From assembly GCA_019637915.1 (NCBI GenBank), contig JAHBUV010000001.1, positions 434,001 through 498,000 of the forward strand: a DNA stretch of 64,000 nt. The letters run 5' to 3'. Source of the stretch: Pseudobdellovibrionaceae bacterium (GTDB taxonomy: Bacteria > Bdellovibrionota > Bdellovibrionia > Bdellovibrionales > Bdellovibrionaceae). Each line of letters opens with the position of its first letter. Position 1 is the stretch's first letter. Shown here one piece after another: positions 1 to 64,000 of this stretch. The position numbers were made by a program, and so were the translations under genes. Below the pieces are notes generated by a model, which saw nothing but the letters and a program-made list of their open reading frames with translations, did no database searches and was not told the DNA's origin.

Positions 1-244
1 CATTGGCTTCCACCCGCATTCTTGCGATTGGGGTTTTAGCTCCGTAAGTTTTCTCCCATAGAACTTTCTTAGTGTTTGGGTGAATAATTTGAACGATGAA
101 CTTATTAGCCGAGTTATTTTTTGATTTAGGATAAATGATTTGAGTCATTAATTGTGGAGCAGTCTTACGCAATAAGACCGCTTTCAATCTATCTTGATCC
201 TTGGCCTTCCGACCACGCTTTTTGGGCACCTTAATTTCAGTCAT
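1..244 (-). CDS. Small basic hypothetical protein (partial, runs off window)
   Basis: The start is at 244, preceded by a strong AGGAGG ribosome-binding site; the 3' end lies outside the window. The N-terminus is very basic (KKRGRKAK). The visible part, with FIVQIIHPNTKKVLWEKTY, clearly resembles the small protein at 61672-61929 (IKARIVNPVNDKVLWSQVY), so the two are paralogues. The function is unknown; the basic tail and small size suggest a nucleic-acid-associated protein, which is only inference. It lies just downstream of tRNA-like gene 1 and probably shares its promoter at 362-388. Confidence 0.75.
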   Translation of the reverse strand, partial: MTEIKVPKKRGRKAKDQDRLKAVLLRKTAPQLMTQIIYPKSKNNSANKFIVQIIHPNTKKVLWEKTYGAKTPIARMRVEAN

Positions 245-263
245 AATCTTTCCTCCTAAAAGA

Positions 264-352
264 GGGAGCAGGAAGGATTCGAACCTTCGGCAAAGGCGCA
301 CAACCTATGCCTCCTGGTAAAGTCCTTTCAGTCGTGGACCCACCACTACTCC
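264..352 (-). tRNA. tRNA-like gene 1, unusual internal structure
   Basis: A 7-bp acceptor stem (GGAGTAG with CTGCTCC, one G-U pair) and a perfect T arm (GAAGG, loop TTCGAAT, CCTTC) are present. The D arm can form only as TCC/GGA after a 7-nt linker instead of the usual 2, and its loop lacks GG. No clean 7-nt anticodon loop is visible; ACC/GGT closes a 10-nt loop. CCA is not encoded. The promoter-like box ACCGGTAT ends about 10 nt before the 5' end. The amino-acid identity cannot be assigned. Confidence 0.55.
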
Positions 353-361
353 CACTTACTA

Positions 362-388
362 ATACCGGTTTTAGAGGAGAATCTTAGA
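362..388 (-). promoter_or_regulatory. Class-1 cassette (long form) upstream of tRNA-like gene 1
   Basis: On the minus strand it reads TCTAAGA, 12 nt, ACCGGTAT, after an AT-rich TTTAATAA run. The tRNA-like 5' end lies about 10 nt downstream, which fits a promoter whose -10-like box is ACCGGTAT. This copy is the best evidence that the cassette starts transcription. Confidence 0.6.
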
Positions 389-406
389 TTATTAAAAAAT
401 GATGAG

Positions 407-946
407 CTAAGTGCTTGATTTGAGTTGTTTCTCTAAGGCACGACGGAGTTGTTGGCCGGATTTCATTTTTTCTCTATGAAGAGTGGTTTTTTTTAATTTC
501 GGTGTAAGACTTAAGTGAGACCAGCCACTAACAGAGATATAATGTCCTTTTTCACGGACGCACTTCATATTGTTTAGTGCACATCTTGGAACGAAATATA
601 TTTCTTTGGTTACGGCACAACGGACAACTAATAATTTGCGAGACCATCCACGCAATGCGGTCGGTAAATATCCAAAATTCTTTTGCGTTAACTCCGCGTC
701 TACTTCAGGCGGTAGTGGAAGAGCTGATTTTTTATTCTTACTATTCACACGGGGAACATAGAGGCATTTTTGGCAAAATGTTTTTTGTTCTGGATGTTTG
801 TTAGCCTTGATAAGAGCATATCCGTAGGCGTGAGTGGTTTCGCACTGACATTTATCACAGATTAGAGCTACCGGTGAATGCGTGGTAGGTGCTAAATCCT
901 TAGGTTCATATCCGAATCTGATTTTCGTTCTCTCAATACTAATCAT
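407..946 (-). CDS. Zinc-ribbon hypothetical protein (179 aa)
   Basis: Cys pairs at residues 30/33(/35) and 58/61 (CDKC and CQKC) form a zinc-ribbon-like module in the N-terminal third. The C-terminus is lysine/arginine rich. This suggests nucleic-acid binding, but no family is recognised. The start at 946 is set by AAAGGAGTC followed by ATG. The upstream leader (957-1035) folds into a long stem and contains a sequence complementary to this ribosome-binding site, so translation may be controlled by RNA structure. Confidence 0.75.
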   Translation of the reverse strand: MISIERTKIRFGYEPKDLAPTTHSPVALICDKCQCETTHAYGYALIKANKHPEQKTFCQKCLYVPRVNSKNKKSALPLPPEVDAELTQKNFGYLPTALRGWSRKLLVVRCAVTKEIYFVPRCALNNMKCVREKGHYISVSGWSHLSLTPKLKKTTLHREKMKSGQQLRRALEKQLKSST

Positions 947-950
947 AAAA

Positions 951-1035
951 GACTCCTTTATTTGTGATTAACCTCATGAGTGCGATTTGCCTCATTGGAG
1001 TCCGGTCTTCTCAGGACTACTAAATCACAAATAAA
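951..1035 (-). promoter_or_regulatory. Structured leader RNA with possible anti-Shine-Dalgarno switch
   Basis: A perfect 13-bp inverted repeat (957-969 with 1023-1035) encloses two hairpins: ATGAG/CTCAT at 976-980/991-995 and AGTCC/GGACT at 999-1003/1014-1018. The ribosome-binding site GGAGTC (951-956, minus strand) is complementary to GACTCC at 997-1002, which overlaps one arm of the second hairpin. The two pairings exclude each other, as in riboswitches and attenuators. No known riboswitch class is recognised. Confidence 0.45.
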
Positions 1036-1154
1036 GTGGTCGTTTCTTGATAACCACCGGGTGATAAAAATTATCACCAATGTATTATACAGAATTAAAA
1101 TGGTAATTTCCAATAAGGCTCAACAATTAATATTTTGAATAGATCAGTGAATTA

Positions 1155-1655
1155 TTAATCTATTAGACCGTTCAATTTCGTTCCGGGGTCAGGTCGGTTC
1201 ATAAGAATATCATCAATTAAGACCCGATTTTTATTAAAAACTCTCATCACGCCAGCTTCGTCTTCGGGACCAAGATTCCATGTGGAGTCTATAACAGCTT
1301 CTTTGAGAGTAATGAGTTGGTCATCGGAAAAATGGTTTAAGAATTCTTCGGTCATTATCCCAATTCGGTTAGTTCTCCCGCTTGGATCATAAAATCCTTT
1401 TAGTAAAATTCCCGAAAAAGAAATTAAAGATAAGTTCTGATGATAGAAGGCGTAGATGTTCTCTAAAATCTCAATGATACGTTTTTTATAAAACATCTCA
1501 CTAGCCGGACTCTTACAGGCCAAGTGATTACTCCAAGCGATTGCTTTAAAAATTAATTGAGGTGTTTGGTGAATATCAAGAACTTGGTTGGTCAGAGCTT
1601 TTACTTTTAATTGCTCCAGTTCTACATCCAAATCAGATAGGTTATGTTCGCTCAT
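1155..1655 (-). CDS. Hypothetical protein (166 aa)
   Basis: Soluble, mostly helical, acidic at the N-terminus. No recognised motif. Its start overlaps the stop of the upstream winged-helix gene (TAATG), so the two are translationally coupled and probably work together or share regulation. Confidence 0.75.
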   Translation of the reverse strand: MSEHNLSDLDVELEQLKVKALTNQVLDIHQTPQLIFKAIAWSNHLACKSPASEMFYKKRIIEILENIYAFYHQNLSLISFSGILLKGFYDPSGRTNRIGIMTEEFLNHFSDDQLITLKEAVIDSTWNLGPEDEAGVMRVFNKNRVLIDDILMNRPDPGTKLNGLID

Positions 1656-2338
1656 TAATTATCCTCCAGAATGAGAACGGTTTTCTTAGAGGATGTATCC
1701 CGTTTGACCAGACCACTTTCTTGTAATTCCTTAACGGCCCGGGAAATCTCGTTGGGGGAGGAACAGTTAATCTCTTTACGAATATCCTTATTCGTACTGG
1801 TTAAAGTTTTGTCTCCTTGAGCGCGGATTAAATCTAAGATTTTAGTTCCGGTATTAGATAGGGATAGTTCCCGTTGATTTTCTTTAAGGTGTTTACTCAA
1901 GGTTTGGTAATCCACCTTGAAATCAAATTTAGTTCCCGTATAGCCCGGGAGAGTTCTAATCAGGCCGGAACTTTCTAATTCTTTTAATAAAGCTCTGACT
2001 GGTTGGGTAGTTTTATAACCCAGACTTTCAGCCAGGTCCTTTTGCTTCAGTTCACTTGGTCCGGAGAAACCTTCAAGGAGGTGCGATAAGACCTCTCTGG
2101 AGCCCTTGGAGAGCGTTTTAAGCGTGTCCAGAGAGATAGTGGAGCCGTCATCAGCATTTAAGCCCTCAGGGCCTTCTGGAGCGAATGCGTTCGTTACAGT
2201 TTCGGGTGGATTAATATTAGAAACTGAATTGAATTTTGAGGCCGGGTGTTTAAGACAGTAATTATAAAGTTTGCGACCACCGATTAACATATCCTTGTAA
2301 CCGGGATAGATATGGTTGCCTGACGATTTTCTACCCAT
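1655..2338 (-). CDS. Tandem winged-helix DNA-binding protein (227 aa)
   Basis: Two winged-helix-like segments are visible, around residues 75-130 (LKQKDLAESLGYKTTQPVRA, then a wing) and 160-225 (KDIRKEINCSSPNEISRAVK, then ESGLVKRD). This arrangement fits a transcription regulator or a plasmid-type replication or partition factor; which one cannot be decided. It is the first gene after a compact class-1 cassette at 2360-2375 and is coupled to the downstream 166-aa gene. Confidence 0.75.
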   Translation of the reverse strand: MGRKSSGNHIYPGYKDMLIGGRKLYNYCLKHPASKFNSVSNINPPETVTNAFAPEGPEGLNADDGSTISLDTLKTLSKGSREVLSHLLEGFSGPSELKQKDLAESLGYKTTQPVRALLKELESSGLIRTLPGYTGTKFDFKVDYQTLSKHLKENQRELSLSNTGTKILDLIRAQGDKTLTSTNKDIRKEINCSSPNEISRAVKELQESGLVKRDTSSKKTVLILEDN

Positions 2339-2359
2339 AGATTTTTCTCCTATAGATAG

Positions 2360-2375
2360 ATACCGGTTTTTTAGA
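2360..2375 (-). promoter_or_regulatory. Class-1 cassette (compact form)
   Basis: On the minus strand: TCTAA, 3 nt, ACCGGTAT. Upstream lies module B (TTGGAAAGGTTAGCGG, about 2391-2406). The start codon of the winged-helix gene follows after a GGAG ribosome-binding site. Confidence 0.55.
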
Positions 2376-2423
2376 TGTCGTTATGAATTTCCCGCTAACC
2401 TTTCCAAGATAGAATTAGGGGAT

Positions 2424-2458
2424 GAAAATATATATCAAGAATTTTGATATATATCAGG
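2424..2458. repeat. AT-rich inverted repeat
   Basis: ATATATATCAA, GAAT, TTTGATATATAT forms a near-perfect palindrome of about 11 bp per arm. It lies between the winged-helix gene and the 69-aa gene. It could be an operator for the neighbouring regulator or part of a replication or partition site; nothing in the sequence decides this. Confidence 0.5.
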
Positions 2459-2486
2459 TTTTAGGAATGTCTATGATATGTATTCA

Positions 2487-2696
2487 CTAAAATATCGATT
2501 TTGTTAGTAAAGAGTCTTTAGGGGCGAAGAGAACTTTTTGGGATTTTTTATTAGAAACTTTAAAACCCTCAACACCGTTCTCAGTAGTAGCTTCAATCAC
2601 CACTACTTCCTGACCATTAAAGAGATAAGTATTCCCCACTTGAATGGGGAACAGCTCATCTATCGCATCATTGAATTGTTTTTTACTAATAGTCAT
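2487..2696 (-). CDS. Small hypothetical protein (69 aa)
   Basis: A short, probably beta-rich protein (VGNTYLFNGQEVVVIEATT pattern, like small SH3-like or KOW-like barrels). No family is recognised. It follows the 655-aa gene on the same strand. Confidence 0.6.
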   Translation of the reverse strand: MTISKKQFNDAIDELFPIQVGNTYLFNGQEVVVIEATTENGVEGFKVSNKKSQKVLFAPKDSLLTKSIF

Positions 2697-2748
2697 AAAA
2701 ATATTCTAACATAATGGGCGATATATCGCAATATACCAAATTGAGAAC

Positions 2749-4716
2749 TTAAGCCCTTTTCTTGTGAAAACTCTCACGGAAGGCTTTAGAAGCCTCTGTG
2801 TCTCCCGAGTAGAGTTCCAGAACGAATTGGAGTTGTTTCGCTTCTTTGGCTTTTTGCATTTTCTCACATAAGTTTTTAACCAAGGTTGGTTGCTTTTCAA
2901 AAGTAACCCCAAGACCATCTTTTAAATAGTTCGTCAAATTCCAGTGACGGTTAAGCATTGTGATGTGGGAGTAAAAGTTCTTATTAAACTCGCTACGAAC
3001 ATCCAAAGTGTAGAACATATGAAATAGATGTGAGTTATCTAACCACCAATCACGAGTGAATTGAGTTTCTTCACTGATAGAAGCTAAGACCAATCCCAAT
3101 GCCGGATAGTTCCCAGTCTTAAAAACATCAGATTGATTAGTAGGGTTTCCGTTTTCATCTTTAATGAAATAAAGGTTACGAGCCATCACTAACGCCGGAC
3201 TAAATGCGTCTCCGTGAGGGTTCCCACCATCAACCTTTTCTTTCCACCAGTCTTTATAATCATTCACTACATCTTCGGCGATATCTTGTTCAAACCAAGG
3301 CACGGATTGATAAGACATATCTTGGTCACCATAGACTAAACCACCAGTGCGTAGTTGCGGGTGAACTTGAGCGTAGTCCCGGGGAGTAAAGGCGATTCTT
3401 GTTCCCCGGGGGAGCCATTTAGTTTTACCGTCTTCAACACCCTCCACCATGTGGAACATGAAAACTTCCCCGGCGTAAATTCGCGTGTTGTTAGCGGTCA
3501 AGTATTGGTGACCATAATAACGGAAATCATTAGGACCAGCCACGCAACCATCAACGATGGCGTAGTAGCGAGTATTCGGGAAATAAAACTTCGCTTTTCC
3601 TTTTTCAAAGTTAGCTCCGACGATATCAACTGTATCATCATTGATATAAGTCTTCCCATCCTCTGGGTCACGAACTTCAACTTTCAAGAAGTGAGTCAAA
3701 TACATTGCGACCGAAGCTAAAAGTGGAGAGTAACGAGAAAGACCGTTTTTGACATCTTTCCCATGAACTCCAACTTTTCCAGCACGGGGAACTTGGGCTA
3801 CGCGAATCTCTTTAATGTAACCATCTTCAACTTTAATAATGATGCCCGCAAAATCTTGGCGGTATTTCATTAGACCTTGAACGGAGTCAGAGAACTCAGT
3901 TAGTTTAGCAAAGAATCCAGTCGCTAAATTAAGTGGCGCAAGAGTTGTATCATCCATTGCTGAATTAAGCTCTTTCAAGGCCAACAAATCCAATGAGTCA
4001 TTACGGGTTTCAGTAAACGATGTATCTTTCCCGTTAATAGACCCAGAGAATTGATAAGAACGCTTCGGGAGTTCTTTTCGGGCTGTTTCAATTAAAGTGG
4101 TGATGATGTTTACGTCTTCAGGGCTGGCATAGGTAGGCAATAGTTCAAAGAACTCAGCCAGAAGTTTCTCTTCTGTATCAGTAGAGGAGATAGTATTTAA
4201 AACTTTCGCCCGGATTTCACCTTGAATTAAATCCGTGAACGGGAATGCTTGGTAGTCCCCAGTTTTGATTGCGAGGTCGTAGTCATTCTTTAATCCAGCA
4301 ATTTCGGCACTAATAGCGAGAACTTCACCGTGGGCAATGGTGTTCTTATTAGGGTTTCGAGATTTCCAAACCATAAAACCATAATCTTGAGTCGTAGAAA
4401 TCAGTTTTCGTTGAACTGAGTTCAAACAATCTAAAATCTCTTGTGGCACCGGTTGAAAATCAGTGTTGGGAGGTTTGGCTGGAAACTCAATTGTAGGTTT
4501 AGGAATGTGTTTAAGGCTCTTATAGAGTTCAATTCGTTCTTCTTGATTCATTTGGTCTTGCGACTTCATGGATTTAGAAGGAGATGTTTTAAGGTTAACT
4601 GGAGCCTTCGGTTCAGGATTATCTTTAGGAGCTTGAGGCAATGGTTTATTAGCAAGTGGTTTGTATGCCACTCCCTTCATATCTTCAGCCTTAAATAAGT
4701 TCTTTAGCCACTTCAT
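2749..4716 (-). CDS. Large hypothetical protein (655 aa)
   Basis: A soluble protein with a proline/lysine-rich, probably disordered first 90 residues and a long globular remainder with many aromatic residues in the C-terminal half. No Walker, nuclease or transmembrane motif is visible, and no family is recognised. The size and a dedicated cassette (4803-4818) suggest an important element function, possibly structural or in mobilisation, but this is a guess. Confidence 0.8.
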   Translation of the reverse strand: MKWLKNLFKAEDMKGVAYKPLANKPLPQAPKDNPEPKAPVNLKTSPSKSMKSQDQMNQEERIELYKSLKHIPKPTIEFPAKPPNTDFQPVPQEILDCLNSVQRKLISTTQDYGFMVWKSRNPNKNTIAHGEVLAISAEIAGLKNDYDLAIKTGDYQAFPFTDLIQGEIRAKVLNTISSTDTEEKLLAEFFELLPTYASPEDVNIITTLIETARKELPKRSYQFSGSINGKDTSFTETRNDSLDLLALKELNSAMDDTTLAPLNLATGFFAKLTEFSDSVQGLMKYRQDFAGIIIKVEDGYIKEIRVAQVPRAGKVGVHGKDVKNGLSRYSPLLASVAMYLTHFLKVEVRDPEDGKTYINDDTVDIVGANFEKGKAKFYFPNTRYYAIVDGCVAGPNDFRYYGHQYLTANNTRIYAGEVFMFHMVEGVEDGKTKWLPRGTRIAFTPRDYAQVHPQLRTGGLVYGDQDMSYQSVPWFEQDIAEDVVNDYKDWWKEKVDGGNPHGDAFSPALVMARNLYFIKDENGNPTNQSDVFKTGNYPALGLVLASISEETQFTRDWWLDNSHLFHMFYTLDVRSEFNKNFYSHITMLNRHWNLTNYLKDGLGVTFEKQPTLVKNLCEKMQKAKEAKQLQFVLELYSGDTEASKAFRESFHKKRA

Positions 4717-4802
4717 ATTGCACCGACTCCTATTATCTCAACATTTTTAATAAAAGTAATCACCGCCCAATATGGCTTGATCTACTTCCGTATATCAGTG
4801 AG

Positions 4803-4818
4803 ATACCGGTAATTTAGA
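4803..4818 (-). promoter_or_regulatory. Class-1 cassette (compact form)
   Basis: On the minus strand: TCTAA, ATT, ACCGGTAT, about 85 nt before the start of the 655-aa gene. That leader is longer than at most copies. The rest of 4717-5013 shows no convincing gene. Confidence 0.5.
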
Positions 4819-5013
4819 AAGTCGTGTTGTAATGGGCGAGACGTGAAAATTTATAATGGGTGGGAGAGGCAAAAATATTTTTGAAATTGTCGGAGTAGCT
4901 CTTGTCCCAAATACAGGCGTTATTCGGGACTAATTTAATGTTGAAACTAAGGTGCTTGGGATTGAGTTGATTGGAAATGATTGGGGTTTTGAGAATAAAA
5001 ACCTGCAATATTT

Positions 5014-5144
5014 TGGTGTCCCCCGATGGATTTGAACCACCGACCTCCTATGCATTGTCTTAAGCTACATAAGTGCTCTGTTGCTACTATATCAAATCAC
5101 TGATCAGGTGATTCTTCATTTCGCCCGGACTGAGCTAGAGGGAC
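5014..5144 (-). tRNA. tRNA-like gene 2 with inserted sequence, CCA encoded
   Basis: The acceptor stem GTCCCTC/GGGGGAC, discriminator A, encoded CCA, T arm (GGTGG, TTCAAAT, CCATC), AGGTC variable loop and D-stem strands GCTC and GAGC are all canonical. The D loop, however, is about 50 nt and contains a perfect hairpin (AATCAC, 7-nt loop CTGATCA, GTGATT), and CTTAT/ATAGG closes a 17-nt anticodon loop. The total is about 55 nt longer than a normal tRNA. The anticodon cannot be read. It ends 5 nt from the 130-aa gene in the same operon. Confidence 0.6.
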
Positions 5145-5148
5145 ATAT

Positions 5149-5541
5149 TTAAGCGGAATCTTTTTTATCACAAATCTTTAAAACTAAAGAATCGTTCATC
5201 CCAGATTTAGTGTTTCCAGGGATATTTCCGTGAACTAACTCTGGATTTTCTTCTATTGGACCAAGTAACCACTTACCTTGAGCTTTGAGTTCTTTAATCT
5301 CAAACGCGTTCTTTTCTTCAGAAAGTTTTGCTTGCCGGTCTTTCTCTCTGGCCTCTTTCATTCCCTCACCCTGACAATTTTCTGTCTTTTCATAATTTTC
5401 ATAGGAATGAATTTCGTCGAGCACTACTTGCACCGCATAGGTAAAAAGGTTGTGAGCTAGAGTCCTAAAGAATTGGAAGAACATAATAGCCATACAAATG
5501 ATGCCGACAAACAACACACCGTTAAAAATGAATTCAGCCAT
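5149..5541 (-). CDS. Membrane-anchored hypothetical protein (130 aa)
   Basis: One N-terminal transmembrane helix (about residues 5-25, FIFNGVLFVGIICMAIMFF) is followed by a charged, probably coiled-coil region with many Glu and Lys. The start overlaps the stop of the upstream gene at 5541. Function unknown. It lies in an operon punctuated by tRNA-like elements. Confidence 0.7.
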   Translation of the reverse strand: MAEFIFNGVLFVGIICMAIMFFQFFRTLAHNLFTYAVQVVLDEIHSYENYEKTENCQGEGMKEAREKDRQAKLSEEKNAFEIKELKAQGKWLLGPIEENPELVHGNIPGNTKSGMNDSLVLKICDKKDSA

Positions 5542-5891
5542 TACGCACCCACTTGAATTTTTAGTGAGCGAAGTTCAACGGTAATTCCGGCGGTCTTAGC
5601 TTTGGCAATTCCTTTATCCATTTCGGGACTAATACCTTTATCAATGTAGACGACAACTTTACTGGCTACACTCAAGAATTGGTCGCCCGCATTTTCACAA
5701 AGTTGTTGGCTCTCAGGACTACTATCTAAGACATTAGCCTGTTTGTAGGTGAGACTTGAAGAGAACGGGGCTTCACCACGCTTAAGACAATCAGCCAAAC
5801 ACTTTTGGGCATACTCCACGTTCTGTTTCGTTTCCCGGGTTGTTTTTCCCTCATACGGACTTTCTATTACTACAATCGTTTTATTTTGCAT
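5541..5891 (-). CDS. Deoxyribosyltransferase-like protein (DUF4406/DUF7768-like, 116 aa)
   Basis: The N-terminal IESPYEGKTTRETKQNVEYA, a conserved middle and a GISPEMDKGIAKAKTAGITV ending match small phage and plasmid proteins with a nucleoside 2-deoxyribosyltransferase-like fold. The catalytic role in those proteins is mostly unproven, so the call is for the fold only. Its ribosome-binding site GGAGG directly follows the CCA end of tRNA-like gene 3, so tRNA 3' processing would leave this site at the mRNA 5' end. Confidence 0.55.
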   Translation of the reverse strand: MQNKTIVVIESPYEGKTTRETKQNVEYAQKCLADCLKRGEAPFSSSLTYKQANVLDSSPESQQLCENAGDQFLSVASKVVVYIDKGISPEMDKGIAKAKTAGITVELRSLKIQVGA

Positions 5892-5904
5892 TTTACTATC
5901 CTCC

Positions 5905-6077
5905 TGGCAGAAAGGGATGGACTTGAACCACCGACCTCACAATCTCTTTAATCCTTACTAGCGGAGTTTCATCTCTAGAAAACTACTCCATCCGTCTTCG
6001 TGACTGTTTACTTAGATTTCATTGCAACTAAACCTAAGTTCACCAATTGGGCGCTCTACCGACTGAGCTACCTTCCT
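5905..6077 (-). tRNA. tRNA-like gene 3 (Thr-GGT-like) with ~97-nt insertion
   Basis: The 5' half is canonical: acceptor AGGAAGG, then TA, D arm GCTC-AGTCGGTA-GAGC, then CCCAA and a loop start TTGGTGA that would read anticodon GGT. The 3' half is also canonical: AGGTC, T arm GGTGG-TTCAAGT-CCATC, acceptor CCTTTCT, G, encoded CCA. Between them are about 115 nt instead of about 18. The insert contains ACTTAG/CTAAGT and GGAG/CTCC helices. It is too short for a typical group I intron. Identity and splicing are inference. Confidence 0.65.
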
Positions 6078-6083
6078 ATAAAA

Positions 6084-6524
6084 TTACTCTTTTTCTCCTC
6101 TTAAACTAATTAACAACTTCACCATTTCCTTGCGGAGTTGCTCTGGGTTGTCTTTATGTTTTTCTTTTAATTCAGCGACCTTTTGCTTAGTCGCTATTGT
6201 TTCTTCATTAACTTCATCTACCAAAGATTCAATCGGACCATTACCCCTGGCTCCGAGAACATCGGGCAGACCTAATTTGGATTGAATAGATTTGCGAACG
6301 CGGAAATAAATGACTTTATGAAGTCCCCAAACAATCAAAATAGCGGTGAAGACTTTTAATTTAAAAATTAGTAAGGAAGCATCAAAACCAGTTACTACTG
6401 AATGAATAGTTGAAAGAATTAAGTAGAAGGCAAAACCGACCAACGACAAATTAAGCACTACATTCAAAACCAGACTGATGAATGCGATGATGGCTAATTT
6501 AGTGTTTGGAGTTAGAAATCTCAT
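6084..6524 (-). CDS. Two-helix membrane protein (146 aa)
   Basis: Two hydrophobic segments (about residues 8-38 and 52-72) are followed by a cytoplasmic-looking charged tail with coiled-coil character (about 105-145). The start overlaps the end of the 86-aa membrane gene by 4 nt. Function unknown; probably forms a membrane complex with its neighbour. Confidence 0.7.
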   Translation of the reverse strand: MRFLTPNTKLAIIAFISLVLNVVLNLSLVGFAFYLILSTIHSVVTGFDASLLIFKLKVFTAILIVWGLHKVIYFRVRKSIQSKLGLPDVLGARGNGPIESLVDEVNEETIATKQKVAELKEKHKDNPEQLRKEMVKLLISLRGEKE

Positions 6525-6781
6525 TGAGACACTCCATTAGATTTCTTTTTAAGATTTTCTTTTAATAGCTTAAGTGCAAGATTACCAATCTGAACGTATT
6601 TGATTATTTTCAACACCGCGTAGGATACGAAAATATAAACCAGTGTTTGCGTGTGGCTGTAGAGCGTTGCAGAACTATTAGAAAGCAAGAGATAAGCTAC
6701 GATAGTCATTTGAGCGTATAAGCAAATTTTCACCACTTTGGCAGTTAAGTATAAAGTTTTAGTGAACACGGATTTAGTCAT
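6521..6781 (-). CDS. Two-helix membrane protein (86 aa)
   Basis: Two transmembrane segments lie at about residues 12-34 and 42-62, with a basic C-terminus. First gene after the cassette at 6841-6867. It is coupled to the 146-aa membrane protein. No family recognised. Confidence 0.65.
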   Translation of the reverse strand: MTKSVFTKTLYLTAKVVKICLYAQMTIVAYLLLSNSSATLYSHTQTLVYIFVSYAVLKIIKYVQIGNLALKLLKENLKKKSNGVSQ

Positions 6782-6840
6782 TAATTACTCCTTAAAAAGT
6801 AAGGGGCCAACCATCCGTAGCTGAAACCCCTCATAGACTA

Positions 6841-6867
6841 ATACCGGTTTTCGGGAAGAATCTTAGA
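6841..6867 (-). promoter_or_regulatory. Class-1 cassette (long form)
   Basis: TCTAAGA, 12 nt, ACCGGTAT on the minus strand, directly after the 3' end of the FtsK-like gene and before the membrane-protein operon. Confidence 0.6.
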
Positions 6868-6870
6868 ATA

Positions 6871-7791
6871 TTAAAACAAGGTCTTAATAAACGATTTAAT
6901 TCGCGCCCATAGAGACAATTTCGGAGTATATAGCGGAGTAAATTTTAATTCGTGTTGCTCCACAAACTTCACCGTATCGTTTGCCCGTAGTGAGATAACT
7001 GGGAAATGTCCACGGGAAGGGTCTAAACCATCCGCCCTGACGATGTATTCGCCTTTGTCCATATCATCTGGCATTTTTAGACCAAGCATTTGTTGGTCGG
7101 ACGATTGGAGTTTATGAGCTAACATAGTGGGAAGATTTCTTCGGATAGAGGTAGGGTAAGAATCTTGGTAAACTCTTTGAGAGGAAAAAATAAAAGTAAA
7201 TCCGAACGAACGGGACTCTGATAATAGTCGCTCTAATCGGTTAATCGCGGTTCCATTGGTTTTTGCTAAACTATCCCAATCAACATCTCTAATTAAGGCT
7301 TTTAATTCATCTACAACCACCCACACACGAGGGAGAGGTCCTACCTCTTGACGATACTCATGAAGGTTACGAACTTTCTTTCCTTCTTCACGAGCTTCTT
7401 GAAATAGCTTTTGACGATATTCATATTCAGCCCAGACAGTGTTGATTAGCGTTTCAAATTCAGAAAAATTATGGGCGACGGGAAGTGGAGATAGATTTTT
7501 AACCGCATCGTAATCACCACCGCGTTTTCCGTCAGCAAAAAACCAAGTCGTTCCTTTCTCTTTATTAAGTAGAGAGTGAAGTAGCGCGAAATTAATTAAG
7601 GTTGTGGATTTGCCCGAACCTGTTTGGCCTGGAACGATAGCATGAACGAAGTCATTTATAGAAATTGTGGCGGAATATTCTTCACCCTTATCATCACTAA
7701 AATTGAAGAGTAAGACCTGTTCGTTACCCTTTTGTTTTTCAATCTCTTTTATCTTTTCAATTTCTTTAACTACATCAAATGTTTTTTGCAT
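6871..7791 (-). CDS. FtsK/SpoIIIE-type ATPase, short form (306 aa)
   Basis: Walker A GQTGSGKS is at residues 55-62 and Walker B VWVVVDE ends at 162. An FtsK-type motor core follows (LLSESRSFGFTFIFSSQRV, then RRNLPTMLAHKLQSSDQQML). It lacks a membrane anchor and the DNA-orienting gamma domain. It is a clear paralogue of the 824-aa protein at 48803, sharing blocks such as EYRQEVGPLPR. It probably moves DNA in transfer, segregation or packaging; the hexamer partner is unknown. Its promoter cassette is at 7812-7838. Confidence 0.85.
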   Translation of the reverse strand: MQKTFDVVKEIEKIKEIEKQKGNEQVLLFNFSDDKGEEYSATISINDFVHAIVPGQTGSGKSTTLINFALLHSLLNKEKGTTWFFADGKRGGDYDAVKNLSPLPVAHNFSEFETLINTVWAEYEYRQKLFQEAREEGKKVRNLHEYRQEVGPLPRVWVVVDELKALIRDVDWDSLAKTNGTAINRLERLLSESRSFGFTFIFSSQRVYQDSYPTSIRRNLPTMLAHKLQSSDQQMLGLKMPDDMDKGEYIVRADGLDPSRGHFPVISLRANDTVKFVEQHELKFTPLYTPKLSLWARIKSFIKTLF

Positions 7792-7811
7792 CGTTTTCTC
7801 CTTACAGATAG

Positions 7812-7838
7812 ATACCGGTTTTGGAGAAAAATCTTAGA
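7812..7838 (-). promoter_or_regulatory. Class-1 cassette (long form)
   Basis: TCTAAGA, 12 nt, ACCGGTAT on the minus strand, about 20 nt before the ATG of the FtsK-like gene. Confidence 0.6.
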
Positions 7839-7870
7839 ATATTAAAATGAGGTATTGTGGGGAGACTTAT

Positions 7871-8284
7871 CTAAACTGACTTTTTATTTCGTTTCTTTTT
7901 CTTCTGGTAAAATGCTTTTCTTTGAAGTTCATTCTCTACCTCATTCAGGTAGCTTGATGCGGCAGCTTGAATTAAGGCAATCGCTGAGATGACCTTCGCC
8001 TTAGGTATTCCACGTCCGTTATGTTTGATGTGGTTGTAGATTTGGTCCGTCCAACAATGAAAAGGAAGATTGGTGTTCCAGTCTTTTTCCTTCTCAAAAC
8101 CAATACCGATAGTATCAAACTTGGAAAATCCTAATACGGCGTTATTTTTAGAGACCTTTACTCGAAATAAGGCGTCTTCAGATTTGAGAAACGGAGTAAA
8201 GAGAACCTGAAGACCACCAGAGTCGTCATTATTCTTAACCACATCTTTCACTGATTCATTAACTTCTAATTTTAGACATTTCAT
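7871..8284 (-). CDS. Hypothetical protein (137 aa)
   Basis: Soluble, with a lysine/arginine-rich C-terminus (KKKKRNKKSV). No recognised motif. It follows the Acb2-like gene by 13 nt in one transcription unit. Confidence 0.65.
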   Translation of the reverse strand: MKCLKLEVNESVKDVVKNNDDSGGLQVLFTPFLKSEDALFRVKVSKNNAVLGFSKFDTIGIGFEKEKDWNTNLPFHCWTDQIYNHIKHNGRGIPKAKVISAIALIQAAASSYLNEVENELQRKAFYQKKKKRNKKSV

Positions 8285-8297
8285 TTTGGACCCATAC

Positions 8298-8486
8298 TTA
8301 CTTAATTAGACTTCTAACCGCACAATCTTTGGCCTCTAATAACTTCCGTAAAGCGAAGTCTTTCTCTTCGCCATCAGGTAGTGTCTTTGAGAGACTTTCC
8401 GCTAAATCGTGAAATGGTTTTGAGATTTGTTGTAGGTGGGGTGGTAAGTGAGCGTAGCCGAAGTATTTTAATAGTTTGTGATTCAT
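8298..8486 (-). CDS. Acb2/Tad1-like small helical protein (62 aa)
   Basis: The pattern, with an N-terminal tyrosine-containing turn, a helix, LPDGEEKDFALRKLLEAKD and a C-terminal helix, resembles the small phage proteins of the Acb2/Tad1-type helical family (typical form LPDGREKSLALTKLEEA). Some members bind cyclic nucleotides and block CBASS or Thoeris immunity; many are untested. The match is from memory. If correct, it would be a second-messenger sponge on an element that also encodes a diadenylate cyclase (39100-39771). Promoter cassette at 8504-8530. Confidence 0.5.
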   Translation of the reverse strand: MNHKLLKYFGYAHLPPHLQQISKPFHDLAESLSKTLPDGEEKDFALRKLLEAKDCAVRSLIK

Positions 8487-8503
8487 GGTTCCTCCACTTA
8501 CTA

Positions 8504-8530
8504 ATACCGGTTTCGGAGAGGAATCTTAGA
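8504..8530 (-). promoter_or_regulatory. Class-1 cassette (long form) with module A
   Basis: Minus strand: TAAGACCCTGTTTT, AT-rich run, TCTAAGA, 12 nt, ACCGGTAT. The TAA of the upstream gene's stop codon is part of module A. Confidence 0.6.
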
Positions 8531-8546
8531 ATATTAAAACAGGGTC

Positions 8547-8891
8547 TTATTGAGTAGGATTGACCAAGTCGTAGAATATGTGGACGCGATTGAATCTGTA
8601 ACAAAGGGTTCCCGTTACTTTCTTTTGATTTTTAAAACATTGGAATCTTAAACTGTTCTCCATACTAGGACAGTCGAAAAAGCCTTTATTGAAAGTCGGG
8701 GCCGAACAACCTATATCTTCATTGAGAAACTTAGTTAGTTCCGATTGTTTTTCCATTCGTAGTTTTTGAGCACCTTCTGAATTACTAACTTCTAAAAATA
8801 TGAATAGAGAAAATAGAACGACTTTGAACAGCAACAAGGCGGTCATAAATATAATTGCGACACCGAAAAGAATATTTCCAATTACTTTCAT
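8547..8891 (-). CDS. Small membrane protein (114 aa)
   Basis: One long N-terminal hydrophobic segment (about residues 5-32) is followed by a likely extracytoplasmic domain with four cysteines (IGCSAPTF, FDCPS, FQCF, LCYRF) that could form disulfides. Coupled by 4 nt to the upstream membrane gene. Function unknown. Confidence 0.65.
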   Translation of the reverse strand: MKVIGNILFGVAIIFMTALLLFKVVLFSLFIFLEVSNSEGAQKLRMEKQSELTKFLNEDIGCSAPTFNKGFFDCPSMENSLRFQCFKNQKKVTGTLCYRFNRVHIFYDLVNPTQ

Positions 8892-9229
8892 CTAATTCCT
8901 TTTTCCTTTAGGTATTTATATGTAGCCAGAGCTTCTTCCACCTTTTCTGGTTCAGTTAGATTTCTGATATAGAACGGCTCCAGTAGCTCATTTATCTTTA
9001 GCGCAACAATCCCAAATACAAATGCACAGATGGGCATATAAATCATATTTGGAGTTATTTGTTGTTCGGCGAAAATCCAAAGCAGTAGGATGGGGATCCA
9101 GAAAACCGCTAAGACCGCAAAATATGTAAGAGACAAAATTCCTAAGCCCTCAAGAGAAAGATTTAGAAATATGATGGACCAGAATTTTAGACGGTCTTTC
9201 ATAGTAGCGGTCGTTTTTTCTTTTTTCAT
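8888..9229 (-). CDS. Membrane protein (113 aa)
   Basis: Two to three hydrophobic segments (about residues 15-55 and 62-82) and a charged C-terminus. Coupled to the cysteine-containing membrane protein downstream. No family recognised. Confidence 0.65.
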   Translation of the reverse strand: MKKEKTTATMKDRLKFWSIIFLNLSLEGLGILSLTYFAVLAVFWIPILLLWIFAEQQITPNMIYMPICAFVFGIVALKINELLEPFYIRNLTEPEKVEEALATYKYLKEKGIR

Positions 9230-9251
9230 TTAAATGACTTCCTAATAACTA

Positions 9252-9278
9252 ATACCGGTTATTGAGGAACATCTTAGA
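9252..9278 (-). promoter_or_regulatory. Class-1 cassette (long form)
   Basis: TCTAAGA, 12 nt, ACCGGTAT on the minus strand, upstream of the two-gene membrane operon. Confidence 0.6.
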
Positions 9279-9336
9279 ATATTAGTGCCTAAAAGTAGGC
9301 ACCACATATTTGCGAAGTCTTTTTGGCACCGCAAAT

Positions 9337-9774
9337 TTAATAAACTCGGATTGAACGGTAAGTATTAAGAGAACTGATTTTGTCTTTCTTAAACCAGTTG
9401 CCCAATGGGATTTTTAATTGTTTAGCGATAGCTTCAGCATTATCCCAAGCCTCGGTCTCTGTAGAGAAAAGGACTTGTTTCTGGTTAACCGTTAAATACA
9501 CATAATTACGCTCTAGGCGCGTTCTACCGTAATAATGATGAGCCCCAGCATACTTGTTAGGGTTGCGGAGGTCGTCCAAGTAATGACCTAATTCATGCAA
9601 TAGCGTGGAGATGATATCGCTATTACTTAAGGTGTTATCGTATTTAATAACCCGGCGATTAGGGTCGTATTCTCCACACCCTTCAAACCCACGCACAGGA
9701 ATCAACTTGATGTTGACGGCCTTACAGTAAGCCTTAATTGCTCTGAGATAGATTTTAAATTTCTTTAGCTTCAT
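9337..9774 (-). CDS. Zinc metallopeptidase-like protein, HExxH (145 aa)
   Basis: The motif LLHELGHYLDDL carries the HExxH zinc site of zincin peptidases, and a later conserved ETEAWDNAEAIAKQL supplies a candidate third ligand. Size and layout resemble ImmA/IrrE-type small peptidases. A paralogue with the same layout is at 37514-38005 (HEIGH, then EELNAWVNAESVA). Substrate unknown; ImmA-type proteases often cut regulators. A cassette end box lies at 9794-9801. Confidence 0.7.
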   Translation of the reverse strand: MKLKKFKIYLRAIKAYCKAVNIKLIPVRGFEGCGEYDPNRRVIKYDNTLSNSDIISTLLHELGHYLDDLRNPNKYAGAHHYYGRTRLERNYVYLTVNQKQVLFSTETEAWDNAEAIAKQLKIPLGNWFKKDKISSLNTYRSIRVY

Positions 9775-9793
9775 CGTTTGCCCCTATATATAG

Positions 9794-9801
9794 ATACCGG
9801 T
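9794..9801 (-). promoter_or_regulatory. ACCGGTAT box without a clear TCTAA partner
   Basis: ACCGGTAT on the minus strand, about 20 nt before the ATG of the zinc peptidase gene. The upstream TCTAA element is not recognisable here. Confidence 0.45.
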
Positions 9802-9977
9802 TTTGGGGCTGGAAATCGGAATGCGATTTATAAACGGTTAATATCTCAATGATTTTCGATAGGTACATTTTTAATAAAATAGGCGAATTTTCGATAAAAA
9901 CGACGCTATTTTTCTATATATCAAAAGTAAGTAAGTAAATTCGTAGCCCAATATAAATTCTAAATCGGACCACAAAA

Positions 9978-9985
9978 ACCGGTAT
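9978..9985 (+). promoter_or_regulatory. ACCGGTAT box, plus strand
   Basis: AAAACCGGTATC precedes the AAGAGGTG ribosome-binding site and ATG of the 334-aa gene. It is divergent from the box at 9794-9801. The sequence between is AT-rich with two TTTTCGATA repeats. Confidence 0.5.
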
Positions 9986-10004
9986 CAATATAAGAGGTGT
10001 TCTG

Positions 10005-11009
10005 ATGTCCAGTTGTCTTCATTGTAAAAAACCGTTTGACCAGTCCAAGAGTCCTTACATTGGCTTAGGCCCCAAGTGCGGAGCTAAGGTTCCCGGTGTT
10101 CGTCCAGCTAATTTAGTTTTAAAAGATTACAGTCAGAGCCAATTGGATAATTTGGTCTTGAGTGATGAAGAGGAATTCTGGGTAAGTGGTGAGTATAAGA
10201 AGGATTGGAACAAGGTAGAGAAAAATGCCGAACTAATTTTCAAGTTATCAAAGGCGGATATTAACAACCAACCCATGATTTACCGTTGCGCTAAAGAGAT
10301 CACCGACCCAAAAGAATTAGCTCAATTGGGTAAAATGGTTTTGCAAGACCAAAACATCAATAGCGAGACACTGGATACTCTCACTTATTGCGGAATCGTA
10401 GAGGCCTACCAACACCCGAACTTTGATTTTAAAGCAAGACGTTTACACTTAGAGCGGAATACCAGAGTTAACGGAAATAACTACGCTACTGCTTTAGCAA
10501 TTTACAGAAATCCAAATCTTACTCCAGTTGTTTTTAAAGATATTCACCAATGGCTTACTAATAACGATATGTCCGGAGAGCAAATGAATGCTCAGATGAT
10601 TTGTGATGAAAATATTCCAATTAAAAATAGGGTCTTACTTATTGAACACGCGAACTCGTCCTATTTTAATACCGATATTGTGAATTCGATCCATAATTCA
10701 AAAGATAGCGCCACTTTAGTTCCTGAATTTTACAAGCTGATGGATTACGAAGTAAAATTAGTAGAAGACAACGATAAAGGATTGGCTCATAACTACACCA
10801 ATCAACTACGTCTGGAGAAAGACCAATTAAGAGATTATACAGATCAACTCCACAGAGCTGAGAAACTAAAGAAGTCCAAGAAAGAAATTGCCGTAATTAA
10901 AAAGGAGGTTCTATTTTGTCAGAGTATGGTGGACACAATGGAGTTGGTAATCAGTAAGCATCCTAACCTTAGTAAAGAAATAAAGGATTTGGCGGATTGG
11001 TTAGAGTAA
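10005..11009 (+). CDS. DUF6011-type zinc-ribbon protein (334 aa)
   Basis: The N-terminus CLHCKKPF with IGLGPKCG matches the short DUF6011-like zinc ribbon found in many phage and actinobacterial proteins. The rest is helical, with irregular repeats that resemble those in the 239-aa neighbour (NPNLTPVVFKDI here, NPNCPVKLLEYI there), and ends in a coiled coil (about residues 255-315). A small single-domain relative is at 38114-38476. Probably binds nucleic acid or protein; role unknown. Confidence 0.7.
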   Translation: MSSCLHCKKPFDQSKSPYIGLGPKCGAKVPGVRPANLVLKDYSQSQLDNLVLSDEEEFWVSGEYKKDWNKVEKNAELIFKLSKADINNQPMIYRCAKEITDPKELAQLGKMVLQDQNINSETLDTLTYCGIVEAYQHPNFDFKARRLHLERNTRVNGNNYATALAIYRNPNLTPVVFKDIHQWLTNNDMSGEQMNAQMICDENIPIKNRVLLIEHANSSYFNTDIVNSIHNSKDSATLVPEFYKLMDYEVKLVEDNDKGLAHNYTNQLRLEKDQLRDYTDQLHRAEKLKKSKKEIAVIKKEVLFCQSMVDTMELVISKHPNLSKEIKDLADWLE

Positions 11010-11049
11010 CGACTTATCGTTATGAAAAAACCGCTAATCTTTCCAAGTA

Positions 11050-11769
11050 TTATTCTAAGATTTTAGCTAATTCCCGCATTGCAGGGTCTTTGATTAATCC
11101 GATAACTATTACGATATTTTTTTGAGCATTCCTAATAACAGAAATATGACCCGTGTGCTTTCGGTCTTCGTTTAGATATGCTTGATGTTCAAGGATCTGA
11201 TTTCTAATGTGAGAAACAATCTGTAATAAATCATTATCCGTAAAATCTTTTAGGAGAATGTTTGGTTTAGGCATCTCACTGATGCGAAAGATTAAATTAC
11301 TGGGGTCACCACAATTCTCACTAATTCTTCTTCTCGTTTCCTCAGTCCCATATAACCAAATATTTAACCGGTCTGTATAGTTACCGTGAAAAAACAAAGT
11401 CGCTAGTGAGTATTGGCAGTTCATTAATGATTTTGCTAATGCAATTCTGTCTAAAAGATATTTGGGAGTGTTTGGGTTATAGACTAACGCATCAATAGCA
11501 GAATCTCTGGGCCGCCCGTTGAGGTATTCACTTACTATATACTCCAGTAATTTTACCGGGCAATTGGGATTACTGACCACTGTATTACAAGTCCATGGGT
11601 CGTTTAATAGGCGATACTTTTTCCATATCTTTAAAAGTTTATTCGGATTGGTTCTTGGATCTGATGCCCTCTCTAAATCACGAAAGCGGGGAATGTTTTT
11701 AACTCGGTAGATAAAGTATCTGATTTTGTTTCTACACTGAATGTATTTTCTTAATAATCGTATCTTCAT
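11050..11769 (-). CDS. Leucine-rich-variant-like repeat protein (239 aa)
   Basis: Two or more repeats of the form NPNCPVKLLEYIVS / NPNTPKYLLDRIAL resemble LRV/HEAT-like repeats, preceded by a basic N-terminus. Such proteins act as binding scaffolds. The similar motif in the convergent 334-aa gene hints at related functions. Module B lies just after its stop (about 11021-11040). Confidence 0.65.
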   Translation of the reverse strand: MKIRLLRKYIQCRNKIRYFIYRVKNIPRFRDLERASDPRTNPNKLLKIWKKYRLLNDPWTCNTVVSNPNCPVKLLEYIVSEYLNGRPRDSAIDALVYNPNTPKYLLDRIALAKSLMNCQYSLATLFFHGNYTDRLNIWLYGTEETRRRISENCGDPSNLIFRISEMPKPNILLKDFTDNDLLQIVSHIRNQILEHQAYLNEDRKHTGHISVIRNAQKNIVIVIGLIKDPAMRELAKILE

Positions 11770-11783
11770 ATGAATATAAATAG

Positions 11784-11791
11784 ATACCGGC
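11784..11791 (-). promoter_or_regulatory. Class-1 end box, variant GCCGGTAT
   Basis: Minus strand GCCGGTATC lies about 13 nt before the ATG. No ribosome-binding site fits between, so the transcript may be nearly leaderless. Confidence 0.4.
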
Positions 11792-11834
11792 CATATTTAG
11801 GCTCTTTTTCTATTTAGCTATAGAGGGCTAAACG

Positions 11835-12179
11835 ATGAACCAAGAGCAAATGTTAGATAATTTATTAAAAGAAATAGAAAACTATAATGTGAACCTATTA
11901 ACTCTGGCGTGGTCGATTCCTAATCTTGAGGGGAGTGACCCGTTAGAAGTTGCGATGGCTTTACTTCGCCAATTAAAAGTCGCTACGATATTAAATGAAC
12001 AGTTAGAAATCATCCAAAGTGGTCGGATGGATTTACTCCACCCGAAGATTAAAAGTCGTAAAGATGTTCAGTATGCAAACCTTGGATTCAAGAAAGAGAA
12101 GTCAGCAACTACAATTAATGCCTTCCAAAATGAAGGCCAGTATATTGCTCACCTAATTAAGTTAGCCAAAAATCATTAA
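11835..12179 (+). CDS. Hypothetical protein (114 aa)
   Basis: Small, soluble, helical. The leader contains AGGCTCTTTTTCTATTTAG, which also occurs (minus strand) before the MotA-FliG gene at about 35063-35085, so the two may share a control site. Function unknown. Confidence 0.65.
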   Translation: MNQEQMLDNLLKEIENYNVNLLTLAWSIPNLEGSDPLEVAMALLRQLKVATILNEQLEIIQSGRMDLLHPKIKSRKDVQYANLGFKKEKSATTINAFQNEGQYIAHLIKLAKNH

Positions 12180-12406
12180 ACGAATTCGCCTGTTTTAATC
12201 AGCATCTCTTTCATTTCTGTCTCATCTTTAAACACGATGAAATAAGAGCCGAATTTTCCTGATGGCATCGTAGGTCTCAACCACACCTTAATTTTCCCGT
12301 CAGGCATCTTATGGGCGTTTTGATAAAAGAAGGTGATTCCCTCTACCTTTTCTTTGAACGGTGAATTTTCACTTAGCTTTATTAATTCATTACAAAAATA
12401 CATCAC
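12176..12406 (-). CDS. Small hypothetical protein (76 aa)
   Basis: Probably an alpha/beta single-domain protein; no recognised motif. Convergent with the 114-aa gene, with a 4-nt overlap of stops. Confidence 0.6.
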   Translation of the reverse strand: MMYFCNELIKLSENSPFKEKVEGITFFYQNAHKMPDGKIKVWLRPTMPSGKFGSYFIVFKDETEMKEMLIKTGEFV

Positions 12407-12472
12407 TAAACTCCTTACCTAATAAATAGGAACTCGTCCCGTATTTGTTATTTTCTGTTTTCTATGATATAT

Positions 12473-12478
12473 TATAAT
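12473..12478 (+). promoter_or_regulatory. Perfect TATAAT -10-like hexamer
   Basis: TATAAT lies 27 nt before the start of the Mrr-like operon, but the -35 partner at normal spacing is poor. It may be a host-type promoter, unlike the cassettes elsewhere. Confidence 0.35.
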
Positions 12479-12504
12479 GGAGCAATAGTCAATGAAGGGA
12501 GAAT

Positions 12505-13233
12505 ATGCATTTCTGGGAAAAATACCTCACAATTAAAACCTTGAACCCAATTCTCCCAGTATTGGTTAATGTTGCTCTTTATTATCTCTTTAGCTTCTTA
12601 CCGCGTCGTGGACTTTATATGTTGGTCCATATTGGTTTTCTTCCAGTCAAATGGAGCCTGAAGATAGTTGGTTGGTTTTTACGTTTAATTCTAATTCGTG
12701 TGGTCTATCGTTTGCTTAAGTTCTTGGTCTTACGTCTCTACTACAAGTTGTTCCCCCGTAAACTTCCGGAAATCAATCTCACCGTCGGACAAATAGACAA
12801 GATGGGGAGCACGTCTGGAAAGTGGTTTGAGGAGTATATTGCCTCTCTCTACCGAGCTATGGGTCACCAGGCCCAGACAACCACCGAAATGAGGGCTAAC
12901 GGGACTCTACCCAAAGCGATAATGAAACAACGCGGGTGTGGAGACCAGGGCGTAGATGTAGTCGTGGACGTTATTAATAAAAATCAAGAAAAAGAACGCA
13001 TCATCGTTCAGTGTAAGCACTATTCCCAGAATGTCGGAAATTCTGCCATTCAAGAGATAGTAGGAGCGATGAAAATGTATAAGGGAGATTTAGCGGTGGT
13101 GGTTACTAATCAATACTTCACCGAATCAGCAATTAATTTAGCCAAAGAGAACAATGTCGTATTGATTGATAGAAACCGACTCCCAAAACTCATTGACTCC
13201 GCTGTAAAGAAAAAACTCAAGGCGGTAGCGTAA
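12505..13233 (+). CDS. Membrane-anchored Mrr-like restriction endonuclease (242 aa)
   Basis: The first 80 residues are hydrophobic with two or three membrane segments. The rest is an Mrr_cat-type PD-(D/E)xK nuclease fold: GKWFEEYIASLYRAMG, GVDVVVDV and IVQCKHY carry the expected Glu, Asp and Gln-x-Lys. A paralogue with the same architecture is at 54723-55463. It probably cleaves or senses DNA at the inner membrane, which would suit exclusion of incoming DNA or processing in transfer. First gene of a five-gene plus-strand run. Confidence 0.75.
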   Translation: MHFWEKYLTIKTLNPILPVLVNVALYYLFSFLPRRGLYMLVHIGFLPVKWSLKIVGWFLRLILIRVVYRLLKFLVLRLYYKLFPRKLPEINLTVGQIDKMGSTSGKWFEEYIASLYRAMGHQAQTTTEMRANGTLPKAIMKQRGCGDQGVDVVVDVINKNQEKERIIVQCKHYSQNVGNSAIQEIVGAMKMYKGDLAVVVTNQYFTESAINLAKENNVVLIDRNRLPKLIDSAVKKKLKAVA

Positions 13234-13574
13234 TGAAATCTTTTAATCTGAAGAATTGTGACCGGGAACTTAGAGACTTATTAGAGAAATCCCCAATGGG
13301 AACTAAGCGAATTTACGTTTTAGATAGTTCTGGGGAAGTCGATAAGGTTTTAGATTTTGAAGAACCGCAAAAGCTATTTGATTTCGTTTGGGACTCTCTC
13401 CACTCCGTGCCTTTGGTTTATGTGGTCAAGATTAAGCACATCTACCGAGTGGTTATGAGAGTGAATGAGTTTTCGGTGGAATATGAAATGAAACGTGATG
13501 GGACGATTGTTTTAAACGACTACCAGTCTCTTTGTTCGGTCACTAAGTCGGGTTGGTATTCAAAACTAAATTAA
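13233..13574 (+). CDS. Hypothetical protein (113 aa)
   Basis: Start overlaps the nuclease stop (TAATG), so it is coupled to it. Soluble, mixed alpha/beta; no recognised motif. Confidence 0.65.
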   Translation: MKSFNLKNCDRELRDLLEKSPMGTKRIYVLDSSGEVDKVLDFEEPQKLFDFVWDSLHSVPLVYVVKIKHIYRVVMRVNEFSVEYEMKRDGTIVLNDYQSLCSVTKSGWYSKLN

Positions 13575-13584
13575 GGGGGAAAAA

Positions 13585-13767
13585 TTGGGAAAGGTGACGA
13601 GTATTAACAAATGGGTCGGAGAGTGTTTACGGAAAAGTAAGCTTCAGGAAAAGTGGGCGGATAAAACCATTTTGAAGGCTAAAAAGGACGGAGTTTCTCT
13701 TCGGAAATACTATTGTCCCCATTGCCAGCACTGGCACGTCACTAAGCAAATGAAGTATGCGGGGTAA
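13585..13767 (+). CDS. Small zinc-binding phage-type protein (60 aa)
   Basis: TTG start after AAGGGGGAAAAA. The C-terminus YYCPHCQHWHVTKQ has a CPHC and HxH pattern, common in tiny phage and plasmid proteins that probably bind one zinc ion. Basic N-terminal half. Function unknown. Confidence 0.65.
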   Translation: MGKVTSINKWVGECLRKSKLQEKWADKTILKAKKDGVSLRKYYCPHCQHWHVTKQMKYAG

Positions 13768-13771
13768 ATTT

Positions 13772-14206
13772 ATGAAATATTCTATTGGTGTTTTACGAGA
13801 GCAATTGTTGGAGTTTTCAGAGGAGGCGGGATTGGAGTATGAAACCGCAAGGGCATATTATGAAGTAACTCTCCGATCTGAAAAGTATCCAGTCGTCTAT
13901 TCAACTGTAAATGATAGCCAAATAGAATTGCTACGGATTGTAGCGGATTATATTCGTTACGATGGTGACTCATTTAAAGTCGCCGTAATTAGAGCCCTAA
14001 AGAACAGTCCTATTCCGGGACAAAAAGAAGTCGGCGCAACACTAGAAACCGAAGCTCCTATTTCATTGGACCAGATTTTTGAGCATCCATTCTTCAAGAC
14101 CGATGAATATTTAGGATTTCGTTTTGGAGTGCGAATGCTTATGAATACTGGTGGAAACTTGGCCGCGTTCATTGACTACATAGTAGCTCAATCAATTACG
14201 CATTAA
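13772..14206 (+). CDS. Hypothetical protein (144 aa)
   Basis: The start at 13772 (MKYSIGV) is preferred over 13757 because GGGG lies just upstream and the stop of the 60-aa gene falls between. Soluble, helical; no recognised family. Last gene of the nuclease run. Confidence 0.6.
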   Translation: MKYSIGVLREQLLEFSEEAGLEYETARAYYEVTLRSEKYPVVYSTVNDSQIELLRIVADYIRYDGDSFKVAVIRALKNSPIPGQKEVGATLETEAPISLDQIFEHPFFKTDEYLGFRFGVRMLMNTGGNLAAFIDYIVAQSITH

Positions 14207-14233
14207 AAATGGTATCATATTAAGAGGTAAATA

Positions 14234-14935
14234 ATGATTAAGACGATATTTTTATCACTGCTAATTTCTACTTCCGCTTGGGCAACTGACTTTGGTAAGT
14301 GCAATTCATTCTTCCCGGGCGGTAAGGCTCCCACATTGAATATTCCCGACACTAAGCCCCTTTGTTTTAATGACTTTGCGATTTTGTATTCAGTTAAAAC
14401 TAAGTCACCAATATATTGCGTGGAGCGATTAAGTTATCTAACGACTAAGCACAATAAACTGAAGCGAAGTAATCACTTCCACGAAGAGCCAATGCTAAAA
14501 CAAAGCGAACGCTCTACTTTAAAAGATTATCAAAATAGTGGCTACGATAGAGGTCATATCTGTCCAGCTCAGTTCCGCCGCAATGAAGTAGCGATGGAGG
14601 AGAGTTTCAGTTTAGCTAATATGGTCCCCCAAACTAAGAATAGTAACCGTAAGGTTTGGAACAAGAATGTAGAAACGCCGACTCTAAAATATATTAAGAA
14701 AAATTCGGTCGGGGATGTGTATGTATTCACAGGTCCAATTTACTCTAAAAATCCTAAAACGATTGGTCGTAATAAGGTTGCGGTTCCAGAACATCTTTTC
14801 AAGGTAGTTTATGATGCCGGGAAAAAGAAGAGTTGGGTTCATTGGATTAGTAATAGTGACGATGCCAAAATGGTTCCGCCTATCACTTACGAAGAGTTCA
14901 AAAAGAGAAGTGGACTAAATCTTTTAGGACAGTAG
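14234..14935 (+). CDS. Secreted DNA/RNA non-specific endonuclease (233 aa)
   Basis: A signal peptide (about residues 1-17, ending SAWA) precedes a bba-metal nuclease domain of the EndA/NucA type: DRGH at 105-108 supplies the general-base histidine, and NMVPQTKNSNRKVWN holds the metal-binding Asn. Acts outside the cytoplasm on nucleic acids, for nutrition, DNA uptake control or removal of competitor DNA. The leader has a weak GGTAT box and an AAGAGG ribosome-binding site. Confidence 0.85.
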   Translation: MIKTIFLSLLISTSAWATDFGKCNSFFPGGKAPTLNIPDTKPLCFNDFAILYSVKTKSPIYCVERLSYLTTKHNKLKRSNHFHEEPMLKQSERSTLKDYQNSGYDRGHICPAQFRRNEVAMEESFSLANMVPQTKNSNRKVWNKNVETPTLKYIKKNSVGDVYVFTGPIYSKNPKTIGRNKVAVPEHLFKVVYDAGKKKSWVHWISNSDDAKMVPPITYEEFKKRSGLNLLGQ

Positions 14936-14958
14936 AAATAGGTGATAAAAACAGGGTC

Positions 14959-15267
14959 TTAATTGCGGACATCTCTATCTTTCATCATGTAGTTTATTAA
15001 GAGCTTGGTAATCCGTTGAACCAAGCGGTCTTCATCTAAAACTAAAAACCAATCTGACTCTAATTTCATACCCACAGTTTTAGCCCGTAGATAGAACCGA
15101 CCATTCTCTTTCTTAACGGCGATAACATAGTACCGATCCACCGCGAATATGGCTTGATTTCCCCGTAGGGAATACTCCAAACCAAATTTAGCAAAATCAT
15201 TAGAACAAAGTTTTTCTTCTAAAGACTTTAGAATTGCCGCTTGTAAAAGACGTAGTTCCATAACCAT
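14959..15267 (-). CDS. Hypothetical protein (102 aa)
   Basis: Soluble alpha/beta protein; no recognised motif. It follows the large initiator-like gene on the minus strand; module A (AAAACAGGGTCTTA on the plus strand) marks its 3' end. Confidence 0.65.
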   Translation of the reverse strand: MVMELRLLQAAILKSLEEKLCSNDFAKFGLEYSLRGNQAIFAVDRYYVIAVKKENGRFYLRAKTVGMKLESDWFLVLDEDRLVQRITKLLINYMMKDRDVRN

Positions 15268-15295
15268 ACCCTCATAGTTTGTGGAACTTTAACGA

Positions 15296-17122
15296 TTACA
15301 TTAAATGTTTGTGTCTCGGCATTCCATCTTGGGTGATAGCCCACCAATCAAAATCATCATAATTCTTTAAATAGAATTCTAAGTCATCCAGAGGCCAAAT
15401 ATGGGCGTCTTTTCTGAAGAAGTTCAAAATAGAGTGGAATTTAGCCATATCAATACTACTGAAATAATACTTCTCAATAATATCAGTCCGACCGATTTCT
15501 TCGCAAAACTCTTGAGCAGATTCCGCATTCGCCTTAACTTGTCTATCAGCCTCTTTTCTATCTTCAGGTGATGGAACGAAGTTTCTAAGATTCTCTAAGT
15601 CTTTTTCATTACGGACCCGTTGGATTAAACAAAATGGGAACTTAATCGCCATCAAGATTTCTTTCTTAGCTTGAGGTCTTTCCGTAGTAGTAGCTTTTTG
15701 CGCAACCGGAGCTGGAGCCTCTTGAACTTTCGGCGCGTCTAATTGCTTGATGTATGGAGACGCAGTAGGAGTCACCACCGCACCTTCAATTAATGTATCT
15801 GACTTTACTACTTCACCAGTAATAGTTTGAGTTTTCGGTTTATTTTTATAGTTCTTAGCCGAATCAATTTTAGCCTGAGATTGTCCAGTGATTTGCACCG
15901 GAGCTTTACCGCCTTTTTTCTTACCCCCTTTAGAAGTGGGAACTACTAATTTAGGAGTAAAAGGAAAACGATAGTTTGGGTCTAAGTTGAACTTACCAGT
16001 CTTCTTATAAAGAGCCATTTGAATATCAATCTCTTCAGGATTGAGCGTTGGAGCCATTTTCTTTAAACGCTTACGGGCCTCAGCAAACATCACAAGAGGA
16101 TTAGCTTTTAAAAGAGTAGCATCAGAACAAACTTGGTCCAGAGCCTCAGTAAGTTCTTTTCTACTCACGGGCTTATCAGTAGTTTTATCAGAAAGACGAT
16201 TGAAAACATCCAATGCATTAGGGAAACCATAATCTAAAATCCCCAAACCATAGAACGCCGACAGGATACCTAAATCCCGTTCATCCTCGTTGCTACCAAG
16301 GGTTAAGTATTCGTTACTCTTAATCCATTGTTCAGTAAGAACTCTTCTGATAGCTCTGGCTTCTTTTTTTCTAGAATCTAATAGAGCGTCGTGATCAAAC
16401 TGACCGGCATTACTAACCACCATTTGATTCTCTTTCTCAGCCAGTAATTGGAATTCAGGTTGGTTCCAAAACGCTGGGTTGTTGATATCAAAAGTTCTAT
16501 ATCCCCGTAAAACATTCGGAGTCGTGTGCGTCTTATCTTTGATGATATTAAGATTAACAAAAGTGTAGATAGATTGTTTGTAAGCAGAAACCCCCATGTG
16601 GTTTTCAATTCCATCTTTGTGGGCAATAAAAGTTCTACCAGTATTACGGTCTAAATTCTTAACTAAGAACACCCAAGCAAGTTTAATTAATGGAGTAGCA
16701 TCCGCAAAAGGGAACGCTTTATTCCAAAGAATATCTGGAAAGAATAGATCCATAAAGTTAGTCGTATCAGGACGGGGGATTGGGCCGGTTGTAAACCACA
16801 TATCCTCAGGATTTAATACGATAACGAAAGTATGAGATACACGTTCTTCTGGGCTTATGTATTTGATAATAGAGCACTGGATGAATAGACTAATTATCTC
16901 CTTAAACTTGGTTCTACTAATCCCAGCTTTTTCCGCGAACTTTAACGGAGCATCAATAATCTCAATGGTCTGTTTTGAGTTCTTAGCTTCTTCTTGAGCC
17001 TTCTTAATACGAGCCAATGTAATAACCGCAAACGGGTCTTTCAAGGCAGTAGTGGCCCAGTTCGGGAGAGTTACCCCAAACTTTAAGGCGTCTATTAAAT
17101 CTTGCCGTTTATTCATTGTCAT
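15296..17122 (-). CDS. Candidate replication initiator-like winged-helix protein (608 aa)
   Basis: The N-terminal 110 residues resemble the whole downstream domain of the neighbouring 138-aa protein (a helix-turn-helix with AGISRTKFKEIISLF, then NPEDMWF, compared with CGISKTKIRELIYLL and FNEIEEWF). A second globular region and a low-complexity Lys/Ala/Pro linker (about 400-485) follow. Position next to a long gene-free, repeat-rich region suggests a Rep-type initiator. No polymerase or helicase motif is visible, so the role is inferred from layout only. Confidence 0.6.
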   Translation of the reverse strand: MTMNKRQDLIDALKFGVTLPNWATTALKDPFAVITLARIKKAQEEAKNSKQTIEIIDAPLKFAEKAGISRTKFKEIISLFIQCSIIKYISPEERVSHTFVIVLNPEDMWFTTGPIPRPDTTNFMDLFFPDILWNKAFPFADATPLIKLAWVFLVKNLDRNTGRTFIAHKDGIENHMGVSAYKQSIYTFVNLNIIKDKTHTTPNVLRGYRTFDINNPAFWNQPEFQLLAEKENQMVVSNAGQFDHDALLDSRKKEARAIRRVLTEQWIKSNEYLTLGSNEDERDLGILSAFYGLGILDYGFPNALDVFNRLSDKTTDKPVSRKELTEALDQVCSDATLLKANPLVMFAEARKRLKKMAPTLNPEEIDIQMALYKKTGKFNLDPNYRFPFTPKLVVPTSKGGKKKGGKAPVQITGQSQAKIDSAKNYKNKPKTQTITGEVVKSDTLIEGAVVTPTASPYIKQLDAPKVQEAPAPVAQKATTTERPQAKKEILMAIKFPFCLIQRVRNEKDLENLRNFVPSPEDRKEADRQVKANAESAQEFCEEIGRTDIIEKYYFSSIDMAKFHSILNFFRKDAHIWPLDDLEFYLKNYDDFDWWAITQDGMPRHKHLM

Positions 17123-17489
17123 AAGCTACATCCTTGAACCATTCTTCTATTTCGTTAAAAGTAATAATCATATTGTGGGACTTGGTATCCTTGGTGGACT
17201 GGAGACTGATAATTTTCAGTCTTTCAAGTAAGTAAATTAGTTCCCTAATTTTGGTCTTACTAATGCCACATTCGGTTTCCATTTCCCCCCGGCTTCCAAC
17301 TACCTCCAGCTTGCCGGTTTGAATATTAACCCGGGCTCTTTTGAGTAGAAATCGTAGGAAATCTCTCCCCCAGATATCTTTAATTCGGTCATCTACCCAA
17401 TCAGGAATAGTTGTGGCCGAACCGGTCTTACCATCGGGTAGATCAACCCGAATTAGGGCTTTGAATTGTTGTCTTAGTGGGGCTTTCAT
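17109..17489 (-). CDS. Winged-helix protein, paralogue of the initiator-like protein (126 aa)
   Basis: The start at 17489 (MKAPLRQQF) is chosen because AGGAGAAC lies just upstream; a longer reading to 17525 lacks this. It is a single winged-helix domain closely related to the N-terminus of the 608-aa gene, with which it overlaps by 14 nt. It may regulate or assist initiation. Confidence 0.65.
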   Translation of the reverse strand: MKAPLRQQFKALIRVDLPDGKTGSATTIPDWVDDRIKDIWGRDFLRFLLKRARVNIQTGKLEVVGSRGEMETECGISKTKIRELIYLLERLKIISLQSTKDTKSHNMIITFNEIEEWFKDVAYDNE

Positions 17490-17529
17490 CTGTTCTCCTG
17501 TTAAAATAAATGGAAAACAGGCCAAAAAA

Positions 17530-18090
17530 TCCGTCTTCCGAAGACGGATATTCGTCTTACGAAGCCGGATAATCCCCCATAAAGCGATATATTTTAGATC
17601 AGATACACTTTTTCCGCGATTTCATACCCCCTAAGTATATCTTTTAATCTTTATCTCTCTTTTTACTTACTTTCTTCTTATTGGTGTATTTCGGTATATC
17701 AGTAAGGATTAGACCAATAGGGTAAGGACTGAATAGGGTTAGTTCAGAGCCAGTGGAAGTCCGCCAATAAGACCTAGTTTTAAATTTATATTTTTATTAT
17801 TTCTATGAATCTAAGACGGGGTTGTAAGTAGGTTCGGTATGCAAAGTCCCATACCCGTCAGAAGGTAAAACTACATACCTAAAAGGGACGCTCTATAAGC
17901 CTGTTTAAGGCCTCTCAGGGCTTGGGCTATGTGAATGGGTGGAGTGGGAACTAAGACCGTGCCTGGGGCTGTTTAAGGCTATCTAATAAGGCTTACTGAT
18001 ACACGGGAAGATAGCAGGTCTAATATAAGAGAAATCGCTTATATAAGTAAAAGAACTTATATTAAAAGTTTAGAAAGTAACAGGCTCAGA
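17530..18090. other. Gene-free, repeat-rich region; candidate origin
   Basis: About 560 nt with no convincing gene. It holds the hairpin CCGTCTTC/GAAGACGG with a related imperfect copy (17538-17570), a pyrimidine-rich stretch, the repeated segments CTGTTTAAGGC (about 17900 and 17970), and AT-rich inverted repeats TATAAG/CTTATA around 18020-18065. It lies upstream of two initiator-like genes. Candidate replication origin, or a structured RNA; GGGCTGTttAAGGCTAT recurs in related form at about 58480. Confidence 0.4.
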
Positions 18091-18103
18091 CCTTGTTGGG
18101 ACT

Positions 18104-18370
18104 TTACTTTGAGAGCTTCTCTTTAGCTGGGGCGAACACTTCAATCCTACGGTCATCTTGAATAAGTCTAAGAAGTTTCAGTTTAACCAGGCTATGGGCA
18201 ATAAGAGACTGTTGGGAAAAGTCTTTGGCTTGTTTGGAGCTGAGTTCATTGTCTGGGTGATGTTTAGGGATGGGATAGCCAGAGTAGTCTTCATATTCTT
18301 TGAGTTGCTCGGTCTTATCCTTCTCTATGGTTTTTAAAAGCTTTGTTTGGCTTGGGGTTAACTTCTTCAT
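18104..18370 (-). CDS. Hypothetical protein (88 aa)
   Basis: ATG at 18370 after AGAGGTGCC. Contains a helical segment SQQSLIAHSLVKLKLLRLIQ and a strand-like end, compatible with a degenerate winged helix. No family recognised. Confidence 0.55.
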   Translation of the reverse strand: MKKLTPSQTKLLKTIEKDKTEQLKEYEDYSGYPIPKHHPDNELSSKQAKDFSQQSLIAHSLVKLKLLRLIQDDRRIEVFAPAKEKLSK

Positions 18371-18629
18371 TGGCACCTCTATGAGAGTATAGCTCGAAGT
18401 TCCGGATTATCCTATGGGGCATTACAATTTGATACATTTGGATATAGCTTAAGTTCTTATGATTACGCCTCTTTCCATTCCGCTCATAGGAGATAAACTT
18501 ACACCTCAGATTTCGGACGACTTCCGATAGATTGTATCCAGCCAATAGCAGATATGATTCAGGGCTAAGACCTGGTTTGGGTCTAACTATTTTTGCTAAT
18601 AACTTCTTCTTGAGCCATTTAGCTACCAA
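18315..18629 (-). CDS. Possible basic hypothetical protein (104 aa, TTG start)
   Basis: A basic protein whose first 75 residues look protein-like (LSPESYLLLAGYNLSEVVRN). The last 20 residues overlap the start of the 88-aa gene in another frame. There is no clear ribosome-binding site. Real, but uncertain in extent. Confidence 0.35.
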   Translation of the reverse strand: MVAKWLKKKLLAKIVRPKPGLSPESYLLLAGYNLSEVVRNLRCKFISYERNGKRRNHKNLSYIQMYQIVMPHRIIRNFELYSHRGANEEVNPKPNKAFKNHREG

Positions 18630-18638
18630 GAGGTGATT

Positions 18639-19049
18639 ATGGCTAAAACAGAGAAGATTAATTTAGGTGTGAGTTCGGTGGCGGTAGTGAGTATTAACGA
18701 CGGGAGCGTAGAGACTATCGTTAATTGTGAGTTATTGGGCTTGGTAGTGTGTCGGGTGATAAGGGTTGATTTTAATGTCTTGGAGGCTGAGCTACAGAGA
18801 GTTGAGAACGAAGAGCCGTTAATTACTCAGTTTACTTTAGAAGGGTTTAAGGAGTTCCAAAGGGCTATGACTAAGCTTAGCGCGGATTCGGTGCGGGATT
18901 GCTATTTGTCTCCTAATAAGTGGGTAGTGGCAGAACAGTATTCTCATTGTGAGATATTGGTTGAGAAAGAGCTTTTAGATGATGAGACCCTAAGTCAGAA
19001 GATTAAGTGTAAGCCCCGGTTTCCGCTCTTTAAAGACTACGCGAATTAG
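18639..19049 (+). CDS. Paralogous ~135-aa family protein, copy 1
   Basis: Start at 18639 after AGAGGTGATT. The family has a short N-terminal strand region, a central helix (FKEFQRAMTKLSADSVRDCY), a WVVAEQ strand and a terminal KPRFPLF motif. Copies 2 (19144) and 3 (27442) share this layout, and a broken copy is at 19636. No known family. The copies lie on both sides of the stress island, which therefore inserted into this cluster. Confidence 0.65.
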   Translation: MAKTEKINLGVSSVAVVSINDGSVETIVNCELLGLVVCRVIRVDFNVLEAELQRVENEEPLITQFTLEGFKEFQRAMTKLSADSVRDCYLSPNKWVVAEQYSHCEILVEKELLDDETLSQKIKCKPRFPLFKDYAN

Positions 19050-19087
19050 TTAGTGCGTGAATTCATCCAAATTCTGGTGATGACAGG
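19050..19087 (+). promoter_or_regulatory. Class-2 cassette, 38 bp
   Basis: TTAGTGCGTGAATTCATCC continues to TGGTGATGACAGG; 38 bp as in five other copies. It follows the stop of copy 1 and precedes copy 2 of the 135-aa family by about 57 nt. GAATT/AATTC can form a small hairpin. Confidence 0.55.
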
Positions 19088-19143
19088 CAAGCGACCGACA
19101 ATCTGTTGGACCTATACGATACTGGTTATAGGAGGACAGAGTT

Positions 19144-19551
19144 ATGAAAAAGAATAATGTGGTGATGATGAGAGTGGATTTGGCGGCCTTGATTAGTAGA
19201 GACAACGGGGAAGTTCATGTTGTCTTAAGCAGTAGCCTGATGGGCGATATTGTTTGTAAGGTCACTAAGTCTGGAGAGACTTTAGGAGTTCAGACGGTAG
19301 GGGTTCAGAAAAAACAAATGCTCAATGAGTTAACTGATAGAGGGTTACACACGTTCTATAGAGAGGCGCATAGGATGGCGGCCAGTGCGGTTCAGTCTAT
19401 GTATGTCAATTCTGATGATTGGTTGGTAATTGCCCATGAACCTCACTATGATATTTTATCTCCAAAAGAAGGCGCATCACCGGAATTGATAGCCGGACTT
19501 AATGGTGGGTTGAAGTCACGGTTTCCTTTGTTTCGGGAACACAATAACTAA
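19144..19551 (+). CDS. Paralogous ~135-aa family protein, copy 2
   Basis: Same layout as copy 1, ending KSRFPLF. The ATG follows AGGAGGACAGAGTT. Driven by the class-2 cassette at 19050. Function unknown. Confidence 0.7.
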   Translation: MKKNNVVMMRVDLAALISRDNGEVHVVLSSSLMGDIVCKVTKSGETLGVQTVGVQKKQMLNELTDRGLHTFYREAHRMAASAVQSMYVNSDDWLVIAHEPHYDILSPKEGASPELIAGLNGGLKSRFPLFREHNN

Positions 19552-19635
19552 TCTGATAAGACATAATTTTGAACTTCTAACTAATAGAACTGTTTTCTTG
19601 GTGTGAAAGACTACATTTATTAGTTGGAAGTGCTT

Positions 19636-19746
19636 ATGGAAACAGAATCAGTGATTATCTTAGTAGCGGTAGATGCGAACCACATTATCAGGGAAGTAAT
19701 TGTTTGTGAGAACGATAAAGTCTCTTTGTCAGTGCATTTGAAGTAG
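19636..19746 (+). pseudogene. Truncated copy of the ~135-aa family (36 aa)
   Basis: METESVIILVAVDA, then a short strand-rich stretch, matches the N-terminus of copies 1-2; it stops at 19746 and the helix and RFPLF end are missing. It lies at the left edge of the stress-tolerance island, so the truncation probably marks the insertion or a deletion linked to it. Confidence 0.5.
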
Positions 19747-19915
19747 AAACCACCAATCTCGACATTGCATCGTAAAAGGAAGCCATGGCACGGGCTAGTT
19801 ACTCGTAGGGAGCGGTATGGGCCGATCCCTACGTTTTTACATCAGTTTTTGCTTGCCTATAACCGAATTTGGAATTAAACAAGGGTGGTTATTTTCATTA
19901 GTCAAGGAGACAGCT

Positions 19916-22792
19916 ATGTCAAAGCGCCCCCAATATCGATGTCAAGTTTGCGAAGAGCCCGCCACGGTTAAGGTTGCGGCGGATGTGAACGGTCGTAGGA
20001 CTGTTACACCGCTCTGTGATCGACATTATCGCCAACTTTTACTGCAACAGAAACGTTCAATTTCTCCGATGGAGTCTTTGTTCGGTCCGCGCTCTGGTTT
20101 TTTTGAAAACTTTTGGGGAAGTGATTTTTTTAATTCAGGCTTTGGTTTCCCGATGGATGCTTCTGATGAAGCATCAGAAGAGAATGATACTGGCGTTCAC
20201 TTGGAAAGCACTGAAGCAAGCGCCGAATCCCCGACCCACCGACGCGGAAGTGGGATTGCTGGCCGCTTAAGCGAGCAAGCAGAAACACAACTTCAAGAAG
20301 CCGCAAAACGTGCAGCGGAATACGGCCGGTCAGATGTCGATACCGAGCACGTTTTGTTGGCACTTACTGAAAGTGACGTGGTTAAAACAATACTGAGTCG
20401 ATTCAAAATCAATATCGAAGATTTAGGGCGCCAAATTGAATCCGAAGCAAAGCGCGGAGAAAAGCCCTTTGAAGGTGAAATGGGCGTTGCCCCACGAGTA
20501 AAAGATGCCCTAGGCCGGGCCTTTGTGGCTTCCAACGAGATGGGGCATTCCTATGTTGGTCCCGAGCACCTTTTGGTTGGCTTAGCAGAAGAAGGCGAAG
20601 GTCTTGCCGCTAATGTGCTTCGCCGCTATGGAATTACGCCGCAGTCACTCAGGCAACAGGTTATCAAAGTGGTGGGTAAAGGGGCTGAGAGCGGTCGTGC
20701 GGACTCCCCAACAAATACTCCAGAGCTGGATAAGTACTCGCGCGACCTCACGAAGCTTGCCCGTGATGGAAAACTTGATCCTGTTATTGGACGAGCTCAA
20801 GAAATTGAAACAACCATCGAAATTCTTGCAAGACGCAAGAAGAACAATCCGGTCCTAATCGGCGAGCCGGGTGTTGGAAAAACAGCCATTGTCGAAGGGC
20901 TCGCTCAGCGCATGGTCTCTGGAGAAGTGCCGGAGATTTTACGCGACAAGCGGCTTGTTGAACTCAATATCAATTCTCTTGTCGCTGGTGCGAAGTATCG
21001 AGGGGAATTTGAAGAGCGAGTTCAAAAAGTGCTTAAAGAGGTTTCAAGCAACCATGGTGAACTAATATTATTTATCGACGAAGTTCATACTATAGTCGGT
21101 GCCGGACAAGGCGGCGGCGAAGGCGGGCTTGATATTGCCAACGTGTTTAAGCCGATGATGGCGCGCGGAGAACTTAATTTAATTGGCGCCACAACCCTAA
21201 ATGAATATCAAAAATACATTGAAAAAGACGCGGCACTTGAGCGGCGTTTTCAGCCTGTAATGGTCGCAGAGCCAACCGTATCTCAGGCAATCATGATTCT
21301 ACGAGGACTCAGGGACACCTTTGAGGCTCATCACAAGGTTAGCATTTCGGACGACGCAATTCTTGCCGCAGCCGAACTCTCAAAACGCTACATCACATCC
21401 AGGTTCTTGCCCGATAAGGCGATCGACCTGTTGGATCAGGCGGCGGCTCGAGTCAAACTCTCAACGACCTCTCGTCCGGTTGCGGTTCAAGAGCTGGATG
21501 CAGAACTTCACCAATTGCGCAGAGAGCAGGATTCCTTAGCTGCCGGCAAGAAGTTTGATAAAGCTTCCGAATTGGGCAAACGAATTGAAGCCAAGGAATC
21601 TGAACTTAAAAAGCTTGTTGAAAACTGGGAAAGAGAACGCGCATCAGGAAGCGCCGAAGTTAAATCAGAGCATGTCGCGCAAATTGTGTCGCGCCTGACA
21701 GGCATTCCTGTTACTGAGCTGACGACTGAAGAAAAAGAAAAACTTTTGCATCTTGAACAAAAGCTACATAAGCGCGTGGTTGGCCAGGATGAGGCTGTAC
21801 GGGCGGTTGCCGATTCCGTTCGCTTGGCAAGAGCAGGCTTACGTGAGGGCGGAAAACCCGTTGCGACTTTCTTATTTTTAGGTCCGACGGGAGTGGGAAA
21901 AACTGAGCTTGCGAAAGCTTTAGCTGAAGCTATCTATGGTGACGAAGACGCGCTTTTGCGTATTGATATGTCCGAGTACGGTGAGCGTCATACTGTTGCA
22001 AGACTAGTCGGAGCTCCTCCTGGATACGTGGGTTATGATGAAGGCGGTCAACTTACGGAAAAAGTAAGGCGTCGCCCATATAGCGTCATACTATTAGACG
22101 AAATCGAAAAAGCTCATGCCGATGTGTACAATGTTTTGCTTCAAGTATTCGACGACGGTCGGTTGACCGATGGTAAAGGGCGTGTGGTTGATTTTTCCAA
22201 TACAATCATTATTGCGACCTCGAACCTGGGCTCGGACATTATTCAGCGACGTCTAAGCGCACGTAGTGTGGTCGGAGAAGAATACGAGAAGACAAAGCTA
22301 GAGCTTTTGGATATTCTTCGCGGACACTTTAGGCCTGAATTTTTGAATCGTATCGATGAGATCATCGTCTTTCACGCTTTGGGTAAAGAGGAAATTCGCA
22401 GTATTGTTCACTTGCAACTCGCCCGGGTCGCTCAAAATGCGTCTAGCCAGGGCGTCGCACTCACGTTTGATGACTCTTTGATTAATCATCTTGCTGAGGA
22501 GGGTTACAAACCTGAATTCGGCGCGCGAGAACTTAAACGCCAGATTCGAACTGAGCTTGAAACCGCTTTGGCGAAAGAAATGCTTGGCGGAGGCGTCGCG
22601 CAGGGAGATTCAATCAGAGTTTGCTGGGATGCTTCAGCTGATCGAGTGACCTTCGAACGAATCCAGGCCCCTAAACCTAAAGATGAGACCAAGGCGGCGG
22701 GCTCAGCAGCAAAAAAAGAGACTCGCGATAAACCAGTTCCTCAAAAAGAAAAAGGTAAAATGAAGGGTCAAGATCGTAGTAAATCGGATTAG
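19916..22792 (+). CDS. clpK: ClpK/ClpG-type heat-resistance disaggregase (958 aa)
   Basis: A Clp/Hsp100 AAA+ protein. The start at 19916 (MSKRPQYR) follows AAGGAGACAGCT; the upstream in-frame extension is not supported. The N-terminal zinc site (C9, C12, C34, H37) is followed by two Clp-N repeats, AAA-1 with Walker A GEPGVGKT near 316, a short middle domain, AAA-2 with GPTGVGKT near 655, and a charged C-terminal tail. Zinc-headed ClpG/ClpK proteins are the hallmark of transmissible stress-tolerance loci and rescue aggregated protein after lethal heat. More GC-rich than the surrounding element. Confidence 0.93.
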
Positions 22793-22800
22793 CCGAGTGC

Positions 22801-23208
22801 ATGAGCCGCTTTCTTCCCTTTGAGATCTGGCAATGGTTTGTCGCGATCATTTCTATCTTGGTAGGAATTCTTACGGCGGGACATGCCGTTATATTCAAGC
22901 GTGATCCGCGTTCAGCGATTCTTTGGCTACAGACCTTTGTTCTTTTGCCGATAGTTGGTTCAGCATTATATTTAGTTTTGGGTATAAATCGCTATCAGCG
23001 ACGCGCGAGGAGTTGGCGAAGTATCGCGCCGGTTGAAGATAGTTCGTTCCTAAGTATGGTTTCTGTGCCCCCAGCTCTTAAGAGCATGAAGTATCGACTT
23101 AGCTCACGGGACCGGAAGTCACAGGCTTTAAACTTCGCGGTTTCGAACATTTTAATGAATACATTGGAGTCGAGATCGAATAAGCTCTGTTTATGGGTTC
23201 TGAATTAG
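22801..23208 (+). pseudogene. Cardiolipin synthase N-terminal remnant
   Basis: Two membrane helices and LVGILTAGHAVIFKRDPRSA, then ILWLQTFVLLPIVGSALYLV, match the PLDc_N region of cardiolipin synthases (~480 aa in full). The two HKD catalytic domains are absent; the frame ends after 135 residues, overlapping the next gene by 16 nt. A deletion fused this remnant to the downstream gene. Confidence 0.7.
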
Positions 23209-23723
23209 GGATAGATTGGGAGACGCTCAGCTATATCGTGACCGTGATCGGTTTTCCGTTTGCTATTTTCGTCTTCATGCTCGAGCAGCGAAAAGAGCGG
23301 GAAAACGAGGAGGCCGGCATCTATCAAAAACTCTCAGACGACTACGCGGAATTTTCGAAGCTCCTACTTGAAAACGCCGATCTGCGACTGATGTCAGAAG
23401 TTCTGTCCGATGGCGATTTAACACCTGAACAAAAAGAGCGAAAGAAGGTCATCTTCGATATTCTGATTTCCATTTTTGAGCGTGCTTTCATTCTTGTGCA
23501 TCAAAAGAACATGAACCGTCGAACAAGACGTCTCTGGTCGACGTGGGAAGACTTCATTGAGAGCTGGTGCCGAAGAGAGGACTTCAGGGAATCACTCCCT
23601 GAACTTCTTCTGGGTGAAGATCCAGAGTTTGGAGCCTACATTCGGGATACGGCAGCGAAAGCGAATCGGCAGTTTTCGGAAAAGCCAAAAGGCGCAAGTG
23701 GCTCGGCACCTAGCGCCTTCTAG
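23193..23723 (+). CDS. Single-span membrane protein (176 aa)
   Basis: One transmembrane helix (about residues 13-32, YIVTVIGFPFAIFVFMLEQR) is followed by a helical cytoplasmic domain with conserved-looking LISIFERAFIL and LWSTWEDFIESW. No family recognised. It overlaps the end of the cardiolipin synthase remnant; the true start may have been lost in the rearrangement. Part of the island by base composition. Confidence 0.6.
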   Translation: MGSELGIDWETLSYIVTVIGFPFAIFVFMLEQRKERENEEAGIYQKLSDDYAEFSKLLLENADLRLMSEVLSDGDLTPEQKERKKVIFDILISIFERAFILVHQKNMNRRTRRLWSTWEDFIESWCRREDFRESLPELLLGEDPEFGAYIRDTAAKANRQFSEKPKGASGSAPSAF

Positions 23724-23733
23724 CATGCCCAAC

Positions 23734-24048
23734 TTATCGCGCCGAAACTCTTTGAGCGTCGACCGCGCCCTCGTAACAGACGAACTGATTTCCTGCCCCA
23801 AGCGGCAACAGGCCGACCCTCTCGTACCCAGGCTCCAGAAACTTATTCAGCGTTTCGCGTAAGCTCACGGTCGGCGTTCCTAAACATTGAAGACGTTCTT
23901 GATAAATTTCTTTTTTCGGCGGAGGTGAAAGCACTGATTGTTCAAACGGCTCTTGTTGTCGGTCCGCTAGAGCCATCGACTCTGGCGCAGGGAAATGGCC
24001 GAATGAAAATGCCAAAGCAACCGCAGCGATAAGACCCGATTTTTTCAT
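23734..24048 (-). CDS. Small secreted protein (104 aa)
   Basis: The start at 24048 (MKKSGLIAAVALAFSFG) follows GGAGGTCAACA. Signal peptide of about 25 residues. The mature part ends with FLEPGYERVGLLPLGAGNQF, a short fold seen in small secreted proteins. Two cysteines could form a disulfide. Antisense to its island neighbours. Function unknown. Confidence 0.65.
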   Translation of the reverse strand: MKKSGLIAAVALAFSFGHFPAPESMALADRQQEPFEQSVLSPPPKKEIYQERLQCLGTPTVSLRETLNKFLEPGYERVGLLPLGAGNQFVCYEGAVDAQRVSAR

Positions 24049-24253
24049 TGTTGACCTCCTTGCTAATTCCAAAAGGAAATTTGTCTTTCGCATTTCATCC
24101 GTCAAGGTGACGCTCTTGACAAGAAACTGACCCGTTTTCAAATTTGAAAGTGTGGCGTTGGGCGCACGCGGGCTTGAGAATTTTCCGGTCGCTAACAGCT
24201 TCTACGTGCGACGCCAATGCACTTCGATAGACGCCCAAAAAGGAGGTAAGGTT

Positions 24254-24397
24254 ATGGCGACCCTAGCTTGGAACTTAATTCGACAGACTGGGTCTTCAAA
24301 TCAATCAGTCAATCAAAGACGATTCTCAGACGCCATCGACCGTTTGATCGAACGTCATCCTGAAGCGGGGCGTTGTCCCTCGATCAATTTCAACTGA
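24254..24397 (+). CDS. Short ORF with strong ribosome-binding site, probably interrupted (47 aa)
   Basis: AAAAAGGAGGTAAGGTT precedes the ATG. The readable part (MATLAWNLIRQTGSSNQSVN, then a helix) runs into the palindrome at 24371-24410 and stops. The frame differs from the ftsH remnant that follows. Probably the broken start of a former gene. Confidence 0.4.
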   Translation: MATLAWNLIRQTGSSNQSVNQRRFSDAIDRLIERHPEAGRCPSINFN

Positions 24398-24410
24398 TCG
24401 AGGGACAACG
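24371..24410. repeat. Perfect 16-bp inverted repeat at ftsH scar
   Basis: CGTTGTCCCTCGATCA, loop ATTTCAAC, TGATCGAGGGACAACG. The right arm encodes the FtsH-like LIEGQR; the left arm is its exact inverted copy. This looks like a snap-back or template-switch scar made when ftsH was deleted. Confidence 0.65.
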
Positions 24411-24549
24411 CCGAAATTTTGACCGAGCTTATCGAATCTTGGAGCGCAACAAAGTGATTCTAGATCAATGCGCCAAGGATTTACTTATCCGAGAGACTCT
24501 TGAAGAAGTTGACATAAGGAAACTTTCTGCTAGTTTGGCTATGCTATGA
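24394..24549 (+). pseudogene. ftsH: ftsH C-terminal remnant
   Basis: The frame gives EGQRRNFDRAYRILERNKVI, then a segment ending RETLEEVDIRKL, which matches the extreme C-terminal helical region of the FtsH protease. The AAA and HExxH domains are missing. An FtsH homologue is a regular member of transmissible stress-tolerance loci, between clpK and yfdX, exactly this position. Confidence 0.65.
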
Positions 24550-24615
24550 ATAAACAATAAAAGCTTAACTTAAGGCACGCAAAATGCATGTCGGAAAAAC
24601 CAATGGAGGTTACTA

Positions 24616-25515
24616 ATGAAAATCAAAAGAATGCTGTTATCGTTTGCGGCGCTTGGAATTCTTACAAATTCCATGTTCGCCGAAGGCTCATCGCTCCCTA
24701 CGAACCCGCAATCGCGTTCATCTACGGCCGAGGGGGTGCAATCCCAAGTCGAATCTAAACAAGCTGAAAAGGCTACCCAGCTTCGCAAAAAACTTTTAGC
24801 AGAAGCGGCCTTAGCGATAGATGACACAAAGAAAGCTCTAGCCTTTCTTGATAAGAAAAATTCGAAGGAGGCACTTGCTGCATTGGAGCGAGTCACAGGT
24901 AAGCTAGAGCTGATTATCTCGCGTGAACCGGGCCTGGCGCTGGCTCCTATTGACATGAATGTTGCGGTCCAGGATTTGTTGGCTGATCCGGATACTGTAA
25001 AGGTCATCCTAAAAGAAGCGAGAGATCTGCTTGGCGACGGCGAAGTTCAGAAGGCTCGTCCACTATTGGCAAACCTCTCTAGCGAGATGGTGTTCAGCAC
25101 GATCAACATCCCGCTTGCCACCTACCCACAGGCGATAAAAGCTGTGGCCCGACTGATTGACGAAAACATGCTCAACGAGGCAAAGACAGCACTTGAAGCT
25201 GCGCTAAGCACGCTAGTTGTGACTGACGTGATTATCCCGCTACCGGTGCTTAGGGCAGAACTCCTTCTTAAAGAAGCAGAGAAATTGGCTGAGAAAAGCA
25301 ACCGCTCTGAAAAGGAAAATGAGTCCCTATCGAATCAACTGTCTGAGGCCCGTAAGCAAGTTCGCTTGGCTGAGGTGCTGGGATACGGTAAAAAGAAAAC
25401 TTATAAGCCAATCTATGAACAAATCGATCAAATTGAAAAGAAGTCTCGCGGCGGGAAAAGTGGTCGCGGCTGGTTTGATAATATCAAAAAGAAAGTTTCT
25501 GAGTTGTTTGGCTAA
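24616..25515 (+). CDS. yfdX: YfdX family periplasmic protein (299 aa)
   Basis: A signal peptide (about residues 1-22) is followed by the YfdX domain: KLLAEAALAIDDTKKALAFL, PIDMNVAVQDLLADPDT and a conserved ALSTLVVTDVIIPLPVLRAE. YfdX proteins are soluble, probably periplasmic, chaperone-like proteins of the stress-tolerance locus and of acid or heat resistance clusters. ATG after GGAGG. The basic glycine-rich tail (about 275-299) is longer than usual. Confidence 0.85.
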   Translation: MKIKRMLLSFAALGILTNSMFAEGSSLPTNPQSRSSTAEGVQSQVESKQAEKATQLRKKLLAEAALAIDDTKKALAFLDKKNSKEALAALERVTGKLELIISREPGLALAPIDMNVAVQDLLADPDTVKVILKEARDLLGDGEVQKARPLLANLSSEMVFSTINIPLATYPQAIKAVARLIDENMLNEAKTALEAALSTLVVTDVIIPLPVLRAELLLKEAEKLAEKSNRSEKENESLSNQLSEARKQVRLAEVLGYGKKKTYKPIYEQIDQIEKKSRGGKSGRGWFDNIKKKVSELFG

Positions 25516-25560
25516 ACTCGACGCGTTTATATTTATAATCGCAGGAAGGGAGAAAAGAGC

Positions 25561-26175
25561 ATGACTACACGAACTCAGGAAGCTTGGGGGCATGTCGTCT
25601 GCTCGCTTTCTCCAAACTGGTGGTTATTTGTTCTTCGCGGAATTTTGGCTCTGATTTTTTCGGTTCTTGCATTCTTGTTGCCGGTGCAAGCATTGTTTGC
25701 ATTTTCATTAGTCTTCGGAGCTTTTTCATTGGTCGACGGTGCCTTTGGTTTAGTTTCAGCGTTTAGGCGAATGCGCAAAGGCTCTCGTTGGGGATGGCTT
25801 GCCTTCAGTGGGATTTTAGGAATTTTGGTGGGTGTGGTTGTGCTTCTGTCGCCTTTTGTTGCGACAATTGTGCTGGCCACATTTTTGTGGGCCAATATTG
25901 CAATTTGGTCGGCGTTTTCCGGCGTGCTTGAGATTGCCGCCGCAATTCGGTTGCGTCGAGAGATCAAGGGCGAGTTTTGGTTGGTCTTAAATGGAATTCT
26001 GTCGATCATTTTTGCCACGGTTATTCTGTGGCTTCTTTTGACTCGCCCAATAGAAACCGTCATTGCCCTCGGCTGGTTGATGGGAGTCTACGCATTATTA
26101 TCAGGATTTGTTTTAATCTTTTTGGGGTTAAAGTTGCGAAAAGCAGAAAGGGCCCTCTCATTACAACATGTGTAA
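25561..26175 (+). CDS. hdeD: HdeD family membrane protein (204 aa)
   Basis: Six hydrophobic segments in pairs (DUF308/HdeD layout), starting with NWWLFVLRGILALIFSVLAF and later VLNGILSIIFATVIL. HdeD proteins are inner-membrane proteins linked to acid resistance and are standard in the stress-tolerance locus. ATG follows GGAAGGGAG. 45 nt after yfdX; same operon. Confidence 0.85.
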   Translation: MTTRTQEAWGHVVCSLSPNWWLFVLRGILALIFSVLAFLLPVQALFAFSLVFGAFSLVDGAFGLVSAFRRMRKGSRWGWLAFSGILGILVGVVVLLSPFVATIVLATFLWANIAIWSAFSGVLEIAAAIRLRREIKGEFWLVLNGILSIIFATVILWLLLTRPIETVIALGWLMGVYALLSGFVLIFLGLKLRKAERALSLQHV

Positions 26176-26196
26176 TGGCAGGGATGAGGAGGCACC

Positions 26197-26661
26197 TTGT
26201 CGCTTAGAAAGCATTTTTTGCAGCCAAACATCATGAAATTTTACGATCGTTTTGAACAAACTATTGCGATTACCCTCACGGGTATTATCTCGGTGATTAT
26301 CTTAGTATCTGTAGTGCAATTGATTCGAAATGTTTTCTTCTCATTGATTCTTGGCGCTCTGGACCCTCTCGAACACAATAGCTTTCAGGCGATTTTTGGA
26401 ATGATCATGACCGTCCTAATCGCTATGGAATTTAAGCATTCAATTATTCAAGTCGCCCTTCGTAGGGACAGTTTTGTGCAGGTCAAGACCGTGGTGCTCA
26501 TTGGGTTGATTGCCATAGCCCGAAAATTTGTGATCGTTGATGTAAATGAGACCGAACCGGCAAAACTTGCTGCCTTAGCTGGAATGGCGATTTCCCTAGG
26601 CGTAACCTATTGGTTATTGCGAGAGCGCGAAGACCGAATGGATGAGAGTGGTAAATCCTGA
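26197..26661 (+). CDS. psiE: PsiE-like membrane protein (154 aa)
   Basis: TTG start after GAGGAGGCACC. Four transmembrane segments, with the PsiE-typical second-half block IAMEFKHSIIQVALRRDSF and KTVVLIGLIAIARKFVIVD. PsiE-type proteins close the stress-tolerance locus in many Proteobacteria. Last intact island gene. Confidence 0.8.
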   Translation: MSLRKHFLQPNIMKFYDRFEQTIAITLTGIISVIILVSVVQLIRNVFFSLILGALDPLEHNSFQAIFGMIMTVLIAMEFKHSIIQVALRRDSFVQVKTVVLIGLIAIARKFVIVDVNETEPAKLAALAGMAISLGVTYWLLREREDRMDESGKS

Positions 26662-26796
26662 TAGGTGTTGTCACGTCATGAGTGCCCGTAGTTGAGCCAG
26701 GCAATAGAAGGGGGACCACACAGCAAAAAGTGACGAACTCAACTCCGGCTTCGTGCTCGCTCACCTCATCGACAATCAAGATCGGGCGTTCTGGTT

Positions 26797-26999
26797 AAGA
26801 CTTCGGCAATGTTCATTTCCTTATACTTAACCTCTAGTGTTTGTTCATTGAAGCGTGCTCCTTGGCATACGGGGCATGGAGCATAAACACTTGGAAGAAA
26901 TAAAAGTTCTACTATTACAAAGCCTTCACCCTCACAGTTCTCGCATCTTCCTTTGGCGACATTGAAAGAGAATCTTCCTGCATCGTAACGTCGAGATTT
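26797..26999 (-). pseudogene. uvrA: uvrA internal fragment
   Basis: The frame reads [19 protein letters not shown], then [20 protein letters not shown] and [16 protein letters not shown]: the zinc-binding segment typical of UvrA near its second ATPase domain. Only about 65 residues remain. It probably derives from a UvrA-like protein gene carried with the island. Confidence 0.75.
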
Positions 27000-27002
27000 A
27001 GC

Positions 27003-27182
27003 AAAATACGGAACAAGAAGAAGCTATCTGTTTACGATGTCACTGGAGAAGATTTGCCAATTAAATCTCGCCAGCATTGGCAAAAAATTGAAGCTGGTCA
27101 GTTAAGCCTTACGTTTATCACCCTTAATAAAATTGCACAGTCACTCGACGTACCTTTAAGCGACATCGTGAAGAATCTGTAA
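27003..27182 (+). pseudogene. XRE-type regulator, C-terminal fragment
   Basis: The frame ends SRQHWQKIEAGQLSLTF, ITLNKIAQSLDVPLSDIVKNL, a typical XRE helix-turn-helix C-terminal half. There is no start codon or first helix. Fused directly to the uvrA fragment in the opposite orientation. Confidence 0.65.
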
Positions 27183-27254
27183 TAATAAGTTAAAGCCTAA
27201 ACGACAGCCTTAAGGATTCTGTTTTCAGATTTAGCTCTGAAAGTATAAAGCGAA

Positions 27255-27395
27255 ATGGAAATGACCACCAAAACCGCGTTCAAGCTATTGAGTAAGTATT
27301 TACGGGTGGCGACGGTCAGAACTAAAACGCCGGAGTATTATCAAGTTGGGACGCCTTACTTTCGTGGGTCTCATGATGTTTGGTGTTTGGACTAA
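27255..27395 (+). CDS. Possible small protein (46 aa)
   Basis: An ATG frame reads MEMTTKTAFKLLSKYLRVAT and ends FRGSHDVWCLD. No clear ribosome-binding site. It may be a real small gene of the host element or debris. Confidence 0.3.
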   Translation: MEMTTKTAFKLLSKYLRVATVRTKTPEYYQVGTPYFRGSHDVWCLD

Positions 27396-27441
27396 TAGGT
27401 TGTAATGCTCGCCGTTGCTATATTTTTAGGTATCAGGTATT

Positions 27442-27843
27442 ATGAATATTATGGGATTGGGTATTAGACCTGTAGCTATCTTTGTTAAGAAGGACAAGAC
27501 CGTGGACGTATTGCTTGATTGTAACAACATCGGTCAGGCCTTAATTAAAGTAGAAATCAATGCTGACGGGGTGATGTCCGCTGATATCGCCAATGCTAAT
27601 GAGCTTAACTGGAATGTCCTGGAATCCTTTGAGACTTATATAAACTCAAGAATAGCTGTTAGACAGTCGGGCTTAAAGACTCTTCAACATTTTGTGAGTT
27701 TTGGTAGTGAGTGGACTATTGTTGGTCAGGATAAGGATTTTGATATGTTCTCACTAAAACGGAATCTTCCTGGGAATATTCTGGAAGAAAGTTCTACCTA
27801 TAAGCCTCGTTTTTCTCTCTTTGGTGCTAATTCAAAAGTTTAA
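27442..27843 (+). CDS. Paralogous ~135-aa family protein, copy 3
   Basis: Same layout as the copies at 18639 and 19144: N-terminal strands, helix with LESFETYINSR, strand EWTIVGQ, end KPRFSLF. It marks the right flank of the stress island. Leader contains GGTATCAGGTATT, a degenerate class-1 box. Confidence 0.65.
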   Translation: MNIMGLGIRPVAIFVKKDKTVDVLLDCNNIGQALIKVEINADGVMSADIANANELNWNVLESFETYINSRIAVRQSGLKTLQHFVSFGSEWTIVGQDKDFDMFSLKRNLPGNILEESSTYKPRFSLFGANSKV

Positions 27844-27858
27844 CTTAAAAATAGGGTC

Positions 27859-28503
27859 TTATGCTGGAATCTTTTGGGCCAGTAATCGCTCTTTTTCCCG
27901 TTCTTGTTTTTGGTGCCTAACGAAGTTGTCCCGCACCATGTCTTTTACTTCTGGTTTTGTATCTACGAAGATTTTATGAAACTTTGGTTGGTGGTAAACG
28001 ACTCCCTTAGGGTTAACTCCAACTTCTTGCATCCTCATAATCTGGCAAATCTTTTGACCAATTGGAGATAGGGCTACCGCTGAGGATTCCATAACGTACT
28101 TACCATCAATGGCTAATTGGCGTAATTGATTGATATAGGCCTTCGATAACGCTTTAAAGATGGCGTGACGGTCTTTGTGTTTCAAATCAGAGACAATAGA
28201 GAATAGGTAAACGTAATTGTTCCCTCTGGTGTAGGGTTTTACTTTATCCAAAGTTAGGTCTTGTTCGGTATAATCAGATTTAATGGTTTGTGGAAAATAC
28301 TCTTTAATTAGCGGTAGGGAGATGATGTAGCCGACCAATTTATCTTGTTCATCAAAGGCAAAGATAAAAGCTTCGGGGCATTTGTCAAAAAGAGCATAGT
28401 ATTTCTTAAGTGGGGAAACATCTTCTGACTTATAAACTCGCTCCGCCAGATTAACCACCATCGGCATATAGTGTTTCTTTTTTCCTATGGTCACTCTAAT
28501 CAT
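27859..28503 (-). CDS. GNAT-like acetyltransferase (214 aa)
   Basis: The fold pattern fits GNAT enzymes: AFIFAFDEQDKLVGYIISLP (strands 2-4), YVYLFSIVSDLKHKDRHAIF (strand 4 and the CoA-loop position) and a long C-terminal half. The pyrophosphate loop is degenerate (LKHKDRHAI rather than QxxGxG/A), so activity is uncertain. Substrate unknown. A class-1 cassette with ACTGGTAT precedes it. Confidence 0.6.
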   Translation of the reverse strand: MIRVTIGKKKHYMPMVVNLAERVYKSEDVSPLKKYYALFDKCPEAFIFAFDEQDKLVGYIISLPLIKEYFPQTIKSDYTEQDLTLDKVKPYTRGNNYVYLFSIVSDLKHKDRHAIFKALSKAYINQLRQLAIDGKYVMESSAVALSPIGQKICQIMRMQEVGVNPKGVVYHQPKFHKIFVDTKPEVKDMVRDNFVRHQKQEREKERLLAQKIPA

Positions 28504-28520
28504 TTTTTCCCCATTGATAG

Positions 28521-28547
28521 ATACCAGTTTTAATGGGGGTTCTTAGA
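28521..28547 (-). promoter_or_regulatory. Class-1 cassette (long form, end box ACTGGTAT)
   Basis: TCTAAGA, 12 nt, ACTGGTAT on the minus strand: one base off the consensus, but spacing conserved. Confidence 0.5.
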
Positions 28548-28560
28548 ATATCAGAAATGA

Positions 28561-28953
28561 TTAAAACTTCCCGTAGCGCCAATTTAGTGAATATCCTGTT
28601 TTATCAAATTGAACTTTTGCTACTTGGAATAAATCTTTGATTTCCTTTTTCTGTTTAGCTGAAAAATTCGGGTTAGCGATGATGGGGTCAAGTAGTGCGA
28701 CCTCGTAGTCTTCACAGATAAAAAGATAAATCCCAAAGACATCAATAATCTTTTGAATGTAATCAGTATTTACATTTGAAATGAAACTGTAAGTAGATTC
28801 GTCCCAACAGTCGATATCAGTTTCGTTGTAGAGACGGTGTTTGGGGTCAGGGTCTACGCGTTTATCATCTTGGGAGTAATAGAGGGTTTTACCTTTTAAA
28901 TCACTCTTCAAAGATTCTAATAGCTTTAGTAGTTTGTCCTTACTCGTTTTCAT
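28561..28953 (-). CDS. Hypothetical protein (130 aa)
   Basis: Soluble acidic alpha/beta protein; no recognised motif. Second gene of a short operon with the 69-aa gene. Confidence 0.65.
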   Translation of the reverse strand: MKTSKDKLLKLLESLKSDLKGKTLYYSQDDKRVDPDPKHRLYNETDIDCWDESTYSFISNVNTDYIQKIIDVFGIYLFICEDYEVALLDPIIANPNFSAKQKKEIKDLFQVAKVQFDKTGYSLNWRYGKF

Positions 28954-28967
28954 AACTCTCCTTTAGG

Positions 28968-29177
28968 TTACGCACTGGTTTTTAAAATCTCTTCCATCAA
29001 AATTTCATTCCGGTTGGTTCTTTGTAAGTGACTTTCATAGTTGTTATCTACTGGTGGCTCTTTAATTTCCTCAACTACGGTTTTTCGTTTTATTTTGTTC
29101 CTAAAACTACTCACCAAATTGTTGTTGCTTAGTTTACCAATCCAATCCTGTAGGGGCCTGTTTACTGCTATTTCCAT
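28968..29177 (-). CDS. Small hypothetical protein (69 aa)
   Basis: Short, charged, no membrane segment. First gene after the cassette at 29200-29226, with a GGAGG-rich leader. Confidence 0.55.
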   Translation of the reverse strand: MEIAVNRPLQDWIGKLSNNNLVSSFRNKIKRKTVVEEIKEPPVDNNYESHLQRTNRNEILMEEILKTSA

Positions 29178-29199
29178 CCTTCCTTCCTCCTACTATTGA

Positions 29200-29226
29200 A
29201 TACCGGTTAAGAAGGAAGGTCTTAGA
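29200..29226 (-). promoter_or_regulatory. Class-1 cassette (long form)
   Basis: TCTAAGA, 12 nt, ACCGGTAT on the minus strand, between the 265-aa gene and the 69-aa gene. Confidence 0.6.
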
Positions 29227-29245
29227 ATATTAAATTAGGATTTAA

Positions 29246-30043
29246 TTAATATTTCTTTTTGGGTTTTCCGCTTAATAAATCATCCACTTCTTCTTGAGTA
29301 AGTGTTGGTTGAGGTGGTTGGGGTGCCGTATTGGTTCTATCGGGAACGTGAACTCCAAGAGAGCGGAGATACTTCTCACTTTCTCTAATAAAGAAATGCT
29401 CTAAGTTAAGTAAGTTCGTTACCCCTTCTGGAGGGTTCTTACAGAATTCAGTGATGAGATAGCCCCAGAGAATTGGAGCCAATGCTTTTTCTTTGAAGGC
29501 TTGGCATTTCAAGTAGTGAGCATGGAGTTGAACTGAACTCATCGTGCGTAGTTCAGTAATTGGGATAACTACCTTTTGAACTGGTACTGTGAGAATGCTT
29601 CCCCACTTTATAGTCTTAACTTCTACGGAAGTGCTTTTTCTATTAGGGTCAATAGCGATAACGAAGCTTTGCCCTTTTTCTGAATCCAATTGGTCAGTGG
29701 AGTAATCAGGAATAGTAAATAGCGGCGGGACGTTAAAGTCGTGCGGGTAGATGGAGTAAATCTCTATGTGAGATGGCTCTACTTTAAAATAATATCCACT
29801 TGTTCCCTTTGCACCTAGCTCTTTAAAGTGACGGTTTAAAATACTACAAGCCGAACGGTGATAGTTACTGTTCTTAGATAAGATTTTTTCATTCTTGGGC
29901 GGAATCAAATCGATAGGGGTCAAATAGTGAGGCCCAGGATTATATTCCCAACCCATTTTCTCGGCTTCTTTGAGGTAACGACCCCAGGTCTTTAATAAGT
30001 TGTTAAGCTCCCTATCTGTGGAGGTTTTTTGTTCTTTCTTCAT
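29246..30043 (-). CDS. Hypothetical protein (265 aa)
   Basis: Soluble alpha/beta protein with a proline-rich linker and a short C-terminal tail (TQEEVDDLLSGKPKKKY). The tail EEVDDLLSG resembles the short binding motif EIDALLSG found at the N-terminus of flagellar switch protein FliM/FliN-type proteins, but a short match like this can be chance. No catalytic motif. Leader has a degenerate GAGGTATC box. Confidence 0.55.
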   Translation of the reverse strand: MKKEQKTSTDRELNNLLKTWGRYLKEAEKMGWEYNPGPHYLTPIDLIPPKNEKILSKNSNYHRSACSILNRHFKELGAKGTSGYYFKVEPSHIEIYSIYPHDFNVPPLFTIPDYSTDQLDSEKGQSFVIAIDPNRKSTSVEVKTIKWGSILTVPVQKVVIPITELRTMSSVQLHAHYLKCQAFKEKALAPILWGYLITEFCKNPPEGVTNLLNLEHFFIRESEKYLRSLGVHVPDRTNTAPQPPQPTLTQEEVDDLLSGKPKKKY

Positions 30044-30118
30044 ACCTAATGATACCTCGAAATATACCAGAGGTAAAAACAGGGTCTTAGGATTAATTTA
30101 TAATGGGTGGTTGAGGAT

Positions 30119-30637
30119 TTATTTTGGGCGGTTGGAACTGATTTTTTTCATAATTTCAGTCAAAGAGATGGGGATTCCGTTTAAGGCTTCCACGCACACA
30201 TTAATATATCGCTCGTCTAATGAGCCATCAGGTAGGGTTATAGAGCGTTCATGAACATGGCCGTGGATATTGAGTTTCCCCCGTAGTTCATTCGGGTGTA
30301 TTGGTGCGTGAGTTAACCAAAATCCGTGCGTCTTTAAAATCCCATAGACGTTATTGAAGTATTTTAGGTAAGCCTGAGTAGAGAGTTTATCATGGTTTCC
30401 GCGAATCAAATATTTATGTCCTTTAAGTTTACCAATTAATTCCAGAGCCTCTTGGGAGAATACAACATCTCCCAGGACATAGACTTTATCTTGGTCGGTC
30501 ACGGTATTATTCCAATTTTGAATCAACCATTCGTTATGGTCTGTAATGCTCGGCCCTTTACGACACGGGGAGAACTCTAAGATTCGCTTATGGTCCAAGT
30601 GTAAGTCAGATATGAAATAGGTTTCGTGTTTATTCAT
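30119..30637 (-). CDS. Calcineurin-like metallophosphoesterase (172 aa)
   Basis: Metal motifs in order: FISDLHLDHKR, VYVLGDVVF, IRGNHDK, WLTHAP and NIHGHVHE. Start at 30637 (MNKHETYF) overlaps the stop of the upstream membrane gene, showing coupling. Such small phage and plasmid enzymes hydrolyse phosphodiesters or nucleotides; the substrate is unknown. A second, different phosphoesterase is at 46227-46829. Confidence 0.85.
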   Translation of the reverse strand: MNKHETYFISDLHLDHKRILEFSPCRKGPSITDHNEWLIQNWNNTVTDQDKVYVLGDVVFSQEALELIGKLKGHKYLIRGNHDKLSTQAYLKYFNNVYGILKTHGFWLTHAPIHPNELRGKLNIHGHVHERSITLPDGSLDERYINVCVEALNGIPISLTEIMKKISSNRPK

Positions 30638-30917
30638 TTTTCTCACACGCAACCGGTGGTTTTACTGATGCTTCTTTAGGAGCCTGATTTTGGTTCACTA
30701 CAAATTGAATAAAGAAAACCAAGAAGCCCAACCAGACGTAGCGGTAAAAGTTCTTCCAGGCACGTTCATAGAACGATTTATAAAATGATATCTCTTCATC
30801 TTTATTCGCCCACTTAACCAGAAGACCACCGCAGGTAAAAGGTTTTGGGTTGGCGTGAAAGTAACTGTCCAATAAGAATAGAACCAAGATTAAAACTGAG
30901 AACAGAAAAGCTAGCAT
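30630..30917 (-). CDS. Two-helix membrane protein (95 aa)
   Basis: Hydrophobic segments at about residues 1-17 and 55-72, the second ending near NQNQAPKEA. Coupled to the phosphoesterase downstream by an overlapping ATGAATAA. Confidence 0.65.
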   Translation of the reverse strand: MLAFLFSVLILVLFLLDSYFHANPKPFTCGGLLVKWANKDEEISFYKSFYERAWKNFYRYVWLGFLVFFIQFVVNQNQAPKEASVKPPVACEKNE

Positions 30918-30935
30918 AAATCCTCCTATTAACTA

Positions 30936-30962
30936 ATACCGGTTTCGGAGGGTAATCTTAGA
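30936..30962 (-). promoter_or_regulatory. Class-1 cassette (long form) with module A
   Basis: Minus strand: TAAGACCCTATTTT, AT-rich run, TCTAAGA, 12 nt, ACCGGTAT, between the 164-aa gene and the membrane-phosphoesterase operon. Confidence 0.6.
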
Positions 30963-30979
30963 TTATTAAAAATAGGGTC

Positions 30980-31474
30980 TTAGCGGAGACGTTTTAATAG
31001 TTGAACTTTGGGAGTGTTGGGTAAGAACTTATAGGAGCGGTCTAACATATCGTTCATCATCGCTAAATCTTTGTAGTATTCAAACACACATAGAGTTTTA
31101 CAACGAATATCAATAGCTTTGTTCTTTAGGTCCACCGGGAAATCTTTTTGATTAGGGAACTCGGATTCAAATTGTTTTACTTCCAAGTCAATTTTCTTGA
31201 TGGTGGGCTCAAGGCTCTTCATCAAAGTAAAGTGGTGGAGCATGATATTGAAACAATCGGTTTTAAGGTCTGGTCCGCTACCAGGGTTTCTTAAGATAAA
31301 ACTAACGGCGACGAAATTATTGGATTGGTTATTGAAGGAGTCTAAATGTTGATTGAACTCTAAAGGTTTTAAATCCGCAACTAAGTGATCCAGTGCGACC
31401 TTTAAAGACGGTTCAACATTCATTCCGTTGCCTAAGTAATCTAAAAATGTATTGGTTAAGTTATTATCGTCCAT
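30980..31474 (-). CDS. Hypothetical protein (164 aa)
   Basis: All-helical soluble protein; no recognised family. It follows the MotA-FliG gene by 46 nt. A perfect inverted repeat (CTTACTTCTT/AAGAAGTAAG, about 31475-31500) directly precedes its ATG and may control translation. Confidence 0.6.
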   Translation of the reverse strand: MDDNNLTNTFLDYLGNGMNVEPSLKVALDHLVADLKPLEFNQHLDSFNNQSNNFVAVSFILRNPGSGPDLKTDCFNIMLHHFTLMKSLEPTIKKIDLEVKQFESEFPNQKDFPVDLKNKAIDIRCKTLCVFEYYKDLAMMNDMLDRSYKFLPNTPKVQLLKRLR

Positions 31475-31500
31475 CTTACTTCTTAAATAGAAGAAGTAAG
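31475..31500 (-). promoter_or_regulatory. Inverted repeat at start codon
   Basis: CTTACTTCTT, 6-nt spacer, AAGAAGTAAG, then ATG on the minus strand. In RNA this hairpin would occupy the place of a ribosome-binding site, so it may gate translation or act as a processing site. Confidence 0.4.
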
Positions 31501-31520
31501 ATTTAACGACTCTTTTTACT

Positions 31521-32399
31521 TTAAACTAATTGGTCATCGTCTCGTCTACGGGCAATTAGGATTTTACCTTCCGCCTCTAAACGCTTCACAACTTCCAGGA
31601 TTTCATTTTGAGCGGCATCTACATCGCTAATCCGTGCGGGTCCCATATTGGCTAAATCTTCTTGGAGTAATTCAGATGCTCTTGAGGAGATATTCTTAAA
31701 AAACTTAAGTCTGATGGAAACGGGAAGAGTCTTCATTGCCAAAAGTAGTTTATCATTAGGGATTTCTTTGAGGGCGGTTTGAATGCCTTTATCATCAATC
31801 AAATCTAAATCGTTAATGGTGAATAATCTTTCAATCGCGTCCTCATTCATAGATGACGCTACTGGCGCGAATGATTGTTTTGATCTATCAATTTTTAATT
31901 TTACTATCTCTAGCTTCAGGTCACTAATTTCCTTAAGTAATGGAGATAGAGTTTCCATTTGCTCATGCGTGATTGATTTACTGCTAGTTTGATTCACTGA
32001 AGATTTGCTTCGGTTTCTAGGATACCCTTTAGTAGCCGTATCCATTTCATCAAAACTAGGACGCACTGAATATGGAGTCGTTTTTCGTCCGGCTTCAATA
32101 CAAATTAATGGTGGGGCTCCAGTTTGGAACATTACTAAAGCGACATGAGTAGCTTTTTGAGCTACTGAGAAAGGTTCTTCATCACTATCTTGTTCTAAGA
32201 TATAATCTTGAAGTTCTTCGGCGGAGATATCGGTACTCATCGTAACTTTGAATGAATCGCAAATTGCTTCCACCAATCGTTTGTTCCTCATTACTGAGGG
32301 GTAGGCTTTAAAAATTTCGGATGTATCTGGAGATTCAATGTGTCTTTCAACTGCTTGTGGCCCATCTTTACGGTAGAGTTGGAAGATTTGGAAAAGCAT
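31521..32399 (-). pseudogene. MotA-FliG chimera, 3' part (292 aa) cut off by IS21
   Basis: Residues 1-75 match the MotA cytoplasmic domain (VERHIESPDTSEIFKAYPS; E. coli MotA has LERDIENPRESEIFASYPR). The two membrane helices that follow in MotA are absent, and GAPPLICIEAGRKTTPYSVR matches the MotA end (APPIAVEFGRK). After a linker, residues 200-290 match the FliG C-terminal torque domain (LLQEDLANMGPARISDVD; E. coli LRDDLANRGPVRLSQVE). Charged torque positions are largely kept (K, K, E/D, R). The 5' part is at 34912-35051. Confidence 0.8.
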
Positions 32400-32470
32400 T
32401 GACCGATTTCACAGAACGGAGCCGGGCAATTTCTAGGATCGGAGCCACCGGAGCGTCAGCGACGTGATGA

Positions 32471-33247
32471 TTATTTGAGCAACTTTCCTTCGACAAGCTT
32501 TTTCCCGGCCGGGAGCACCGATTGCAATTTTTCCCGGTAACTTCCGCCGGTCAACTGGATCCGCTGGCTGGGGTGTTCGAGGCGGTTGACGATGGCCTCG
32601 CTAATCACCGGATCTTCAAAGAGCTTCGACCAACCTCGCGGGTCAACCTGGCTCGTGACGATCACAGAACCTTTGCGATGTCGGTCCTCGAGTAAGTCGA
32701 CCAGCACTGTTGCTTCTTCGTGCGTGTAACCGCGAAGTCCGAAGTCATCGAGTATCAGTACTCGCTTTTGTCCGAGACGTTTCACGTATGCCAGATATTT
32801 TCCGGAAGCTCGTGCCGCCATCACTTCTTCGAACAAGAAGTTCACCGGCATAAACAAGACCGATATATTCTCGGCGCACAGTCGACGGCCGATCGCCACC
32901 GCCAAGTGTGTTTTGCCCTGTCCCGTTTTGCCCAGCACCAAAAGGTTTTCGTTCCCCTCGACGAAGCTCGCCACGGCGAGCTCGCGCAATTTTGCTTTAG
33001 TGATGCCGCGCTCGAAGGTTTGGTCCCAGTCTTCAAGCTCGGAGCCAGAGCGGAACTTAGCTCGTGTCGTGAGCGCCTTTCCGACACGCTCCTTGCGGTT
33101 CAGCACCTCGTCTTCGAGAACGAGTCGCAAGAACTCGAGGTGGTTTAAATTTTGGCCGGCCGCCTCTGCGGCCCGGCGCTCGAAGTTGGCATGCACTCCG
33201 AACAGCCGCAAGCGGTGACTTAAGTTTTTCATCTGATCCTGGATCAT
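32471..33247 (-). CDS. istB: IS21 helper ATPase IstB (258 aa)
   Basis: Walker A LGKTGQGKTHLAVAIGRRL and Walker B VLILDDFG in a DnaC-like AAA+ fold, as expected for IstB, which promotes strand transfer by the IstA transposase. Start overlaps the istA stop by 4 nt. Normal length; appears intact. Confidence 0.95.
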   Translation of the reverse strand: MIQDQMKNLSHRLRLFGVHANFERRAAEAAGQNLNHLEFLRLVLEDEVLNRKERVGKALTTRAKFRSGSELEDWDQTFERGITKAKLRELAVASFVEGNENLLVLGKTGQGKTHLAVAIGRRLCAENISVLFMPVNFLFEEVMAARASGKYLAYVKRLGQKRVLILDDFGLRGYTHEEATVLVDLLEDRHRKGSVIVTSQVDPRGWSKLFEDPVISEAIVNRLEHPSQRIQLTGGSYREKLQSVLPAGKKLVEGKLLK

Positions 33248-34734
33248 TTCTCCTCCTTTGGAGATGGGTTGTTGTGTAAATACATTGAGTTTTCTTCACG
33301 CATGGGTGCCGAGCGAACGGCGCTCGGGCGATTGCCATTTTTGTCGAAGTATTCAGCCGTGGACTGCACATAGGCGAACTGCAGCTTACGGTAAGTCATC
33401 GCCATCTTCGCCGCGTGCTCTAAAGCAGCGCGCGTAATGCGGCCCGTTTGCTCAAGCCGCAATATTCCCTGCACGCGGCGCAGATACTTGAGCGGGTAAT
33501 TGCCGCCCAACAGTTCTTCGACGAGCTTGATGGTTTCCGGGCCGATCTGTTCCGCAGCCCTTTTTGCCAGCTGCACTGAGAACTGAGTCAGCGCCACCTT
33601 CTCCTCGGGGTAATGCTTGGGATCGGTCGAGTAGATTTCTTTTCCAAGAAGCCGCGCGTGCGCTGCGAGCGGATTTAGATCTTGATCAAATACTTCAATC
33701 AGTTTGGCTGTAACTTTCACGCGAACTTCGCGCCCTACGTACTTGAACGGACAAGAGTAAAACTTCTTTAAGACTTGCACGTGGCAGTCGGCGTGTACTT
33801 TGGCGAGTCTCCACTCGGCCACTTCCCAGTTCGACGGCGGACACGGCTTTAAAAGGCCTTGCTCGCCAGCAAAGCGGTCGCGGCGACTCACCCCCCAGTC
33901 CTTCATCACGGCTGTGTTCAACCGCTCGAGATATTCCCTAAACACGCGATTGAGCTCATTCAACGAGAAGAACGTGCGATCACGCACCTCTTGATAAAAC
34001 TGCTTTTGTATGACGCCGATGCCGGATTCATTGCCGCCCTTATCTCTTGGCCTAAACGGTCTTGCTGGGATCACCGCAAAGCCCCAGTGATTGGCGAAGT
34101 CCACAAACGCTGGGTTCACTTCCGGATCGTACCAGTGGGCCTGATTAACTGCCGCTTTCTGGTTGTCGACAGTCACGTATGGAGTGACACCGCCAAAATA
34201 TCTGAACGCATTCTCCATCGACCGAATTAAGTCACTTCTTCGCTCAGTCATTGTGAACTCGCCGAAGGTGTACGAACTCATCGCCATCACTCCACAACAG
34301 ATCGACGTCGTCTGCACTTCGCCAGTCGAAGCATTCACGATGTCGATTCCTTCCGCATAATCAAAAAAGCATTTCTCGCCAGGCCGATGATCAAGCCGCA
34401 TCGTCACTTTCGGAACTAAAGGATATTTTTTGTGGAACTGGCGCCAGAACTGAACATAGCTGATCACCTCACTGGCATGCTCGCGGGCGAGAATATTTAC
34501 CGGCACACCGCGGGCTACTTCGAGCCGAACCTTTTCCCAATCGATGGTCTTTGCCCACGATGGCATCGATGCACCAGGCTCTGATACACTATTTCTGTTT
34601 ATAATCTTACGGATTGTATTCCGGCCGACCTTTAAAACCTTGGCGATCTTTCTCGCCGTCATGCCTTGGGCATGAAGTTCCAGAATTTGTTTTTGCATTG
34701 CGACTGACACCTTTGCCACCGCTCCCATAACCAC
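33244..34734 (-). CDS. istA: IS21 transposase IstA (496 aa)
   Basis: N-terminal helix-turn-helix (MTARKIAKVLKVGRNTIRKI), then an RNase-H-type DDE core: FFDYAEG (first Asp), VTVDNQKAAV (second Asp) and DKGGNESGIGVIQK (Glu), then a C-terminal domain. Full length for the family and without frame breaks, so probably active. Confidence 0.95.
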   Translation of the reverse strand: MVMGAVAKVSVAMQKQILELHAQGMTARKIAKVLKVGRNTIRKIINRNSVSEPGASMPSWAKTIDWEKVRLEVARGVPVNILAREHASEVISYVQFWRQFHKKYPLVPKVTMRLDHRPGEKCFFDYAEGIDIVNASTGEVQTTSICCGVMAMSSYTFGEFTMTERRSDLIRSMENAFRYFGGVTPYVTVDNQKAAVNQAHWYDPEVNPAFVDFANHWGFAVIPARPFRPRDKGGNESGIGVIQKQFYQEVRDRTFFSLNELNRVFREYLERLNTAVMKDWGVSRRDRFAGEQGLLKPCPPSNWEVAEWRLAKVHADCHVQVLKKFYSCPFKYVGREVRVKVTAKLIEVFDQDLNPLAAHARLLGKEIYSTDPKHYPEEKVALTQFSVQLAKRAAEQIGPETIKLVEELLGGNYPLKYLRRVQGILRLEQTGRITRAALEHAAKMAMTYRKLQFAYVQSTAEYFDKNGNRPSAVRSAPMREENSMYLHNNPSPKEEK

Positions 34735-34911
34735 CTCCTTGGTGGATCAATGGCAGCATTGGCCCTTTAGGGTTGTCGCTGATGCTCAAAGTCAACTTCG
34801 CTCAAATCCAATATAAGTGGATCCGTTCCATGAAATTGGGTGGCTCCGATCTATGAAATCGGGTGGATCCGATCAATGAAATCGCCTGGCTCCGATCCGT
34901 GAAATCGGTCA

Positions 34912-35051
34912 AGCATTTGAAAGAGTTCAACTAGCTCCCATTTTTGGCGTCTTTTACGTTTATTTAGAATACCTACTTCGGCTAGGCCGTCGTGCACTCC
35001 CTCAATGAATTCTTTGAGACTTTCAATTAGTTGGTTAATAAGATTTTTCAT
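34912..35051 (-). pseudogene. MotA-FliG chimera, 5' part (46 aa)
   Basis: ATG at 35051 after TGGAGGACTT. The frame reads to KWELVELFQM, then enters IS21. Removing the IS and one AGCAT copy joins this frame exactly to the 3' part (FQM-LFQIFQLYRKDG), restoring a protein of about 337 residues. KWELVELFQMLFQIFQ is the helix that precedes the MotA cytoplasmic domain. Confidence 0.85.
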
Positions 35052-35096
35052 AAGTCCTCCAGTTATCTAAATAGAAAAAGAGCCTGTTTAAGATAA

Positions 35097-35123
35097 ATAC
35101 CGGTTTTAGGACTGGGGCTTAGA
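35097..35123 (-). promoter_or_regulatory. Class-1 cassette (long form)
   Basis: TCTAAG, 13 nt, ACCGGTAT on the minus strand, before the MotA-FliG gene. Between box and ATG lies AGGCTCTTTTTCTATTTAG, shared with the leader of the 114-aa gene at 11835. Confidence 0.55.
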
Positions 35124-35127
35124 ATTA

Positions 35128-35670
35128 TTAGAAACTCCAACCGTACCCAACGCTCATTTGAGTTAGGAAGAAATTAGAGAGAATATTAATATGGAAGAAC
35201 TCAGTTTCCCTGACGGGGATTTTGTAGTGAAGACCAGCGAAGGCCATCGGCATTAAATCCATTCCCCCAGTGCTTACCCTTAAGGGCATATCCACACCCC
35301 TCACGCAAGTGCCATCCACGCAAAGCCAAGCCTCCTGACGGGCGTATAGGCCCCCCAGAAGCGACCAGGAGAGACCTGTTACTCCGGTTTCAAACTCTTT
35401 ACCGAACAACAGGGTCCCTGCCCAATGGTCGTAACAATCTTTTAATAAAGAGATGTTGTAGAGGTAGTTCTGTTTGTCTTTGTAAAGAAGGGCTACGCCG
35501 GGAGTGAAGACTAGCTGACCGTTATTATCAATTCGTCGGGGCATCGCTCTGGGAGCAACTCCCGTATTACGAAGTCCGTGAAGAGTAATTCCGGAAACAT
35601 GAACTTGGAGTTCTTCGGCTTGAGTTGTTAAGGGAAAAAGTAATAGTAAAAATAGAAATAAAGTCCGCAT
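35128..35670 (-). CDS. Secreted or outer-membrane hypothetical protein (180 aa)
   Basis: A signal peptide (residues 1-18, ending TTQA) precedes a beta-rich protein ending in an aromatic-rich strand and phenylalanine (QMSVGYGWSF), the usual C-terminal signal of outer-membrane beta-barrels. Alternating hydrophobic strands fit an eight-strand barrel. Function unknown. Confidence 0.6.
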   Translation of the reverse strand: MRTLFLFLLLLFPLTTQAEELQVHVSGITLHGLRNTGVAPRAMPRRIDNNGQLVFTPGVALLYKDKQNYLYNISLLKDCYDHWAGTLLFGKEFETGVTGLSWSLLGGLYARQEAWLCVDGTCVRGVDMPLRVSTGGMDLMPMAFAGLHYKIPVRETEFFHINILSNFFLTQMSVGYGWSF

Positions 35671-35678
35671 ATCAGGAG

Positions 35679-35694
35679 ATACCGGACTTTTAGA
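35679..35694 (-). promoter_or_regulatory. Class-1 cassette (compact form, TCCGGTAT)
   Basis: TCTAA, 3 nt, TCCGGTAT on the minus strand, 8 nt before the ATG of the 180-aa gene; the transcript is probably leaderless or nearly so. Confidence 0.5.
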
Positions 35695-35703
35695 TTTAGC
35701 TTA

Positions 35704-36042
35704 TTATGGGCGGGGGGACTCATTGAGCAGGTTAGGCATTTTTTGTTCTATGCCGTGAATCCGTTTGAATTCGTCGCTGAACATTTTAACCTTATTCATA
35801 AAATCCTGAACGTAAACAGACGGACAGTTCAGGGCTTGAAGAACTTGGCAAACGTCATCAAAAGGAACTGATTTTCCGGCTAAGATTTGACGGACGTAGA
35901 ATGGGTCAAAACCAGTTCGGCGCGCAACACGGATGACAGAGATTTGGCTACCTCGTTCTTGCTTACCCAAAAAATCCTTGAGACGGATTTTTATCTCCGC
36001 CTGTAATTCTTGAATCTTAGGGTCGTTAAGGTAGTCTTGCAT
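35704..36042 (-). CDS. HTH-like regulator (112 aa)
   Basis: RRTGFDPFYVRQILAGKSVP, then FDDVCQVLQALN, fits an XRE-like lambda-repressor fold in the middle of the protein. Possibly a transcription regulator of the nearby genes. Confidence 0.6.
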   Translation of the reverse strand: MQDYLNDPKIQELQAEIKIRLKDFLGKQERGSQISVIRVARRTGFDPFYVRQILAGKSVPFDDVCQVLQALNCPSVYVQDFMNKVKMFSDEFKRIHGIEQKMPNLLNESPRP

Positions 36043-36118
36043 CGGCCCGTAATATACAACTAAAGGCTAAATAGTTTAAGTAGTTTTTCGGATGCGAGAA
36101 AAAACGGTTCCGTAAGGA

Positions 36119-36361
36119 CTACTCAATAAAGAACTTTAACCGCATAACTCTACACAGAGTTAATAGAGTTGGAAGACTTGGAGTCCGCCGTTGCTGTTCC
36201 CACGCTTGCACCGTGGTGATATCGCAGTCCATCCTATTACTTAATTCGTCTTGGCTCCAATTTAATTCCTTACGACGATTACGAAGAGTGGTTGCGATGT
36301 TTGCTAAATCCTTAGCGACATTGGTTTTTTGGTCTGTGGATACTTTTGCTTTTCTTGGCAT
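36119..36361 (-). CDS. XRE-family regulator (80 aa)
   Basis: A canonical XRE helix-turn-helix: LRNRRKELNWSQDELSNRMD, then TTVQAWEQQRRTPSLPTLL. Single-domain regulator or toxin-antitoxin-type repressor. No toxin partner is evident. Confidence 0.8.
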   Translation of the reverse strand: MPRKAKVSTDQKTNVAKDLANIATTLRNRRKELNWSQDELSNRMDCDITTVQAWEQQRRTPSLPTLLTLCRVMRLKFFIE

Positions 36362-36399
36362 ACCCCATTGTGTAGGGGTACGACAATGAGTAGGACTGT

Positions 36400-36603
36400 C
36401 TATTTGTCGTAGTGCGTTGTTTTTCTTGAGTTTTCTTGCTTTTCTGAGGCGGACTCAAGTTGTTTTAGATATTCCCGTTCAGTTCGGTTGACGATTTCCT
36501 GGTCCATAAAGATTCCAATGAAATCATCAATAGGACCTGTTTTTGACCATTCTTTGGTAACTTGTTCCCGAACCTCTTTTAGGATTTCAGCTTTAGTCTT
36601 CAT
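36400..36603 (-). CDS. Small hypothetical protein (67 aa)
   Basis: Charged and helical, no recognised motif. Expressed from the class-2 cassette at 36694-36731 with a leader of about 90 nt and a GGTGGTGAG ribosome-binding site. Confidence 0.55.
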   Translation of the reverse strand: MKTKAEILKEVREQVTKEWSKTGPIDDFIGIFMDQEIVNRTEREYLKQLESASEKQENSRKTTHYDK

Positions 36604-36693
36604 ATCTCACCACCTTTGTTAGGCCGTAAACGGCGTTAATCTTCCAAACTCTTAGATAGTTTAGTTTAAAAATAGGTATTGGTGGGTAGATTA

Positions 36694-36731
36694 CCTGTCA
36701 TCGCCCGAAGTTTGCCGAATTCACGCACTAA
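36694..36731 (-). promoter_or_regulatory. Class-2 cassette, 38 bp
   Basis: On the minus strand it reads TTAGTGCGTGAATTC, diverged middle, GATGACAGG; same length as the others. It follows the stop of the 67-aa gene at 36735. Confidence 0.55.
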
Positions 36732-36734
36732 GGA

Positions 36735-36938
36735 TTATTTACGGGTAGAAAATTCTTTGGGGTCTAATTTGAAAACCTCAATACTGTCTCTAAGAAATTG
36801 GTAGTCGTCGGAAGTTAGAGTGTCTTTGGGCTTTAAGCGAATTTCACAGAACTTATCCGCAAAATCGCGGTAAGTAATTTTCTTACTTCTAATTTGAGCC
36901 ACCAAGTCTTCTTTAAGGGGTAATTTTGTGAAATCCAT
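36735..36938 (-). CDS. Small hypothetical protein (67 aa)
   Basis: Charged, helical, no recognised motif. First gene of a short minus-strand pair. Confidence 0.55.
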   Translation of the reverse strand: MDFTKLPLKEDLVAQIRSKKITYRDFADKFCEIRLKPKDTLTSDDYQFLRDSIEVFKLDPKEFSTRK

Positions 36939-37132
36939 ACTTATTAAATATAATTGTAGGGCAAATAATCCGAAATTACCAGATCCACAGGTTTAAAACT
37001 CCTTCAAAACCACATTACTCGCCCTATTGATTTAATGGTGCGGTCAGAATGTCTTATTTCTCACCGATATACTGAAAGATAGCACAATATTTTTGGAATG
37101 GGTTAAAATGAGGTATCTGGAGTAGAGGGCCT

Positions 37133-37345
37133 ATGAGTAAAGATAATAGTAATCCTAAAAACTTAGAAAAAGTAGAAGTTGACTTGAAGAGACCAAATCA
37201 ACCGGGGGATTCTCTTGCGCCAATAAAATCTTGGAAGGATTGTTACGACCTAATTTACTTGGGCTTTTATCGTTTGTTCTATAATTCAATTCCAGAAGAT
37301 AAACGGGAGTTAACTAAGGAAGAAGTTGATGATCGTCTCAGCTAA
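37133..37345 (+). CDS. Small hypothetical protein (70 aa)
   Basis: Acidic and soluble with a helical C-terminus. The next gene starts inside its last codons in another frame. Confidence 0.55.
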   Translation: MSKDNSNPKNLEKVEVDLKRPNQPGDSLAPIKSWKDCYDLIYLGFYRLFYNSIPEDKRELTKEEVDDRLS

Positions 37346-37517
37346 TACTCTTCAACAGGAACTTCAAAAACACTACGATAAACCCGTGAGCTTTTTGTAT
37401 CACGGAGTTGATTGGTTAGTGGTCGTAGATAAAGTTGTTATTGGCGATATTCACTCAGTTCTAAAGTCTCTGGGAATTGACGAAGTTACTTTTACTAAAG
37501 ACCCCACAAAAAATTAA
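37329..37517 (+). CDS. Small hypothetical protein (62 aa)
   Basis: ATG at 37329 after AAGGAAGAAG. Alpha/beta pattern; overlaps the upstream gene by 17 nt, so translation is coupled. No recognised motif. Confidence 0.55.
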   Translation: MIVSANTLQQELQKHYDKPVSFLYHGVDWLVVVDKVVIGDIHSVLKSLGIDEVTFTKDPTKN

Positions 37518-38005
37518 CGCTTAAGACCCTGTTTTTTGAACTGCATATTCAATGGGTTTACTTGCTCTTTTATTTGAGCATCGTAAATATCTTGATAGGT
37601 TTTAAGGCATTGTGTTTTAAATTCTTTATACTTAGGACCCAATTTGATTCCGAGAGTGTGGGCTACAGATTCCGCATTCACCCAAGCGTTCAGTTCTTCT
37701 TGCATGACTTCTTCAATATCTTCAGCTCTCGCTCTCCCGGATTGATGTAACCAGAAATCAGTAAAACGATTTTTGATAGCTTCCAAGTGGTGTCCGATTT
37801 CGTGAAGGAGGGCGTATTTGATGGCTTCTTCCGCCATAGAGTCAGGAATAGTGATGGACTGGTCAATCTTATTGTAAAACGGAGAGTCATCTAAATCCGG
37901 TTCATCTTTTCCCAGCAAGTGAGCCACATTAAAACTTGAGACTCCAATTAGTGTCATAAAATCAATAATCTTTTTAAAGTCTTTATCCTGATAGCTAACT
38001 TTCAT
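37514..38005 (-). CDS. Zinc metallopeptidase-like protein, HExxH (163 aa)
   Basis: YALLHEIGHHLEAI carries the zinc site and EELNAWVNAESVAHTLG the candidate third ligand, as in the paralogue at 9337-9774. Probably an ImmA/IrrE-type or related small peptidase; substrate unknown. A class-1 cassette (38029-38055) precedes it. Confidence 0.7.
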   Translation of the reverse strand: MKVSYQDKDFKKIIDFMTLIGVSSFNVAHLLGKDEPDLDDSPFYNKIDQSITIPDSMAEEAIKYALLHEIGHHLEAIKNRFTDFWLHQSGRARAEDIEEVMQEELNAWVNAESVAHTLGIKLGPKYKEFKTQCLKTYQDIYDAQIKEQVNPLNMQFKKQGLKR

Positions 38006-38028
38006 ATTTCAAACCCCTCTAATATCTA

Positions 38029-38055
38029 ATACCGGTTTTATTCACGGCTCTTAGA
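38029..38055 (-). promoter_or_regulatory. Class-1 cassette (long form)
   Basis: TCTAAGA, 12 nt, ACCGGTAT on the minus strand. A divergent variant box TTCGGGTATC lies at about 38098 for the plus-strand gene. Confidence 0.6.
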
Positions 38056-38113
38056 TTATTAAATTAGGTCCGATATACTCCGCTATAGCGTCAGGTTTCG
38101 GGTATCTAGATAT

Positions 38114-38476
38114 ATGAAAATAGATTTTTGCATTGTCTGTGGAAAGGACTTAACTAAGCATCAAGGGGTTGGTCCAGTGTGTAAGGCGGTAGTGGGGACA
38201 GGGCCTAATGAGTATTTAGCTAAAAGAGCTAAGCAAGAATTTGTGAAGGCAAGAATGGAGTCCCGAGGCACTGGAGTCATCATTAATGAGAATTTTGAAC
38301 ATAGCGATTTATTTTGTTGGATTAATCAACCGGTGCCGACCACGGACCAACTTCTTTTGGTTAGAAAACTTAACCGTTATTTCTATAAGGCGGTTTTTTA
38401 TTCCGCTACCTCACAGGAACAAGTCGCACTAATCCAAGACTTATACGAAGAAGATAAGTTAACAGAAGAATCTTGA
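38114..38476 (+). CDS. DUF6011-type zinc-ribbon protein (120 aa)
   Basis: CIVCGKDLTKHQGVGPVCK is the DUF6011-like ribbon, as in the 334-aa protein at 10005. Helical remainder. The ATG lies about 9 nt after the variant GGTAT box with no ribosome-binding site, so the message may be leaderless. Confidence 0.7.
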   Translation: MKIDFCIVCGKDLTKHQGVGPVCKAVVGTGPNEYLAKRAKQEFVKARMESRGTGVIINENFEHSDLFCWINQPVPTTDQLLLVRKLNRYFYKAVFYSATSQEQVALIQDLYEEDKLTEES

Positions 38477-38713
38477 TACGACTGGATTTGGTTCTTGCAA
38501 AGGCCAAGGACCGCATTTTATCCAAGACCTTGCCTCTAAGCTTCATTTCTCTGATTAATTGCTTTTGACGGGAATTAAGTGTTTTCATGATACTTTAGAT
38601 TATAGCAAATTGAAGCCCCAAAATCGACTTTTTTAACAGCTTTTGGCTGTTCAATTCGCTAATGAAGAACCATGTATAATATTAAGACGGTAGCTAAGAA
38701 GAGGACGGTTTTA

Positions 38714-39070
38714 TTAACGTCCATAACGAATTGTGTTCCGTCTTTGTTTTTCCAAGTAATCAAGAATTTCAACGACCTTCTTGTTCTTGAGACTTGTTGG
38801 AACTTGCATATTCATTTTCATGTAGATGTCGTCCATAAAAATTTGAGTGTAAGCGGAAGTCCATTTGCCTTGATATTCTTTAGGAACATAGTCCGCTAAG
38901 GTTTTATCTTTAGACGGTGTTTCATAAGGAACTTTTAAAACTAACTTGAAGAAGTCTTTTTCAATTTGTTCCCTAATAGTTTTAGGAATTTCCTCGGGAG
39001 CTTCTTTTACGGAAATGGGCTTAGTTGCTTTTACAGTCTTCTTGTTTGGTTTTTTAACTTTCGTTTTCAT
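38714..39070 (-). CDS. Basic hypothetical protein (118 aa)
   Basis: Lysine-rich disordered N-terminus (first 30 residues), then a helical domain. A CCCGGTATC box lies 9 nt before the ATG. Function unknown. Confidence 0.6.
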   Translation of the reverse strand: MKTKVKKPNKKTVKATKPISVKEAPEEIPKTIREQIEKDFFKLVLKVPYETPSKDKTLADYVPKEYQGKWTSAYTQIFMDDIYMKMNMQVPTSLKNKKVVEILDYLEKQRRNTIRYGR

Positions 39071-39078
39071 ACATAATG

Positions 39079-39086
39079 ATACCGGG
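39079..39086 (-). promoter_or_regulatory. Class-1 end box, variant CCCGGTAT
   Basis: Minus strand CCCGGTATCATTATGTATG: the ATG follows almost at once, without room for a ribosome-binding site. Confidence 0.4.
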
Positions 39087-39099
39087 AAATTATCCAGTG

Positions 39100-39771
39100 C
39101 TAATTCAGTTGAAGAATCTGGTGTAGGTTCTCGGGACCTAAATCTTTGAAGAACTGTTTTTTATGAAAAAGGCTAATTGATCCAGTCTCTTCGCTGATGA
39201 CAATAATTTTCGCATCACAAACTTCACTTAATCCCAGTCCTGCCCGGTGACGAGTGCCGTAGTAGGCTAACTCTTCGCTATTAGCTAACGGTAAGATAAC
39301 TCTTGCTTGATGAACTTTGTCACCAGTGATGATTACAGCTCCGTCGTGGAGTGGAGAATAATCGTTAAAAAGAGCCAGTAATAATGATGTAGAAAGATTG
39401 GCGTCTAAAGTAATACCACTATTGGTTTCTGGAATATGGTCGTGTTGTTTGAGAATGATAATCGCGCCGGTTTTATTCTCGGATAAAATCTTGCAAGTCT
39501 CTGAGATGATTTCAGCGGAGTGTTTGACAGAGGATTTTGAGACCAAGAAAAGTCTTTGGGAGATTGACTCTAAAAACCAACGCGAATTTTTAGGAAACAG
39601 AATTACACTCAATAAGAGATTTACGACAAAGTAGATGGCTTGGGAGTGAAGGACTAACGGTAAGGTCAAGATACTTAGGACAAAGAGAGATTTACTCCAA
39701 ACGCGGTTACCTGACAGAGACAAGCTCAGCCACAAAACGATTAGAACGATAGGTAAGTATAAAGTGTCCAC
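39100..39771 (-). CDS. cdaA: CdaA-type diadenylate cyclase (223 aa)
   Basis: Two or three N-terminal membrane segments (residues 4-60) precede a DAC domain with its two hallmark motifs: LHDGAVII (DGA at 143-145) and GTRHRAGLGLSE (RHR at 174-176). These bind two ATP and make cyclic di-AMP at the membrane. It is shorter than typical CdaA (~270 aa) but complete in the catalytic core. A second-messenger synthase is unusual on a mobile element. No partner CdaR or GlmM lies nearby. Confidence 0.88.
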   Translation of the reverse strand: MDTLYLPIVLIVLWLSLSLSGNRVWSKSLFVLSILTLPLVLHSQAIYFVVNLLLSVILFPKNSRWFLESISQRLFLVSKSSVKHSAEIISETCKILSENKTGAIIILKQHDHIPETNSGITLDANLSTSLLLALFNDYSPLHDGAVIITGDKVHQARVILPLANSEELAYYGTRHRAGLGLSEVCDAKIIVISEETGSISLFHKKQFFKDLGPENLHQILQLN

Positions 39772-40172
39772 CTATTTAGATACTTTTATTTAAAAACTCT
39801 ATTTAATGAGTAGCTAGTACTGGGGGTTCAGATCATCCTCCACTGCGAGTTAGGGACTAAGTTAGGTGGGACTTTCTTAGTCCCGTTTTATTTCGAGACA
39901 CTCAATTTTCTATTTTTAATAATCCCCCTCTATTAATTCTTTTCGTGGAGCTTATAGGTTTCAAGGCTACGACCACCAAGAAAAGAACCTGAATTTTGAT
40001 TCCCCACACGAAAGTATTTATTTTAAACCCATTCGACCCCTTCGGGGTTCCAGTAAGCCCCAGAAATCACTTAGGAAGGCTCTGGTAGGGTTCAAATTCC
40101 AACCTCCTTCTAACCCCCTCAACCCGCTCCGCTCATCGTTATAACTGATTTGGCTTGATGTTTTCTCCGAAG
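39772..40172. other. Gene-free region before replication module
   Basis: No convincing gene. It contains the terminator-like hairpin, a short CCCC-TTC-GGGG hairpin near 40050, and at 40070-40115 a GGAAGG/CCTTC stem enclosing a T-arm-like GGGTTCAAATTCC. This could be a structured RNA or part of a replication or control site. Confidence 0.4.
39853..39893 (+). terminator. Rho-independent terminator-like hairpin
   Basis: GGGACTAAG, 14-nt loop, CTTAGTCCC (9 perfect pairs), followed by GTTTTATTT. No gene on the plus strand ends here, so it may terminate a small RNA from 39780-39850 or block read-through toward the replication genes. Confidence 0.6.
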
Positions 40173-40210
40173 TTAGTGCGTGAATTTATCAAAATTCCCG
40201 TGATGACAGG
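40173..40210 (+). promoter_or_regulatory. Class-2 cassette, 38 bp, before primase-polymerase operon
   Basis: TTAGTGCGTGAATTTATC to GTGATGACAGG, with a stronger GAATTT/AAATTC hairpin than other copies. CGACGTTTTAAACTGGAG follows, as in the copies at 47534 and 62008. Confidence 0.6.
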
Positions 40211-40305
40211 TAGGGCCCCCACAATTTTCAAGCGACGTTTTAAACTGGAGTTAATCAAGGGTTTATAAATTAACTCTGAATTAATGAAAGGTTGTAGGAA
40301 CGCAA

Positions 40306-42708
40306 ATGAGTAAAAACAAAATTAGCCCAAATTATTTTAAGGAGGAACTACGGGCATCTTTAATTACCCCTGAGTGGGTTAATAAGAGTGCAATCTATGA
40401 GTTACCAGATAGTTCCCGCAAAGAAATAGCCGAACTCTTGAATAGGGATTTTACTAAAACTCCCCACGGACCTTACTTGGTCTTTGAATACTATGACCCC
40501 TTTGAACGGGAAAAACTTCTTACGGTAAATGTGAAATCAAAAGAACCGTTTATGGTGGAAGGTAAAGAGCAAAAATATCTTCGCCCCAGTGGTAGCTCTA
40601 ACCATTTGTATATTCCGAAGTTCATCACAGTATTGGACTTACTGAATATCAAAAATCCCATCCTCTTTACTGAAGGGGAAAAGAAAACTATTTGCGCCAA
40701 TATCAATGGCTTTTTGACTATTGGTTTAAACGGGGTGCAAAACTGGAAAACAAAAGGTGATGACGGGACTTCTAAACCACTTGATGTCTTTGAGAAATTA
40801 AATCTTGATGGCCGCCAAGTGCTTATTTGTTTTGATTCAGACGTTTTAACTAATGAGAACGTATTGAATGCTGAGAATGAGTTCGCCAACTACCTACAAT
40901 CTTTAGGTGCAAAAGTAAGAGTCTTACGCTTTCCAGAAAGTAGCGGGGAAAGTAAAGTAGGGATTGATGATTATATTCTCAAGCACGGTGTAGAAGAGTT
41001 TAAAAAGTTAGCCAAGTTAGCTTGTCTTCCCATCAACACTTCTATTGGTGATATTGAAACCTACCTCAATGACCTAAAAGATTTAAGCACTGAAGAAGTA
41101 GAGAATAAAATCAAGACCGCCAGCTACGCTATCGCCGGTAAAGGTGCGGTGGTGGTAGAACGCTTTGTAGATAAAATTAAAGACGCTACCGGAACTCCCA
41201 AGGATGTCTTACGGGACATTTTCGGGGACATTAAAAAACAAACCAGATTGAAAAAAACTAAAGGCCCCCAATTCAAAGTCATTATCTATGATAGTGAGAC
41301 TATGCCTACGGGGCGTTTACTAAAAGGTATTACTGAGAAACTAGTAGAAGACGGACGGTTTTATCGTGAAGGTAACGAACTCATCATGGTGGACAAAGGC
41401 CGCCGTGAGTTTTTAAATGTCAAAAACTTCCCGGCATCATTCAACGAACTATCAGAATTAAAGATTGATGGCCGTTTCCGTTTGATGCCGCCAGATATTG
41501 CGCAAGGTATTCTCTATTCTCCTACCGTCAAACATGATGTGAAAGAAATTGGGTTATTCACCTCTACAATTACCTATGATGATAATTGGAATCTGGTCAA
41601 AGTAGGCTATAACCCCGGTTCTAAAATCCTTTATTGTCCGCCAGAAAAGTTCAAGGACATTAAACCCCGTAATACTACTTCAGCTATTCAAGAGTTACTC
41701 CAAGACTTTTGTTTTAAAAATGAAGCCAGTAGAGTGAATGCTATCGGGGCTTTACTTACGGCCTTATTCCGTCACAAGTTCCAAGGTTCTAAGGCTTTCT
41801 TTGCCAACACGGGAAATCAGCCAGGACTGGGTAAATCTCTTTTAGCTCAGGTTATCTCCATCATAGTTACTGGGGAAGAGTCTCCAGACATTGACTACAT
41901 TGCCAATGAATATGAGATGGGAAATAGAATTGCCTCAACTATTCAAGTCACGGATATTTTGAACTTTGATAATATCAAGTCCAACAAAGAACTATCCAGC
42001 GGACCATTAGAGCGGTCAATTACTTCTCCAAGACCAAGTTTTCGTAAATTAGGTGTTTCTGAATTAATTGAAAAACCAAATACGTTCGTAGTTTTCATTT
42101 CCATCAATGATGCCATGTTCGGGAAAGACTTATTAACCCGTATGTGTCCCATTGAGTTTTGGTTCAAGACTGACCCAAGACTTAGAGACTTCACTAAATC
42201 TGATTTGAAAAAATGGGCTTTAGATAACCGTAAGGTCTTAATTGAAGAACTTGTGGGTATGGTAGAAAGATGGAAATCCGCCGGTTGTCCTTTAGCTAAA
42301 GTAAAAAGCCGTTTTAGTGAGTGGCCCCTCTATATTGGTGGGATTTTAGAAGCCAATGGATTCAAAGGCTTCATGGATAATTTTGCTGGTGCTCAAATCT
42401 CTTACACTCAAGAAGCTAAAGAAGTGGGTGAGTTATTTACCGAACACACCAACAAATGGATGAAGGTTACTGAGTTAGTAAATATCTGCCGGGAACAAAA
42501 TTGTTTCAGAGATATTTTAGCTAAATCCAGTCCAAATGTTTCCTTGGGAATTAAGCTCAATAAGCTGGTGGAATCTAAAACTCAACTTCCGCTCCCAGAC
42601 GGAACAACTTTTATTCTAAAGAAATCAGAACTTACTGATAGTGCGGAACGCAAAGTCATATATATGGCTGAAACTCAAAACACTTTAACTGAGAAAGGGA
42701 CTAAGTAA
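40306..42708 (+). CDS. Primase-helicase, DUF3854 Toprim plus P-loop ATPase (800 aa)
   Basis: Toprim-like domain at about 100-235 (PILFTEGEKKTICANI, VLICFDSD, then GIDDYI), as in DUF3854 phage and plasmid primases. The C-terminal half is a helicase-type ATPase with Walker A GNQPGLGKSLLAQ near 502-512 and a later sensor-like FVVFISIND. It probably unwinds and primes DNA for the polymerase encoded by the next gene, whose start overlaps its stop by one base. Confidence 0.8.
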   Translation: MSKNKISPNYFKEELRASLITPEWVNKSAIYELPDSSRKEIAELLNRDFTKTPHGPYLVFEYYDPFEREKLLTVNVKSKEPFMVEGKEQKYLRPSGSSNHLYIPKFITVLDLLNIKNPILFTEGEKKTICANINGFLTIGLNGVQNWKTKGDDGTSKPLDVFEKLNLDGRQVLICFDSDVLTNENVLNAENEFANYLQSLGAKVRVLRFPESSGESKVGIDDYILKHGVEEFKKLAKLACLPINTSIGDIETYLNDLKDLSTEEVENKIKTASYAIAGKGAVVVERFVDKIKDATGTPKDVLRDIFGDIKKQTRLKKTKGPQFKVIIYDSETMPTGRLLKGITEKLVEDGRFYREGNELIMVDKGRREFLNVKNFPASFNELSELKIDGRFRLMPPDIAQGILYSPTVKHDVKEIGLFTSTITYDDNWNLVKVGYNPGSKILYCPPEKFKDIKPRNTTSAIQELLQDFCFKNEASRVNAIGALLTALFRHKFQGSKAFFANTGNQPGLGKSLLAQVISIIVTGEESPDIDYIANEYEMGNRIASTIQVTDILNFDNIKSNKELSSGPLERSITSPRPSFRKLGVSELIEKPNTFVVFISINDAMFGKDLLTRMCPIEFWFKTDPRLRDFTKSDLKKWALDNRKVLIEELVGMVERWKSAGCPLAKVKSRFSEWPLYIGGILEANGFKGFMDNFAGAQISYTQEAKEVGELFTEHTNKWMKVTELVNICREQNCFRDILAKSSPNVSLGIKLNKLVESKTQLPLPDGTTFILKKSELTDSAERKVIYMAETQNTLTEKGTK

Positions 42709-44840
42709 TGAGTAACTGGAATATCCTCTTTAACGGCAATTTGTATCCGGCCAAATGGTATGAACCAACTGACGGGAACATTGGGGTTTGTGGTTATGAC
42801 TCTGAGACCACTATGATTGAAAACCAACAAACTCCAGACTTTATCCTTGGGATGGCCTACAACGGTAAGACGATTTACTTTATCAAAAAGGAAAACCTAA
42901 AATCATTTTTTGATAATCACCAAAGAACCACTATGTTTTTAGCCAAAGGCTCTTTTGACTTAAGAGTAGCTGAAAAGGCTCAAGCTATCTCCAATGCTCT
43001 CTTATCCATCAAGAATAGAATTATCTACGGTGAAGATGTGCTCTTACATCATAAACTTATCAAGTTGGCTACTGACGGGAAAAATACCAACCCATCATTA
43101 GATAGATTAGCTCAAGAGTATTTAGAAACCAGTCTACCTAAAGATGCCACTGATGAAGAAGGTAATAGTGTTCGTATTGGTTACGGTAAGTTCTTAAATC
43201 AAGATGGCTCTATTAGTTACGATAAAATGGGCCAAGAATATTTTAGATATGCCGGGATTGATGCCGTTGCTACTTTCTTAGTAGGTGAAGTGGTTATCAG
43301 AAAAAATAGAGAAGTTTGTGAACATCACGGGGTAGATGTGGGTTTAAGACTTTCCCATGACCTACAATTAATGGCGGATTTATGCTTAGACCAAATCTCC
43401 GCCAACGGTTTGAATGTTGATATGAGTCACTTGAATAAAATCCGCTCTGAACTTCAAGCGGAAATGGATAAGGATTTAGCGGTCTTAAAATCTCAAGGCT
43501 GGGAACCGGGGACTGGTTCAGCTAAGAGAATGCAATATATCCTAAATAACTTAGGAATTGATTTGGATTCTTTCCCCAGAACTGAAACTGGAAAACTTAA
43601 AGTCAGTGCCAATGTTTTGGGTAAGTATAAAGAGTTTGATGTTATTGCCGCTTACATCAGCTACACGGAAACTAAAAAACTAATGGATTTCTTGGCTAAA
43701 AAAGATGGGGAAGTTCACGCACGTTTTAATGTGTTGGTGGCTACCGGAAGAACTTCTTCTTATTCACCTAACATTCAAAATCTTCCCAGAGATGCACGGA
43801 TTAGAAAAATCTTTAAGGCAAGAGACGGACACTGTTTTGTTTCCGTAGACTATTCGGGACTGGAAATGAATGGGTTAGCTCAAGAAAACATTGACCGTTC
43901 GGGTTCGTCTAAAATGGCGGAACTGATTAATGCGGGCCGTGACCTACACACTTACTACGCTTCTAAAATCTTGGGTTGTGCGGAAGAATTGGTAACTAAA
44001 GATGCCCGACAAAAAGCAAAAGCCGTTAACTTCGGTTTTCCCGGTGGATTAGGGATTAAATCCTTCGTGGATTATTCAAGCTTAGCTTACGGGGTTAACT
44101 TAAGTGAAGATGAGGCCAGAACTTTAAAGGATTTGTGGCTCAATACCTTCCCGGAAATGAAAACCTATCTCCAGCACGATGATATTACGGACTTAGTAAA
44201 GTCAGGACTGATGAGACACTATGGGAAAGAGACGGGCCGATATGGTGATGATAAAATCGCCGCCTTTATCTTCAAAGGAATTATCAACGGTCAAATCTCC
44301 ACTAAGAGTGGACGGGATTATACTCAAGAAGAAATTGATTGGGCCTATGATATTCTTGCTAACCAAAACTTTTTCAATAAAGACAAATACGAAAAAGCCA
44401 TCAGTAAGAAGAGTGGAAGCTACAAACTCTACGGGGACTTTATTCGTCAGTTCAATGTGGTAAAGTTTAAGTCCGGACGGGTTCGGGGAAGTTGCACCTA
44501 CACTCAATCTAAAAACACTCCCTTCCAAGGAATGTCAGCGGATGGTGCCAAGTGGGCTATGGTTCTACTCACCCTTGCTGGATATAAGATTGTAAACTTC
44601 ATTCACGATGAGTTCATTTTTGAATTACCATTATCCATTGACCTTAAAAAGGCGGAAACGGAAATTAAGAGCCTGATGATATTAGGGATGAATATGGTCA
44701 TGCCTAATATCAAAGTAAAAGCTGAAGCTGAGTATATGATTAGTTGGTCAAAAGACGGAACTCATTACCTGGACGCGGACGGGAAGTTGGTGCCCAATGA
44801 GGTGCCAACTAACAAACTGGGCTACAATCATGTGGCTTAA
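42708..44840 (+). CDS. Family-A DNA polymerase with 3'-5' exonuclease (710 aa)
   Basis: The exonuclease is intact: DSET (Exo I), AKGSFDLRV (Exo II region) and YAGIDA (Exo III). Polymerase motif A VDYSGLEMNGLA is near 380, motif B RQKAKAVNFGFPGGLG near 434, motif C IHDEFIFELP near 631. Motif A has Gly where most enzymes have Gln/Glu in DYSQIE, and motif B has Gly-Gly at the usual Tyr/Phe position. No 5'-3' exonuclease domain. Copies the element. Confidence 0.93.
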   Translation: MSNWNILFNGNLYPAKWYEPTDGNIGVCGYDSETTMIENQQTPDFILGMAYNGKTIYFIKKENLKSFFDNHQRTTMFLAKGSFDLRVAEKAQAISNALLSIKNRIIYGEDVLLHHKLIKLATDGKNTNPSLDRLAQEYLETSLPKDATDEEGNSVRIGYGKFLNQDGSISYDKMGQEYFRYAGIDAVATFLVGEVVIRKNREVCEHHGVDVGLRLSHDLQLMADLCLDQISANGLNVDMSHLNKIRSELQAEMDKDLAVLKSQGWEPGTGSAKRMQYILNNLGIDLDSFPRTETGKLKVSANVLGKYKEFDVIAAYISYTETKKLMDFLAKKDGEVHARFNVLVATGRTSSYSPNIQNLPRDARIRKIFKARDGHCFVSVDYSGLEMNGLAQENIDRSGSSKMAELINAGRDLHTYYASKILGCAEELVTKDARQKAKAVNFGFPGGLGIKSFVDYSSLAYGVNLSEDEARTLKDLWLNTFPEMKTYLQHDDITDLVKSGLMRHYGKETGRYGDDKIAAFIFKGIINGQISTKSGRDYTQEEIDWAYDILANQNFFNKDKYEKAISKKSGSYKLYGDFIRQFNVVKFKSGRVRGSCTYTQSKNTPFQGMSADGAKWAMVLLTLAGYKIVNFIHDEFIFELPLSIDLKKAETEIKSLMILGMNMVMPNIKVKAEAEYMISWSKDGTHYLDADGKLVPNEVPTNKLGYNHVA

Positions 44841-45133
44841 TTCTTCTCTTCTGGAGCTAAATACTTCTCTAAAGAAGTCGCATTACTGATGTGAAGTTCT
44901 TTAAAGTGTCCATAGATGGTGGCTAACCGAGGTTTTTCCAGGTCGTAGATTTTCATAGCGGGATAAGATTCCGCAAACGCCTTAGTAAAATTGAAAACGC
45001 GCTGATATTTATCTCTATTGATATTCGGTTCCGCTAAAGCCGAGATTTGCTTAGCTAATTTAGTAGCCTCATTCCAAGACTCTGCCTTAAGCAACTCAAT
45101 CAATTGTTTTAACATCCCTCTAATTTCATCCAT
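44837..45133 (-). CDS. Hypothetical protein (98 aa)
   Basis: Helical, soluble; convergent with the polymerase with overlapping ends. No recognised motif. Confidence 0.6.
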   Translation of the reverse strand: MDEIRGMLKQLIELLKAESWNEATKLAKQISALAEPNINRDKYQRVFNFTKAFAESYPAMKIYDLEKPRLATIYGHFKELHISNATSLEKYLAPEEKN

Positions 45134-45183
45134 TTTATATCTCCTATAGGGGAATAAATGGATTTAGGGCGAAGATAAGCTCA

Positions 45184-45200
45184 TTTTCCATTTAGTGAAA
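45184..45200 (+). promoter_or_regulatory. Class-3 motif, TTTCCATTTAGTGAAA
   Basis: Imperfect palindrome 15 nt before the GGGAGTGATT ribosome-binding region of the 216-aa gene. Near-identical copies at 62071 and 63526. Confidence 0.45.
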
Positions 45201-45210
45201 ATATAAGGGA

Positions 45211-45861
45211 GTGATTATGAACATCGCAATTACACAAGAAGATTTTGACCTGATTAAAAGACAACTACCAATGACGGTGCAAAGATTCGTCTTCGGTAAA
45301 GAGATTTCCCAAAACCTCTTCAAAGAATTAAATGAAAACTTCGAGATGGAAAACGTCCTCAGCCTTCACGACTCTTTATTCTCCAGTAAGAGTTTTAAAG
45401 GAAAATCCTATACCAGTTTCTCAGAATTGTGCTTAACCATTCCCAACTTAGCTGAAGAGCCAGTAGAGGATAAAGTCTTTATTACTCAATTCGTAATTGA
45501 AATTCGTAATCTGGAAGAGTTCTTAAATGAAATGGTCACTAACTTTAAACTTTATAAAGACAGTTTAGAAGACAACTTAAAGGCGATGATTGATGCGAAT
45601 AAGAATATGGTTTTAGATAGAATTATTCTTAGTCAAAATATGATGCCGTTTTCTTCACGAGACCAGTTTGAATTCCGTTATTCTTTCGTTTCAGGAATTA
45701 AAGATAAAAATACTATCTACATAGAGATGAGAGACCGCTTAAGTAACTACCTAATAGCTAAAGTTAGACGGGCTGAAAAATGCACTCCCAAAGATTTCAA
45801 TCGGTATTACAATACCAAAACCATCAATACCCACGACCTATTTAACCGATTTATCGGCTAA
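45211..45861 (+). CDS. Hypothetical protein (216 aa)
   Basis: Helical soluble protein, no recognised family. ATG at 45217 (MNIAITQE) has the better ribosome-binding site, so the true start may be 6 nt later. Preceded by a class-3 motif. Confidence 0.65.
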   Translation: MIMNIAITQEDFDLIKRQLPMTVQRFVFGKEISQNLFKELNENFEMENVLSLHDSLFSSKSFKGKSYTSFSELCLTIPNLAEEPVEDKVFITQFVIEIRNLEEFLNEMVTNFKLYKDSLEDNLKAMIDANKNMVLDRIILSQNMMPFSSRDQFEFRYSFVSGIKDKNTIYIEMRDRLSNYLIAKVRRAEKCTPKDFNRYYNTKTINTHDLFNRFIG

Positions 45862-45898
45862 TTTTATTACTTTTAACCCCATTACCATTTATCAGTTT

Positions 45899-46210
45899 AT
45901 GAGCACTAAAGATAGAAACGACCTTTTAAGAACCACTCTCCAACAAGACGCAAAGAACAGAATTGTTTTAACTGCCTCTGTTAATGAATCTCCCAACCGT
46001 GAGGCAATCATTGAAGCGGTTAGATCCTTTGATGATTTCAACAAACATAATGACCCCTACGAAGAGCATGATTTTGGTTTCGTTATGGTTGGTCAAACTA
46101 AATACTTTTTCAAGTTTGACTACTACGACCTTAATTTTGAATATGGAGCTAATCCCGAAGAAGAGGATTACGCTTTAGTTCTTACCATTATGGAATCAGG
46201 CGAAAATTAA
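45899..46210 (+). CDS. DUF3768 family protein (103 aa)
   Basis: RIVLTASVNESP, REAIIEAVRSFDDFNKHNDP and EEHDFGFVMVGQTKYFFKFD match DUF3768, a small family common on plasmids of Proteobacteria. Biochemical role unknown. It follows the 216-aa gene and precedes a phosphoesterase, all on the plus strand. Confidence 0.85.
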   Translation: MSTKDRNDLLRTTLQQDAKNRIVLTASVNESPNREAIIEAVRSFDDFNKHNDPYEEHDFGFVMVGQTKYFFKFDYYDLNFEYGANPEEEDYALVLTIMESGEN

Positions 46211-46226
46211 AACAGTATCTTCTTAT

Positions 46227-46829
46227 ATGAAGATATTAGTTATTGCCGACGACTTCTCCAAACAAACTTCCATTGCGGAATTAATTAAAACCCATCCAGT
46301 GGATGCTATATTCACTTTAGGTGATCTATATAGTTCCCACTTAAAAGAACTTCAAAATATTTCCATACCTAAATTCGGCGTCTACGGTAACCATTGTAGT
46401 GAAGCGTATATGCCCGAACTGGGAATTAAGAACTTACACCTTCAAACTGAAAAATTAGGTGAGTTAACTATCGGGGGCTTTGAAGGTTGTCACCGATATA
46501 AAGAAAACGGTCATCACCAATTCAGCCATCAAGAGTCTGTGGATCTAATTAAAAACTTTCCTAAAGTAGATATTCTCCTAACTCACGCACCACCACTGGG
46601 AGTTAATGATGATTGGAGTACTGAGAGTCATCAAGGACTTTACGGAACTTTAGAATATATAAAGTCTAATCCCGTTAAAATTCTCTTTCATGGTCACACT
46701 TACCCGAAAGACAACCATGTTTCTAAGATAGAGAACACTATCGTGGTCTATACTTACGGTTTTAAGATTTGGGACTTAGATGAAATTCTCACTATGAGTA
46801 ATCTTCCCACCGCTAAACGATATCGCTAA
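46227..46829 (+). CDS. Calcineurin-like metallophosphoesterase (200 aa)
   Basis: VIADDF, FTLGDLY, GVYGNH, LLTHAPP and FHGHTYP are the metal-binding blocks in order. YfcE/MJ0936-like length. The first Asp block is IADDF rather than ISDTH, so activity may differ. Substrate unknown; cyclic nucleotides are possible given the diadenylate cyclase, but this is not shown. Confidence 0.8.
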   Translation: MKILVIADDFSKQTSIAELIKTHPVDAIFTLGDLYSSHLKELQNISIPKFGVYGNHCSEAYMPELGIKNLHLQTEKLGELTIGGFEGCHRYKENGHHQFSHQESVDLIKNFPKVDILLTHAPPLGVNDDWSTESHQGLYGTLEYIKSNPVKILFHGHTYPKDNHVSKIENTIVVYTYGFKIWDLDEILTMSNLPTAKRYR

Positions 46830-46877
46830 TAAGACCCTGTTTTTAATAATTCTAAGATTTATCCCAGAAACCGGTAT
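46830..46877 (+). promoter_or_regulatory. Class-1 cassette (long form) with module A, type example
   Basis: TAAGACCCTGTTTTTAATAA directly after a stop codon, then TCTAAGA (46851-46857), 12 nt, ACCGGTAT (46870-46877), then AGGAG and ATG. The clearest complete plus-strand copy. Confidence 0.65.
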
Positions 46878-46896
46878 TAACCATTAGGAGAGAAAA

Positions 46897-47121
46897 ATGA
46901 GCAACGATTTAAAATTTGCGATTGAACAACTTAAAAAATTCAAAGGTGAAAAACCTCGGGTATCCAAAACTATTTTTGGAGAAGTAGTTAGTGCTGATCC
47001 TAAAACTGTTGCCAAAAACTCTGAAACTTTAGCGAACTTAGCCTATAACTTTTTTAAAGCTTTGTCTTTAGAGGAGCAAAGGCAAGATAAAGCTAAACTA
47101 AATAATAATACCAAAACGTAA
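46897..47121 (+). CDS. Small hypothetical protein (74 aa)
   Basis: Lysine-rich helical protein after an AGGAGAG site. No recognised motif. Confidence 0.55.
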   Translation: MSNDLKFAIEQLKKFKGEKPRVSKTIFGEVVSADPKTVAKNSETLANLAYNFFKALSLEEQRQDKAKLNNNTKT

Positions 47122-47136
47122 AAGACAGGTTCCTTA

Positions 47137-47544
47137 ATGCGACCAACTAAAACCGGACACGGGAAACATTTTTGTCAAAAAGAGCATTGTAAAGGTGGAT
47201 GTGGGAAGGACGTTTTAAAAGAAGCAATCCACCAAGCATTTCATCAGAAAGTAGATAGTTTCATTTTGAGACTTACTGATAGTTTCAAAGAAGGAGACGT
47301 AATCCTCACGCGAACTGATGATTTAATAAACTCTGTTTTTTCAATCTTGGACCGAAGTGAATTGGCTAAAGAAACTGATGGGAAAGTTTCAGAACAGATT
47401 GATTCTTGTGAAGTTGAAATCGCCATTCTAAAATTTGATAGTATTAAAACCCTCCTAATTGAAGCCAGTGTTTTAGTTAAAGAACAAGGCTTATCTCACC
47501 CTCAAGCTCTCTGGAAGGCCTCTCGGATATCTGTTAGTGCGTGA
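47137..47544 (+). CDS. Cys/His-knuckle protein (135 aa)
   Basis: The N-terminus KTGHGKHFCQKEHCKGGCGK resembles that of the gene at 63554 (KTGHGYHTCGAEDCKGKKCG): a shared His/Cys-rich knuckle that probably binds zinc. The rest is helical and unrelated. Role unknown. Confidence 0.6.
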   Translation: MRPTKTGHGKHFCQKEHCKGGCGKDVLKEAIHQAFHQKVDSFILRLTDSFKEGDVILTRTDDLINSVFSILDRSELAKETDGKVSEQIDSCEVEIAILKFDSIKTLLIEASVLVKEQGLSHPQALWKASRISVSA

Positions 47545-47571
47545 ATTCATCCAAATTCTGGTGATGACAGG
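47534..47571 (+). promoter_or_regulatory. Class-2 cassette, 38 bp
   Basis: TTAGTGCGTGAATTCATCC to GGTGATGACAGG, overlapping the last codons of the 135-aa gene. GACGTTTTAAACTCTTATTA and a ~50-nt leader follow before the Api92-like gene. Nearly identical to the copy at 62008, including the leader. Confidence 0.6.
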
Positions 47572-47650
47572 CTAGCTCCCCACTTTTCACAACTGACGTT
47601 TTAAACTCTTATTATAGGTTCAATTAAGGACCTTAAAAATAGGAGTAGTT

Positions 47651-48178
47651 ATGCCTAATTGGTGTTACAACGAAATCAAGGTTCAAGGTAGTAAAGAAGC
47701 GTTATTGGAGATTGGTCAGTTATTGGTGGAAGCTAAAAGAGACGGTGATAAACTTTTAGAAAAAATCCTGCCGATACCAGACCATATCTTCAGAGGTAAT
47801 GTTGGTTCCGATAGAATCGGTGTCCTTGATGAGAACGGAGAACCCACTGAGTGGTATACTTGGTGTTGCGAATATTGGGGAACGAAGTGGGATGTTGATG
47901 GTTTAGAGTTTGATATAACTGAAACAGAAATTGGAATCAGTTTTCTAACCGCTTGGACTCCGCCAAGAGAAGCAATGTGTATTCTCTCTGAGAAACTGAA
48001 TTGCACCATCACTCACAACTTCTTTGAATGGGGTGATAACTTTGTCGGTTCAATTAAGTTTGTAAACGGGGAAGTGGTAGTAGATGAGTGGGTCAACTGT
48101 TCTAAAGAAGCTTTAATCAAATACGGCTTTGATGGGGAAGTATTTTATGACCGTAGTGATGATGGGGAGAGTACCTAA
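47651..48178 (+). CDS. Api92/YubB-like protein (175 aa)
   Basis: MPNWCYNEIKVQGS, RILPIPDH-like ILPIPDHIFRG, YTWCCEYWGTKWD and FLTAWTPPREAMCI are the signature blocks of Api92-like (YubB, ferredoxin-like fold) proteins found on conjugative plasmids and phages. Function undetermined; not a true ferredoxin. Confidence 0.85.
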   Translation: MPNWCYNEIKVQGSKEALLEIGQLLVEAKRDGDKLLEKILPIPDHIFRGNVGSDRIGVLDENGEPTEWYTWCCEYWGTKWDVDGLEFDITETEIGISFLTAWTPPREAMCILSEKLNCTITHNFFEWGDNFVGSIKFVNGEVVVDEWVNCSKEALIKYGFDGEVFYDRSDDGEST

Positions 48179-48456
48179 TGACTCCCATCAAACAAGTTCT
48201 CCAGGAACTAAAAACTGAATATCAAATTAATGTCGTCTCTGAATATGATTCGATTTTTAGTATAGAACATCCCGGGAGCGATAAGAGAGTAGTTACTGTT
48301 GAAATCCATGCCAGTGGAAAACTAACTCTCACGCCTTTGGAGCTTTTAGAGACTGATGATGGTTATGAGTTTCTTCAGAAGAGAACTTTTAAACATTCAA
48401 AAAATCTTATTAAAGAAGCGGTCAACTTTTTAGGGTTAAGTAAGGTGGGTCTATGA
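48178..48456 (+). CDS. Hypothetical protein, tandem paralogue a (92 aa)
   Basis: Shares layout with the next gene (KTEYQINVVSEYDSIFSIEH against TNYGLRLHYEDETVVKIISP; both end in FKhskNLIKEAV-type helices). Tandem duplication. One-base overlap with the Api92-like gene. Confidence 0.6.
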   Translation: MTPIKQVLQELKTEYQINVVSEYDSIFSIEHPGSDKRVVTVEIHASGKLTLTPLELLETDDGYEFLQKRTFKHSKNLIKEAVNFLGLSKVGL

Positions 48457-48734
48457 AAACCAAACCCTATGAGTTAGTTCTTCTAGAAGAAATTAGAGAC
48501 AAGCTTTTAACTAATTATGGACTGCGACTTCATTATGAGGATGAGACCGTAGTGAAGATTATCTCCCCCAGGACTAAGAAATTAGCGACTATTAGGGTTA
48601 AAGACTATGGTAGTTTTTCCTTTACCCCCAGCCAACCCATCAGTGAGGGTAGTTGGCATTACTGGACTCAGCAAAAGCGAAACTTTAAATACCAAGAAAG
48701 ATTAATAAAAGCCGTGGTCACCTACTTGGAATAA
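48453..48734 (+). CDS. Hypothetical protein, tandem paralogue b (93 aa)
   Basis: Second member of the tandem pair; overlaps the first by 4 nt (ATGA). Module B follows its stop. Confidence 0.6.
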   Translation: MKTKPYELVLLEEIRDKLLTNYGLRLHYEDETVVKIISPRTKKLATIRVKDYGSFSFTPSQPISEGSWHYWTQQKRNFKYQERLIKAVVTYLE

Positions 48735-48737
48735 TAC

Positions 48738-48794
48738 TTGGAAAGGTTAGCGGTTTTTTCATAACGGTCTAAGAGGAATCAATAAAACCGGTAT
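48738..48794 (+). promoter_or_regulatory. Module B plus class-1 cassette (long form)
   Basis: TTGGAAAGGTTAGCGG, TTTTTTCATAACGG, TCTAAGA (48768-48774), 12 nt, ACCGGTAT (48787-48794). The ATG of the FtsK-like gene follows 8 nt later without a ribosome-binding site. Confidence 0.6.
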
Positions 48795-48802
48795 CTATAT
48801 GT

Positions 48803-51277
48803 ATGGATATTGGCTTCTTTTTTAAGCTTATTTTTTTCGTCGTTATTGGAATCGTCGCGGTAGCTGTTATCGCTACCTTAGTGATTAACATTCGCAATAT
48901 GATGAATCAAAAACCCGCTCCAGCGAAACGGGTAGAGGACATCATTGAAGAGTCCCCAGTCAAAGCCAAGCAAGACCTGCCGGACTTAACTCAAATCCAC
49001 CGAGACCTCGGGATTTCATCTTCATATCAAGTAACAGAAGAAGAGAAGTTTCCGCTTCCAGATTTAACATACGGAACCAGAATGGTTACCGTTGAAAAAT
49101 ACAAAGACCCGAAATATGAGTTCACGGACGATGCCATTGTTTTAACCTACGCGATGAATGAACAACCTAAAATGTCTTATCTTCAAGAAATTGCTGATGA
49201 GTATTCTAAGTTGCTCTACGACCGCGATATGATTGAACACCCAAGACTTTTCCCGGAAGCGGGTCACTTACCTTGGGTTATTCGTTTCAAATATATTACT
49301 GATGAAATGGCCAGTGAATTAGAGATTATTGAGATTCTCACTAAAGAGAAAATCTATCACAACACTTTAGATAATAAGACTGTGTATCCAACCGTTACCA
49401 GAGATGGGGACGACTTACTTTTTGATATTTTAGATTGCCCAGTCACTAAGGAGCAAATTGAAGGGGGTTTTAATCGTTTCAGTGCGAAATTAAATAAGAA
49501 CTATACTCAAGTTATCAAAGAATCGCCTACGGTTTACCGAATGAAAGACCAAAAGCCACGGGCTGACCGATTGTTCCCGATGGGCCAAAAAATCTATGGT
49601 CAAGATGAGAAGTTTCAAAAACTTATTCAAATGGTGGTTCAGCAAAGTAGAGAGCGTAATACTGAAATGATTTTCTTGGGTGAAATTGAAGACCCACGAC
49701 TTCAATTACCTACGCAAATTATTTCCACCATTGATGCGTTCGTGCACGGTGTTTCTCCCGGACAAACTGGTTCAGGTAAAACTACAACCTTACAATCTAA
49801 TATCTTTATTAACGCCTCTATTCAAAAAGCATTGAATGGTTATCCGGATATTTATCTGTTCGCCGACGGAAAGAACGGGGGAGACTATGATTTACTGGCT
49901 AAATATCTTTCTCGTTATCGTGTGGCGATGAAACCTATTGGGTCAGATCCACTTATTGAATTAGCAAACATGGTTCGTATTACTTGGTCGGAATATCAAC
50001 GCCGTCAAAAACTATTCCAAAAAGCTCGTGAAGAAGGAAAATCAGTCCGAAACATTTTTGAATATCGCCAAGAAGTGGGACCACTTCCGCGTTTCTGGTT
50101 AATCATTGACGAGTTCAAGGCCTTCTTATCTGATATGGACTGGAATAAATTAGTAAAGATTGAAGGAACTATTCCTAATCTTTTAACGCGTTTATTAGCC
50201 GAAGCCCGTTCTTTCGGTTTCACTTTCATTTTCGCATCTCAGCGTTATCAAGAGGATTCATTCCCACCAGTTATCCGTACCAACTTACCAACTGTGTTTG
50301 GTCACAAACTCCAAACGGCTGACCAAAACGTGTTAAACATCGTAATGCCTGACGATATGGAAAAAGGGACCTTCCTCTTGAAGTTAGATGGATTAACTTG
50401 CCCAGTTACCAATATCTCTCATGTTAAGGCACGGAGCCCCTTCATTGGTTCATCTTCAGAACTTAAAGAACTCCTTGAGCGAGGTTTCCCGGGAGAACAT
50501 AAGCAAGAGAACTTTGACTACGAGATGATTTATAACCGTGGTGAAACTGTGGATATGGCTGGCGCTACGGTTGCGCAAAAATATGGATTGATGAAAAAGC
50601 TCTTCTTCAAAGAGCAATATTTCACTATTTTAAAACAATTCACACAAGACCACCAAGTGGATACGATGGATATTTGCACTCACTTAACTCATCCTAAGTT
50701 TCCTGAAGGAATTGGGTTTGGTATTTTAGAAGATAAAACTGAGTTAGTTCCTGAAATTGCTTCCCGTAATATTGCCCAGATGAAAGCAATGAATGCCGGA
50801 ATATATGTCTTCTTCTTAAACTTTGATTTCGGTGCCAAGAATCCAACTATAGATTGGAAAAAAGAAGGATTGGTGCCGAAGAACTTCTTCTTTATTCCAA
50901 GTGCCCAATACATTAAACCCCTAAAAAAGGCCTTTGCTGACTTCGAAGTCGGGGAAAAGAACACTTGGTTTGCTGAGTTGATTGAAGAACTCTACGCTCA
51001 ATATCTTAAAGCCGACCCTAACGATGATACTGACACGTCTTTAAAGAAGATGGATTTGTTGGCTAATCTAAAGAATGGAAAAGGCGGGGAGAAAAACCTT
51101 CCCACCATTGATTCGGTTGTTAGTGAAATTGAGATTATGAATAAAGAGACTCAAATAGCCATTGAGAAACGTATCGCCAAAATCGGGAAGAAAGTTAAGC
51201 CCAATGACTTAGAAGTAGTTCAAGCGGTTCAACCGGAATTAGTGGATTTAATTAAAAAGTCTCAAATTGAAGATTAA
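48803..51277 (+). CDS. FtsK/SpoIIIE-type DNA translocase, long form (824 aa)
   Basis: One N-terminal membrane helix (about 5-31), an extended middle region, then the motor: Walker A PGQTGSGKTTT near 317-327, Walker B FWLIIDEF near 432-439 and FGFTFIFASQRY. The C-terminal 250 residues are not the DNA-sequence-reading gamma domain and are unrecognised. Probably a hexameric membrane-linked DNA pump or coupling protein for transfer or segregation. Paralogue of 6871-7791. Confidence 0.88.
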   Translation: MDIGFFFKLIFFVVIGIVAVAVIATLVINIRNMMNQKPAPAKRVEDIIEESPVKAKQDLPDLTQIHRDLGISSSYQVTEEEKFPLPDLTYGTRMVTVEKYKDPKYEFTDDAIVLTYAMNEQPKMSYLQEIADEYSKLLYDRDMIEHPRLFPEAGHLPWVIRFKYITDEMASELEIIEILTKEKIYHNTLDNKTVYPTVTRDGDDLLFDILDCPVTKEQIEGGFNRFSAKLNKNYTQVIKESPTVYRMKDQKPRADRLFPMGQKIYGQDEKFQKLIQMVVQQSRERNTEMIFLGEIEDPRLQLPTQIISTIDAFVHGVSPGQTGSGKTTTLQSNIFINASIQKALNGYPDIYLFADGKNGGDYDLLAKYLSRYRVAMKPIGSDPLIELANMVRITWSEYQRRQKLFQKAREEGKSVRNIFEYRQEVGPLPRFWLIIDEFKAFLSDMDWNKLVKIEGTIPNLLTRLLAEARSFGFTFIFASQRYQEDSFPPVIRTNLPTVFGHKLQTADQNVLNIVMPDDMEKGTFLLKLDGLTCPVTNISHVKARSPFIGSSSELKELLERGFPGEHKQENFDYEMIYNRGETVDMAGATVAQKYGLMKKLFFKEQYFTILKQFTQDHQVDTMDICTHLTHPKFPEGIGFGILEDKTELVPEIASRNIAQMKAMNAGIYVFFLNFDFGAKNPTIDWKKEGLVPKNFFFIPSAQYIKPLKKAFADFEVGEKNTWFAELIEELYAQYLKADPNDDTDTSLKKMDLLANLKNGKGGEKNLPTIDSVVSEIEIMNKETQIAIEKRIAKIGKKVKPNDLEVVQAVQPELVDLIKKSQIED

Positions 51278-51660
51278 ATCTTGTGACAGATCAGTTTATA
51301 CCAACCGATTTTATAAGTTAGGATTTCAATAATCCGTAACTGAACCCAAACCATTGGACCGAATTCGTATTGACGGATGCCCCCGAACTCAAAATCTACC
51401 CCATCCATCACGAACCGCATTCCCGGACGCTTAGAACAATGATAGAGTGCCTTACTATAGAAGTAAGCCCCAAGGATTAGCCACATAAACGTCTCTACGA
51501 TGTCATATGAGGCCAAGGTAAGGTGGTAATAGATTTTGTAGGCAATCCGTTGAACTTTCGTTCCACCCACCAATTGACGGTCCAAGGCATCTTCCTTAGT
51601 CACCATCGGATAAGTGATACGCAAAACCTCCATTAATTCTTGTTCGTATCCTCTAAGCAT
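51274..51660 (-). CDS. Membrane-associated hypothetical protein (128 aa)
   Basis: One probable membrane segment (about 48-68, ASYDIVETFMWLILGAYFYS). Last gene of a three-gene minus-strand membrane operon, overlapping the FtsK-like stop by 4 nt. Possible partner of the DNA pump. Confidence 0.6.
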   Translation of the reverse strand: MLRGYEQELMEVLRITYPMVTKEDALDRQLVGGTKVQRIAYKIYYHLTLASYDIVETFMWLILGAYFYSKALYHCSKRPGMRFVMDGVDFEFGGIRQYEFGPMVWVQLRIIEILTYKIGWYKLICHKI

Positions 51661-52397
51661 TATTTCTTCTCCTTGTTATTAAGATACCAGCCAACATAAG
51701 AGAAAGTGTCTTTGGTTTCTTGTGAACGGGTTTTAAAGGAACTTAGATCCAGGTTAGTATCCGGATAATTCATTCCAAGTTCAGAATTTAGATAGGTCAC
51801 GATTTCGTTATAAAGTTTAGCTACACAAGCACTATTAGAACACTTCCTTAAAATCTCCTCAGCCAATCCGCGAACGTATTCACAAGTGCTTTGACCGGTA
51901 CGGTATAAGTCCCCGCGATTTTGAACTAACCACTCAGGAGATTTCTTATAATTATCTAAAAGGTAACTACGAGTCTTAGAATGCACTTGCTTACATACCT
52001 CCGCATTTTGCATCCACTTCACAAGGATAACTCTGTTTTTAGTTAAATCCTCTAATTGAACCAGAGAGTGTTTTACTAATTGAGTTTTATAGATAGACAT
52101 CCTCTCAGCCTCGTTAACTGGGAAGGATTTAAGTGGGACACGGAAATAGATATCTACGCCAGCATAAATACCGGAGATAAGTAGTGTCGCGTAAAAGATA
52201 CGAGACCAAAAGTGTTTAAGCTTAACTACACGCTCTTCCACATCATTATACATTGGATAATTCCAGCGATAAGGAACTTTCGGCGCGACTTCACCATTAG
52301 ACTTCTTATTTCGGTTCTTTAAAAATAGAACTAAGAAAAACAGAGAGGCCACTGCGAGGAAGCTTAAAAGAATGTAGAGTGAAGTATTACTATTCAT
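51660..52397 (-). CDS. Membrane protein with extracytoplasmic domain (245 aa)
   Basis: Two membrane helices (about 8-26 and 65-84) and a C-terminal helical domain with five cysteines (for example AEVCKQVHSK, RKCSNSACVAK). One-base overlap with the 128-aa gene. Unknown; could be part of an envelope-spanning complex. Confidence 0.65.
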   Translation of the reverse strand: MNSNTSLYILLSFLAVASLFFLVLFLKNRNKKSNGEVAPKVPYRWNYPMYNDVEERVVKLKHFWSRIFYATLLISGIYAGVDIYFRVPLKSFPVNEAERMSIYKTQLVKHSLVQLEDLTKNRVILVKWMQNAEVCKQVHSKTRSYLLDNYKKSPEWLVQNRGDLYRTGQSTCEYVRGLAEEILRKCSNSACVAKLYNEIVTYLNSELGMNYPDTNLDLSSFKTRSQETKDTFSYVGWYLNNKEKK

Positions 52398-52399
52398 AA

Positions 52400-53227
52400 T
52401 TAACTCTTAATCGGGGTTTTTAAATTGTTATCCGCCGTAAGAGTTTCTAAGAATCCTCCATGATTCTCTCCCAGCGAGTTCAAGTTATTGCTTGCGAAGG
52501 TGTTATTAATTTTCTTGTTGGCCCAGTAAGCGGTTAGACAAAATAGAACGGACATCAAACAAGTGAAACAGAATTGTGCTCCACTAGTTGAAAGGTCAAA
52601 TTTAGAAACCGCACTGAAGTTTCCCATCCAAACTGAATGGAAAAAACAAAACAAGTTAATCGCCGCATATAAACTTAATGCTGGACGACCCATCAATAAA
52701 CTTCTTCCGAACAACCAAGGCAAAGTGGCCGCAAATACTACAATCCAAGATAATCCTTGGTCTAAGTTTGATAACAACGAACCCCAACCAACGACTGAAC
52801 CGATGATTGAAGAAATGTAGTTAGCTACTGGATTAGTGATCGGATAACCAGGAGCAATCGCTGAGAGGTATTCATAACCTAAATTCGCTAAGAAGTGCGG
52901 GTCAAATAAGACCGGAGAATTTCGGTTTAAGTATTCTTCAAAGAAATAAGTAAGTGGCTTATATAAAACCGTATTAATCAAATAACTAAAAAAATAGAAC
53001 CGAATAGGAATTCGGTAAATGTGGATAGTGAAAATACAAATCAAATTCCACAACATCTTTAAGGTGTTGATTATTAAAGAAAGGAATCCACCTCCCATAT
53101 GTCCGGACGTAGCCTGAGTAAGTAAGTTAGCCAACTCTTCAGAGTTAGCTTGAATATGTGGGTAGGCATTTTGACCAGAATATTGGTTCTGAACTTGCCT
53201 ATGATTTTGCATTCTTTGTTCTGACAT
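52400..53227 (-). CDS. Polytopic membrane protein (275 aa)
   Basis: A hydrophilic Gln/Asn-rich N-terminus (1-45) then about five membrane segments (50-72, 78-95, 135-185, 190-210, 230-250). This resembles the channel-type membrane subunits of transfer systems in layout, but no specific family is recognised. First gene of the membrane operon. Confidence 0.65.
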   Translation of the reverse strand: MSEQRMQNHRQVQNQYSGQNAYPHIQANSEELANLLTQATSGHMGGGFLSLIINTLKMLWNLICIFTIHIYRIPIRFYFFSYLINTVLYKPLTYFFEEYLNRNSPVLFDPHFLANLGYEYLSAIAPGYPITNPVANYISSIIGSVVGWGSLLSNLDQGLSWIVVFAATLPWLFGRSLLMGRPALSLYAAINLFCFFHSVWMGNFSAVSKFDLSTSGAQFCFTCLMSVLFCLTAYWANKKINNTFASNNLNSLGENHGGFLETLTADNNLKTPIKS

Positions 53228-53246
53228 ATTTTCCTCTTATCTATAG

Positions 53247-53254
53247 ATACCGGA
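53247..53254 (-). promoter_or_regulatory. Class-1 end box (TCCGGTAT) for the membrane operon
   Basis: TTTTCCGGTATCTATAGATAA on the minus strand, about 20 nt before the ATG. Back-to-back with the plus-strand copy at 53317-53332. Confidence 0.45.
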
Positions 53255-53316
53255 AAATACAGAAACCCGTCGCTAAGACCCTGTTTTCGATTATTAATTC
53301 TAAGAAAAACGAGTGG

Positions 53317-53332
53317 TCTAAATAACGGGTAT
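53317..53332 (+). promoter_or_regulatory. Class-1 cassette (compact form, ACGGGTAT)
   Basis: TCTAA, ATA, ACGGGTAT, 8 nt before the ATG of the lipoprotein. Module A (TAAGACCCTGTTTT) lies upstream at 53274. Confidence 0.5.
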
Positions 53333-53340
53333 CAGATCGC

Positions 53341-53994
53341 ATGAGAATACAACTTCTTTTGCCCCTTATAATTTTAGGATTAACTGCTTGTAGTAAATCA
53401 GGAGACTCCAGTCCAAAACCATTACCTCCGACTTATGCTATCGGAGCACAATTCAATAGTTTAGTGGATGAGTTCTATGACCAAGCTCAATTAAGAGGTA
53501 TTACGCTTAAACGAAATTTAGTCGTAGTTGAAGTGGAGAAGTTCTCCGCTGATTTACCGGCTAACACCGTAGGAGTTTGTTTCTATCCATCCAGTCAACG
53601 ACAATACCCTTATGTAGAAGTTAAAAAAGATTTCTGGGACGGTGTCAGTGATGAAGCAAGGAAGAACCTAATCTATCACGAACTGGGACACTGTCTTTTA
53701 TATCGGGACCACATCAGTGATACTCAGTTTGCTCCGATTATTGGTCGCTCAGTTCCACTCTCAATCATGTATCCAATAATCCTAATGACTCTTCCTTCTG
53801 ATATTTCAAATTTTTACTTGAATCACATTGTAGCCTACATAAGCGAGTTATTTGACACCACACAACTGGGAGTTATCAGAGGCTACGCTCAAAACGCGGG
53901 CTCCAATGGATTTGATCCCGATTATATCCCGTCAATGGGTGGTTATAGTGCGACAACTGATTCCGGAGACTGTCTACACGAGGAGAACGAGTAA
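53341..53994 (+). CDS. Lipoprotein metallopeptidase-like, HExxH (217 aa)
   Basis: A lipoprotein signal with lipobox LTAC (Cys17) places it in the cell envelope. YHELGHCLLYRDH carries a zinc site with the extended HExxHxxxxxD/H layout of metzincin-like peptidases. Start 8 nt after the cassette box; leaderless. Coupled to the M48-like gene by a one-base overlap. Confidence 0.75.
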   Translation: MRIQLLLPLIILGLTACSKSGDSSPKPLPPTYAIGAQFNSLVDEFYDQAQLRGITLKRNLVVVEVEKFSADLPANTVGVCFYPSSQRQYPYVEVKKDFWDGVSDEARKNLIYHELGHCLLYRDHISDTQFAPIIGRSVPLSIMYPIILMTLPSDISNFYLNHIVAYISELFDTTQLGVIRGYAQNAGSNGFDPDYIPSMGGYSATTDSGDCLHEENE

Positions 53995-54662
53995 TGAGAG
54001 AGCAAGATTTACGACATATGGTTTACTCAATTATGAACCATCCTTTATTTAAGGACGAGTTTTATAAAACTAATGGTGAGCGATTAATGCCGATTGTGGA
54101 GATTCCCCAATCTTATGAAATCAATGCTTACGCGGGCGTTGAAGAACACACCAAGGTTGATGAGGTCACTAAGCGAGTAGTAAAGGTTAGTGAGCTAAAA
54201 ATTATTGTCACACCTTTTTTAATTCGTCTTTTAGATATTGAAGAACTTAAAGCCGTATTAGGCCACGAACTTTGTCACTTAAAATATAAAGACTATAACC
54301 GCTTAGGGGAAAGTAAAACCCTTCAAAGTATTATTCTTTACTTGGTAATTGCTGGTTCGGCCTTGGTTTTACCCTGGTATGCATTATTAGGGATGTTTAT
54401 TGTGGGCTCCCTCCTAATTAAACGAAACTATTATTCACTAATGCAAGAACTAGAAAAGAGAGCTGACCTTTATGGCGGTGCCGTAAGTTCTCCTGATGCG
54501 TTAGCCAGTGCTCTAAGTAAACTTCAAGGCGTCTACGAAAAACTCAATAGGCAAGACGGTGGGACAAAATCTTTTATGGAGCACTTTCAAGTTCACCCAT
54601 CTACTTTAAAGCGCATTGAGCACTTAAGAGATGAAGAAGCCCAAGCCTGTTCGTCCAACTAA
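53994..54662 (+). CDS. M48-family metallopeptidase-like (222 aa)
   Basis: HELCHLKYKDYNR (HExxH near 92-96) is followed by two membrane segments (about 108-145) and ELEKRADLYGG, the M48/HtpX third-ligand block. HtpX-like membrane proteases degrade membrane or envelope proteins. With the upstream lipoprotein peptidase it forms an envelope-protease pair. Confidence 0.8.
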   Translation: MREQDLRHMVYSIMNHPLFKDEFYKTNGERLMPIVEIPQSYEINAYAGVEEHTKVDEVTKRVVKVSELKIIVTPFLIRLLDIEELKAVLGHELCHLKYKDYNRLGESKTLQSIILYLVIAGSALVLPWYALLGMFIVGSLLIKRNYYSLMQELEKRADLYGGAVSSPDALASALSKLQGVYEKLNRQDGGTKSFMEHFQVHPSTLKRIEHLRDEEAQACSSN

Positions 54663-54668
54663 TCTATT

Positions 54669-54714
54669 TTGGAAAGGTTAGCGGTTTTTTCATAATAATC
54701 TAATTTTCCGGTAT
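54669..54714 (+). promoter_or_regulatory. Module B plus class-1 cassette (compact form)
   Basis: TTGGAAAGGTTAGCGG (54669-54684), TTTTTTCATAATAA, TCTAA, TTT, TCCGGTAT (54707-54714). ATG follows after 8 nt. Confidence 0.55.
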
Positions 54715-54722
54715 CAAGGAAT

Positions 54723-55463
54723 ATGATTAGTTTTAGTTCTTTCTTAGATTCAATCAGAGCCGTTCATCCAGTAATGATGTGCATTCTAATCTATGGCGTC
54801 TGTCTTTTAGGTTACACCATCTATCGTTATCGTCGGGATAGTAAATCCGGAGCCGTAGAGAATAAAGCTCTCTTACACTCTTATCTGGGTGGTAAAAGTA
54901 AGTTTGATACTGAAAGAACCTTGGCGGAATCTATTCCTACTTCTCGTATCAACGATATCTACTATATGACCGACACGAAAGCTAAGGGCGATGCCTTAGA
55001 GGATTTGACGAAAGAAATTTATCACATTCTTGGCTACAAAGCTAAAACCGTTCGAGAAATGAAAGCTAACGGTGAACTAAAAGAAATGAAAGGTACTGAC
55101 CAAGGCGGGGATGTAATTGCAGTTCTTTATAATGAGAAAAAAGAAGTAGTGGAGCGACTCTTAATCCAGTGTAAGGCGTATAAGTATTTGGATGATGCTG
55201 GAGGAAACGAAGCCGTTCACAAAACCAATTCCGCTAAAGATTACTACGAAGATTTAATGGGCGTCCCTTTTGATAGAGCTATTTTAATTACCACTTCACC
55301 GAAGTTAACTGTGGCCGCCCGTGATGCCGCCAACCGATTAGGTGTGGAAATTATTGATAACGACCAATCATTGGATAGTAAGAAGATTCCAAAATCAAAA
55401 CTGTTCGCGTTGGTAAAAAAAGCTAATACCAGACTTTATCATCGTAGTTTAAAAGCTCAGTAA
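54723..55463 (+). CDS. Membrane-anchored Mrr-like restriction endonuclease (246 aa)
   Basis: One membrane helix (about 15-35), then an Mrr_cat-type domain: GDALEDLTKEIYHILGYKAK, DQGGDVIAVL and LLIQCKAYKY hold the nuclease Glu, Asp and Gln-x-Lys. Same architecture and the EMKANGxL block as 12505-13233. Probably cleaves or senses foreign or modified DNA at the membrane. Confidence 0.75.
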   Translation: MISFSSFLDSIRAVHPVMMCILIYGVCLLGYTIYRYRRDSKSGAVENKALLHSYLGGKSKFDTERTLAESIPTSRINDIYYMTDTKAKGDALEDLTKEIYHILGYKAKTVREMKANGELKEMKGTDQGGDVIAVLYNEKKEVVERLLIQCKAYKYLDDAGGNEAVHKTNSAKDYYEDLMGVPFDRAILITTSPKLTVAARDAANRLGVEIIDNDQSLDSKKIPKSKLFALVKKANTRLYHRSLKAQ

Positions 55464-55508
55464 GGCCCTGTTTTTAATAATTCTAAGACTCTTGTCCAAA
55501 ACCGGTAT
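55461..55508 (+). promoter_or_regulatory. Class-1 cassette (long form) with module A
   Basis: TAAGGCCCTGTTTTTAATAA begins in the stop codon of the Mrr-like gene; then TCTAAGA, 12 nt, ACCGGTAT. ATG of the HTH protein follows after 8 nt, apparently leaderless. Confidence 0.6.
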
Positions 55509-55516
55509 TACCTAAT

Positions 55517-56137
55517 ATGGGACAAGAAAACATTATTGATAGATACGAAGCAGAGCTAAAAGATAAGATTCTAAAGCTCCACCAAAAAGGGCTGAATAAA
55601 AGAGAGATTAGAGAGAAGTTAAAAATTAGCACCAATACGGTTGTAAAAGTGCTTCCAGTTAGCGCCAAATTGTCAGCAACTTCTTTCGAGAACTCAAAGC
55701 CTAGATGTATATCGGAAGAGAAAATCGAACAAATTAAATCATTACTTAAGAGCGGTAAGACCACCCGGGAAGTAGCTAAGATTGCCAAAGTTTCCAATAA
55801 AACCGTGAGCAAATATAATCCCAACCGTAGAAGTGGGCATAGAGTTGATTTAGTGACCTTGGCTAAAAGACGGGAGTTGGTAAAGAAATTAGCGAAACAA
55901 GGTCAAACTAAAACAGAAATTGCCCAGAAAATCGGCGTAGGCCCTAATGATGTGCGACGGGACTTAGAGTTTTTAGGTTTGTCCGCTGAAGATGGAAGAA
56001 CTGTAGTCACCAAAGAAATTGAAAAAGAAGTTCTTAAATTAAGAAAAGCCAAACTTAGTTTTGCCCAAATAGGTTCAAAAGTGGGAGTTCACGGTAATAC
56101 CGTCAGTAGAATATTAAAAAGAAACGATATCGAATAA
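55517..56137 (+). CDS. Protein with four tandem helix-turn-helix motifs (206 aa)
   Basis: Four HTH units: NKREIREKLKISTNTVVKVL, TTREVAKIAKVSNKTVSKY, TKTEIAQKIGVGPNDVRRDL and SFAQIGSKVGVHGNTVSRIL. No other domain. Four homeodomain-like HTHs in a row suggest binding to an extended, repeated DNA site; the intergenic cassettes or an origin or partition site are candidates. No nuclease motif, so not a transposase. Confidence 0.8.
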   Translation: MGQENIIDRYEAELKDKILKLHQKGLNKREIREKLKISTNTVVKVLPVSAKLSATSFENSKPRCISEEKIEQIKSLLKSGKTTREVAKIAKVSNKTVSKYNPNRRSGHRVDLVTLAKRRELVKKLAKQGQTKTEIAQKIGVGPNDVRRDLEFLGLSAEDGRTVVTKEIEKEVLKLRKAKLSFAQIGSKVGVHGNTVSRILKRNDIE

Positions 56138-56147
56138 TTTTTAATAA

Positions 56148-56174
56148 TCTAAGAGGCAAGAATTAAACCGGTAT
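56148..56174 (+). promoter_or_regulatory. Class-1 cassette (long form)
   Basis: TCTAAGA, 12 nt, ACCGGTAT, 16 nt before the ATG of the 308-aa sigma-like gene. Confidence 0.6.
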
Positions 56175-56190
56175 TAGTCCATGAGGGATC

Positions 56191-57117
56191 ATGGACGAAA
56201 AAAGACGTATAGAAGGCTATCAAATTGAATGCTACTCCGAAAGGCGGGTTACAGAACACCGTAAGCAAACACCTGTTTTGCCTAAAAAGTGGCGAGATTG
56301 GTTGATTAAAGAGTGTTACCTATCGTGTGAACGCATCTACACCGAACAAATGAAAGAGTTCTTAAATGTCGGTGAAAAAGAGGAGGACTTAGGTCAGGAA
56401 ATCTATGAAGGCGTGAGATTAACCGCTATTCGTTTTGACCCGAACAAAATTACCTATGTTCCTGTTAAAATGAGAAGAAAGGGTGATGCGGTCTATGCGA
56501 ACTTAAACGATGAAATCTATCACACTAAAAAGTTCGCTACCTTCGTTCGCCAAGTTCTAATCTCTAATCTGGGAATTAGAAAATTAAAGAGGGCCTATAA
56601 GCACCAATATACTCCTTACTTGAATGGACTAAAGGAATGGCTTCGTCGTCAATTCTATTCCGCGTTCCGTAAATATGTTGGTTGGTCAAAAGCTGAGAAC
56701 CACATACGCTTAAATCGTGCCCGTAGTGATATGGGAGCTTACTCTTTGGATATTTCCGTAGAACAATTCCAACAAGGAGAATTGAACTCCAGCTCTTGGA
56801 TTGCTGACCAAGAAGATAGAGTCTGGGGAGACCGATTAACGGCTCTAAAAAATCTTACCAACGGAAATGATGAGTTAATAGATTTGATGAAGGATTTATT
56901 CCATCCCAAAAATAAAGGTCGGACGGAAGAGAGCTTATTAAGAAGTTTCAAAAAACGCCGACTTAAATCGGTAATGATAACTCATAAAATTAGTGAAAAG
57001 AAAATTTCAACTAATGAGGCCCTTTACCGGTTAACTGATGACCTGGTTAAAGAAGATTTTAATAATCTTTCCGCGCAAGCCAGAGCTATCTTAGCTGACT
57101 TAAGAGAAATTGAATAA
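56191..57117 (+). CDS. Divergent sigma-factor-like protein A (308 aa)
   Basis: The segment around 145-200 (LKEWLRRQFYSAFRKYVGWS, then MGAYSLDISVE) and the following DRLTALKNLTNG have the spacing of sigma-70 regions 2-4, but conservation is low and no clear region-4 HTH is visible. It lies just before the better sigma candidate at 57209. Alternative: an element-specific DNA-binding regulator. Confidence 0.4.
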   Translation: MDEKRRIEGYQIECYSERRVTEHRKQTPVLPKKWRDWLIKECYLSCERIYTEQMKEFLNVGEKEEDLGQEIYEGVRLTAIRFDPNKITYVPVKMRRKGDAVYANLNDEIYHTKKFATFVRQVLISNLGIRKLKRAYKHQYTPYLNGLKEWLRRQFYSAFRKYVGWSKAENHIRLNRARSDMGAYSLDISVEQFQQGELNSSSWIADQEDRVWGDRLTALKNLTNGNDELIDLMKDLFHPKNKGRTEESLLRSFKKRRLKSVMITHKISEKKISTNEALYRLTDDLVKEDFNNLSAQARAILADLREIE

Positions 57118-57118
57118 G

Positions 57119-57156
57119 TTAGTGCGTGAACTCACCCAAATTTAAGTGATAACAGG
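57119..57156 (+). promoter_or_regulatory. Class-2 cassette, 38 bp, before sigma-like gene B
   Basis: TTAGTGCGTGAACTCACCC to GTGATAACAGG; the most diverged copy. It begins immediately after the stop of the 308-aa gene and precedes 57209 by about 50 nt. Confidence 0.55.
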
Positions 57157-57208
57157 TTAGCTCCCCATTTCTTCCTTTCCGTGAACGATAATAAGTTACG
57201 GAGGAAGT

Positions 57209-58012
57209 ATGTCGTCAATCAAGAGAATCAATACCGTCAGTAGACGGAAAGTTCTGAAGGCAACCAAACTGAAAGGTTTGACCCCAAAACAAATCACGGA
57301 CCTTTTGCTCATTCACACCGTTGGATTAGGTCAACATCTTTACGATAAATATAAAAACAATCCAAGACTAAGCACTTACATTGGGAACGAGGATGATTAC
57401 CAACACATAGTCTACGAGGCCATTTTAAAAACGGTAGCCATCTATGATTATCATCTTTGGAAAAACCATAAGGACTTAGATGCTAAAGCCAGAATTGAAA
57501 AGTGGAGAAACAAAAAAGGACACAAGTTTGTTCCTACGAGAAAACTAAAGTTCACTCACTTAGGACACCTCTACGCCTACACATTCACCACGGCGGATAC
57601 AAATGTTCGGTTGGTGCTAAAAGATTTAAGGCTCACACCAAAAACCAACGGTAAAGAGATTTACGCCAGTCAATTTAAGGGTGAGGACAACACAGACGCC
57701 CATAGTTTTTTTGATAAGGTAATGGGTCCAGCTAAATCTAATCCCGAGAAAGACTTATTAGACAAAGAAGATTCCAGTGCCAAAGCGGAGCTTCATAGAA
57801 ACCTTTTGAGTAAACTCACCAACAAACCAATGGCCCGTAGCTATTCGTATCATGAGTTTTATGACTTATTCATAATTCAAAGAATGTCTTATAGAAACAT
57901 TGCGAAAGAGTTTAACCTACATCCCATGAGTGTTTATAGACACGCAAGAATGTTAGCCTCTGAATTAGAAAAGATATTAAAGCCCCAAAATAGTGGGACA
58001 CAACTATACTGA
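57209..58012 (+). CDS. Divergent sigma-70-like factor B (267 aa)
   Basis: NEDDYQHIVYEAILKTVAIYD resembles sigma region 2.1-2.2 (core RNA polymerase contact), and the end MSYRNIAKEFNLHPMSVYRH is a region-4-type HTH. The middle is longer than in ECF sigma factors. It may direct RNA polymerase to one of the cassette classes. Its own class-2 cassette suggests it acts in an ordered programme. Confidence 0.55.
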   Translation: MSSIKRINTVSRRKVLKATKLKGLTPKQITDLLLIHTVGLGQHLYDKYKNNPRLSTYIGNEDDYQHIVYEAILKTVAIYDYHLWKNHKDLDAKARIEKWRNKKGHKFVPTRKLKFTHLGHLYAYTFTTADTNVRLVLKDLRLTPKTNGKEIYASQFKGEDNTDAHSFFDKVMGPAKSNPEKDLLDKEDSSAKAELHRNLLSKLTNKPMARSYSYHEFYDLFIIQRMSYRNIAKEFNLHPMSVYRHARMLASELEKILKPQNSGTQLY

Positions 58013-58788
58013 TGATTTCTTGGAATACCTCTCTACTGATAGTGGGTCACATTTCCGCTGAAATCACTTTTTTCGTGAAAGTGGGTTACACCTCAACTGG
58101 TCTCACTTTTTTGTAGGTAGTAATTGTAAAGAGTTTTTGCATTCTCAAGAGTTGGAACAAAAATCAAAAATCTACTTTGTCGTTCAGTTATTAAAATTAT
58201 TATTAATATTAATTCCGGATTTATTAAAATCCGTATTCCTATTAAAACCTGAAATACCACAAAAGTGACTTTTCATAAGTTTGTGGTTTTCAAGGTTCCA
58301 CAATGGAGCCTTGATTAACAAATCTGATGGGAAGTAACAGCGGTAACTCTTGCTGGACCTTGGGCTGGAAGGAGTGATGGAATCCTGAGAGAACGATTCC
58401 GTGTCCGCCCATTTCGCTTAAATGCCCGTATAAGGCTCTTTGAAGACAACATGGCACTAACTCCAGAGTGATTGGCTCCAGGGCTGTAAAGGCTATTTAG
58501 GGTTGTTTTAAAGTGGGATTTGCCGTGGTGGCTGAAAGGTAAGTCTTGATTCGGTTGTAGACGGGTTCTTAAATGATATTTTTGTGATGGGTATTTGAAG
58601 AACAATACTTTCGGTATTTCTAAAATAATACCGGGGATAAGACCCTGTTTTGGACCTAATGTTTTCAATGAAAAAAATTGAGAAATTAAAGACAGACGAT
58701 AAACCATCTACCTAAAATCCTACCATAAAAAAGCAATTAATAACTAACGAAAAATAGCAATGATACACCTGAGTGTATCAAGTGTTTT
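58013..58788. other. Long gene-free region with hairpins; candidate structured RNA or origin
   Basis: Contains near-repeats around TCACTTTTTTCGTGAAAGTG and TCTCACTTTTTT (58062-58112), an AT-rich part (58180-58255) with CCGGATTT/AAATCCG, a hairpin TCAAGGTTCC/GGAGCCTTGA (58292-58316), and a less AT-rich part (58330-58600) with hairpins such as GGAATC/GATTCC and a block GGGCTGTaaAGGCTAT related to one at about 17970. An open frame on the minus strand (58707-58315) has biased composition and no ribosome-binding site. Confidence 0.4.
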
Positions 58789-58796
58789 TCCGGTAT
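58789..58796 (+). promoter_or_regulatory. Class-1 end box (TCCGGTAT)
   Basis: TTTTTCCGGTATCTATATAC before the ribosome-binding site of the membrane gene pair. A short inverted repeat TGATACACC/GAGTGTATCA lies just upstream, possibly an operator. Confidence 0.45.
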
Positions 58797-58820
58797 CTAT
58801 ATACATACGGAGGAATACTT

Positions 58821-59615
58821 ATGAGCAATGTTAGACGGTCTGAACACAACGTACCACATAACCGCAAATTAGAAGATGGTCGCGTAGTTAAAGCGGGCCT
58901 GGGAACCAACAAACCCCAAGAAACCGTTCAAGGTAGTCTTCGTTCTGGTGCGGTTGAAAAGTTTCATCAAGAAACGAAACCTAAAAAGAAAAGTCCTCCG
59001 TTCTTTGGACCGGCATTGAGTAATACGCTTGAAGGTGGTGTTAAAGGCTTGGTGGCCTCAACTGCTATTCTAATTGGTCTCTACACATTAGTTGGCGCAA
59101 CCTCTGGAGTCGCCGCTGGGATGGCGTTAGCAATGTCTTTAACTCCTTTAGCTCCACTCATTGTCGGTATTACCGCTCTCTATCACTTCGCCGATAGCGT
59201 TGATAAATATATCGCTAAATCTTTCCTAACTAAAAAAGATAATAAGACTCCGGAAGAAGCTGAGGAAATCGTTCAAGAGTGGGAACAGATTGATAAAGAA
59301 AATCGTAAAGAGAAACTTCCTAACGATGCCTACAATCCAAAGCTACAACACCGAATTAAAGACGGTTTAACTACTGTTTGGCGTGGAGCAAGTAACTGGG
59401 CTTATTTCGTTGGTGGAGACTTGATGGGTATTCCTAAAGCTCGTTTACTTGGAAACCTTAATAAACGTGCTCGGGAGAATGCTCGTAGAGACAAAATTAC
59501 TTTAAAGGTTCGTCAAATGGAAGCTCAAGTTAGCAACATTGTATCTCAAGCTAAAAACTCTAAACGGGTAGAGGCCCTTAAGTCTCGTATTCGTTACGAA
59601 CAAAGTAAAATGTAA
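58821..59615 (+). CDS. Membrane protein with paired N-terminal motif (264 aa)
   Basis: Start at 58821 (MSNVRRSE) after ACGGAGGAATACTT; the longer frame from 58773 runs through the promoter box. A short N-terminal motif GRVVKAGLG is shared with the next protein (GKVIKAGRG). Two hydrophobic stretches (about 75-100 and 105-130) precede a long charged C-terminal part. Function unknown. Confidence 0.7.
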   Translation: MSNVRRSEHNVPHNRKLEDGRVVKAGLGTNKPQETVQGSLRSGAVEKFHQETKPKKKSPPFFGPALSNTLEGGVKGLVASTAILIGLYTLVGATSGVAAGMALAMSLTPLAPLIVGITALYHFADSVDKYIAKSFLTKKDNKTPEEAEEIVQEWEQIDKENRKEKLPNDAYNPKLQHRIKDGLTTVWRGASNWAYFVGGDLMGIPKARLLGNLNKRARENARRDKITLKVRQMEAQVSNIVSQAKNSKRVEALKSRIRYEQSKM

Positions 59616-59629
59616 TTGGAGGAAATACT

Positions 59630-60106
59630 TTGGGTATAAAAAGCAAAAGACCTCATAGTCGCGTAGTTAACGGGAAGGTTATTAAAGCCGGTCGCGGTCA
59701 TTCATCTTCTGATGAATTGAGTCCTTTTGTTTTAGGTAGTGGTTTATCCAGAGACATCCAAAAAGAGAAAGCCTCAAAGGATTTGCAAAATCATTCCTAT
59801 TCATCGGGACTATCACCAGACTACTCCGAATTAGTTAATGAGACTCTTAAAACTGAAGTTAGAAGTCGCCTCAATGATTCAATCTTGGGTGGTGGAGCTA
59901 TTGCGATTATCGGAGCTACCAGCACTTCAATTACTTTTGGCACCGCATTTCTAACCGGCTCCTTGGCTTGCTTCCTAATTATGATTCCATCTATCTATTT
60001 CAAATATAAAGAAGCCAAAGAAACAGAAGCTAAAATTAAAGAACAAGAGCTACGAATGCAAAAGAACGACGAAATGCTCTCCACAGACATCAGCCACTCC
60101 GAATAA
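59630..60106 (+). CDS. Membrane protein with paired N-terminal motif (158 aa)
   Basis: TTG start after GGAGGAAATACT. N-terminus HSRVVNGKVIKAGRGHSS like its neighbour; one or two membrane segments (about 85-125), then a coiled-coil tail. The shared motif may be a targeting or processing signal for the same machine. Confidence 0.65.
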   Translation: MGIKSKRPHSRVVNGKVIKAGRGHSSSDELSPFVLGSGLSRDIQKEKASKDLQNHSYSSGLSPDYSELVNETLKTEVRSRLNDSILGGGAIAIIGATSTSITFGTAFLTGSLACFLIMIPSIYFKYKEAKETEAKIKEQELRMQKNDEMLSTDISHSE

Positions 60107-60413
60107 ACACCGGTTTTAACCGCCCAGAATCGTCTTTACGGGGTTTTCTAAAGGGAACCGTCGTCTCTGATTGAGTCAATTCAATCGCACTTTATAACCA
60201 ATTCTCAAAAATTACGGTCAGACTAATAAGTTCAATAACTTAGAGGGTTGTTTAACACTCAGTCGCCCAATATTTTGATAAAGTGCGGGCAAGTTTTCGG
60301 TCAATTACCAAAATATGCGATATATCCAAATATACTGCTCGGGGTGAAGTTAACTTATATCGTAGAAAAGTGTCTTGTTTCAAGACGAACTTTATGGGGT
60401 AGGATTTTAGGAT
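60107..60413. other. Gene-free stretch
   Basis: AT-rich, no convincing gene. A short hairpin GTCTTG/CAAGAC near 60380 may terminate the minus-strand operon (on that strand it is followed by ACTTTTC). Confidence 0.35.
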
Positions 60414-60677
60414 TTAGTTCCGACTTTTGATAATTCCAACTACGCCCAAACCTCTAAGGGTAGTTTCCAAACCGGCGGACTTGGTCTCAGATTGAATCAA
60501 TTTTTCTTCTAAACGAATAACCTTAAGTTCTAAAACACTGACCTTAAGACCCTGTTTTTTCTCCTCTGATATTTCACCGACAATTTCTTCCATCAATTGA
60601 AAGAAAATAGGCCAGTGAATATCAGTTTGAAGGATAGTTTTCTCAATTAAGTCTCTTACCTTTCTCATTTTAGCCAT
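60414..60677 (-). CDS. Coiled-coil hypothetical protein (87 aa)
   Basis: Helical throughout, with a coiled-coil-like centre (SVLELKVIRLEEKLIQSETK). Last gene of the minus-strand operon with sigma-like factor C. Confidence 0.6.
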   Translation of the reverse strand: MAKMRKVRDLIEKTILQTDIHWPIFFQLMEEIVGEISEEKKQGLKVSVLELKVIRLEEKLIQSETKSAGLETTLRGLGVVGIIKSRN

Positions 60678-60681
60678 ATAG

Positions 60682-61398
60682 TTAAGCCACTTTCCTTCTA
60701 TGAGGGGAAATGACTCTAATTAATTTAGAGTTTCCAGTTTTGACTAAGTCATTTCTGATAGTAGTGGTGCTCACTGATAGTTTAGTGGCAATCTCATGAA
60801 GAGTTTGACCCTCTTGAGCTAACTTAATTGCCTCCGTTTGGCGCACTGTAATTTTTAAGTCATAGACTTTACCTTTTCTACTTTTGCCCCAACTAGGTAA
60901 TTCGTTTTTAGCAATCTCTAATAGCTCCGAAAAAGTCTTTCCCGGATTTCTAGATATAAGCCCACGAAGCTTGGGTAGATAAACATCTTCTAACTTTTCC
61001 CATTGTTCAATTTGCTCTGGGGTTCTTTCTTCATCAGATTGAGGTTGAACTAAAATCTCCTCAAATTGGTGAATAGAGACACTACCTTCAACCAATCTCT
61101 GAACTTCCTTCATCTTATTTGGTTTCGCACCTGGTTTACCGTCACCGTAGTAAGTGTAAATCCACTCACTGAACAGCCATCCGATATTATTCAAGTGAGC
61201 GTAAGGGCCTAATTGATTGCCCTTATGAATCGCTTTCTCAATACACCACATAGCGAAGTCTTCAGCTTGGTGGCGATACTTGCTCTTATAACAACATGAG
61301 AACGATAAAGCGTAGATATCACCAAGCTCAAGCCAACGCCCATCGGCCAAGTTATATCTCTGATTAAGGAAAGGATTATGGAAGATAGACTTACTCAT
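60682..61398 (-). CDS. Divergent sigma-70-like factor C (238 aa)
   Basis: KYRHQAEDFAMWCIEKAIHK, then PYAHLNNIGWLFSEWIY, matches the pattern of sigma region 2 (DAEDIAQEVFLRA, PYAWLYRIARN). The C-terminus has an HTH (QTLHEIATKLSVSTTTIRND) like region 4 or LuxR/sigma regulators. Start overlaps the upstream 86-aa gene by 4 nt. Third sigma-like candidate in 5 kb. Confidence 0.55.
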   Translation of the reverse strand: MSKSIFHNPFLNQRYNLADGRWLELGDIYALSFSCCYKSKYRHQAEDFAMWCIEKAIHKGNQLGPYAHLNNIGWLFSEWIYTYYGDGKPGAKPNKMKEVQRLVEGSVSIHQFEEILVQPQSDEERTPEQIEQWEKLEDVYLPKLRGLISRNPGKTFSELLEIAKNELPSWGKSRKGKVYDLKITVRQTEAIKLAQEGQTLHEIATKLSVSTTTIRNDLVKTGNSKLIRVISPHRRKVA

Positions 61399-61655
61399 AC
61401 TTGCCCCGGTTTTTTCAGGGTTCCAGGGCCGATGGTGTTTATAAGATGTTCTATCAGTTCGTCACGGTGGCGATAAACCACCGCCATTGTAATCAAACTA
61501 ATTCTCTCATCCCTATCAAGAATCCTACCCAAAATGGACTCCGCTCTTTGGCAATAAAAATCCCAAGGGCATTGTTGCTCACCAAACTCACTCGCCCAAA
61601 TAATGAGTTTTTCTAATTTAAGGAACTCTTCTTTTTTTAATTCATTGTTATTCAT
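61395..61655 (-). CDS. Small hypothetical protein (86 aa)
   Basis: Acidic helical protein translated together with sigma-like factor C (ATGA overlap). A small helical partner so close to a sigma-like gene could be an anti-sigma factor; this is inference. Confidence 0.6.
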   Translation of the reverse strand: MNNNELKKEEFLKLEKLIIWASEFGEQQCPWDFYCQRAESILGRILDRDERISLITMAVVYRHRDELIEHLINTIGPGTLKKPGQV

Positions 61656-61671
61656 ATATTTACCTTTCCCC

Positions 61672-61929
61672 TTACGAAGCCTTCTTGATTTGGATTTGAT
61701 TAAAGGGTGTTGTGAGGTGTCTCACATTGAGATTACGCAACACCTTACGGGCCTCAGCAAAAATGTTTTCCGGATTAGAACCTGGTAGATAAACTTGAGA
61801 CCATAAGACTTTATCATTTACGGGATTTACGATTCTCGCCTTAATCTTGGCCGCTTTTGTTTTAGGAAAGCGAACGTGAATATAAGGAAGACCTGACTTT
61901 GACGGTTGGAACTTAGCTTTACGGGCCAT
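61672..61929 (-). CDS. Small basic protein, paralogue of the window-start gene (85 aa)
   Basis: A basic N-terminus (MARKAKFQPSKSG) precedes a small beta domain (ARIVNPVNDKVLWSQVYLPG). Related to the partial gene at 1-244. Leader from the class-2 cassette at 62008-62045. Confidence 0.65.
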   Translation of the reverse strand: MARKAKFQPSKSGLPYIHVRFPKTKAAKIKARIVNPVNDKVLWSQVYLPGSNPENIFAEARKVLRNLNVRHLTTPFNQIQIKKAS

Positions 61930-62007
61930 ATTTACTCCTATTTTAAGGTCCTTAATTGAACCTATAATAAGAGTTTAAAACGTCGCTCTGAAGAAGTGGG
62001 GAGCTTA

Positions 62008-62045
62008 CCTGTCATCATCAGAATTTGGATGAATTCACGCACTAG
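62008..62045 (-). promoter_or_regulatory. Class-2 cassette, 38 bp
   Basis: CTAGTGCGTGAATTCATCC to ATGATGACAGG on the minus strand, with a following leader (GACGTTTTAAACTCTTATTA, then TTCAATTAAGGACC) almost identical to the copy at 47534. The leader conservation suggests recent duplication or RNA function. Confidence 0.6.
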
Positions 62046-62070
62046 CAATTATTAAAAGAAAAAGTCACTC

Positions 62071-62086
62071 TTTCCATTTAATGAAA
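62071..62086 (+). promoter_or_regulatory. Class-3 motif, TTTCCATTTAATGAAA
   Basis: Palindrome-like site upstream of a terminator-ended, gene-free stretch; by analogy with 45184 and 63526 it may start a transcript on the plus strand. Confidence 0.4.
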
Positions 62087-62306
62087 GTCTCGCAAGATTG
62101 GCGACATCGGACGTTTTAGATCAGCGGGAGGCACTGAGCGTACTATTAAGAAAGAGCTTTTTTGCACAACAGGTATGATGCCAATAACGATGGCTAGAAA
62201 CCTATAAGTGATTTAAGTTTCTGCTCACTAGAAAAAGGAGCCACCGAGATTGATGACAATTCCTAGACTGATCCAGATAGCCCTGGTGGAAACACTGGGG
62301 TTTTTT
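62087..62306 (+). ncRNA. Candidate small RNA ending at a terminator
   Basis: About 220 nt without an open frame, bounded by a class-3 motif upstream and a strong terminator hairpin at 62281-62306. Less AT-rich than other intergenic parts. No known RNA family recognised. Confidence 0.35.
62281..62306 (+). terminator. Rho-independent terminator
   Basis: CCCTGGTG, GAAA tetraloop, CACTGGGG, TTTTTT: an 8-bp stem (two G-U pairs) with a GNRA loop and U-run. Confidence 0.75.
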
Positions 62307-62332
62307 ATTGCCTAAAAATCTCTTATTAAAAT

Positions 62333-62340
62333 TCCGGTAT
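62333..62340 (+). promoter_or_regulatory. Class-1 end box (TCCGGTAT)
   Basis: ATTCCGGTATCTATATGT then ATG: identical downstream bases to the FtsK gene copy at 48787; start codon 8 nt after the box, no ribosome-binding site. Confidence 0.5.
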
Positions 62341-62348
62341 CTATATGT

Positions 62349-62630
62349 ATGATTAAATCCACTCTACAATTTCTATCCGGTGTCTTTGTTGGTCTTTTGA
62401 TTCTTTGGACAATTAATTTCTTCGCTCCAGTAGAAACCCAATACTCTTACTTCAAACCCCAATTTACTTTTACAAATGGTTGGCAAATTAAAATAAATCG
62501 CCAAGTAGATAGCGAACAAGAACTCTACGAAGGGGCTTGTAATTCGCGCTGGCTCAATTGCTACTACATTATGACCCCCAAGTTAGATTCTCTTGAGGGC
62601 GATCTAACTATTAACTACGACCATCAATAA
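62349..62630 (+). CDS. Small membrane or periplasmic protein (93 aa)
   Basis: One N-terminal membrane helix or uncleaved signal (about 6-26), then a domain of about 65 residues with two cysteines (ACNSRWLNCYYIM). Probably exposed outside the cytoplasm. Function unknown. Confidence 0.65.
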   Translation: MIKSTLQFLSGVFVGLLILWTINFFAPVETQYSYFKPQFTFTNGWQIKINRQVDSEQELYEGACNSRWLNCYYIMTPKLDSLEGDLTINYDHQ

Positions 62631-62720
62631 TCCCCTCATTTTAATAATGAGATTGCGGTTTCAAATATAATGTAACGCCAATAGAGAAGTAATCGCCTCA
62701 TTATCCCTTCATTTTAATAT

Positions 62721-62747
62721 TCTAAGTTTTCCCTTCAAAACCGGTAT
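62721..62747 (+). promoter_or_regulatory. Class-1 cassette (long form)
   Basis: TCTAAGT, 12 nt, ACCGGTAT before the plus-strand gene run 62766-63518. Confidence 0.6.
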
Positions 62748-62765
62748 CTAAATATGAGGGAACAT

Positions 62766-63014
62766 ATGATGACTAAAAAGCAATTGCGCCGTCTTCGTAA
62801 GATGAAAGAAATTGAAAAGGAAAATGCAGAAGTAAAACCCGATTACGATAAAGAAGATAACTTCTGGGATTTCACCAAAAAAATTGACATCAAAAAATAC
62901 AAGCAATCCATAAAAGACGATGGCTTGGCGGATAACACCGAAGCCCGAAATAAAATCATGAGTGAAATGAGAACTATCTGGGCCAATCAACCTAAGGAGA
63001 AGAAATCATGGTAA
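62766..63014 (+). CDS. Hypothetical protein (82 aa)
   Basis: The ATG at 62766 follows GAGGGAAC; an upstream ATG at 62754, only 7 nt after the cassette box, is also possible. Charged, helical, basic N-terminus. Overlaps the next gene by 7 nt. Confidence 0.6.
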   Translation: MMTKKQLRRLRKMKEIEKENAEVKPDYDKEDNFWDFTKKIDIKKYKQSIKDDGLADNTEARNKIMSEMRTIWANQPKEKKSW

Positions 63015-63337
63015 ATATATTCTTTATCTCCACCAGTATTCTACTTTTAGGTTTGAAGCTAATCTATCCCGGAGATTTTCCGGCGTATGTGATTGCTATT
63101 CCACTGATGATAATGGCTCTAATGCAAGGACTGATATACACGGCTTATCGTCTTCACTTTATTTTTAATGTTCACAAGTTCCAAAGACTTTCACTTGCCA
63201 CAAGGCCACGATCTCAAGACCTTTACGGTCGCTTAATTCAAAGACGGAACCAGGATGGTGGGGAAATTATAGATATCACCAAATTGTTAGAGCAACGAAG
63301 AAAACAGAATCAAGGGGACGATAATGAACCGGCCTAA
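63008..63337 (+). CDS. Membrane protein (109 aa)
   Basis: Two hydrophobic segments (about 3-18 and 22-50) and a charged C-terminal half. Sits in an operon with overlapping reading frames. No family recognised. Confidence 0.6.
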   Translation: MVNIFFISTSILLLGLKLIYPGDFPAYVIAIPLMIMALMQGLIYTAYRLHFIFNVHKFQRLSLATRPRSQDLYGRLIQRRNQDGGEIIDITKLLEQRRKQNQGDDNEPA

Positions 63338-63518
63338 AGATATTCGTAAAGTTAAACCTGAGGATTTAACTGAAGACGAAGTTCTTGGTCTTTTGGGTCT
63401 ATTCAATGATGAAGGTTCTTTAGTCATTATTCGTGGTGAAGAGCTATTGGAAGTGCAAAAGAGTGAGTTGCGAGAATGGTTTGAAATTACTGAATGGTTT
63501 AAGAAACCTCCAATGTGA
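63324..63518 (+). CDS. Small acidic hypothetical protein (64 aa)
   Basis: Overlaps the previous gene by 14 nt. Acidic, compact; pattern EDLTEDEVLGLLGLFNDEGS. No recognised family. Confidence 0.6.
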   Translation: MNRPKDIRKVKPEDLTEDEVLGLLGLFNDEGSLVIIRGEELLEVQKSELREWFEITEWFKKPPM

Positions 63519-63525
63519 CTATCAT

Positions 63526-63543
63526 TTTCCATTTAGTGAAATA
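63526..63543 (+). promoter_or_regulatory. Class-3 motif, TTTCCATTTAGTGAAA
   Basis: Directly after the stop of the 64-aa gene; an AGGAG ribosome-binding site and ATG follow within 15 nt. Confidence 0.45.
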
Positions 63544-63553
63544 GGAGAACCTT

Positions 63554-64000
63554 ATGGGCAATAACTTTAAAGAAACCAAAACTGGACACGGCTACCACAC
63601 TTGTGGAGCTGAAGATTGTAAAGGCAAAAAATGTGGCGGTGATGGTAACGCTAACGCAATCGGGAAGAAGCAACGCAAATCCAAACCGTTTCCACTAACA
63701 CCAGATGGCCTAACTATCTTAAATGAACTTAAACCTGTAGTTTTACAGCTTCAAGGCAACGAAACTGTTAACGAACCAGATGCGGATAATTCAAAGAACC
63801 AAGTTCTTATCTATCTTAAACTGAACGATGAACTTAACTCAGCTATCCAATCTAAAAACGTAGATGGTATTAAAGAAGTTTTCCGAAAAGACCACTTAAT
63901 GGCCGCTCAAGTGGCAAGTTCCGATTTACTAACCGAAAAGGACATCAATCAATTACGCAATGAGGGAATGCGTATGTCAGAAGCTCTGTTAAATCCAAAT
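63554..64000 (+). CDS. Cys/His-knuckle protein (partial, runs off window)
   Basis: ATG after AGGAGAACCTT. N-terminus KTGHGYHTCGAEDCKGKKCG is the same His/Cys knuckle as in the 135-aa protein at 47137, followed by a helical region. At least 149 residues; the end lies outside the window. Function unknown. Confidence 0.7.
   Translation, partial: MGNNFKETKTGHGYHTCGAEDCKGKKCGGDGNANAIGKKQRKSKPFPLTPDGLTILNELKPVVLQLQGNETVNEPDADNSKNQVLIYLKLNDELNSAIQSKNVDGIKEVFRKDHLMAAQVASSDLLTEKDINQLRNEGMRMSEALLNPN

Follow-up and report, generated by a model that had tools for sequence, protein, structure and literature searches.

Bacterial tRNA genes are described as structurally uniform, with group I and group II introns as the only significant exception (PMC4033280). 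Group I introns interrupt tRNAs such as the cyanobacterial tRNA-Leu(UAA) and the Azoarcus tRNA-Ile, and the protein-spliced introns of archaeal and eukaryotic tRNAs are shorter than 100 nt and lie at 37/38 or, occasionally, at non-canonical sites. In organelles, tRNA structures stand directly between cistrons of the same strand as punctuation. In tmRNA and in viral 3' tRNA-like structures, some of which accept histidine, a normal acceptor/T half is combined with a replaced lower half. Phages carry arrays of clustered, normal decoding tRNAs, with roles in translation support and anti-defence.

The three genes analysed here (genes 1, 2 and 3) are an unusual variant of tRNA genes, tRNA-like structures and punctuation. 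The insert of gene 3 lies at 37/38, as in group I intron tRNAs and in protein-spliced tRNAs, and like the introns of the latter it is under 100 nt; in contrast to the former, it measures 97 nt and has no group I match, and genes 1 and 2 carry inserts in the D arm, whereas the latter differ in that the present host is a bacterium without EndA or RtcB. As in organelle punctuation, tRNA structures that could be excised by tRNA-end enzymes sit directly between same-strand cistrons, but these tRNAs are abnormal, number just three in 112 kb and belong to a bacterial mobile element in which cleavage is a prediction. The genes share with tmRNA and viral structures a normal acceptor/T half above a replaced lower half, and gene 1 shares histidine identity marks with the His-accepting ones; unlike these RNAs, they do not stand at the 3' end of a genome, they gave no Rfam tmRNA match and a tag reading frame was not identified in them. 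Like phage tRNA arrays, they reside on a mobile element of a base composition unlike that of the host, but they are not clustered normal decoding tRNAs.

Three tRNA-like genes in a low-GC element

The window, the 64,000-nt stretch of DNA analysed, comprises bases 434001-498000 of a 3.26-Mb contig from a 3.3-Mb genome that is 99.8% complete. It lies within a 112-kb low-GC element (~424.3 kb to 536.2 kb; ~39% GC versus ~60% in the flank). A tyrosine integrase gene (535133-536221; Pfam Phage_integrase) adjoins a complete tRNA-Leu(GAG) at the right end, a displaced 3' part of tRNA-Leu marks the left end, and the anticodon-loop sequence TTTGAGGGGC is common to both. This arrangement most likely reflects an integrative element inserted in the tRNA-Leu gene. 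The host genome encodes a complete tRNA set and an RNase P RNA (218 bits).

An earlier note had reported three tRNA-like genes with proper acceptor stems and T arms, and we confirmed all three (Table 1). They lie on the minus strand, at gene junctions, within 6 kb, and ARAGORN in its default mode detected none of them (0/3). Each has a 7-bp acceptor, U8 and a 5-bp T arm with a TTCRANY loop, and the pairing of acceptor and T arm is complete, with 13 pairs in gene 1 and 12 each in genes 2 and 3 when G-U is counted as a pair. Only four matches, genes 1 to 3 and the tRNA-Leu at the edge, came from a blind scan for any 7-bp acceptor combined with a 5-bp TTCRANY T arm (total span 65-260 nt) across the 112-kb element. 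The mean over 100 block-wise dinucleotide shuffles was 0.46 matches per element, or 0.15 with U8 and 0.01 with CCA, rates at which chance does not account for genes 2 and 3. For gene 1 the case is built on the Rfam score, on the His-type features and on the position next to genes 2 and 3. Our data support the view that all three are genuine genes of tRNA origin, interrupted by inserted sequence. None has a canonical anticodon arm (5 bp, 7-nt loop). When acceptor, discriminator, anticodon and position 37 are considered together, gene 1 is consistent with histidine, gene 2 is ambiguous and gene 3 has no coherent isotype.

Table 1. Positions in the window of the tRNA-like genes and of neighbouring features, in minus-strand order
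Feature	Position	Strand	Basis or remark
Motif copy heading the gene string with genes 3 and 2	6841..6867	-	
Operon gene, 86 aa	6521..6781	-	ORF list; no Pfam match
Operon gene, 146 aa	6084..6524	-	No Pfam match; stop codon 6 nt before gene 3
Gene 3, tRNA-Thr(GGU)-like, 97-nt anticodon-loop insert	5905..6077	-	Rfam, ARAGORN, fold; CCA at 5907-5905
Operon gene, 116 aa, DUF7768	5541..5891	-	SD overlaps gene 3 CCA (CCAGGAGG)
Operon gene, 130 aa	5149..5541	-	No Pfam match; stop codon 4 nt before gene 2
Gene 2, tRNA-like, 53-nt D loop and 17-nt anticodon loop	5014..5144	-	Acceptor/T scan with U8 and CCA, fold, direct reading; CCA at 5016-5014
Leader/promoter motif copy TCTAAGA-N11-AACCGGTAT directly upstream of gene 1	362..388	-	
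Gene 1, tRNA-His-like (G-1:C73, GUG loop), extended D arm, no CCA	264..353	-	Rfam, folds
Shine-Dalgarno (SD) AGGAGGA preceding the next gene after gene 1 (start codon ATG, 244)	251..257	-	Predicted fold

Gene 3 matches the Rfam tRNA model at 43.3 bits (E 6.9e-06 for the whole window). With introns allowed, ARAGORN reads it as tRNA-Thr(GGT) with the insert i(38,97), in agreement with the ~97 extra nt described earlier. Pairing is complete in the acceptor (7/7), D (4/4) and T (5/5) stems, the anticodon stem has 4/5 pairs with a C28.U42 mismatch, and G73 precedes the CCA. Threonine tRNAs have A37, which is needed for t6A. The gene 3 exons carry G37, A1:U72, G2:C71 and G73, unlike every host tRNA-Thr gene, and with these residues and the mismatched anticodon stem they would make a poor tRNA-Thr. 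The insert has no second copy in the genome, and we therefore rejected a repeated or mobile sequence as its identity.

Gene 2 pairs fully in its acceptor (7/7; GUCCCUC/GGGGGAC, then UA), D (4/4; GCUC/GAGC), anticodon (5/5, or 8 bp if extended; CUUAU/AUAGG, then AGGUC) and T (5/5; GGUGG-UUCAAAU-CCAUC) stems, with A73 before the CCA. Its loops hold an excess of ~44 nt (D) and ~10 nt (anticodon), so that the ~55 nt first estimated also stands, as does the earlier attribution of D-stem strands and an encoded CCA to two of the genes, which are genes 2 and 3. We considered an Ile(GAU) cloverleaf built on the hairpin AUCAC-CUGAUCA-GUGAU; GAGC as the 3' strand of the D stem is nearer the tRNA consensus, and we treat the isotype as ambiguous. 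The T arms of genes 2 and 3 are nearly identical and their acceptor stems have almost no common sequence; either pairing outlived divergence or the two genes had separate origins. In both, the inserts are located in loops, and the possible anticodons disagree with the acceptor and discriminator types.

Gene 1 scores 25.7 bits against the Rfam tRNA model, short of the gathering threshold of 29 (E 0.061, corrected for all 4227 families), and exceeds a normal CCA-less tRNA by ~16 nt. Its acceptor GGGAGUAG/CUGCUCCC spans 8 bp (8/8) including G-1:C73, and its T arm pairs 5/5. The hairpin GGCAUAGG-UUGUGCG-CCUUUGCC presents a 7-nt loop with U33 and the His anticodon GUG. The oddness previously seen in its D and anticodon region holds: the D arm is extended, the anticodon stem has a U.U mismatch and the variable loop is not normal. 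The fold is more stable than shuffles (z = -3.08), and the acceptor, T and anticodon helices have predicted P ~1 both alone and in the mRNA context.

Gene junctions and a repeated leader motif

On the minus strand, a motif copy, two ORFs, gene 3, two further ORFs and gene 2 follow one another (Table 1). Genes 3 and 2 abut cistrons of the same strand, starting 6 nt and 4 nt from the preceding stop codons, and the CCA of gene 3 overlaps the next SD. The layout of the three genes looks like tRNA punctuation.

Gene 1 lies between a motif copy and an SD that begins 6 nt from its end. In the predicted fold, CUCCUC of the leader motif pairs with this SD, enclosing the whole gene 1 structure.

The motif itself, [A/T]ACCGGTAT, occurs in 27 copies in the element, mostly placed shortly before start codons and mostly with TCTAAGA exactly 11 nt upstream. 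By exact pattern search the genome holds 18 copies of the leader motif, 18/18 of them inside the element; when viral and genome collections were probed with it, single chance matches were all that appeared. Complementarity between the 11-nt spacer and the SD region is greater within a copy than between copies (z 4.75, 0/1000 permutations), and that to regions further downstream or upstream was not significant. The complementarity fits a putative hairpin that hides the SD. A constant gap of 11 nt fits a two-box promoter, read by a sigma factor that the element encodes, just as well; transcription would then begin at about the first base of gene 1, and both readings may be true. The 27-copy motif may be a more important find than the tRNA-like genes.

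Proposed processing modules and alternative readings

We tentatively favour, at somewhat short of an even chance, the reading that genes 1 to 3 are tRNA-derived, non-decoding processing or leader RNA modules of the integrative element. The coaxial acceptor/T-arm helix and U8, with RCCA in two genes, would be the part seen by tRNA-end enzymes, and the expanded anticodon/D half is probably past decoding. RCCA is a known determinant of bacterial RNase P cleavage, non-tRNA substrates included (PMC12710915). Host RNase P would recognise all three genes and tRNA 3' nucleases would act at the 3' end, so that the genes could function in RNA processing or end protection. A polycistronic mRNA would be cut at genes 3 and 2, between cistrons or after them, and the gene that starts at window position 244 would obtain from gene 1 a structured 5' leader. 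We infer that genes 1 to 3 are transcribed, are cleaved by RNase P, have lost decoding and may exert a regulatory effect. The specificity of the top-half scan, the junction positions, the RNase P RNA, the isotype disagreement, the absence of EndA and RtcB and the gene 1 fold argue for such modules, and given the complete host tRNA set decoding by the three genes is unneeded. The punctuation marks or regulatory mimics proposed in the earlier note appear compatible with the layout, as judged from the gene-junction positions, the RNase P-type top halves, the host RNase P RNA and the way gene 1 fills its leader.

The module reading is weakened by the predicted full-length structures of genes 2 and 3, whose stability does not exceed that of shuffles (z -0.59 and -0.03). 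Folded alone, gene 3 retains its acceptor, D and T arms in the MFE structure; in a longer context its acceptor helix competes badly (predicted P 0.02), so its formation would require tertiary structure or co-transcriptional folding. The D stems kept in genes 2 and 3, needless for mere RNase P recognition, also weaken it.

A more specific version, which we regard as doubtful, is that the element uses loop-expanded tRNA-like RNAs both as processing signals and as leader switches of its own operons, including an SD switch at gene 1. There, the His-type structure would sit in the loop of the SD-sequestering hairpin, and the next gene would be switched on for translation when host tRNA enzymes cut or bind the tRNA-like part.

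The chief rival is that these are decaying passenger tRNAs, once ordinary and now unneeded, whose loops gained insertions; we consider this unlikely, if a serious contender. The host tRNA set is complete, spare tRNAs are common on mobile elements, and the anticodon arms look damaged (the gene 3 mismatch, the 17-nt gene 2 loop, the irregular gene 1 arm); an intact top half with lost function in the anticodon half would also describe an early stage of decay. Relatives that might show conservation were not found. Neither blastn of window positions 1-8000 against phages nor comparison of element proteins with those of phages, plasmids, IMG/VR and related genomes turned up anything close, and with no homologous element the case for selection on the structures comes from one genome. 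Distant helicase/polA modules (30-42% identity) occur in other genomes of the phylum; no expanded tRNAs were found in 237 kb around them, nor in a short, weakly similar contig of a same-order genome (L040). When the acceptor/T-arm scan was applied to these 237 kb and to 607 kb of contigs with chance motif matches, the matches with U8 and CCA were all normal tRNAs. Decay sits less easily, however, with acceptor and T stems that are fully paired in 3/3 genes and free of inserts, with a CCA intact in 2/3, and with three such genes in 6 kb, all at gene junctions. The acceptors of genes 2 and 3, diverged yet paired next to nearly identical T arms, also speak against it, unless the two had separate origins.

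It is quite improbable that the genes are decoy or escape tRNAs that shield element or host from anticodon or variable-loop nucleases, or that they titrate tRNA-binding enzymes. There is precedent in a phage tRNA(Tyr) that overcomes Septu, a tRNA(Tyr) cutter (PMC13096335). Gene 1 has the tRNA-His marks G-1:C73 and the GUG loop, which could make it a ligand of HisRS or of a His-tRNA nuclease. Genes 2 and 3, however, are without a consistent isotype, no defence partner was found near them, and the position inside operons would be left unexplained.

The mini-introns raised by the earlier note find little favour here, and we hold it highly doubtful that the genes are working tRNAs with a new short bacterial intron excised by unknown enzymes. 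The gene 3 insert does lie at 37/38, where tRNA introns of all three domains are canonically located (PMC4033280), and the exons otherwise give a cloverleaf with anticodon GGU. The tRNA-splicing endonuclease EndA (PF01974) and the RtcB ligase (PF01139, the ligase type searched) are nevertheless absent from the 99.8% complete genome, in searches whose positive controls worked, and Rfam scans gave no match to group I or II intron families, of which the group I catalytic core by itself is roughly the 97 nt of the gene 3 insert. Together with the departure of gene 3 from threonine rules (G37, the mismatched stem, A1:U72/G2:C71) and the complete host tRNA set, these results disfavour introns. Gene 2 would moreover need two excisions, one within the D loop, and 0/142 tRNA matches have a long insert in four related genomes of the phylum, including those with the related modules. 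By eye, the predicted fold of gene 3 offers no clear bulge-helix-bulge, and we found no report of short inserts in bacterial tRNA genes in a literature set that covers only a minority of subscription journals and preprints.

It is extremely improbable that the genes are what earlier integrations left of tRNA attachment sites: the element itself most likely sits in tRNA-Leu(GAG), with a tyrosine integrase adjacent and a tRNA-Leu 3' fragment at its left end, and we accept this origin for the edge tRNA-Leu, but we reject it for genes 1 to 3, which keep both halves rather than 3' fragments, adjoin no integrase gene and have inserts (97, 44 and 10 nt) too small for elements and without clear repeated cores.

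Significance

Genes 1 to 3 match neither normal tRNAs nor the known intron classes. They would represent either a new type of bacterial tRNA interruption or the use of tRNA structures as mRNA processing or regulatory parts outside organelles. Because standard tRNA finders miss such genes, others in mobile elements may have been overlooked.

Element boundaries and cargo

The right end of the element carries a complete tRNA-Leu(GAG), and the left end retains a displaced and divergent 3' part of tRNA-Leu; the crossover apparently occurred within the anticodon loop. Flagellar switch proteins encoded by the element comprise a full FliG, FliM, a second FliG and a MotA-FliG fusion-like protein, an uncommon cargo on a mobile element. 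An island of higher GC (~48%) encodes a cardiolipin-synthase fragment, YfdX, HdeD/DUF308 and PsiE together with a heat-survival ATPase of the ClpK type, whose score of 1791 bits falls slightly short of the cutoff; the island resembles the transmissible heat-resistance locus of other bacteria. The element also harbors a higher-GC IS21-type insertion (IstB, 211 bits, and an IstA-like transposase) and a diadenylate cyclase (DAC domain, E 4e-35), which is possible cyclic-di-AMP signalling cargo.

Features of the element (G000:C1, host chromosome contig; L034 and L035, other stretches of element sequence in local coordinates)
Feature	Location	Strand
Left end	G000:C1 ~424278-424360	
Right end	G000:C1 ~536316-536400	
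Motif, 27 sites	G000:C1:424478-534505	
Motif, examples	window 370, 2368, 6849, 7820, 8512, 9260, 9802, 29208, 30944, 38037	-
Motif, examples	window 9977, 46869, 48786, 55500, 56166, 62739	+
Sigma-like, weak Sigma70_r4/ECF matches	window 57209-58012, 60682-61398	
Sigma-like, other	window 56191-57117	
Sigma-like, other	L034:13850-14701	-
Flagellar switch genes	L034:3355-4371; L035:3785-4819; L035:5080-6273; window 31521-32399	
Higher-GC island	window 19817-26661	+
IS21-type insertion	window 32471-34734	-
Diadenylate cyclase	window 39100-39771	-

A repeated motif and its candidate readers

The motif TTTTAATATTCTAAGA-N11-AACCGGTAT is restricted to the element, and start codons closely follow its copies. 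The N11 spacer shows complementarity to the Shine-Dalgarno region belonging to its own copy (z 4.75), and Rfam returned no match for the motif. It is either a new regulon-wide leader RNA masking the Shine-Dalgarno sequence or a two-box promoter, which would leave the inverted repeat unexplained. Proteins resembling very divergent sigma factors, only two of which gave weak domain matches, are candidate readers of the motif, which is possibly of greater interest than the tRNA-like genes.

Follow-up and report, generated by a model that had tools for sequence, protein, structure and literature searches.

Organization of the interrupted gene

A minus-strand gene that begins with an ATG codon at 35051 of the 64,000-nucleotide stretch analyzed here (the window) is split by an insertion sequence, and its two pieces, the insertion and the genes downstream are collected in Table 1. 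The insertion encodes IstA and IstB, has inverted ends (TGACCGATTTCA and TGAAATCGGTCA, at 32400 and 34911) and is flanked by a 5-bp target duplication, AGCAT; by these features it is an IS21 element, and a search of its own genome finds one full copy. The reconstructed empty site is a single frame of 1014 nucleotides, coding for 337 residues with no internal stop, in keeping with the protein of about 337 residues expected by an earlier note on this DNA. The encoded protein, hereafter the chimera, has no membrane segments (hydropathy predicts four in the MotA of the host) and consists of the torque-generating interface of MotA, a linker and the torque domain of FliG.

Table 1. Features of the chimera locus, in window coordinates
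Feature	Position	Strand	Basis or remark
Chimera, 5′ piece (residues before the insertion, including one AGCAT copy)	34912..35051	(-)	ORF 34851-35051 runs into the IS end
IS21-family insertion splitting the chimera	32400..34911	(-)	Inverted ends, AGCAT duplication, IstB
IS transposase, IstA type	33244..34734	(-)	rve 5.1e-7, Mu-transpos_C_2 5.2e-15
IS helper ATPase, IstB	32471..33247	(-)	PF01695 3.6e-52
Chimera, main piece (ORF of 292 aa)	31521..32399	(-)	Pfam, PDB and host-protein matches
MotA torque-generating interface	main-piece ORF residues 1-~124	(-)	
Linker with predicted helix	main-piece ORF residues 145-175 (helix)	(-)	
FliG_C torque domain	main-piece ORF residues 186-292	(-)	
164-aa protein of unknown family, 46 bp downstream of the chimera	30980..31474	(-)	No Pfam match over cut-off
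Calcineurin-like phosphoesterase, same gene run	30119..30652	(-)	PF00149 5.7e-6
265-aa protein, fourth gene downstream of the chimera	29246..30043	(-)	No Pfam match over cut-off

The present copy, the only one known, is broken by the insertion, and its function is lost or reduced in this genome. When neutral drift was simulated with 0.1 changes per site, the frame stayed free of stops in 1 of 400 runs, and the chimera, divergent as it is, keeps 337 codons open; its long branches may, however, partly predate the fusion and have arisen in MotA and FliG genes that still functioned in a lineage not sampled here. Scans for promoters and terminators around the gene gave chance-level results. The 265-residue protein carries at its C-terminus, after a proline-rich linker, a motif resembling the FliM N-terminus and the CheZ tail (LTQEEVDDLLSG); this CheY-binding-like peptide makes the protein look able to bind CheY, and no relatives of it were found in viral contigs or plasmids.

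Two sides of the torque interface in one chain

Residues 1-69 and 86-129 of the main ORF match the MotA encoded elsewhere in the genome (53% identity, E=6.7e-21, and 43%, E=6e-7, respectively), and with the N-terminal piece joined the identities are 54% over 78 residues and 50% over 38. The alignment agrees with hydropathy that the first part is the cytoplasmic domain of MotA without its four membrane helices, as had been proposed, and shows the TM3-TM4 block to be cut out cleanly between DSDEEP and GAPPLICIEAGRK. At E<=1 the Pfam model MotA_ExbB finds no match in the chimera; the likely reason is that most of this model corresponds to the missing membrane block, which its match in the host MotA spans. 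R90 and E98 (numbered from an alignment to E. coli MotA), present in all 23 native MotA rows, are kept, as is the C-terminal GAPP...RPSF tail of MotA, whereas the columns of P173 and P222, prolines of the channel block, have gone with the membrane block. MotA normally displays its torque surface as a membrane-held pentamer; the chimera cannot form this pentamer through membrane helices, and no MotB/OmpA-type protein is encoded among the neighbors scanned.

The second half matches Pfam FliG_C at residues 185-282 of the 292-residue ORF (E=2.8e-29) and FliG chains in the PDB (best E=1.8e-18), and is 59% identical to the FliG of the host. A C-terminal torque domain had been predicted, correctly, but with a length of 90 residues, while about 107 are found. 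FliG_C is the only FliG domain recognized by Pfam, with neither FliG_N nor FliG_M present. FliG_N and FliG_M provide the link to FliF or FliM, and the chimera thus has no known way to join either. Where FliG has the charges K264, R281, D288, D289 and R297 (the roles of K264 and R297 being presumed), the chimera has K, R, E, D and R. R90, E98, R281, D288 and D289 are reported to form the stator-rotor contact (PMC12505986), at which R90, E98, D288 and D289 are also named by others (PMC11673145). Among columns invariant in the native proteins, the chimera keeps 39 of 57 for MotA (18 lost) and 10 of 13 for FliG_C, whereas native rows, each left out in turn, keep on average 0.986 and 0.995; these losses in both halves suggest a weaker or a different constraint from that on real motor parts.

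Structure prediction bears on the two halves unequally. The FliG half is modeled with confidence (pLDDT ~93-96 over residues 201-280) and its model matches 1lkv and 1qc7 (E 3e-6 to 2e-4) as well as the MotAB-bound FliG of 8ucs (E 4e-3); no MotA structure was recovered in fold searches with the first half. The alignment behind the first model places only the first ~53 MotA residues correctly, and this model is therefore relied on for those residues and FliG_C only. A profile built from the chimera/MotA alignment does match solved MotA and PomA chains, although native MotA sequences make up most of its rows and these matches tell little about the chimera as such. The models have a pTM of 0.40-0.42, and the relative arrangement of the halves is therefore not fixed by them. 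That both sides of the torque interface lie on one soluble chain, the central claim of the earlier note, nevertheless stands on the sequence, on the interface residues kept and on the confident model of the FliG half.

The island and the distribution of FliG_C modules

The chimera gene sits in an AT-rich island of about 112 kb adjoining a tRNA-Leu gene. The island has a GC content of 39%, against ~62% in its flanks, a tyrosine integrase beside the tRNA (E 7.1e-14) and, at its far end, a repeat of the tRNA 3′ end (24 of 27 positions identical, at C1:424278 and 536316); these features make it an integrative element inserted at a tRNA. Genes were called on the island with a home-made hexamer script, which gives their borders only approximately. 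At three separate places it carries motor genes: a FliG with N, M and C domains, a second FliG with M and C domains, a FliM that keeps the CheY-binding motif LSQSEVDALL and GGGG, and a FliN that keeps the FliMN_C core. FliG, FliM, FliN and the chimera share the base composition of the island (GC3 of 0.32 for the chimera; mean of 139 island ORFs, 0.38). A batch of 84 island ORFs, drawn up without ORFs under 60 aa and two that cross locus borders, was scanned as 81 ORFs together and a Clp ATPase and the two IS genes separately; among the part of the island ORFs covered by the Pfam scans there are FtsK-like translocases, but no FliF, MotB, relaxase or type IV secretion genes.

An origin as debris of a chromosomal mot/fli operon is rejected because of the island composition, the other motor genes on the island and the position of the host genes elsewhere (motA at C1:1316k, fliG at 1427k, ~110 kb apart, and fliM at 1377k). 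An assembly artefact or contamination is also unlikely, the island being embedded in a contig of 3.26 Mb whose GC to its left and right resembles that of the host. A phage origin of the motor genes was set aside by judgement, without a test: the matching records of the phage collection look bacterial, and comprise four unannotated Listeria records, MaAM05, with bioD, murJ and fabI nearby, and an unverified fecal scaffold. Relatives of an FtsK-like gene of the island occur in 2 of 368 genomes of the phylum, this one included; the other genome, G193, gave no match to the island primase, an empty result that carries little weight there. Viral contigs contain no relative of the primase, and plasmids only partial matches (25 records, <60% identical, none over 80% of its length).

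None of the 66 family genomes searched yielded a second MotA-FliG fusion (E<=1e-10, every match listed), nor did one appear among the matches listed for the order (140 genomes) and the phylum (368 genomes) or in plasmids, phages or viral contigs. Likewise, the titles and abstract openings of the literature searched describe no such fusion and no element-borne switch complex. FliG_C modules outside FliG are common in Bdellovibrionales: 20 such loci were read, with forms of 142-147, 222-294 and 542-598 aa and none with a MotA part; a FliG_C protein in G193 is weakly PilZ-like. The torque domains of such proteins are mostly more divergent. The FliG_C score of the chimera (1.8e-29) ranks near the top of those listed for proteins other than full-length FliG, next to a free 146-aa form in another genome, G090 (1.1e-29), most other listed matches being at 1e-14 or weaker. 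The fusion represents an extreme form of this wider pattern.

Possible roles of the chimera

The reading we favor, at about an even chance, is that the chimera was soluble and worked as a clutch or brake on the motor of the host. It would act in the cytoplasm, its MotA half presenting R90 and E98 to the torque helices of FliG in the rotor, and its FliG half presenting the torque charges to MotA in docked stators. Whether it occupied one of these sides or linked the two, it could not follow the ion cycle, and the motor would therefore be slowed, stalled or uncoupled, as by a clutch or a backstop brake. The purposes suggested in the earlier note, surface attachment or the blocking of phages, find no support here. 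From MotA, whose cytoplasmic torque interface it shares, it differs in lacking membrane helices, an ion path and a visible MotB partner, and in having FliG_C fused on; with FliG it shares only the C-terminal torque domain. YcgR and MotI, the PilZ brake and clutch of flagella, are likewise soluble, and YcgR is reported to act on MotA and FliG (PMC10140304). Unlike YcgR and MotI, the chimera has no PilZ domain (no Pfam match at E<=1) and is built from the contact parts of the motor itself. EpsE of Bacillus subtilis, also soluble, is reported to act as a clutch on the rotor and to stop motility (PMC3000366), but is glycosyltransferase-like and unrelated in sequence.

Alternatively, though with rather little probability, the FliG, FliM and FliN of the island replace or mix with the C-ring of the host, and the chimera, instead of stopping the rotor of the host, adapts or gates the coupling of host stators to this island rotor. 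The domains and motifs kept by these proteins and their common composition are consistent with such a rotor. However, the chimera torque domain is closer to the FliG of the host than to the two island FliGs (36-37% identity), the genes lie at three sites, and FliF and MotB were not seen among the island proteins scanned. Less probable still is that an unrelated complex, one without torque, has taken up FliG_C and the MotA loop to serve as scaffolds or adaptors. The abundance of FliG_C modules in the order, including the weakly PilZ-like protein, would suit this, and the score of the chimera, though among the best, does not set it apart, given the free form in G090; against it, the chimera retains the residues through which MotA and FliG touch. 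Just as improbable is a by-product of recombination, functionless for a while and now decaying, as the IS21 insertion, the 18 lost MotA columns, the lack of relatives and a divergence that could predate the fusion might indicate, since the frame is open, the contact residues are kept, clean domain borders flank the lost membrane block and the composition is island-like.

If the chimera is a clutch or brake, it may, with its CheY-tail neighbor and the island FliG, FliM and FliN, be part of an island program that takes over motor output. We hold only tentatively, and as unlikely rather than likely, that switch complex, two-faced decoy and CheY-tail protein form a motor-takeover set of the element that throttles, stalls or re-biases the swimming of the host; it would be the first element to control a flagellar motor by mimicry of both sides of the torque interface. 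As a clutch or brake, the chimera would in itself be a natural, minimal and soluble probe of the stator-rotor contact, such as motor biophysics wants, and mobile elements would gain a direct mechanical handle on the swimming of a host that, as a predator, needs swimming to find its prey. The finding also raises the testable question of why FliG torque domains occur in so many other proteins of Bdellovibrionota.

The interrupted gene and its two parts

The earlier note held that removal of the IS21 element would restore a protein of about 337 residues, and this is what the sequence gives: the empty site reads as a single frame of 337 codons with no stop. One full copy of the element is present in the genome. 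It interrupted the gene close to the 5' end, leaving this genome able to make a shortened protein at most. The FliG C-terminal domain occupies residues 185-282 of the 292-codon main ORF (Pfam, E=2.8e-29), while residues 1-69 and 86-129 are 53% (E=6.7e-21) and 43% (E=6e-7) identical to the host MotA, respectively. We aligned the chimera with E. coli MotA and with 23 distinct native MotA sequences taken from Bdellovibrionales loci. What it shares with them is the segment following TM2 plus the C-terminal tail; TM1-2 and the TM3-4 block are both absent from it, as had been proposed, and hydropathy finds no membrane segment in it, against four in the host MotA. MotA P173 and P222 were lost along with the membrane block; these two residues, like FliG K264 and R297, we take to have functional roles. 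The chimera keeps MotA R90 and E98, both invariant in 23/23 native rows, and its FliG part keeps K264, R281, D288 (as E), D289 and R297. Stator-rotor contacts R90/D288-D289 and E98/R281 are described in PMC12505986, which uses the term "cytoplasmic torque-generating interface"; PMC11673145 names MotA R90 and E98 together with FliG D288 and D289, and has a D printed for residue 281.

Structure prediction upheld the FliG half of the chimera. The AlphaFold2 model from alignment A1 (62 rows; pTM 0.42) gives pLDDT ~93-96 over residues 201-280 of the FliG domain and ~80-92 over MotA residues 1-50, and a Foldseek search with it gave 15 rows of FliG structures at E<=0.001, with the MotAB-bound FliG 8ucs at E=4e-3. 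In the model from alignment A3 (24 rows; pTM 0.40), the MotA tail (81-110) reaches pLDDT ~78-81. Fold searches with the chimera models recovered no solved MotA, so the MotA half rests on sequence. Both models contain a long helix at residues 145-175, which may form a coiled coil.

Features of the island, in window positions unless prefixed (C1, the same contig's own coordinates; L079 and L080, loci of C1 past the window end)
Feature	Position	Strand	Remarks
Higher-GC block	19817-26661		Clp ATPase, YfdX, DUF308 and PsiE proteins
265-aa protein	29246-30043	-	no assigned family; fourth gene downstream of chimera
Chimera main ORF	31521-32399	-	292 codons; FliG C-terminal domain and MotA-like start
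IS21 element	32400-34911		inverted ends TGACCGATTTCA and TGAAATCGGTCA; AGCAT duplicated; IstB E=3.6e-52
70-aa ORF	37133-37345		ends in LTKEEVDDRLS
DAC domain protein	39100-39771		DisA type, Pfam 3.9e-35; N-terminus hydrophobic
His/Cys-rich-motif proteins	47137-47544; C1:497554-498834 (from window 63554); L079:7437-8189
Lipoprotein genes	L079:1318-3321		LpoB-like (Pfam 1.8e-26) and two more lipoprotein-like; directly upstream of island FliG
Full FliG	C1:501355-502371 (L079:3355-4371)		past window end
FliM	C1:521836-522819 (within L080:3836-6273)		past window end
FliN	C1:522821-523078 (within L080:3836-6273)		past window end
FliG with M and C domains	C1:523080-524273 (within L080:3836-6273)		past window end; FliG_N below cut-off; C-terminal extension ~170 aa

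Constraint, divergence and the search for relatives

Positions fixed across all native rows are only partly preserved in the chimera: 39 of 57 in the MotA part (23 rows) and 10 of 13 in FliG_C (74 rows), where the leave-one-out means of the native rows are 0.986 and 0.995. Both counts speak against the proposed reading of the chimera as a working gene. In trees of 75 rows (FliG_C) and 25 rows (MotA; confined to Bdellovibrionota sequences, E. coli and the chimera), each part falls among Bdellovibrionales rows, at the end of a long branch (1.65 changes per column for FliG_C, 1.87 for MotA), the forks being weak and the position of such long rows unsure in both trees. Part of this divergence may be older than the fusion. 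Simulated neutral drift at only 0.1 changes per nucleotide left a stop-free frame in 1/400 runs, which, set beside branches of this length, speaks for the reading. Our modest conclusion is that the chimera remained coding up to the IS insertion, under a constraint differing from the one that acts on functional MotA or FliG.

The search for intact homologues found no second fusion. Rows spanning both halves occurred only in the window's genome in a family search (66 genomes, E<=1e-10, every row listed), and among the matches listed there was no other in an order search (140 genomes, E<=1e-8) or in a phylum search (368 genomes, at E<=1e-28, which would hide distant copies). Likewise, the window's own ORF is the only one to match both halves among 107 matching ORFs of at least 100 aa, drawn from 40 loci of a one-genome-per-species scan and further fetched loci. 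None of 54 matching plasmid records covers 80% of the chimera, four phage records match its FliG part only, and 16 pattern matches in viral contigs include no relative, the contig scans using exact short peptides that distant fusions would escape.

FliG_C itself was matched in 79/88 genomes of the order, many of the matches listed lying outside FliG. Twenty such non-FliG loci (L148-L167), hand-picked and read, with the window's own genome supplying one, encode products of 142-147 aa (six), 222-294 aa (eight) and 542-598 aa (six); FliG_M accompanies FliG_C in two of the three long proteins scanned, and the 222-294 aa forms mostly end in a similar coil (...LEQIKKIA). In G193, a genome from another class of the phylum (L094-L096), two 141-aa proteins end in FliG_C, one of them near response-regulator genes, as does a 368-aa protein whose match to PilZ is weak (E=0.0028, below the Pfam cut-off). 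The chimera is not the nearest to FliG of all non-FliG forms, a free form in another genome, G090, scoring slightly better. Since FliG_C is common outside FliG, the chimera stands as an extreme of the phylum's tendency to reuse the FliG torque domain.

Motor genes and a CheY-binding-like tail on the island

The window lies within a block of ~112 kb at 39% GC in a 62% GC chromosome. A tyrosine integrase adjoins tRNA-Leu at one border, and the tRNA end is copied at the opposite border (24/27 bases; C1:424278 and 536316). The island encodes DNA polymerase A, a primase-like protein, SSB, FtsK-like translocases and a phage DNA-transfer family protein; in the part of its ORFs scanned, neither a relaxase nor type IV secretion genes turned up. 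Its FliG, FliM, FliN and FliG M+C protein make up a C-ring protein set borne by a mobile element, and each has the base composition typical of the island. Over 291 residues the island FliM shows 56% identity to the host FliM, and it keeps LSQSEVDALL and a GGGG loop; identity to the host FliG is 45% and 50% for the two island FliGs. The DAC protein is probably a c-di-AMP synthase. The higher-GC block looks nested inside the island; its make-up is that of transmissible stress/heat-tolerance loci. Three otherwise unlike island proteins start with a similar His/Cys-rich motif (e.g. KTGHG.H.C...DCKG..CGG).

CheY is bound by FliM-N and by the CheZ tail. The 265-aa protein ends, after a Pro-rich linker, in APQPPQPTLTQEEVDDLLSGKPKKKY, which the E. 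coli CheZ tail, SQDQVDDLLDSLGF, resembles. The strict motif L[ST][QK][ASED]E[IV]D.L[LI] occurs in 2/139 island ORFs, this protein and FliM (0.0 expected after shuffling), and was picked after the tail had been seen, so that the match is a lead rather than a test. Across 549,942 residues of ORFs translated in six frames from the fetched loci, the window left out, it was found eight times, always near the N-terminus of ORFs of 334-349 aa: FliM of the island, of the host and of E. coli, one annotated fliM and four that are FliM-like. The 70-aa ORF ends in a weaker version of the motif.

A possible action on the motor

The chimera had been proposed as a clutch, brake or decoy. Being soluble and bearing both contact faces, it could dock its MotA face on rotor FliG and its FliG face on stator MotA, and so uncouple or bridge the two. 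This is its most likely way of working, with every functional step inferred. Soluble YcgR acts on MotA and FliG (PMC10140304; PMC12713396), and the EpsE clutch is a soluble protein acting at these motor sites (PMC3000366). Among the papers listed in our literature search, whose library lacks many subscription titles, none described a fusion of this kind or a switch complex carried by a mobile element. The parts of the chimera are known families, and we know of no described counterpart to its design; its inferred function would make it a novel form of flagellar clutch or brake.
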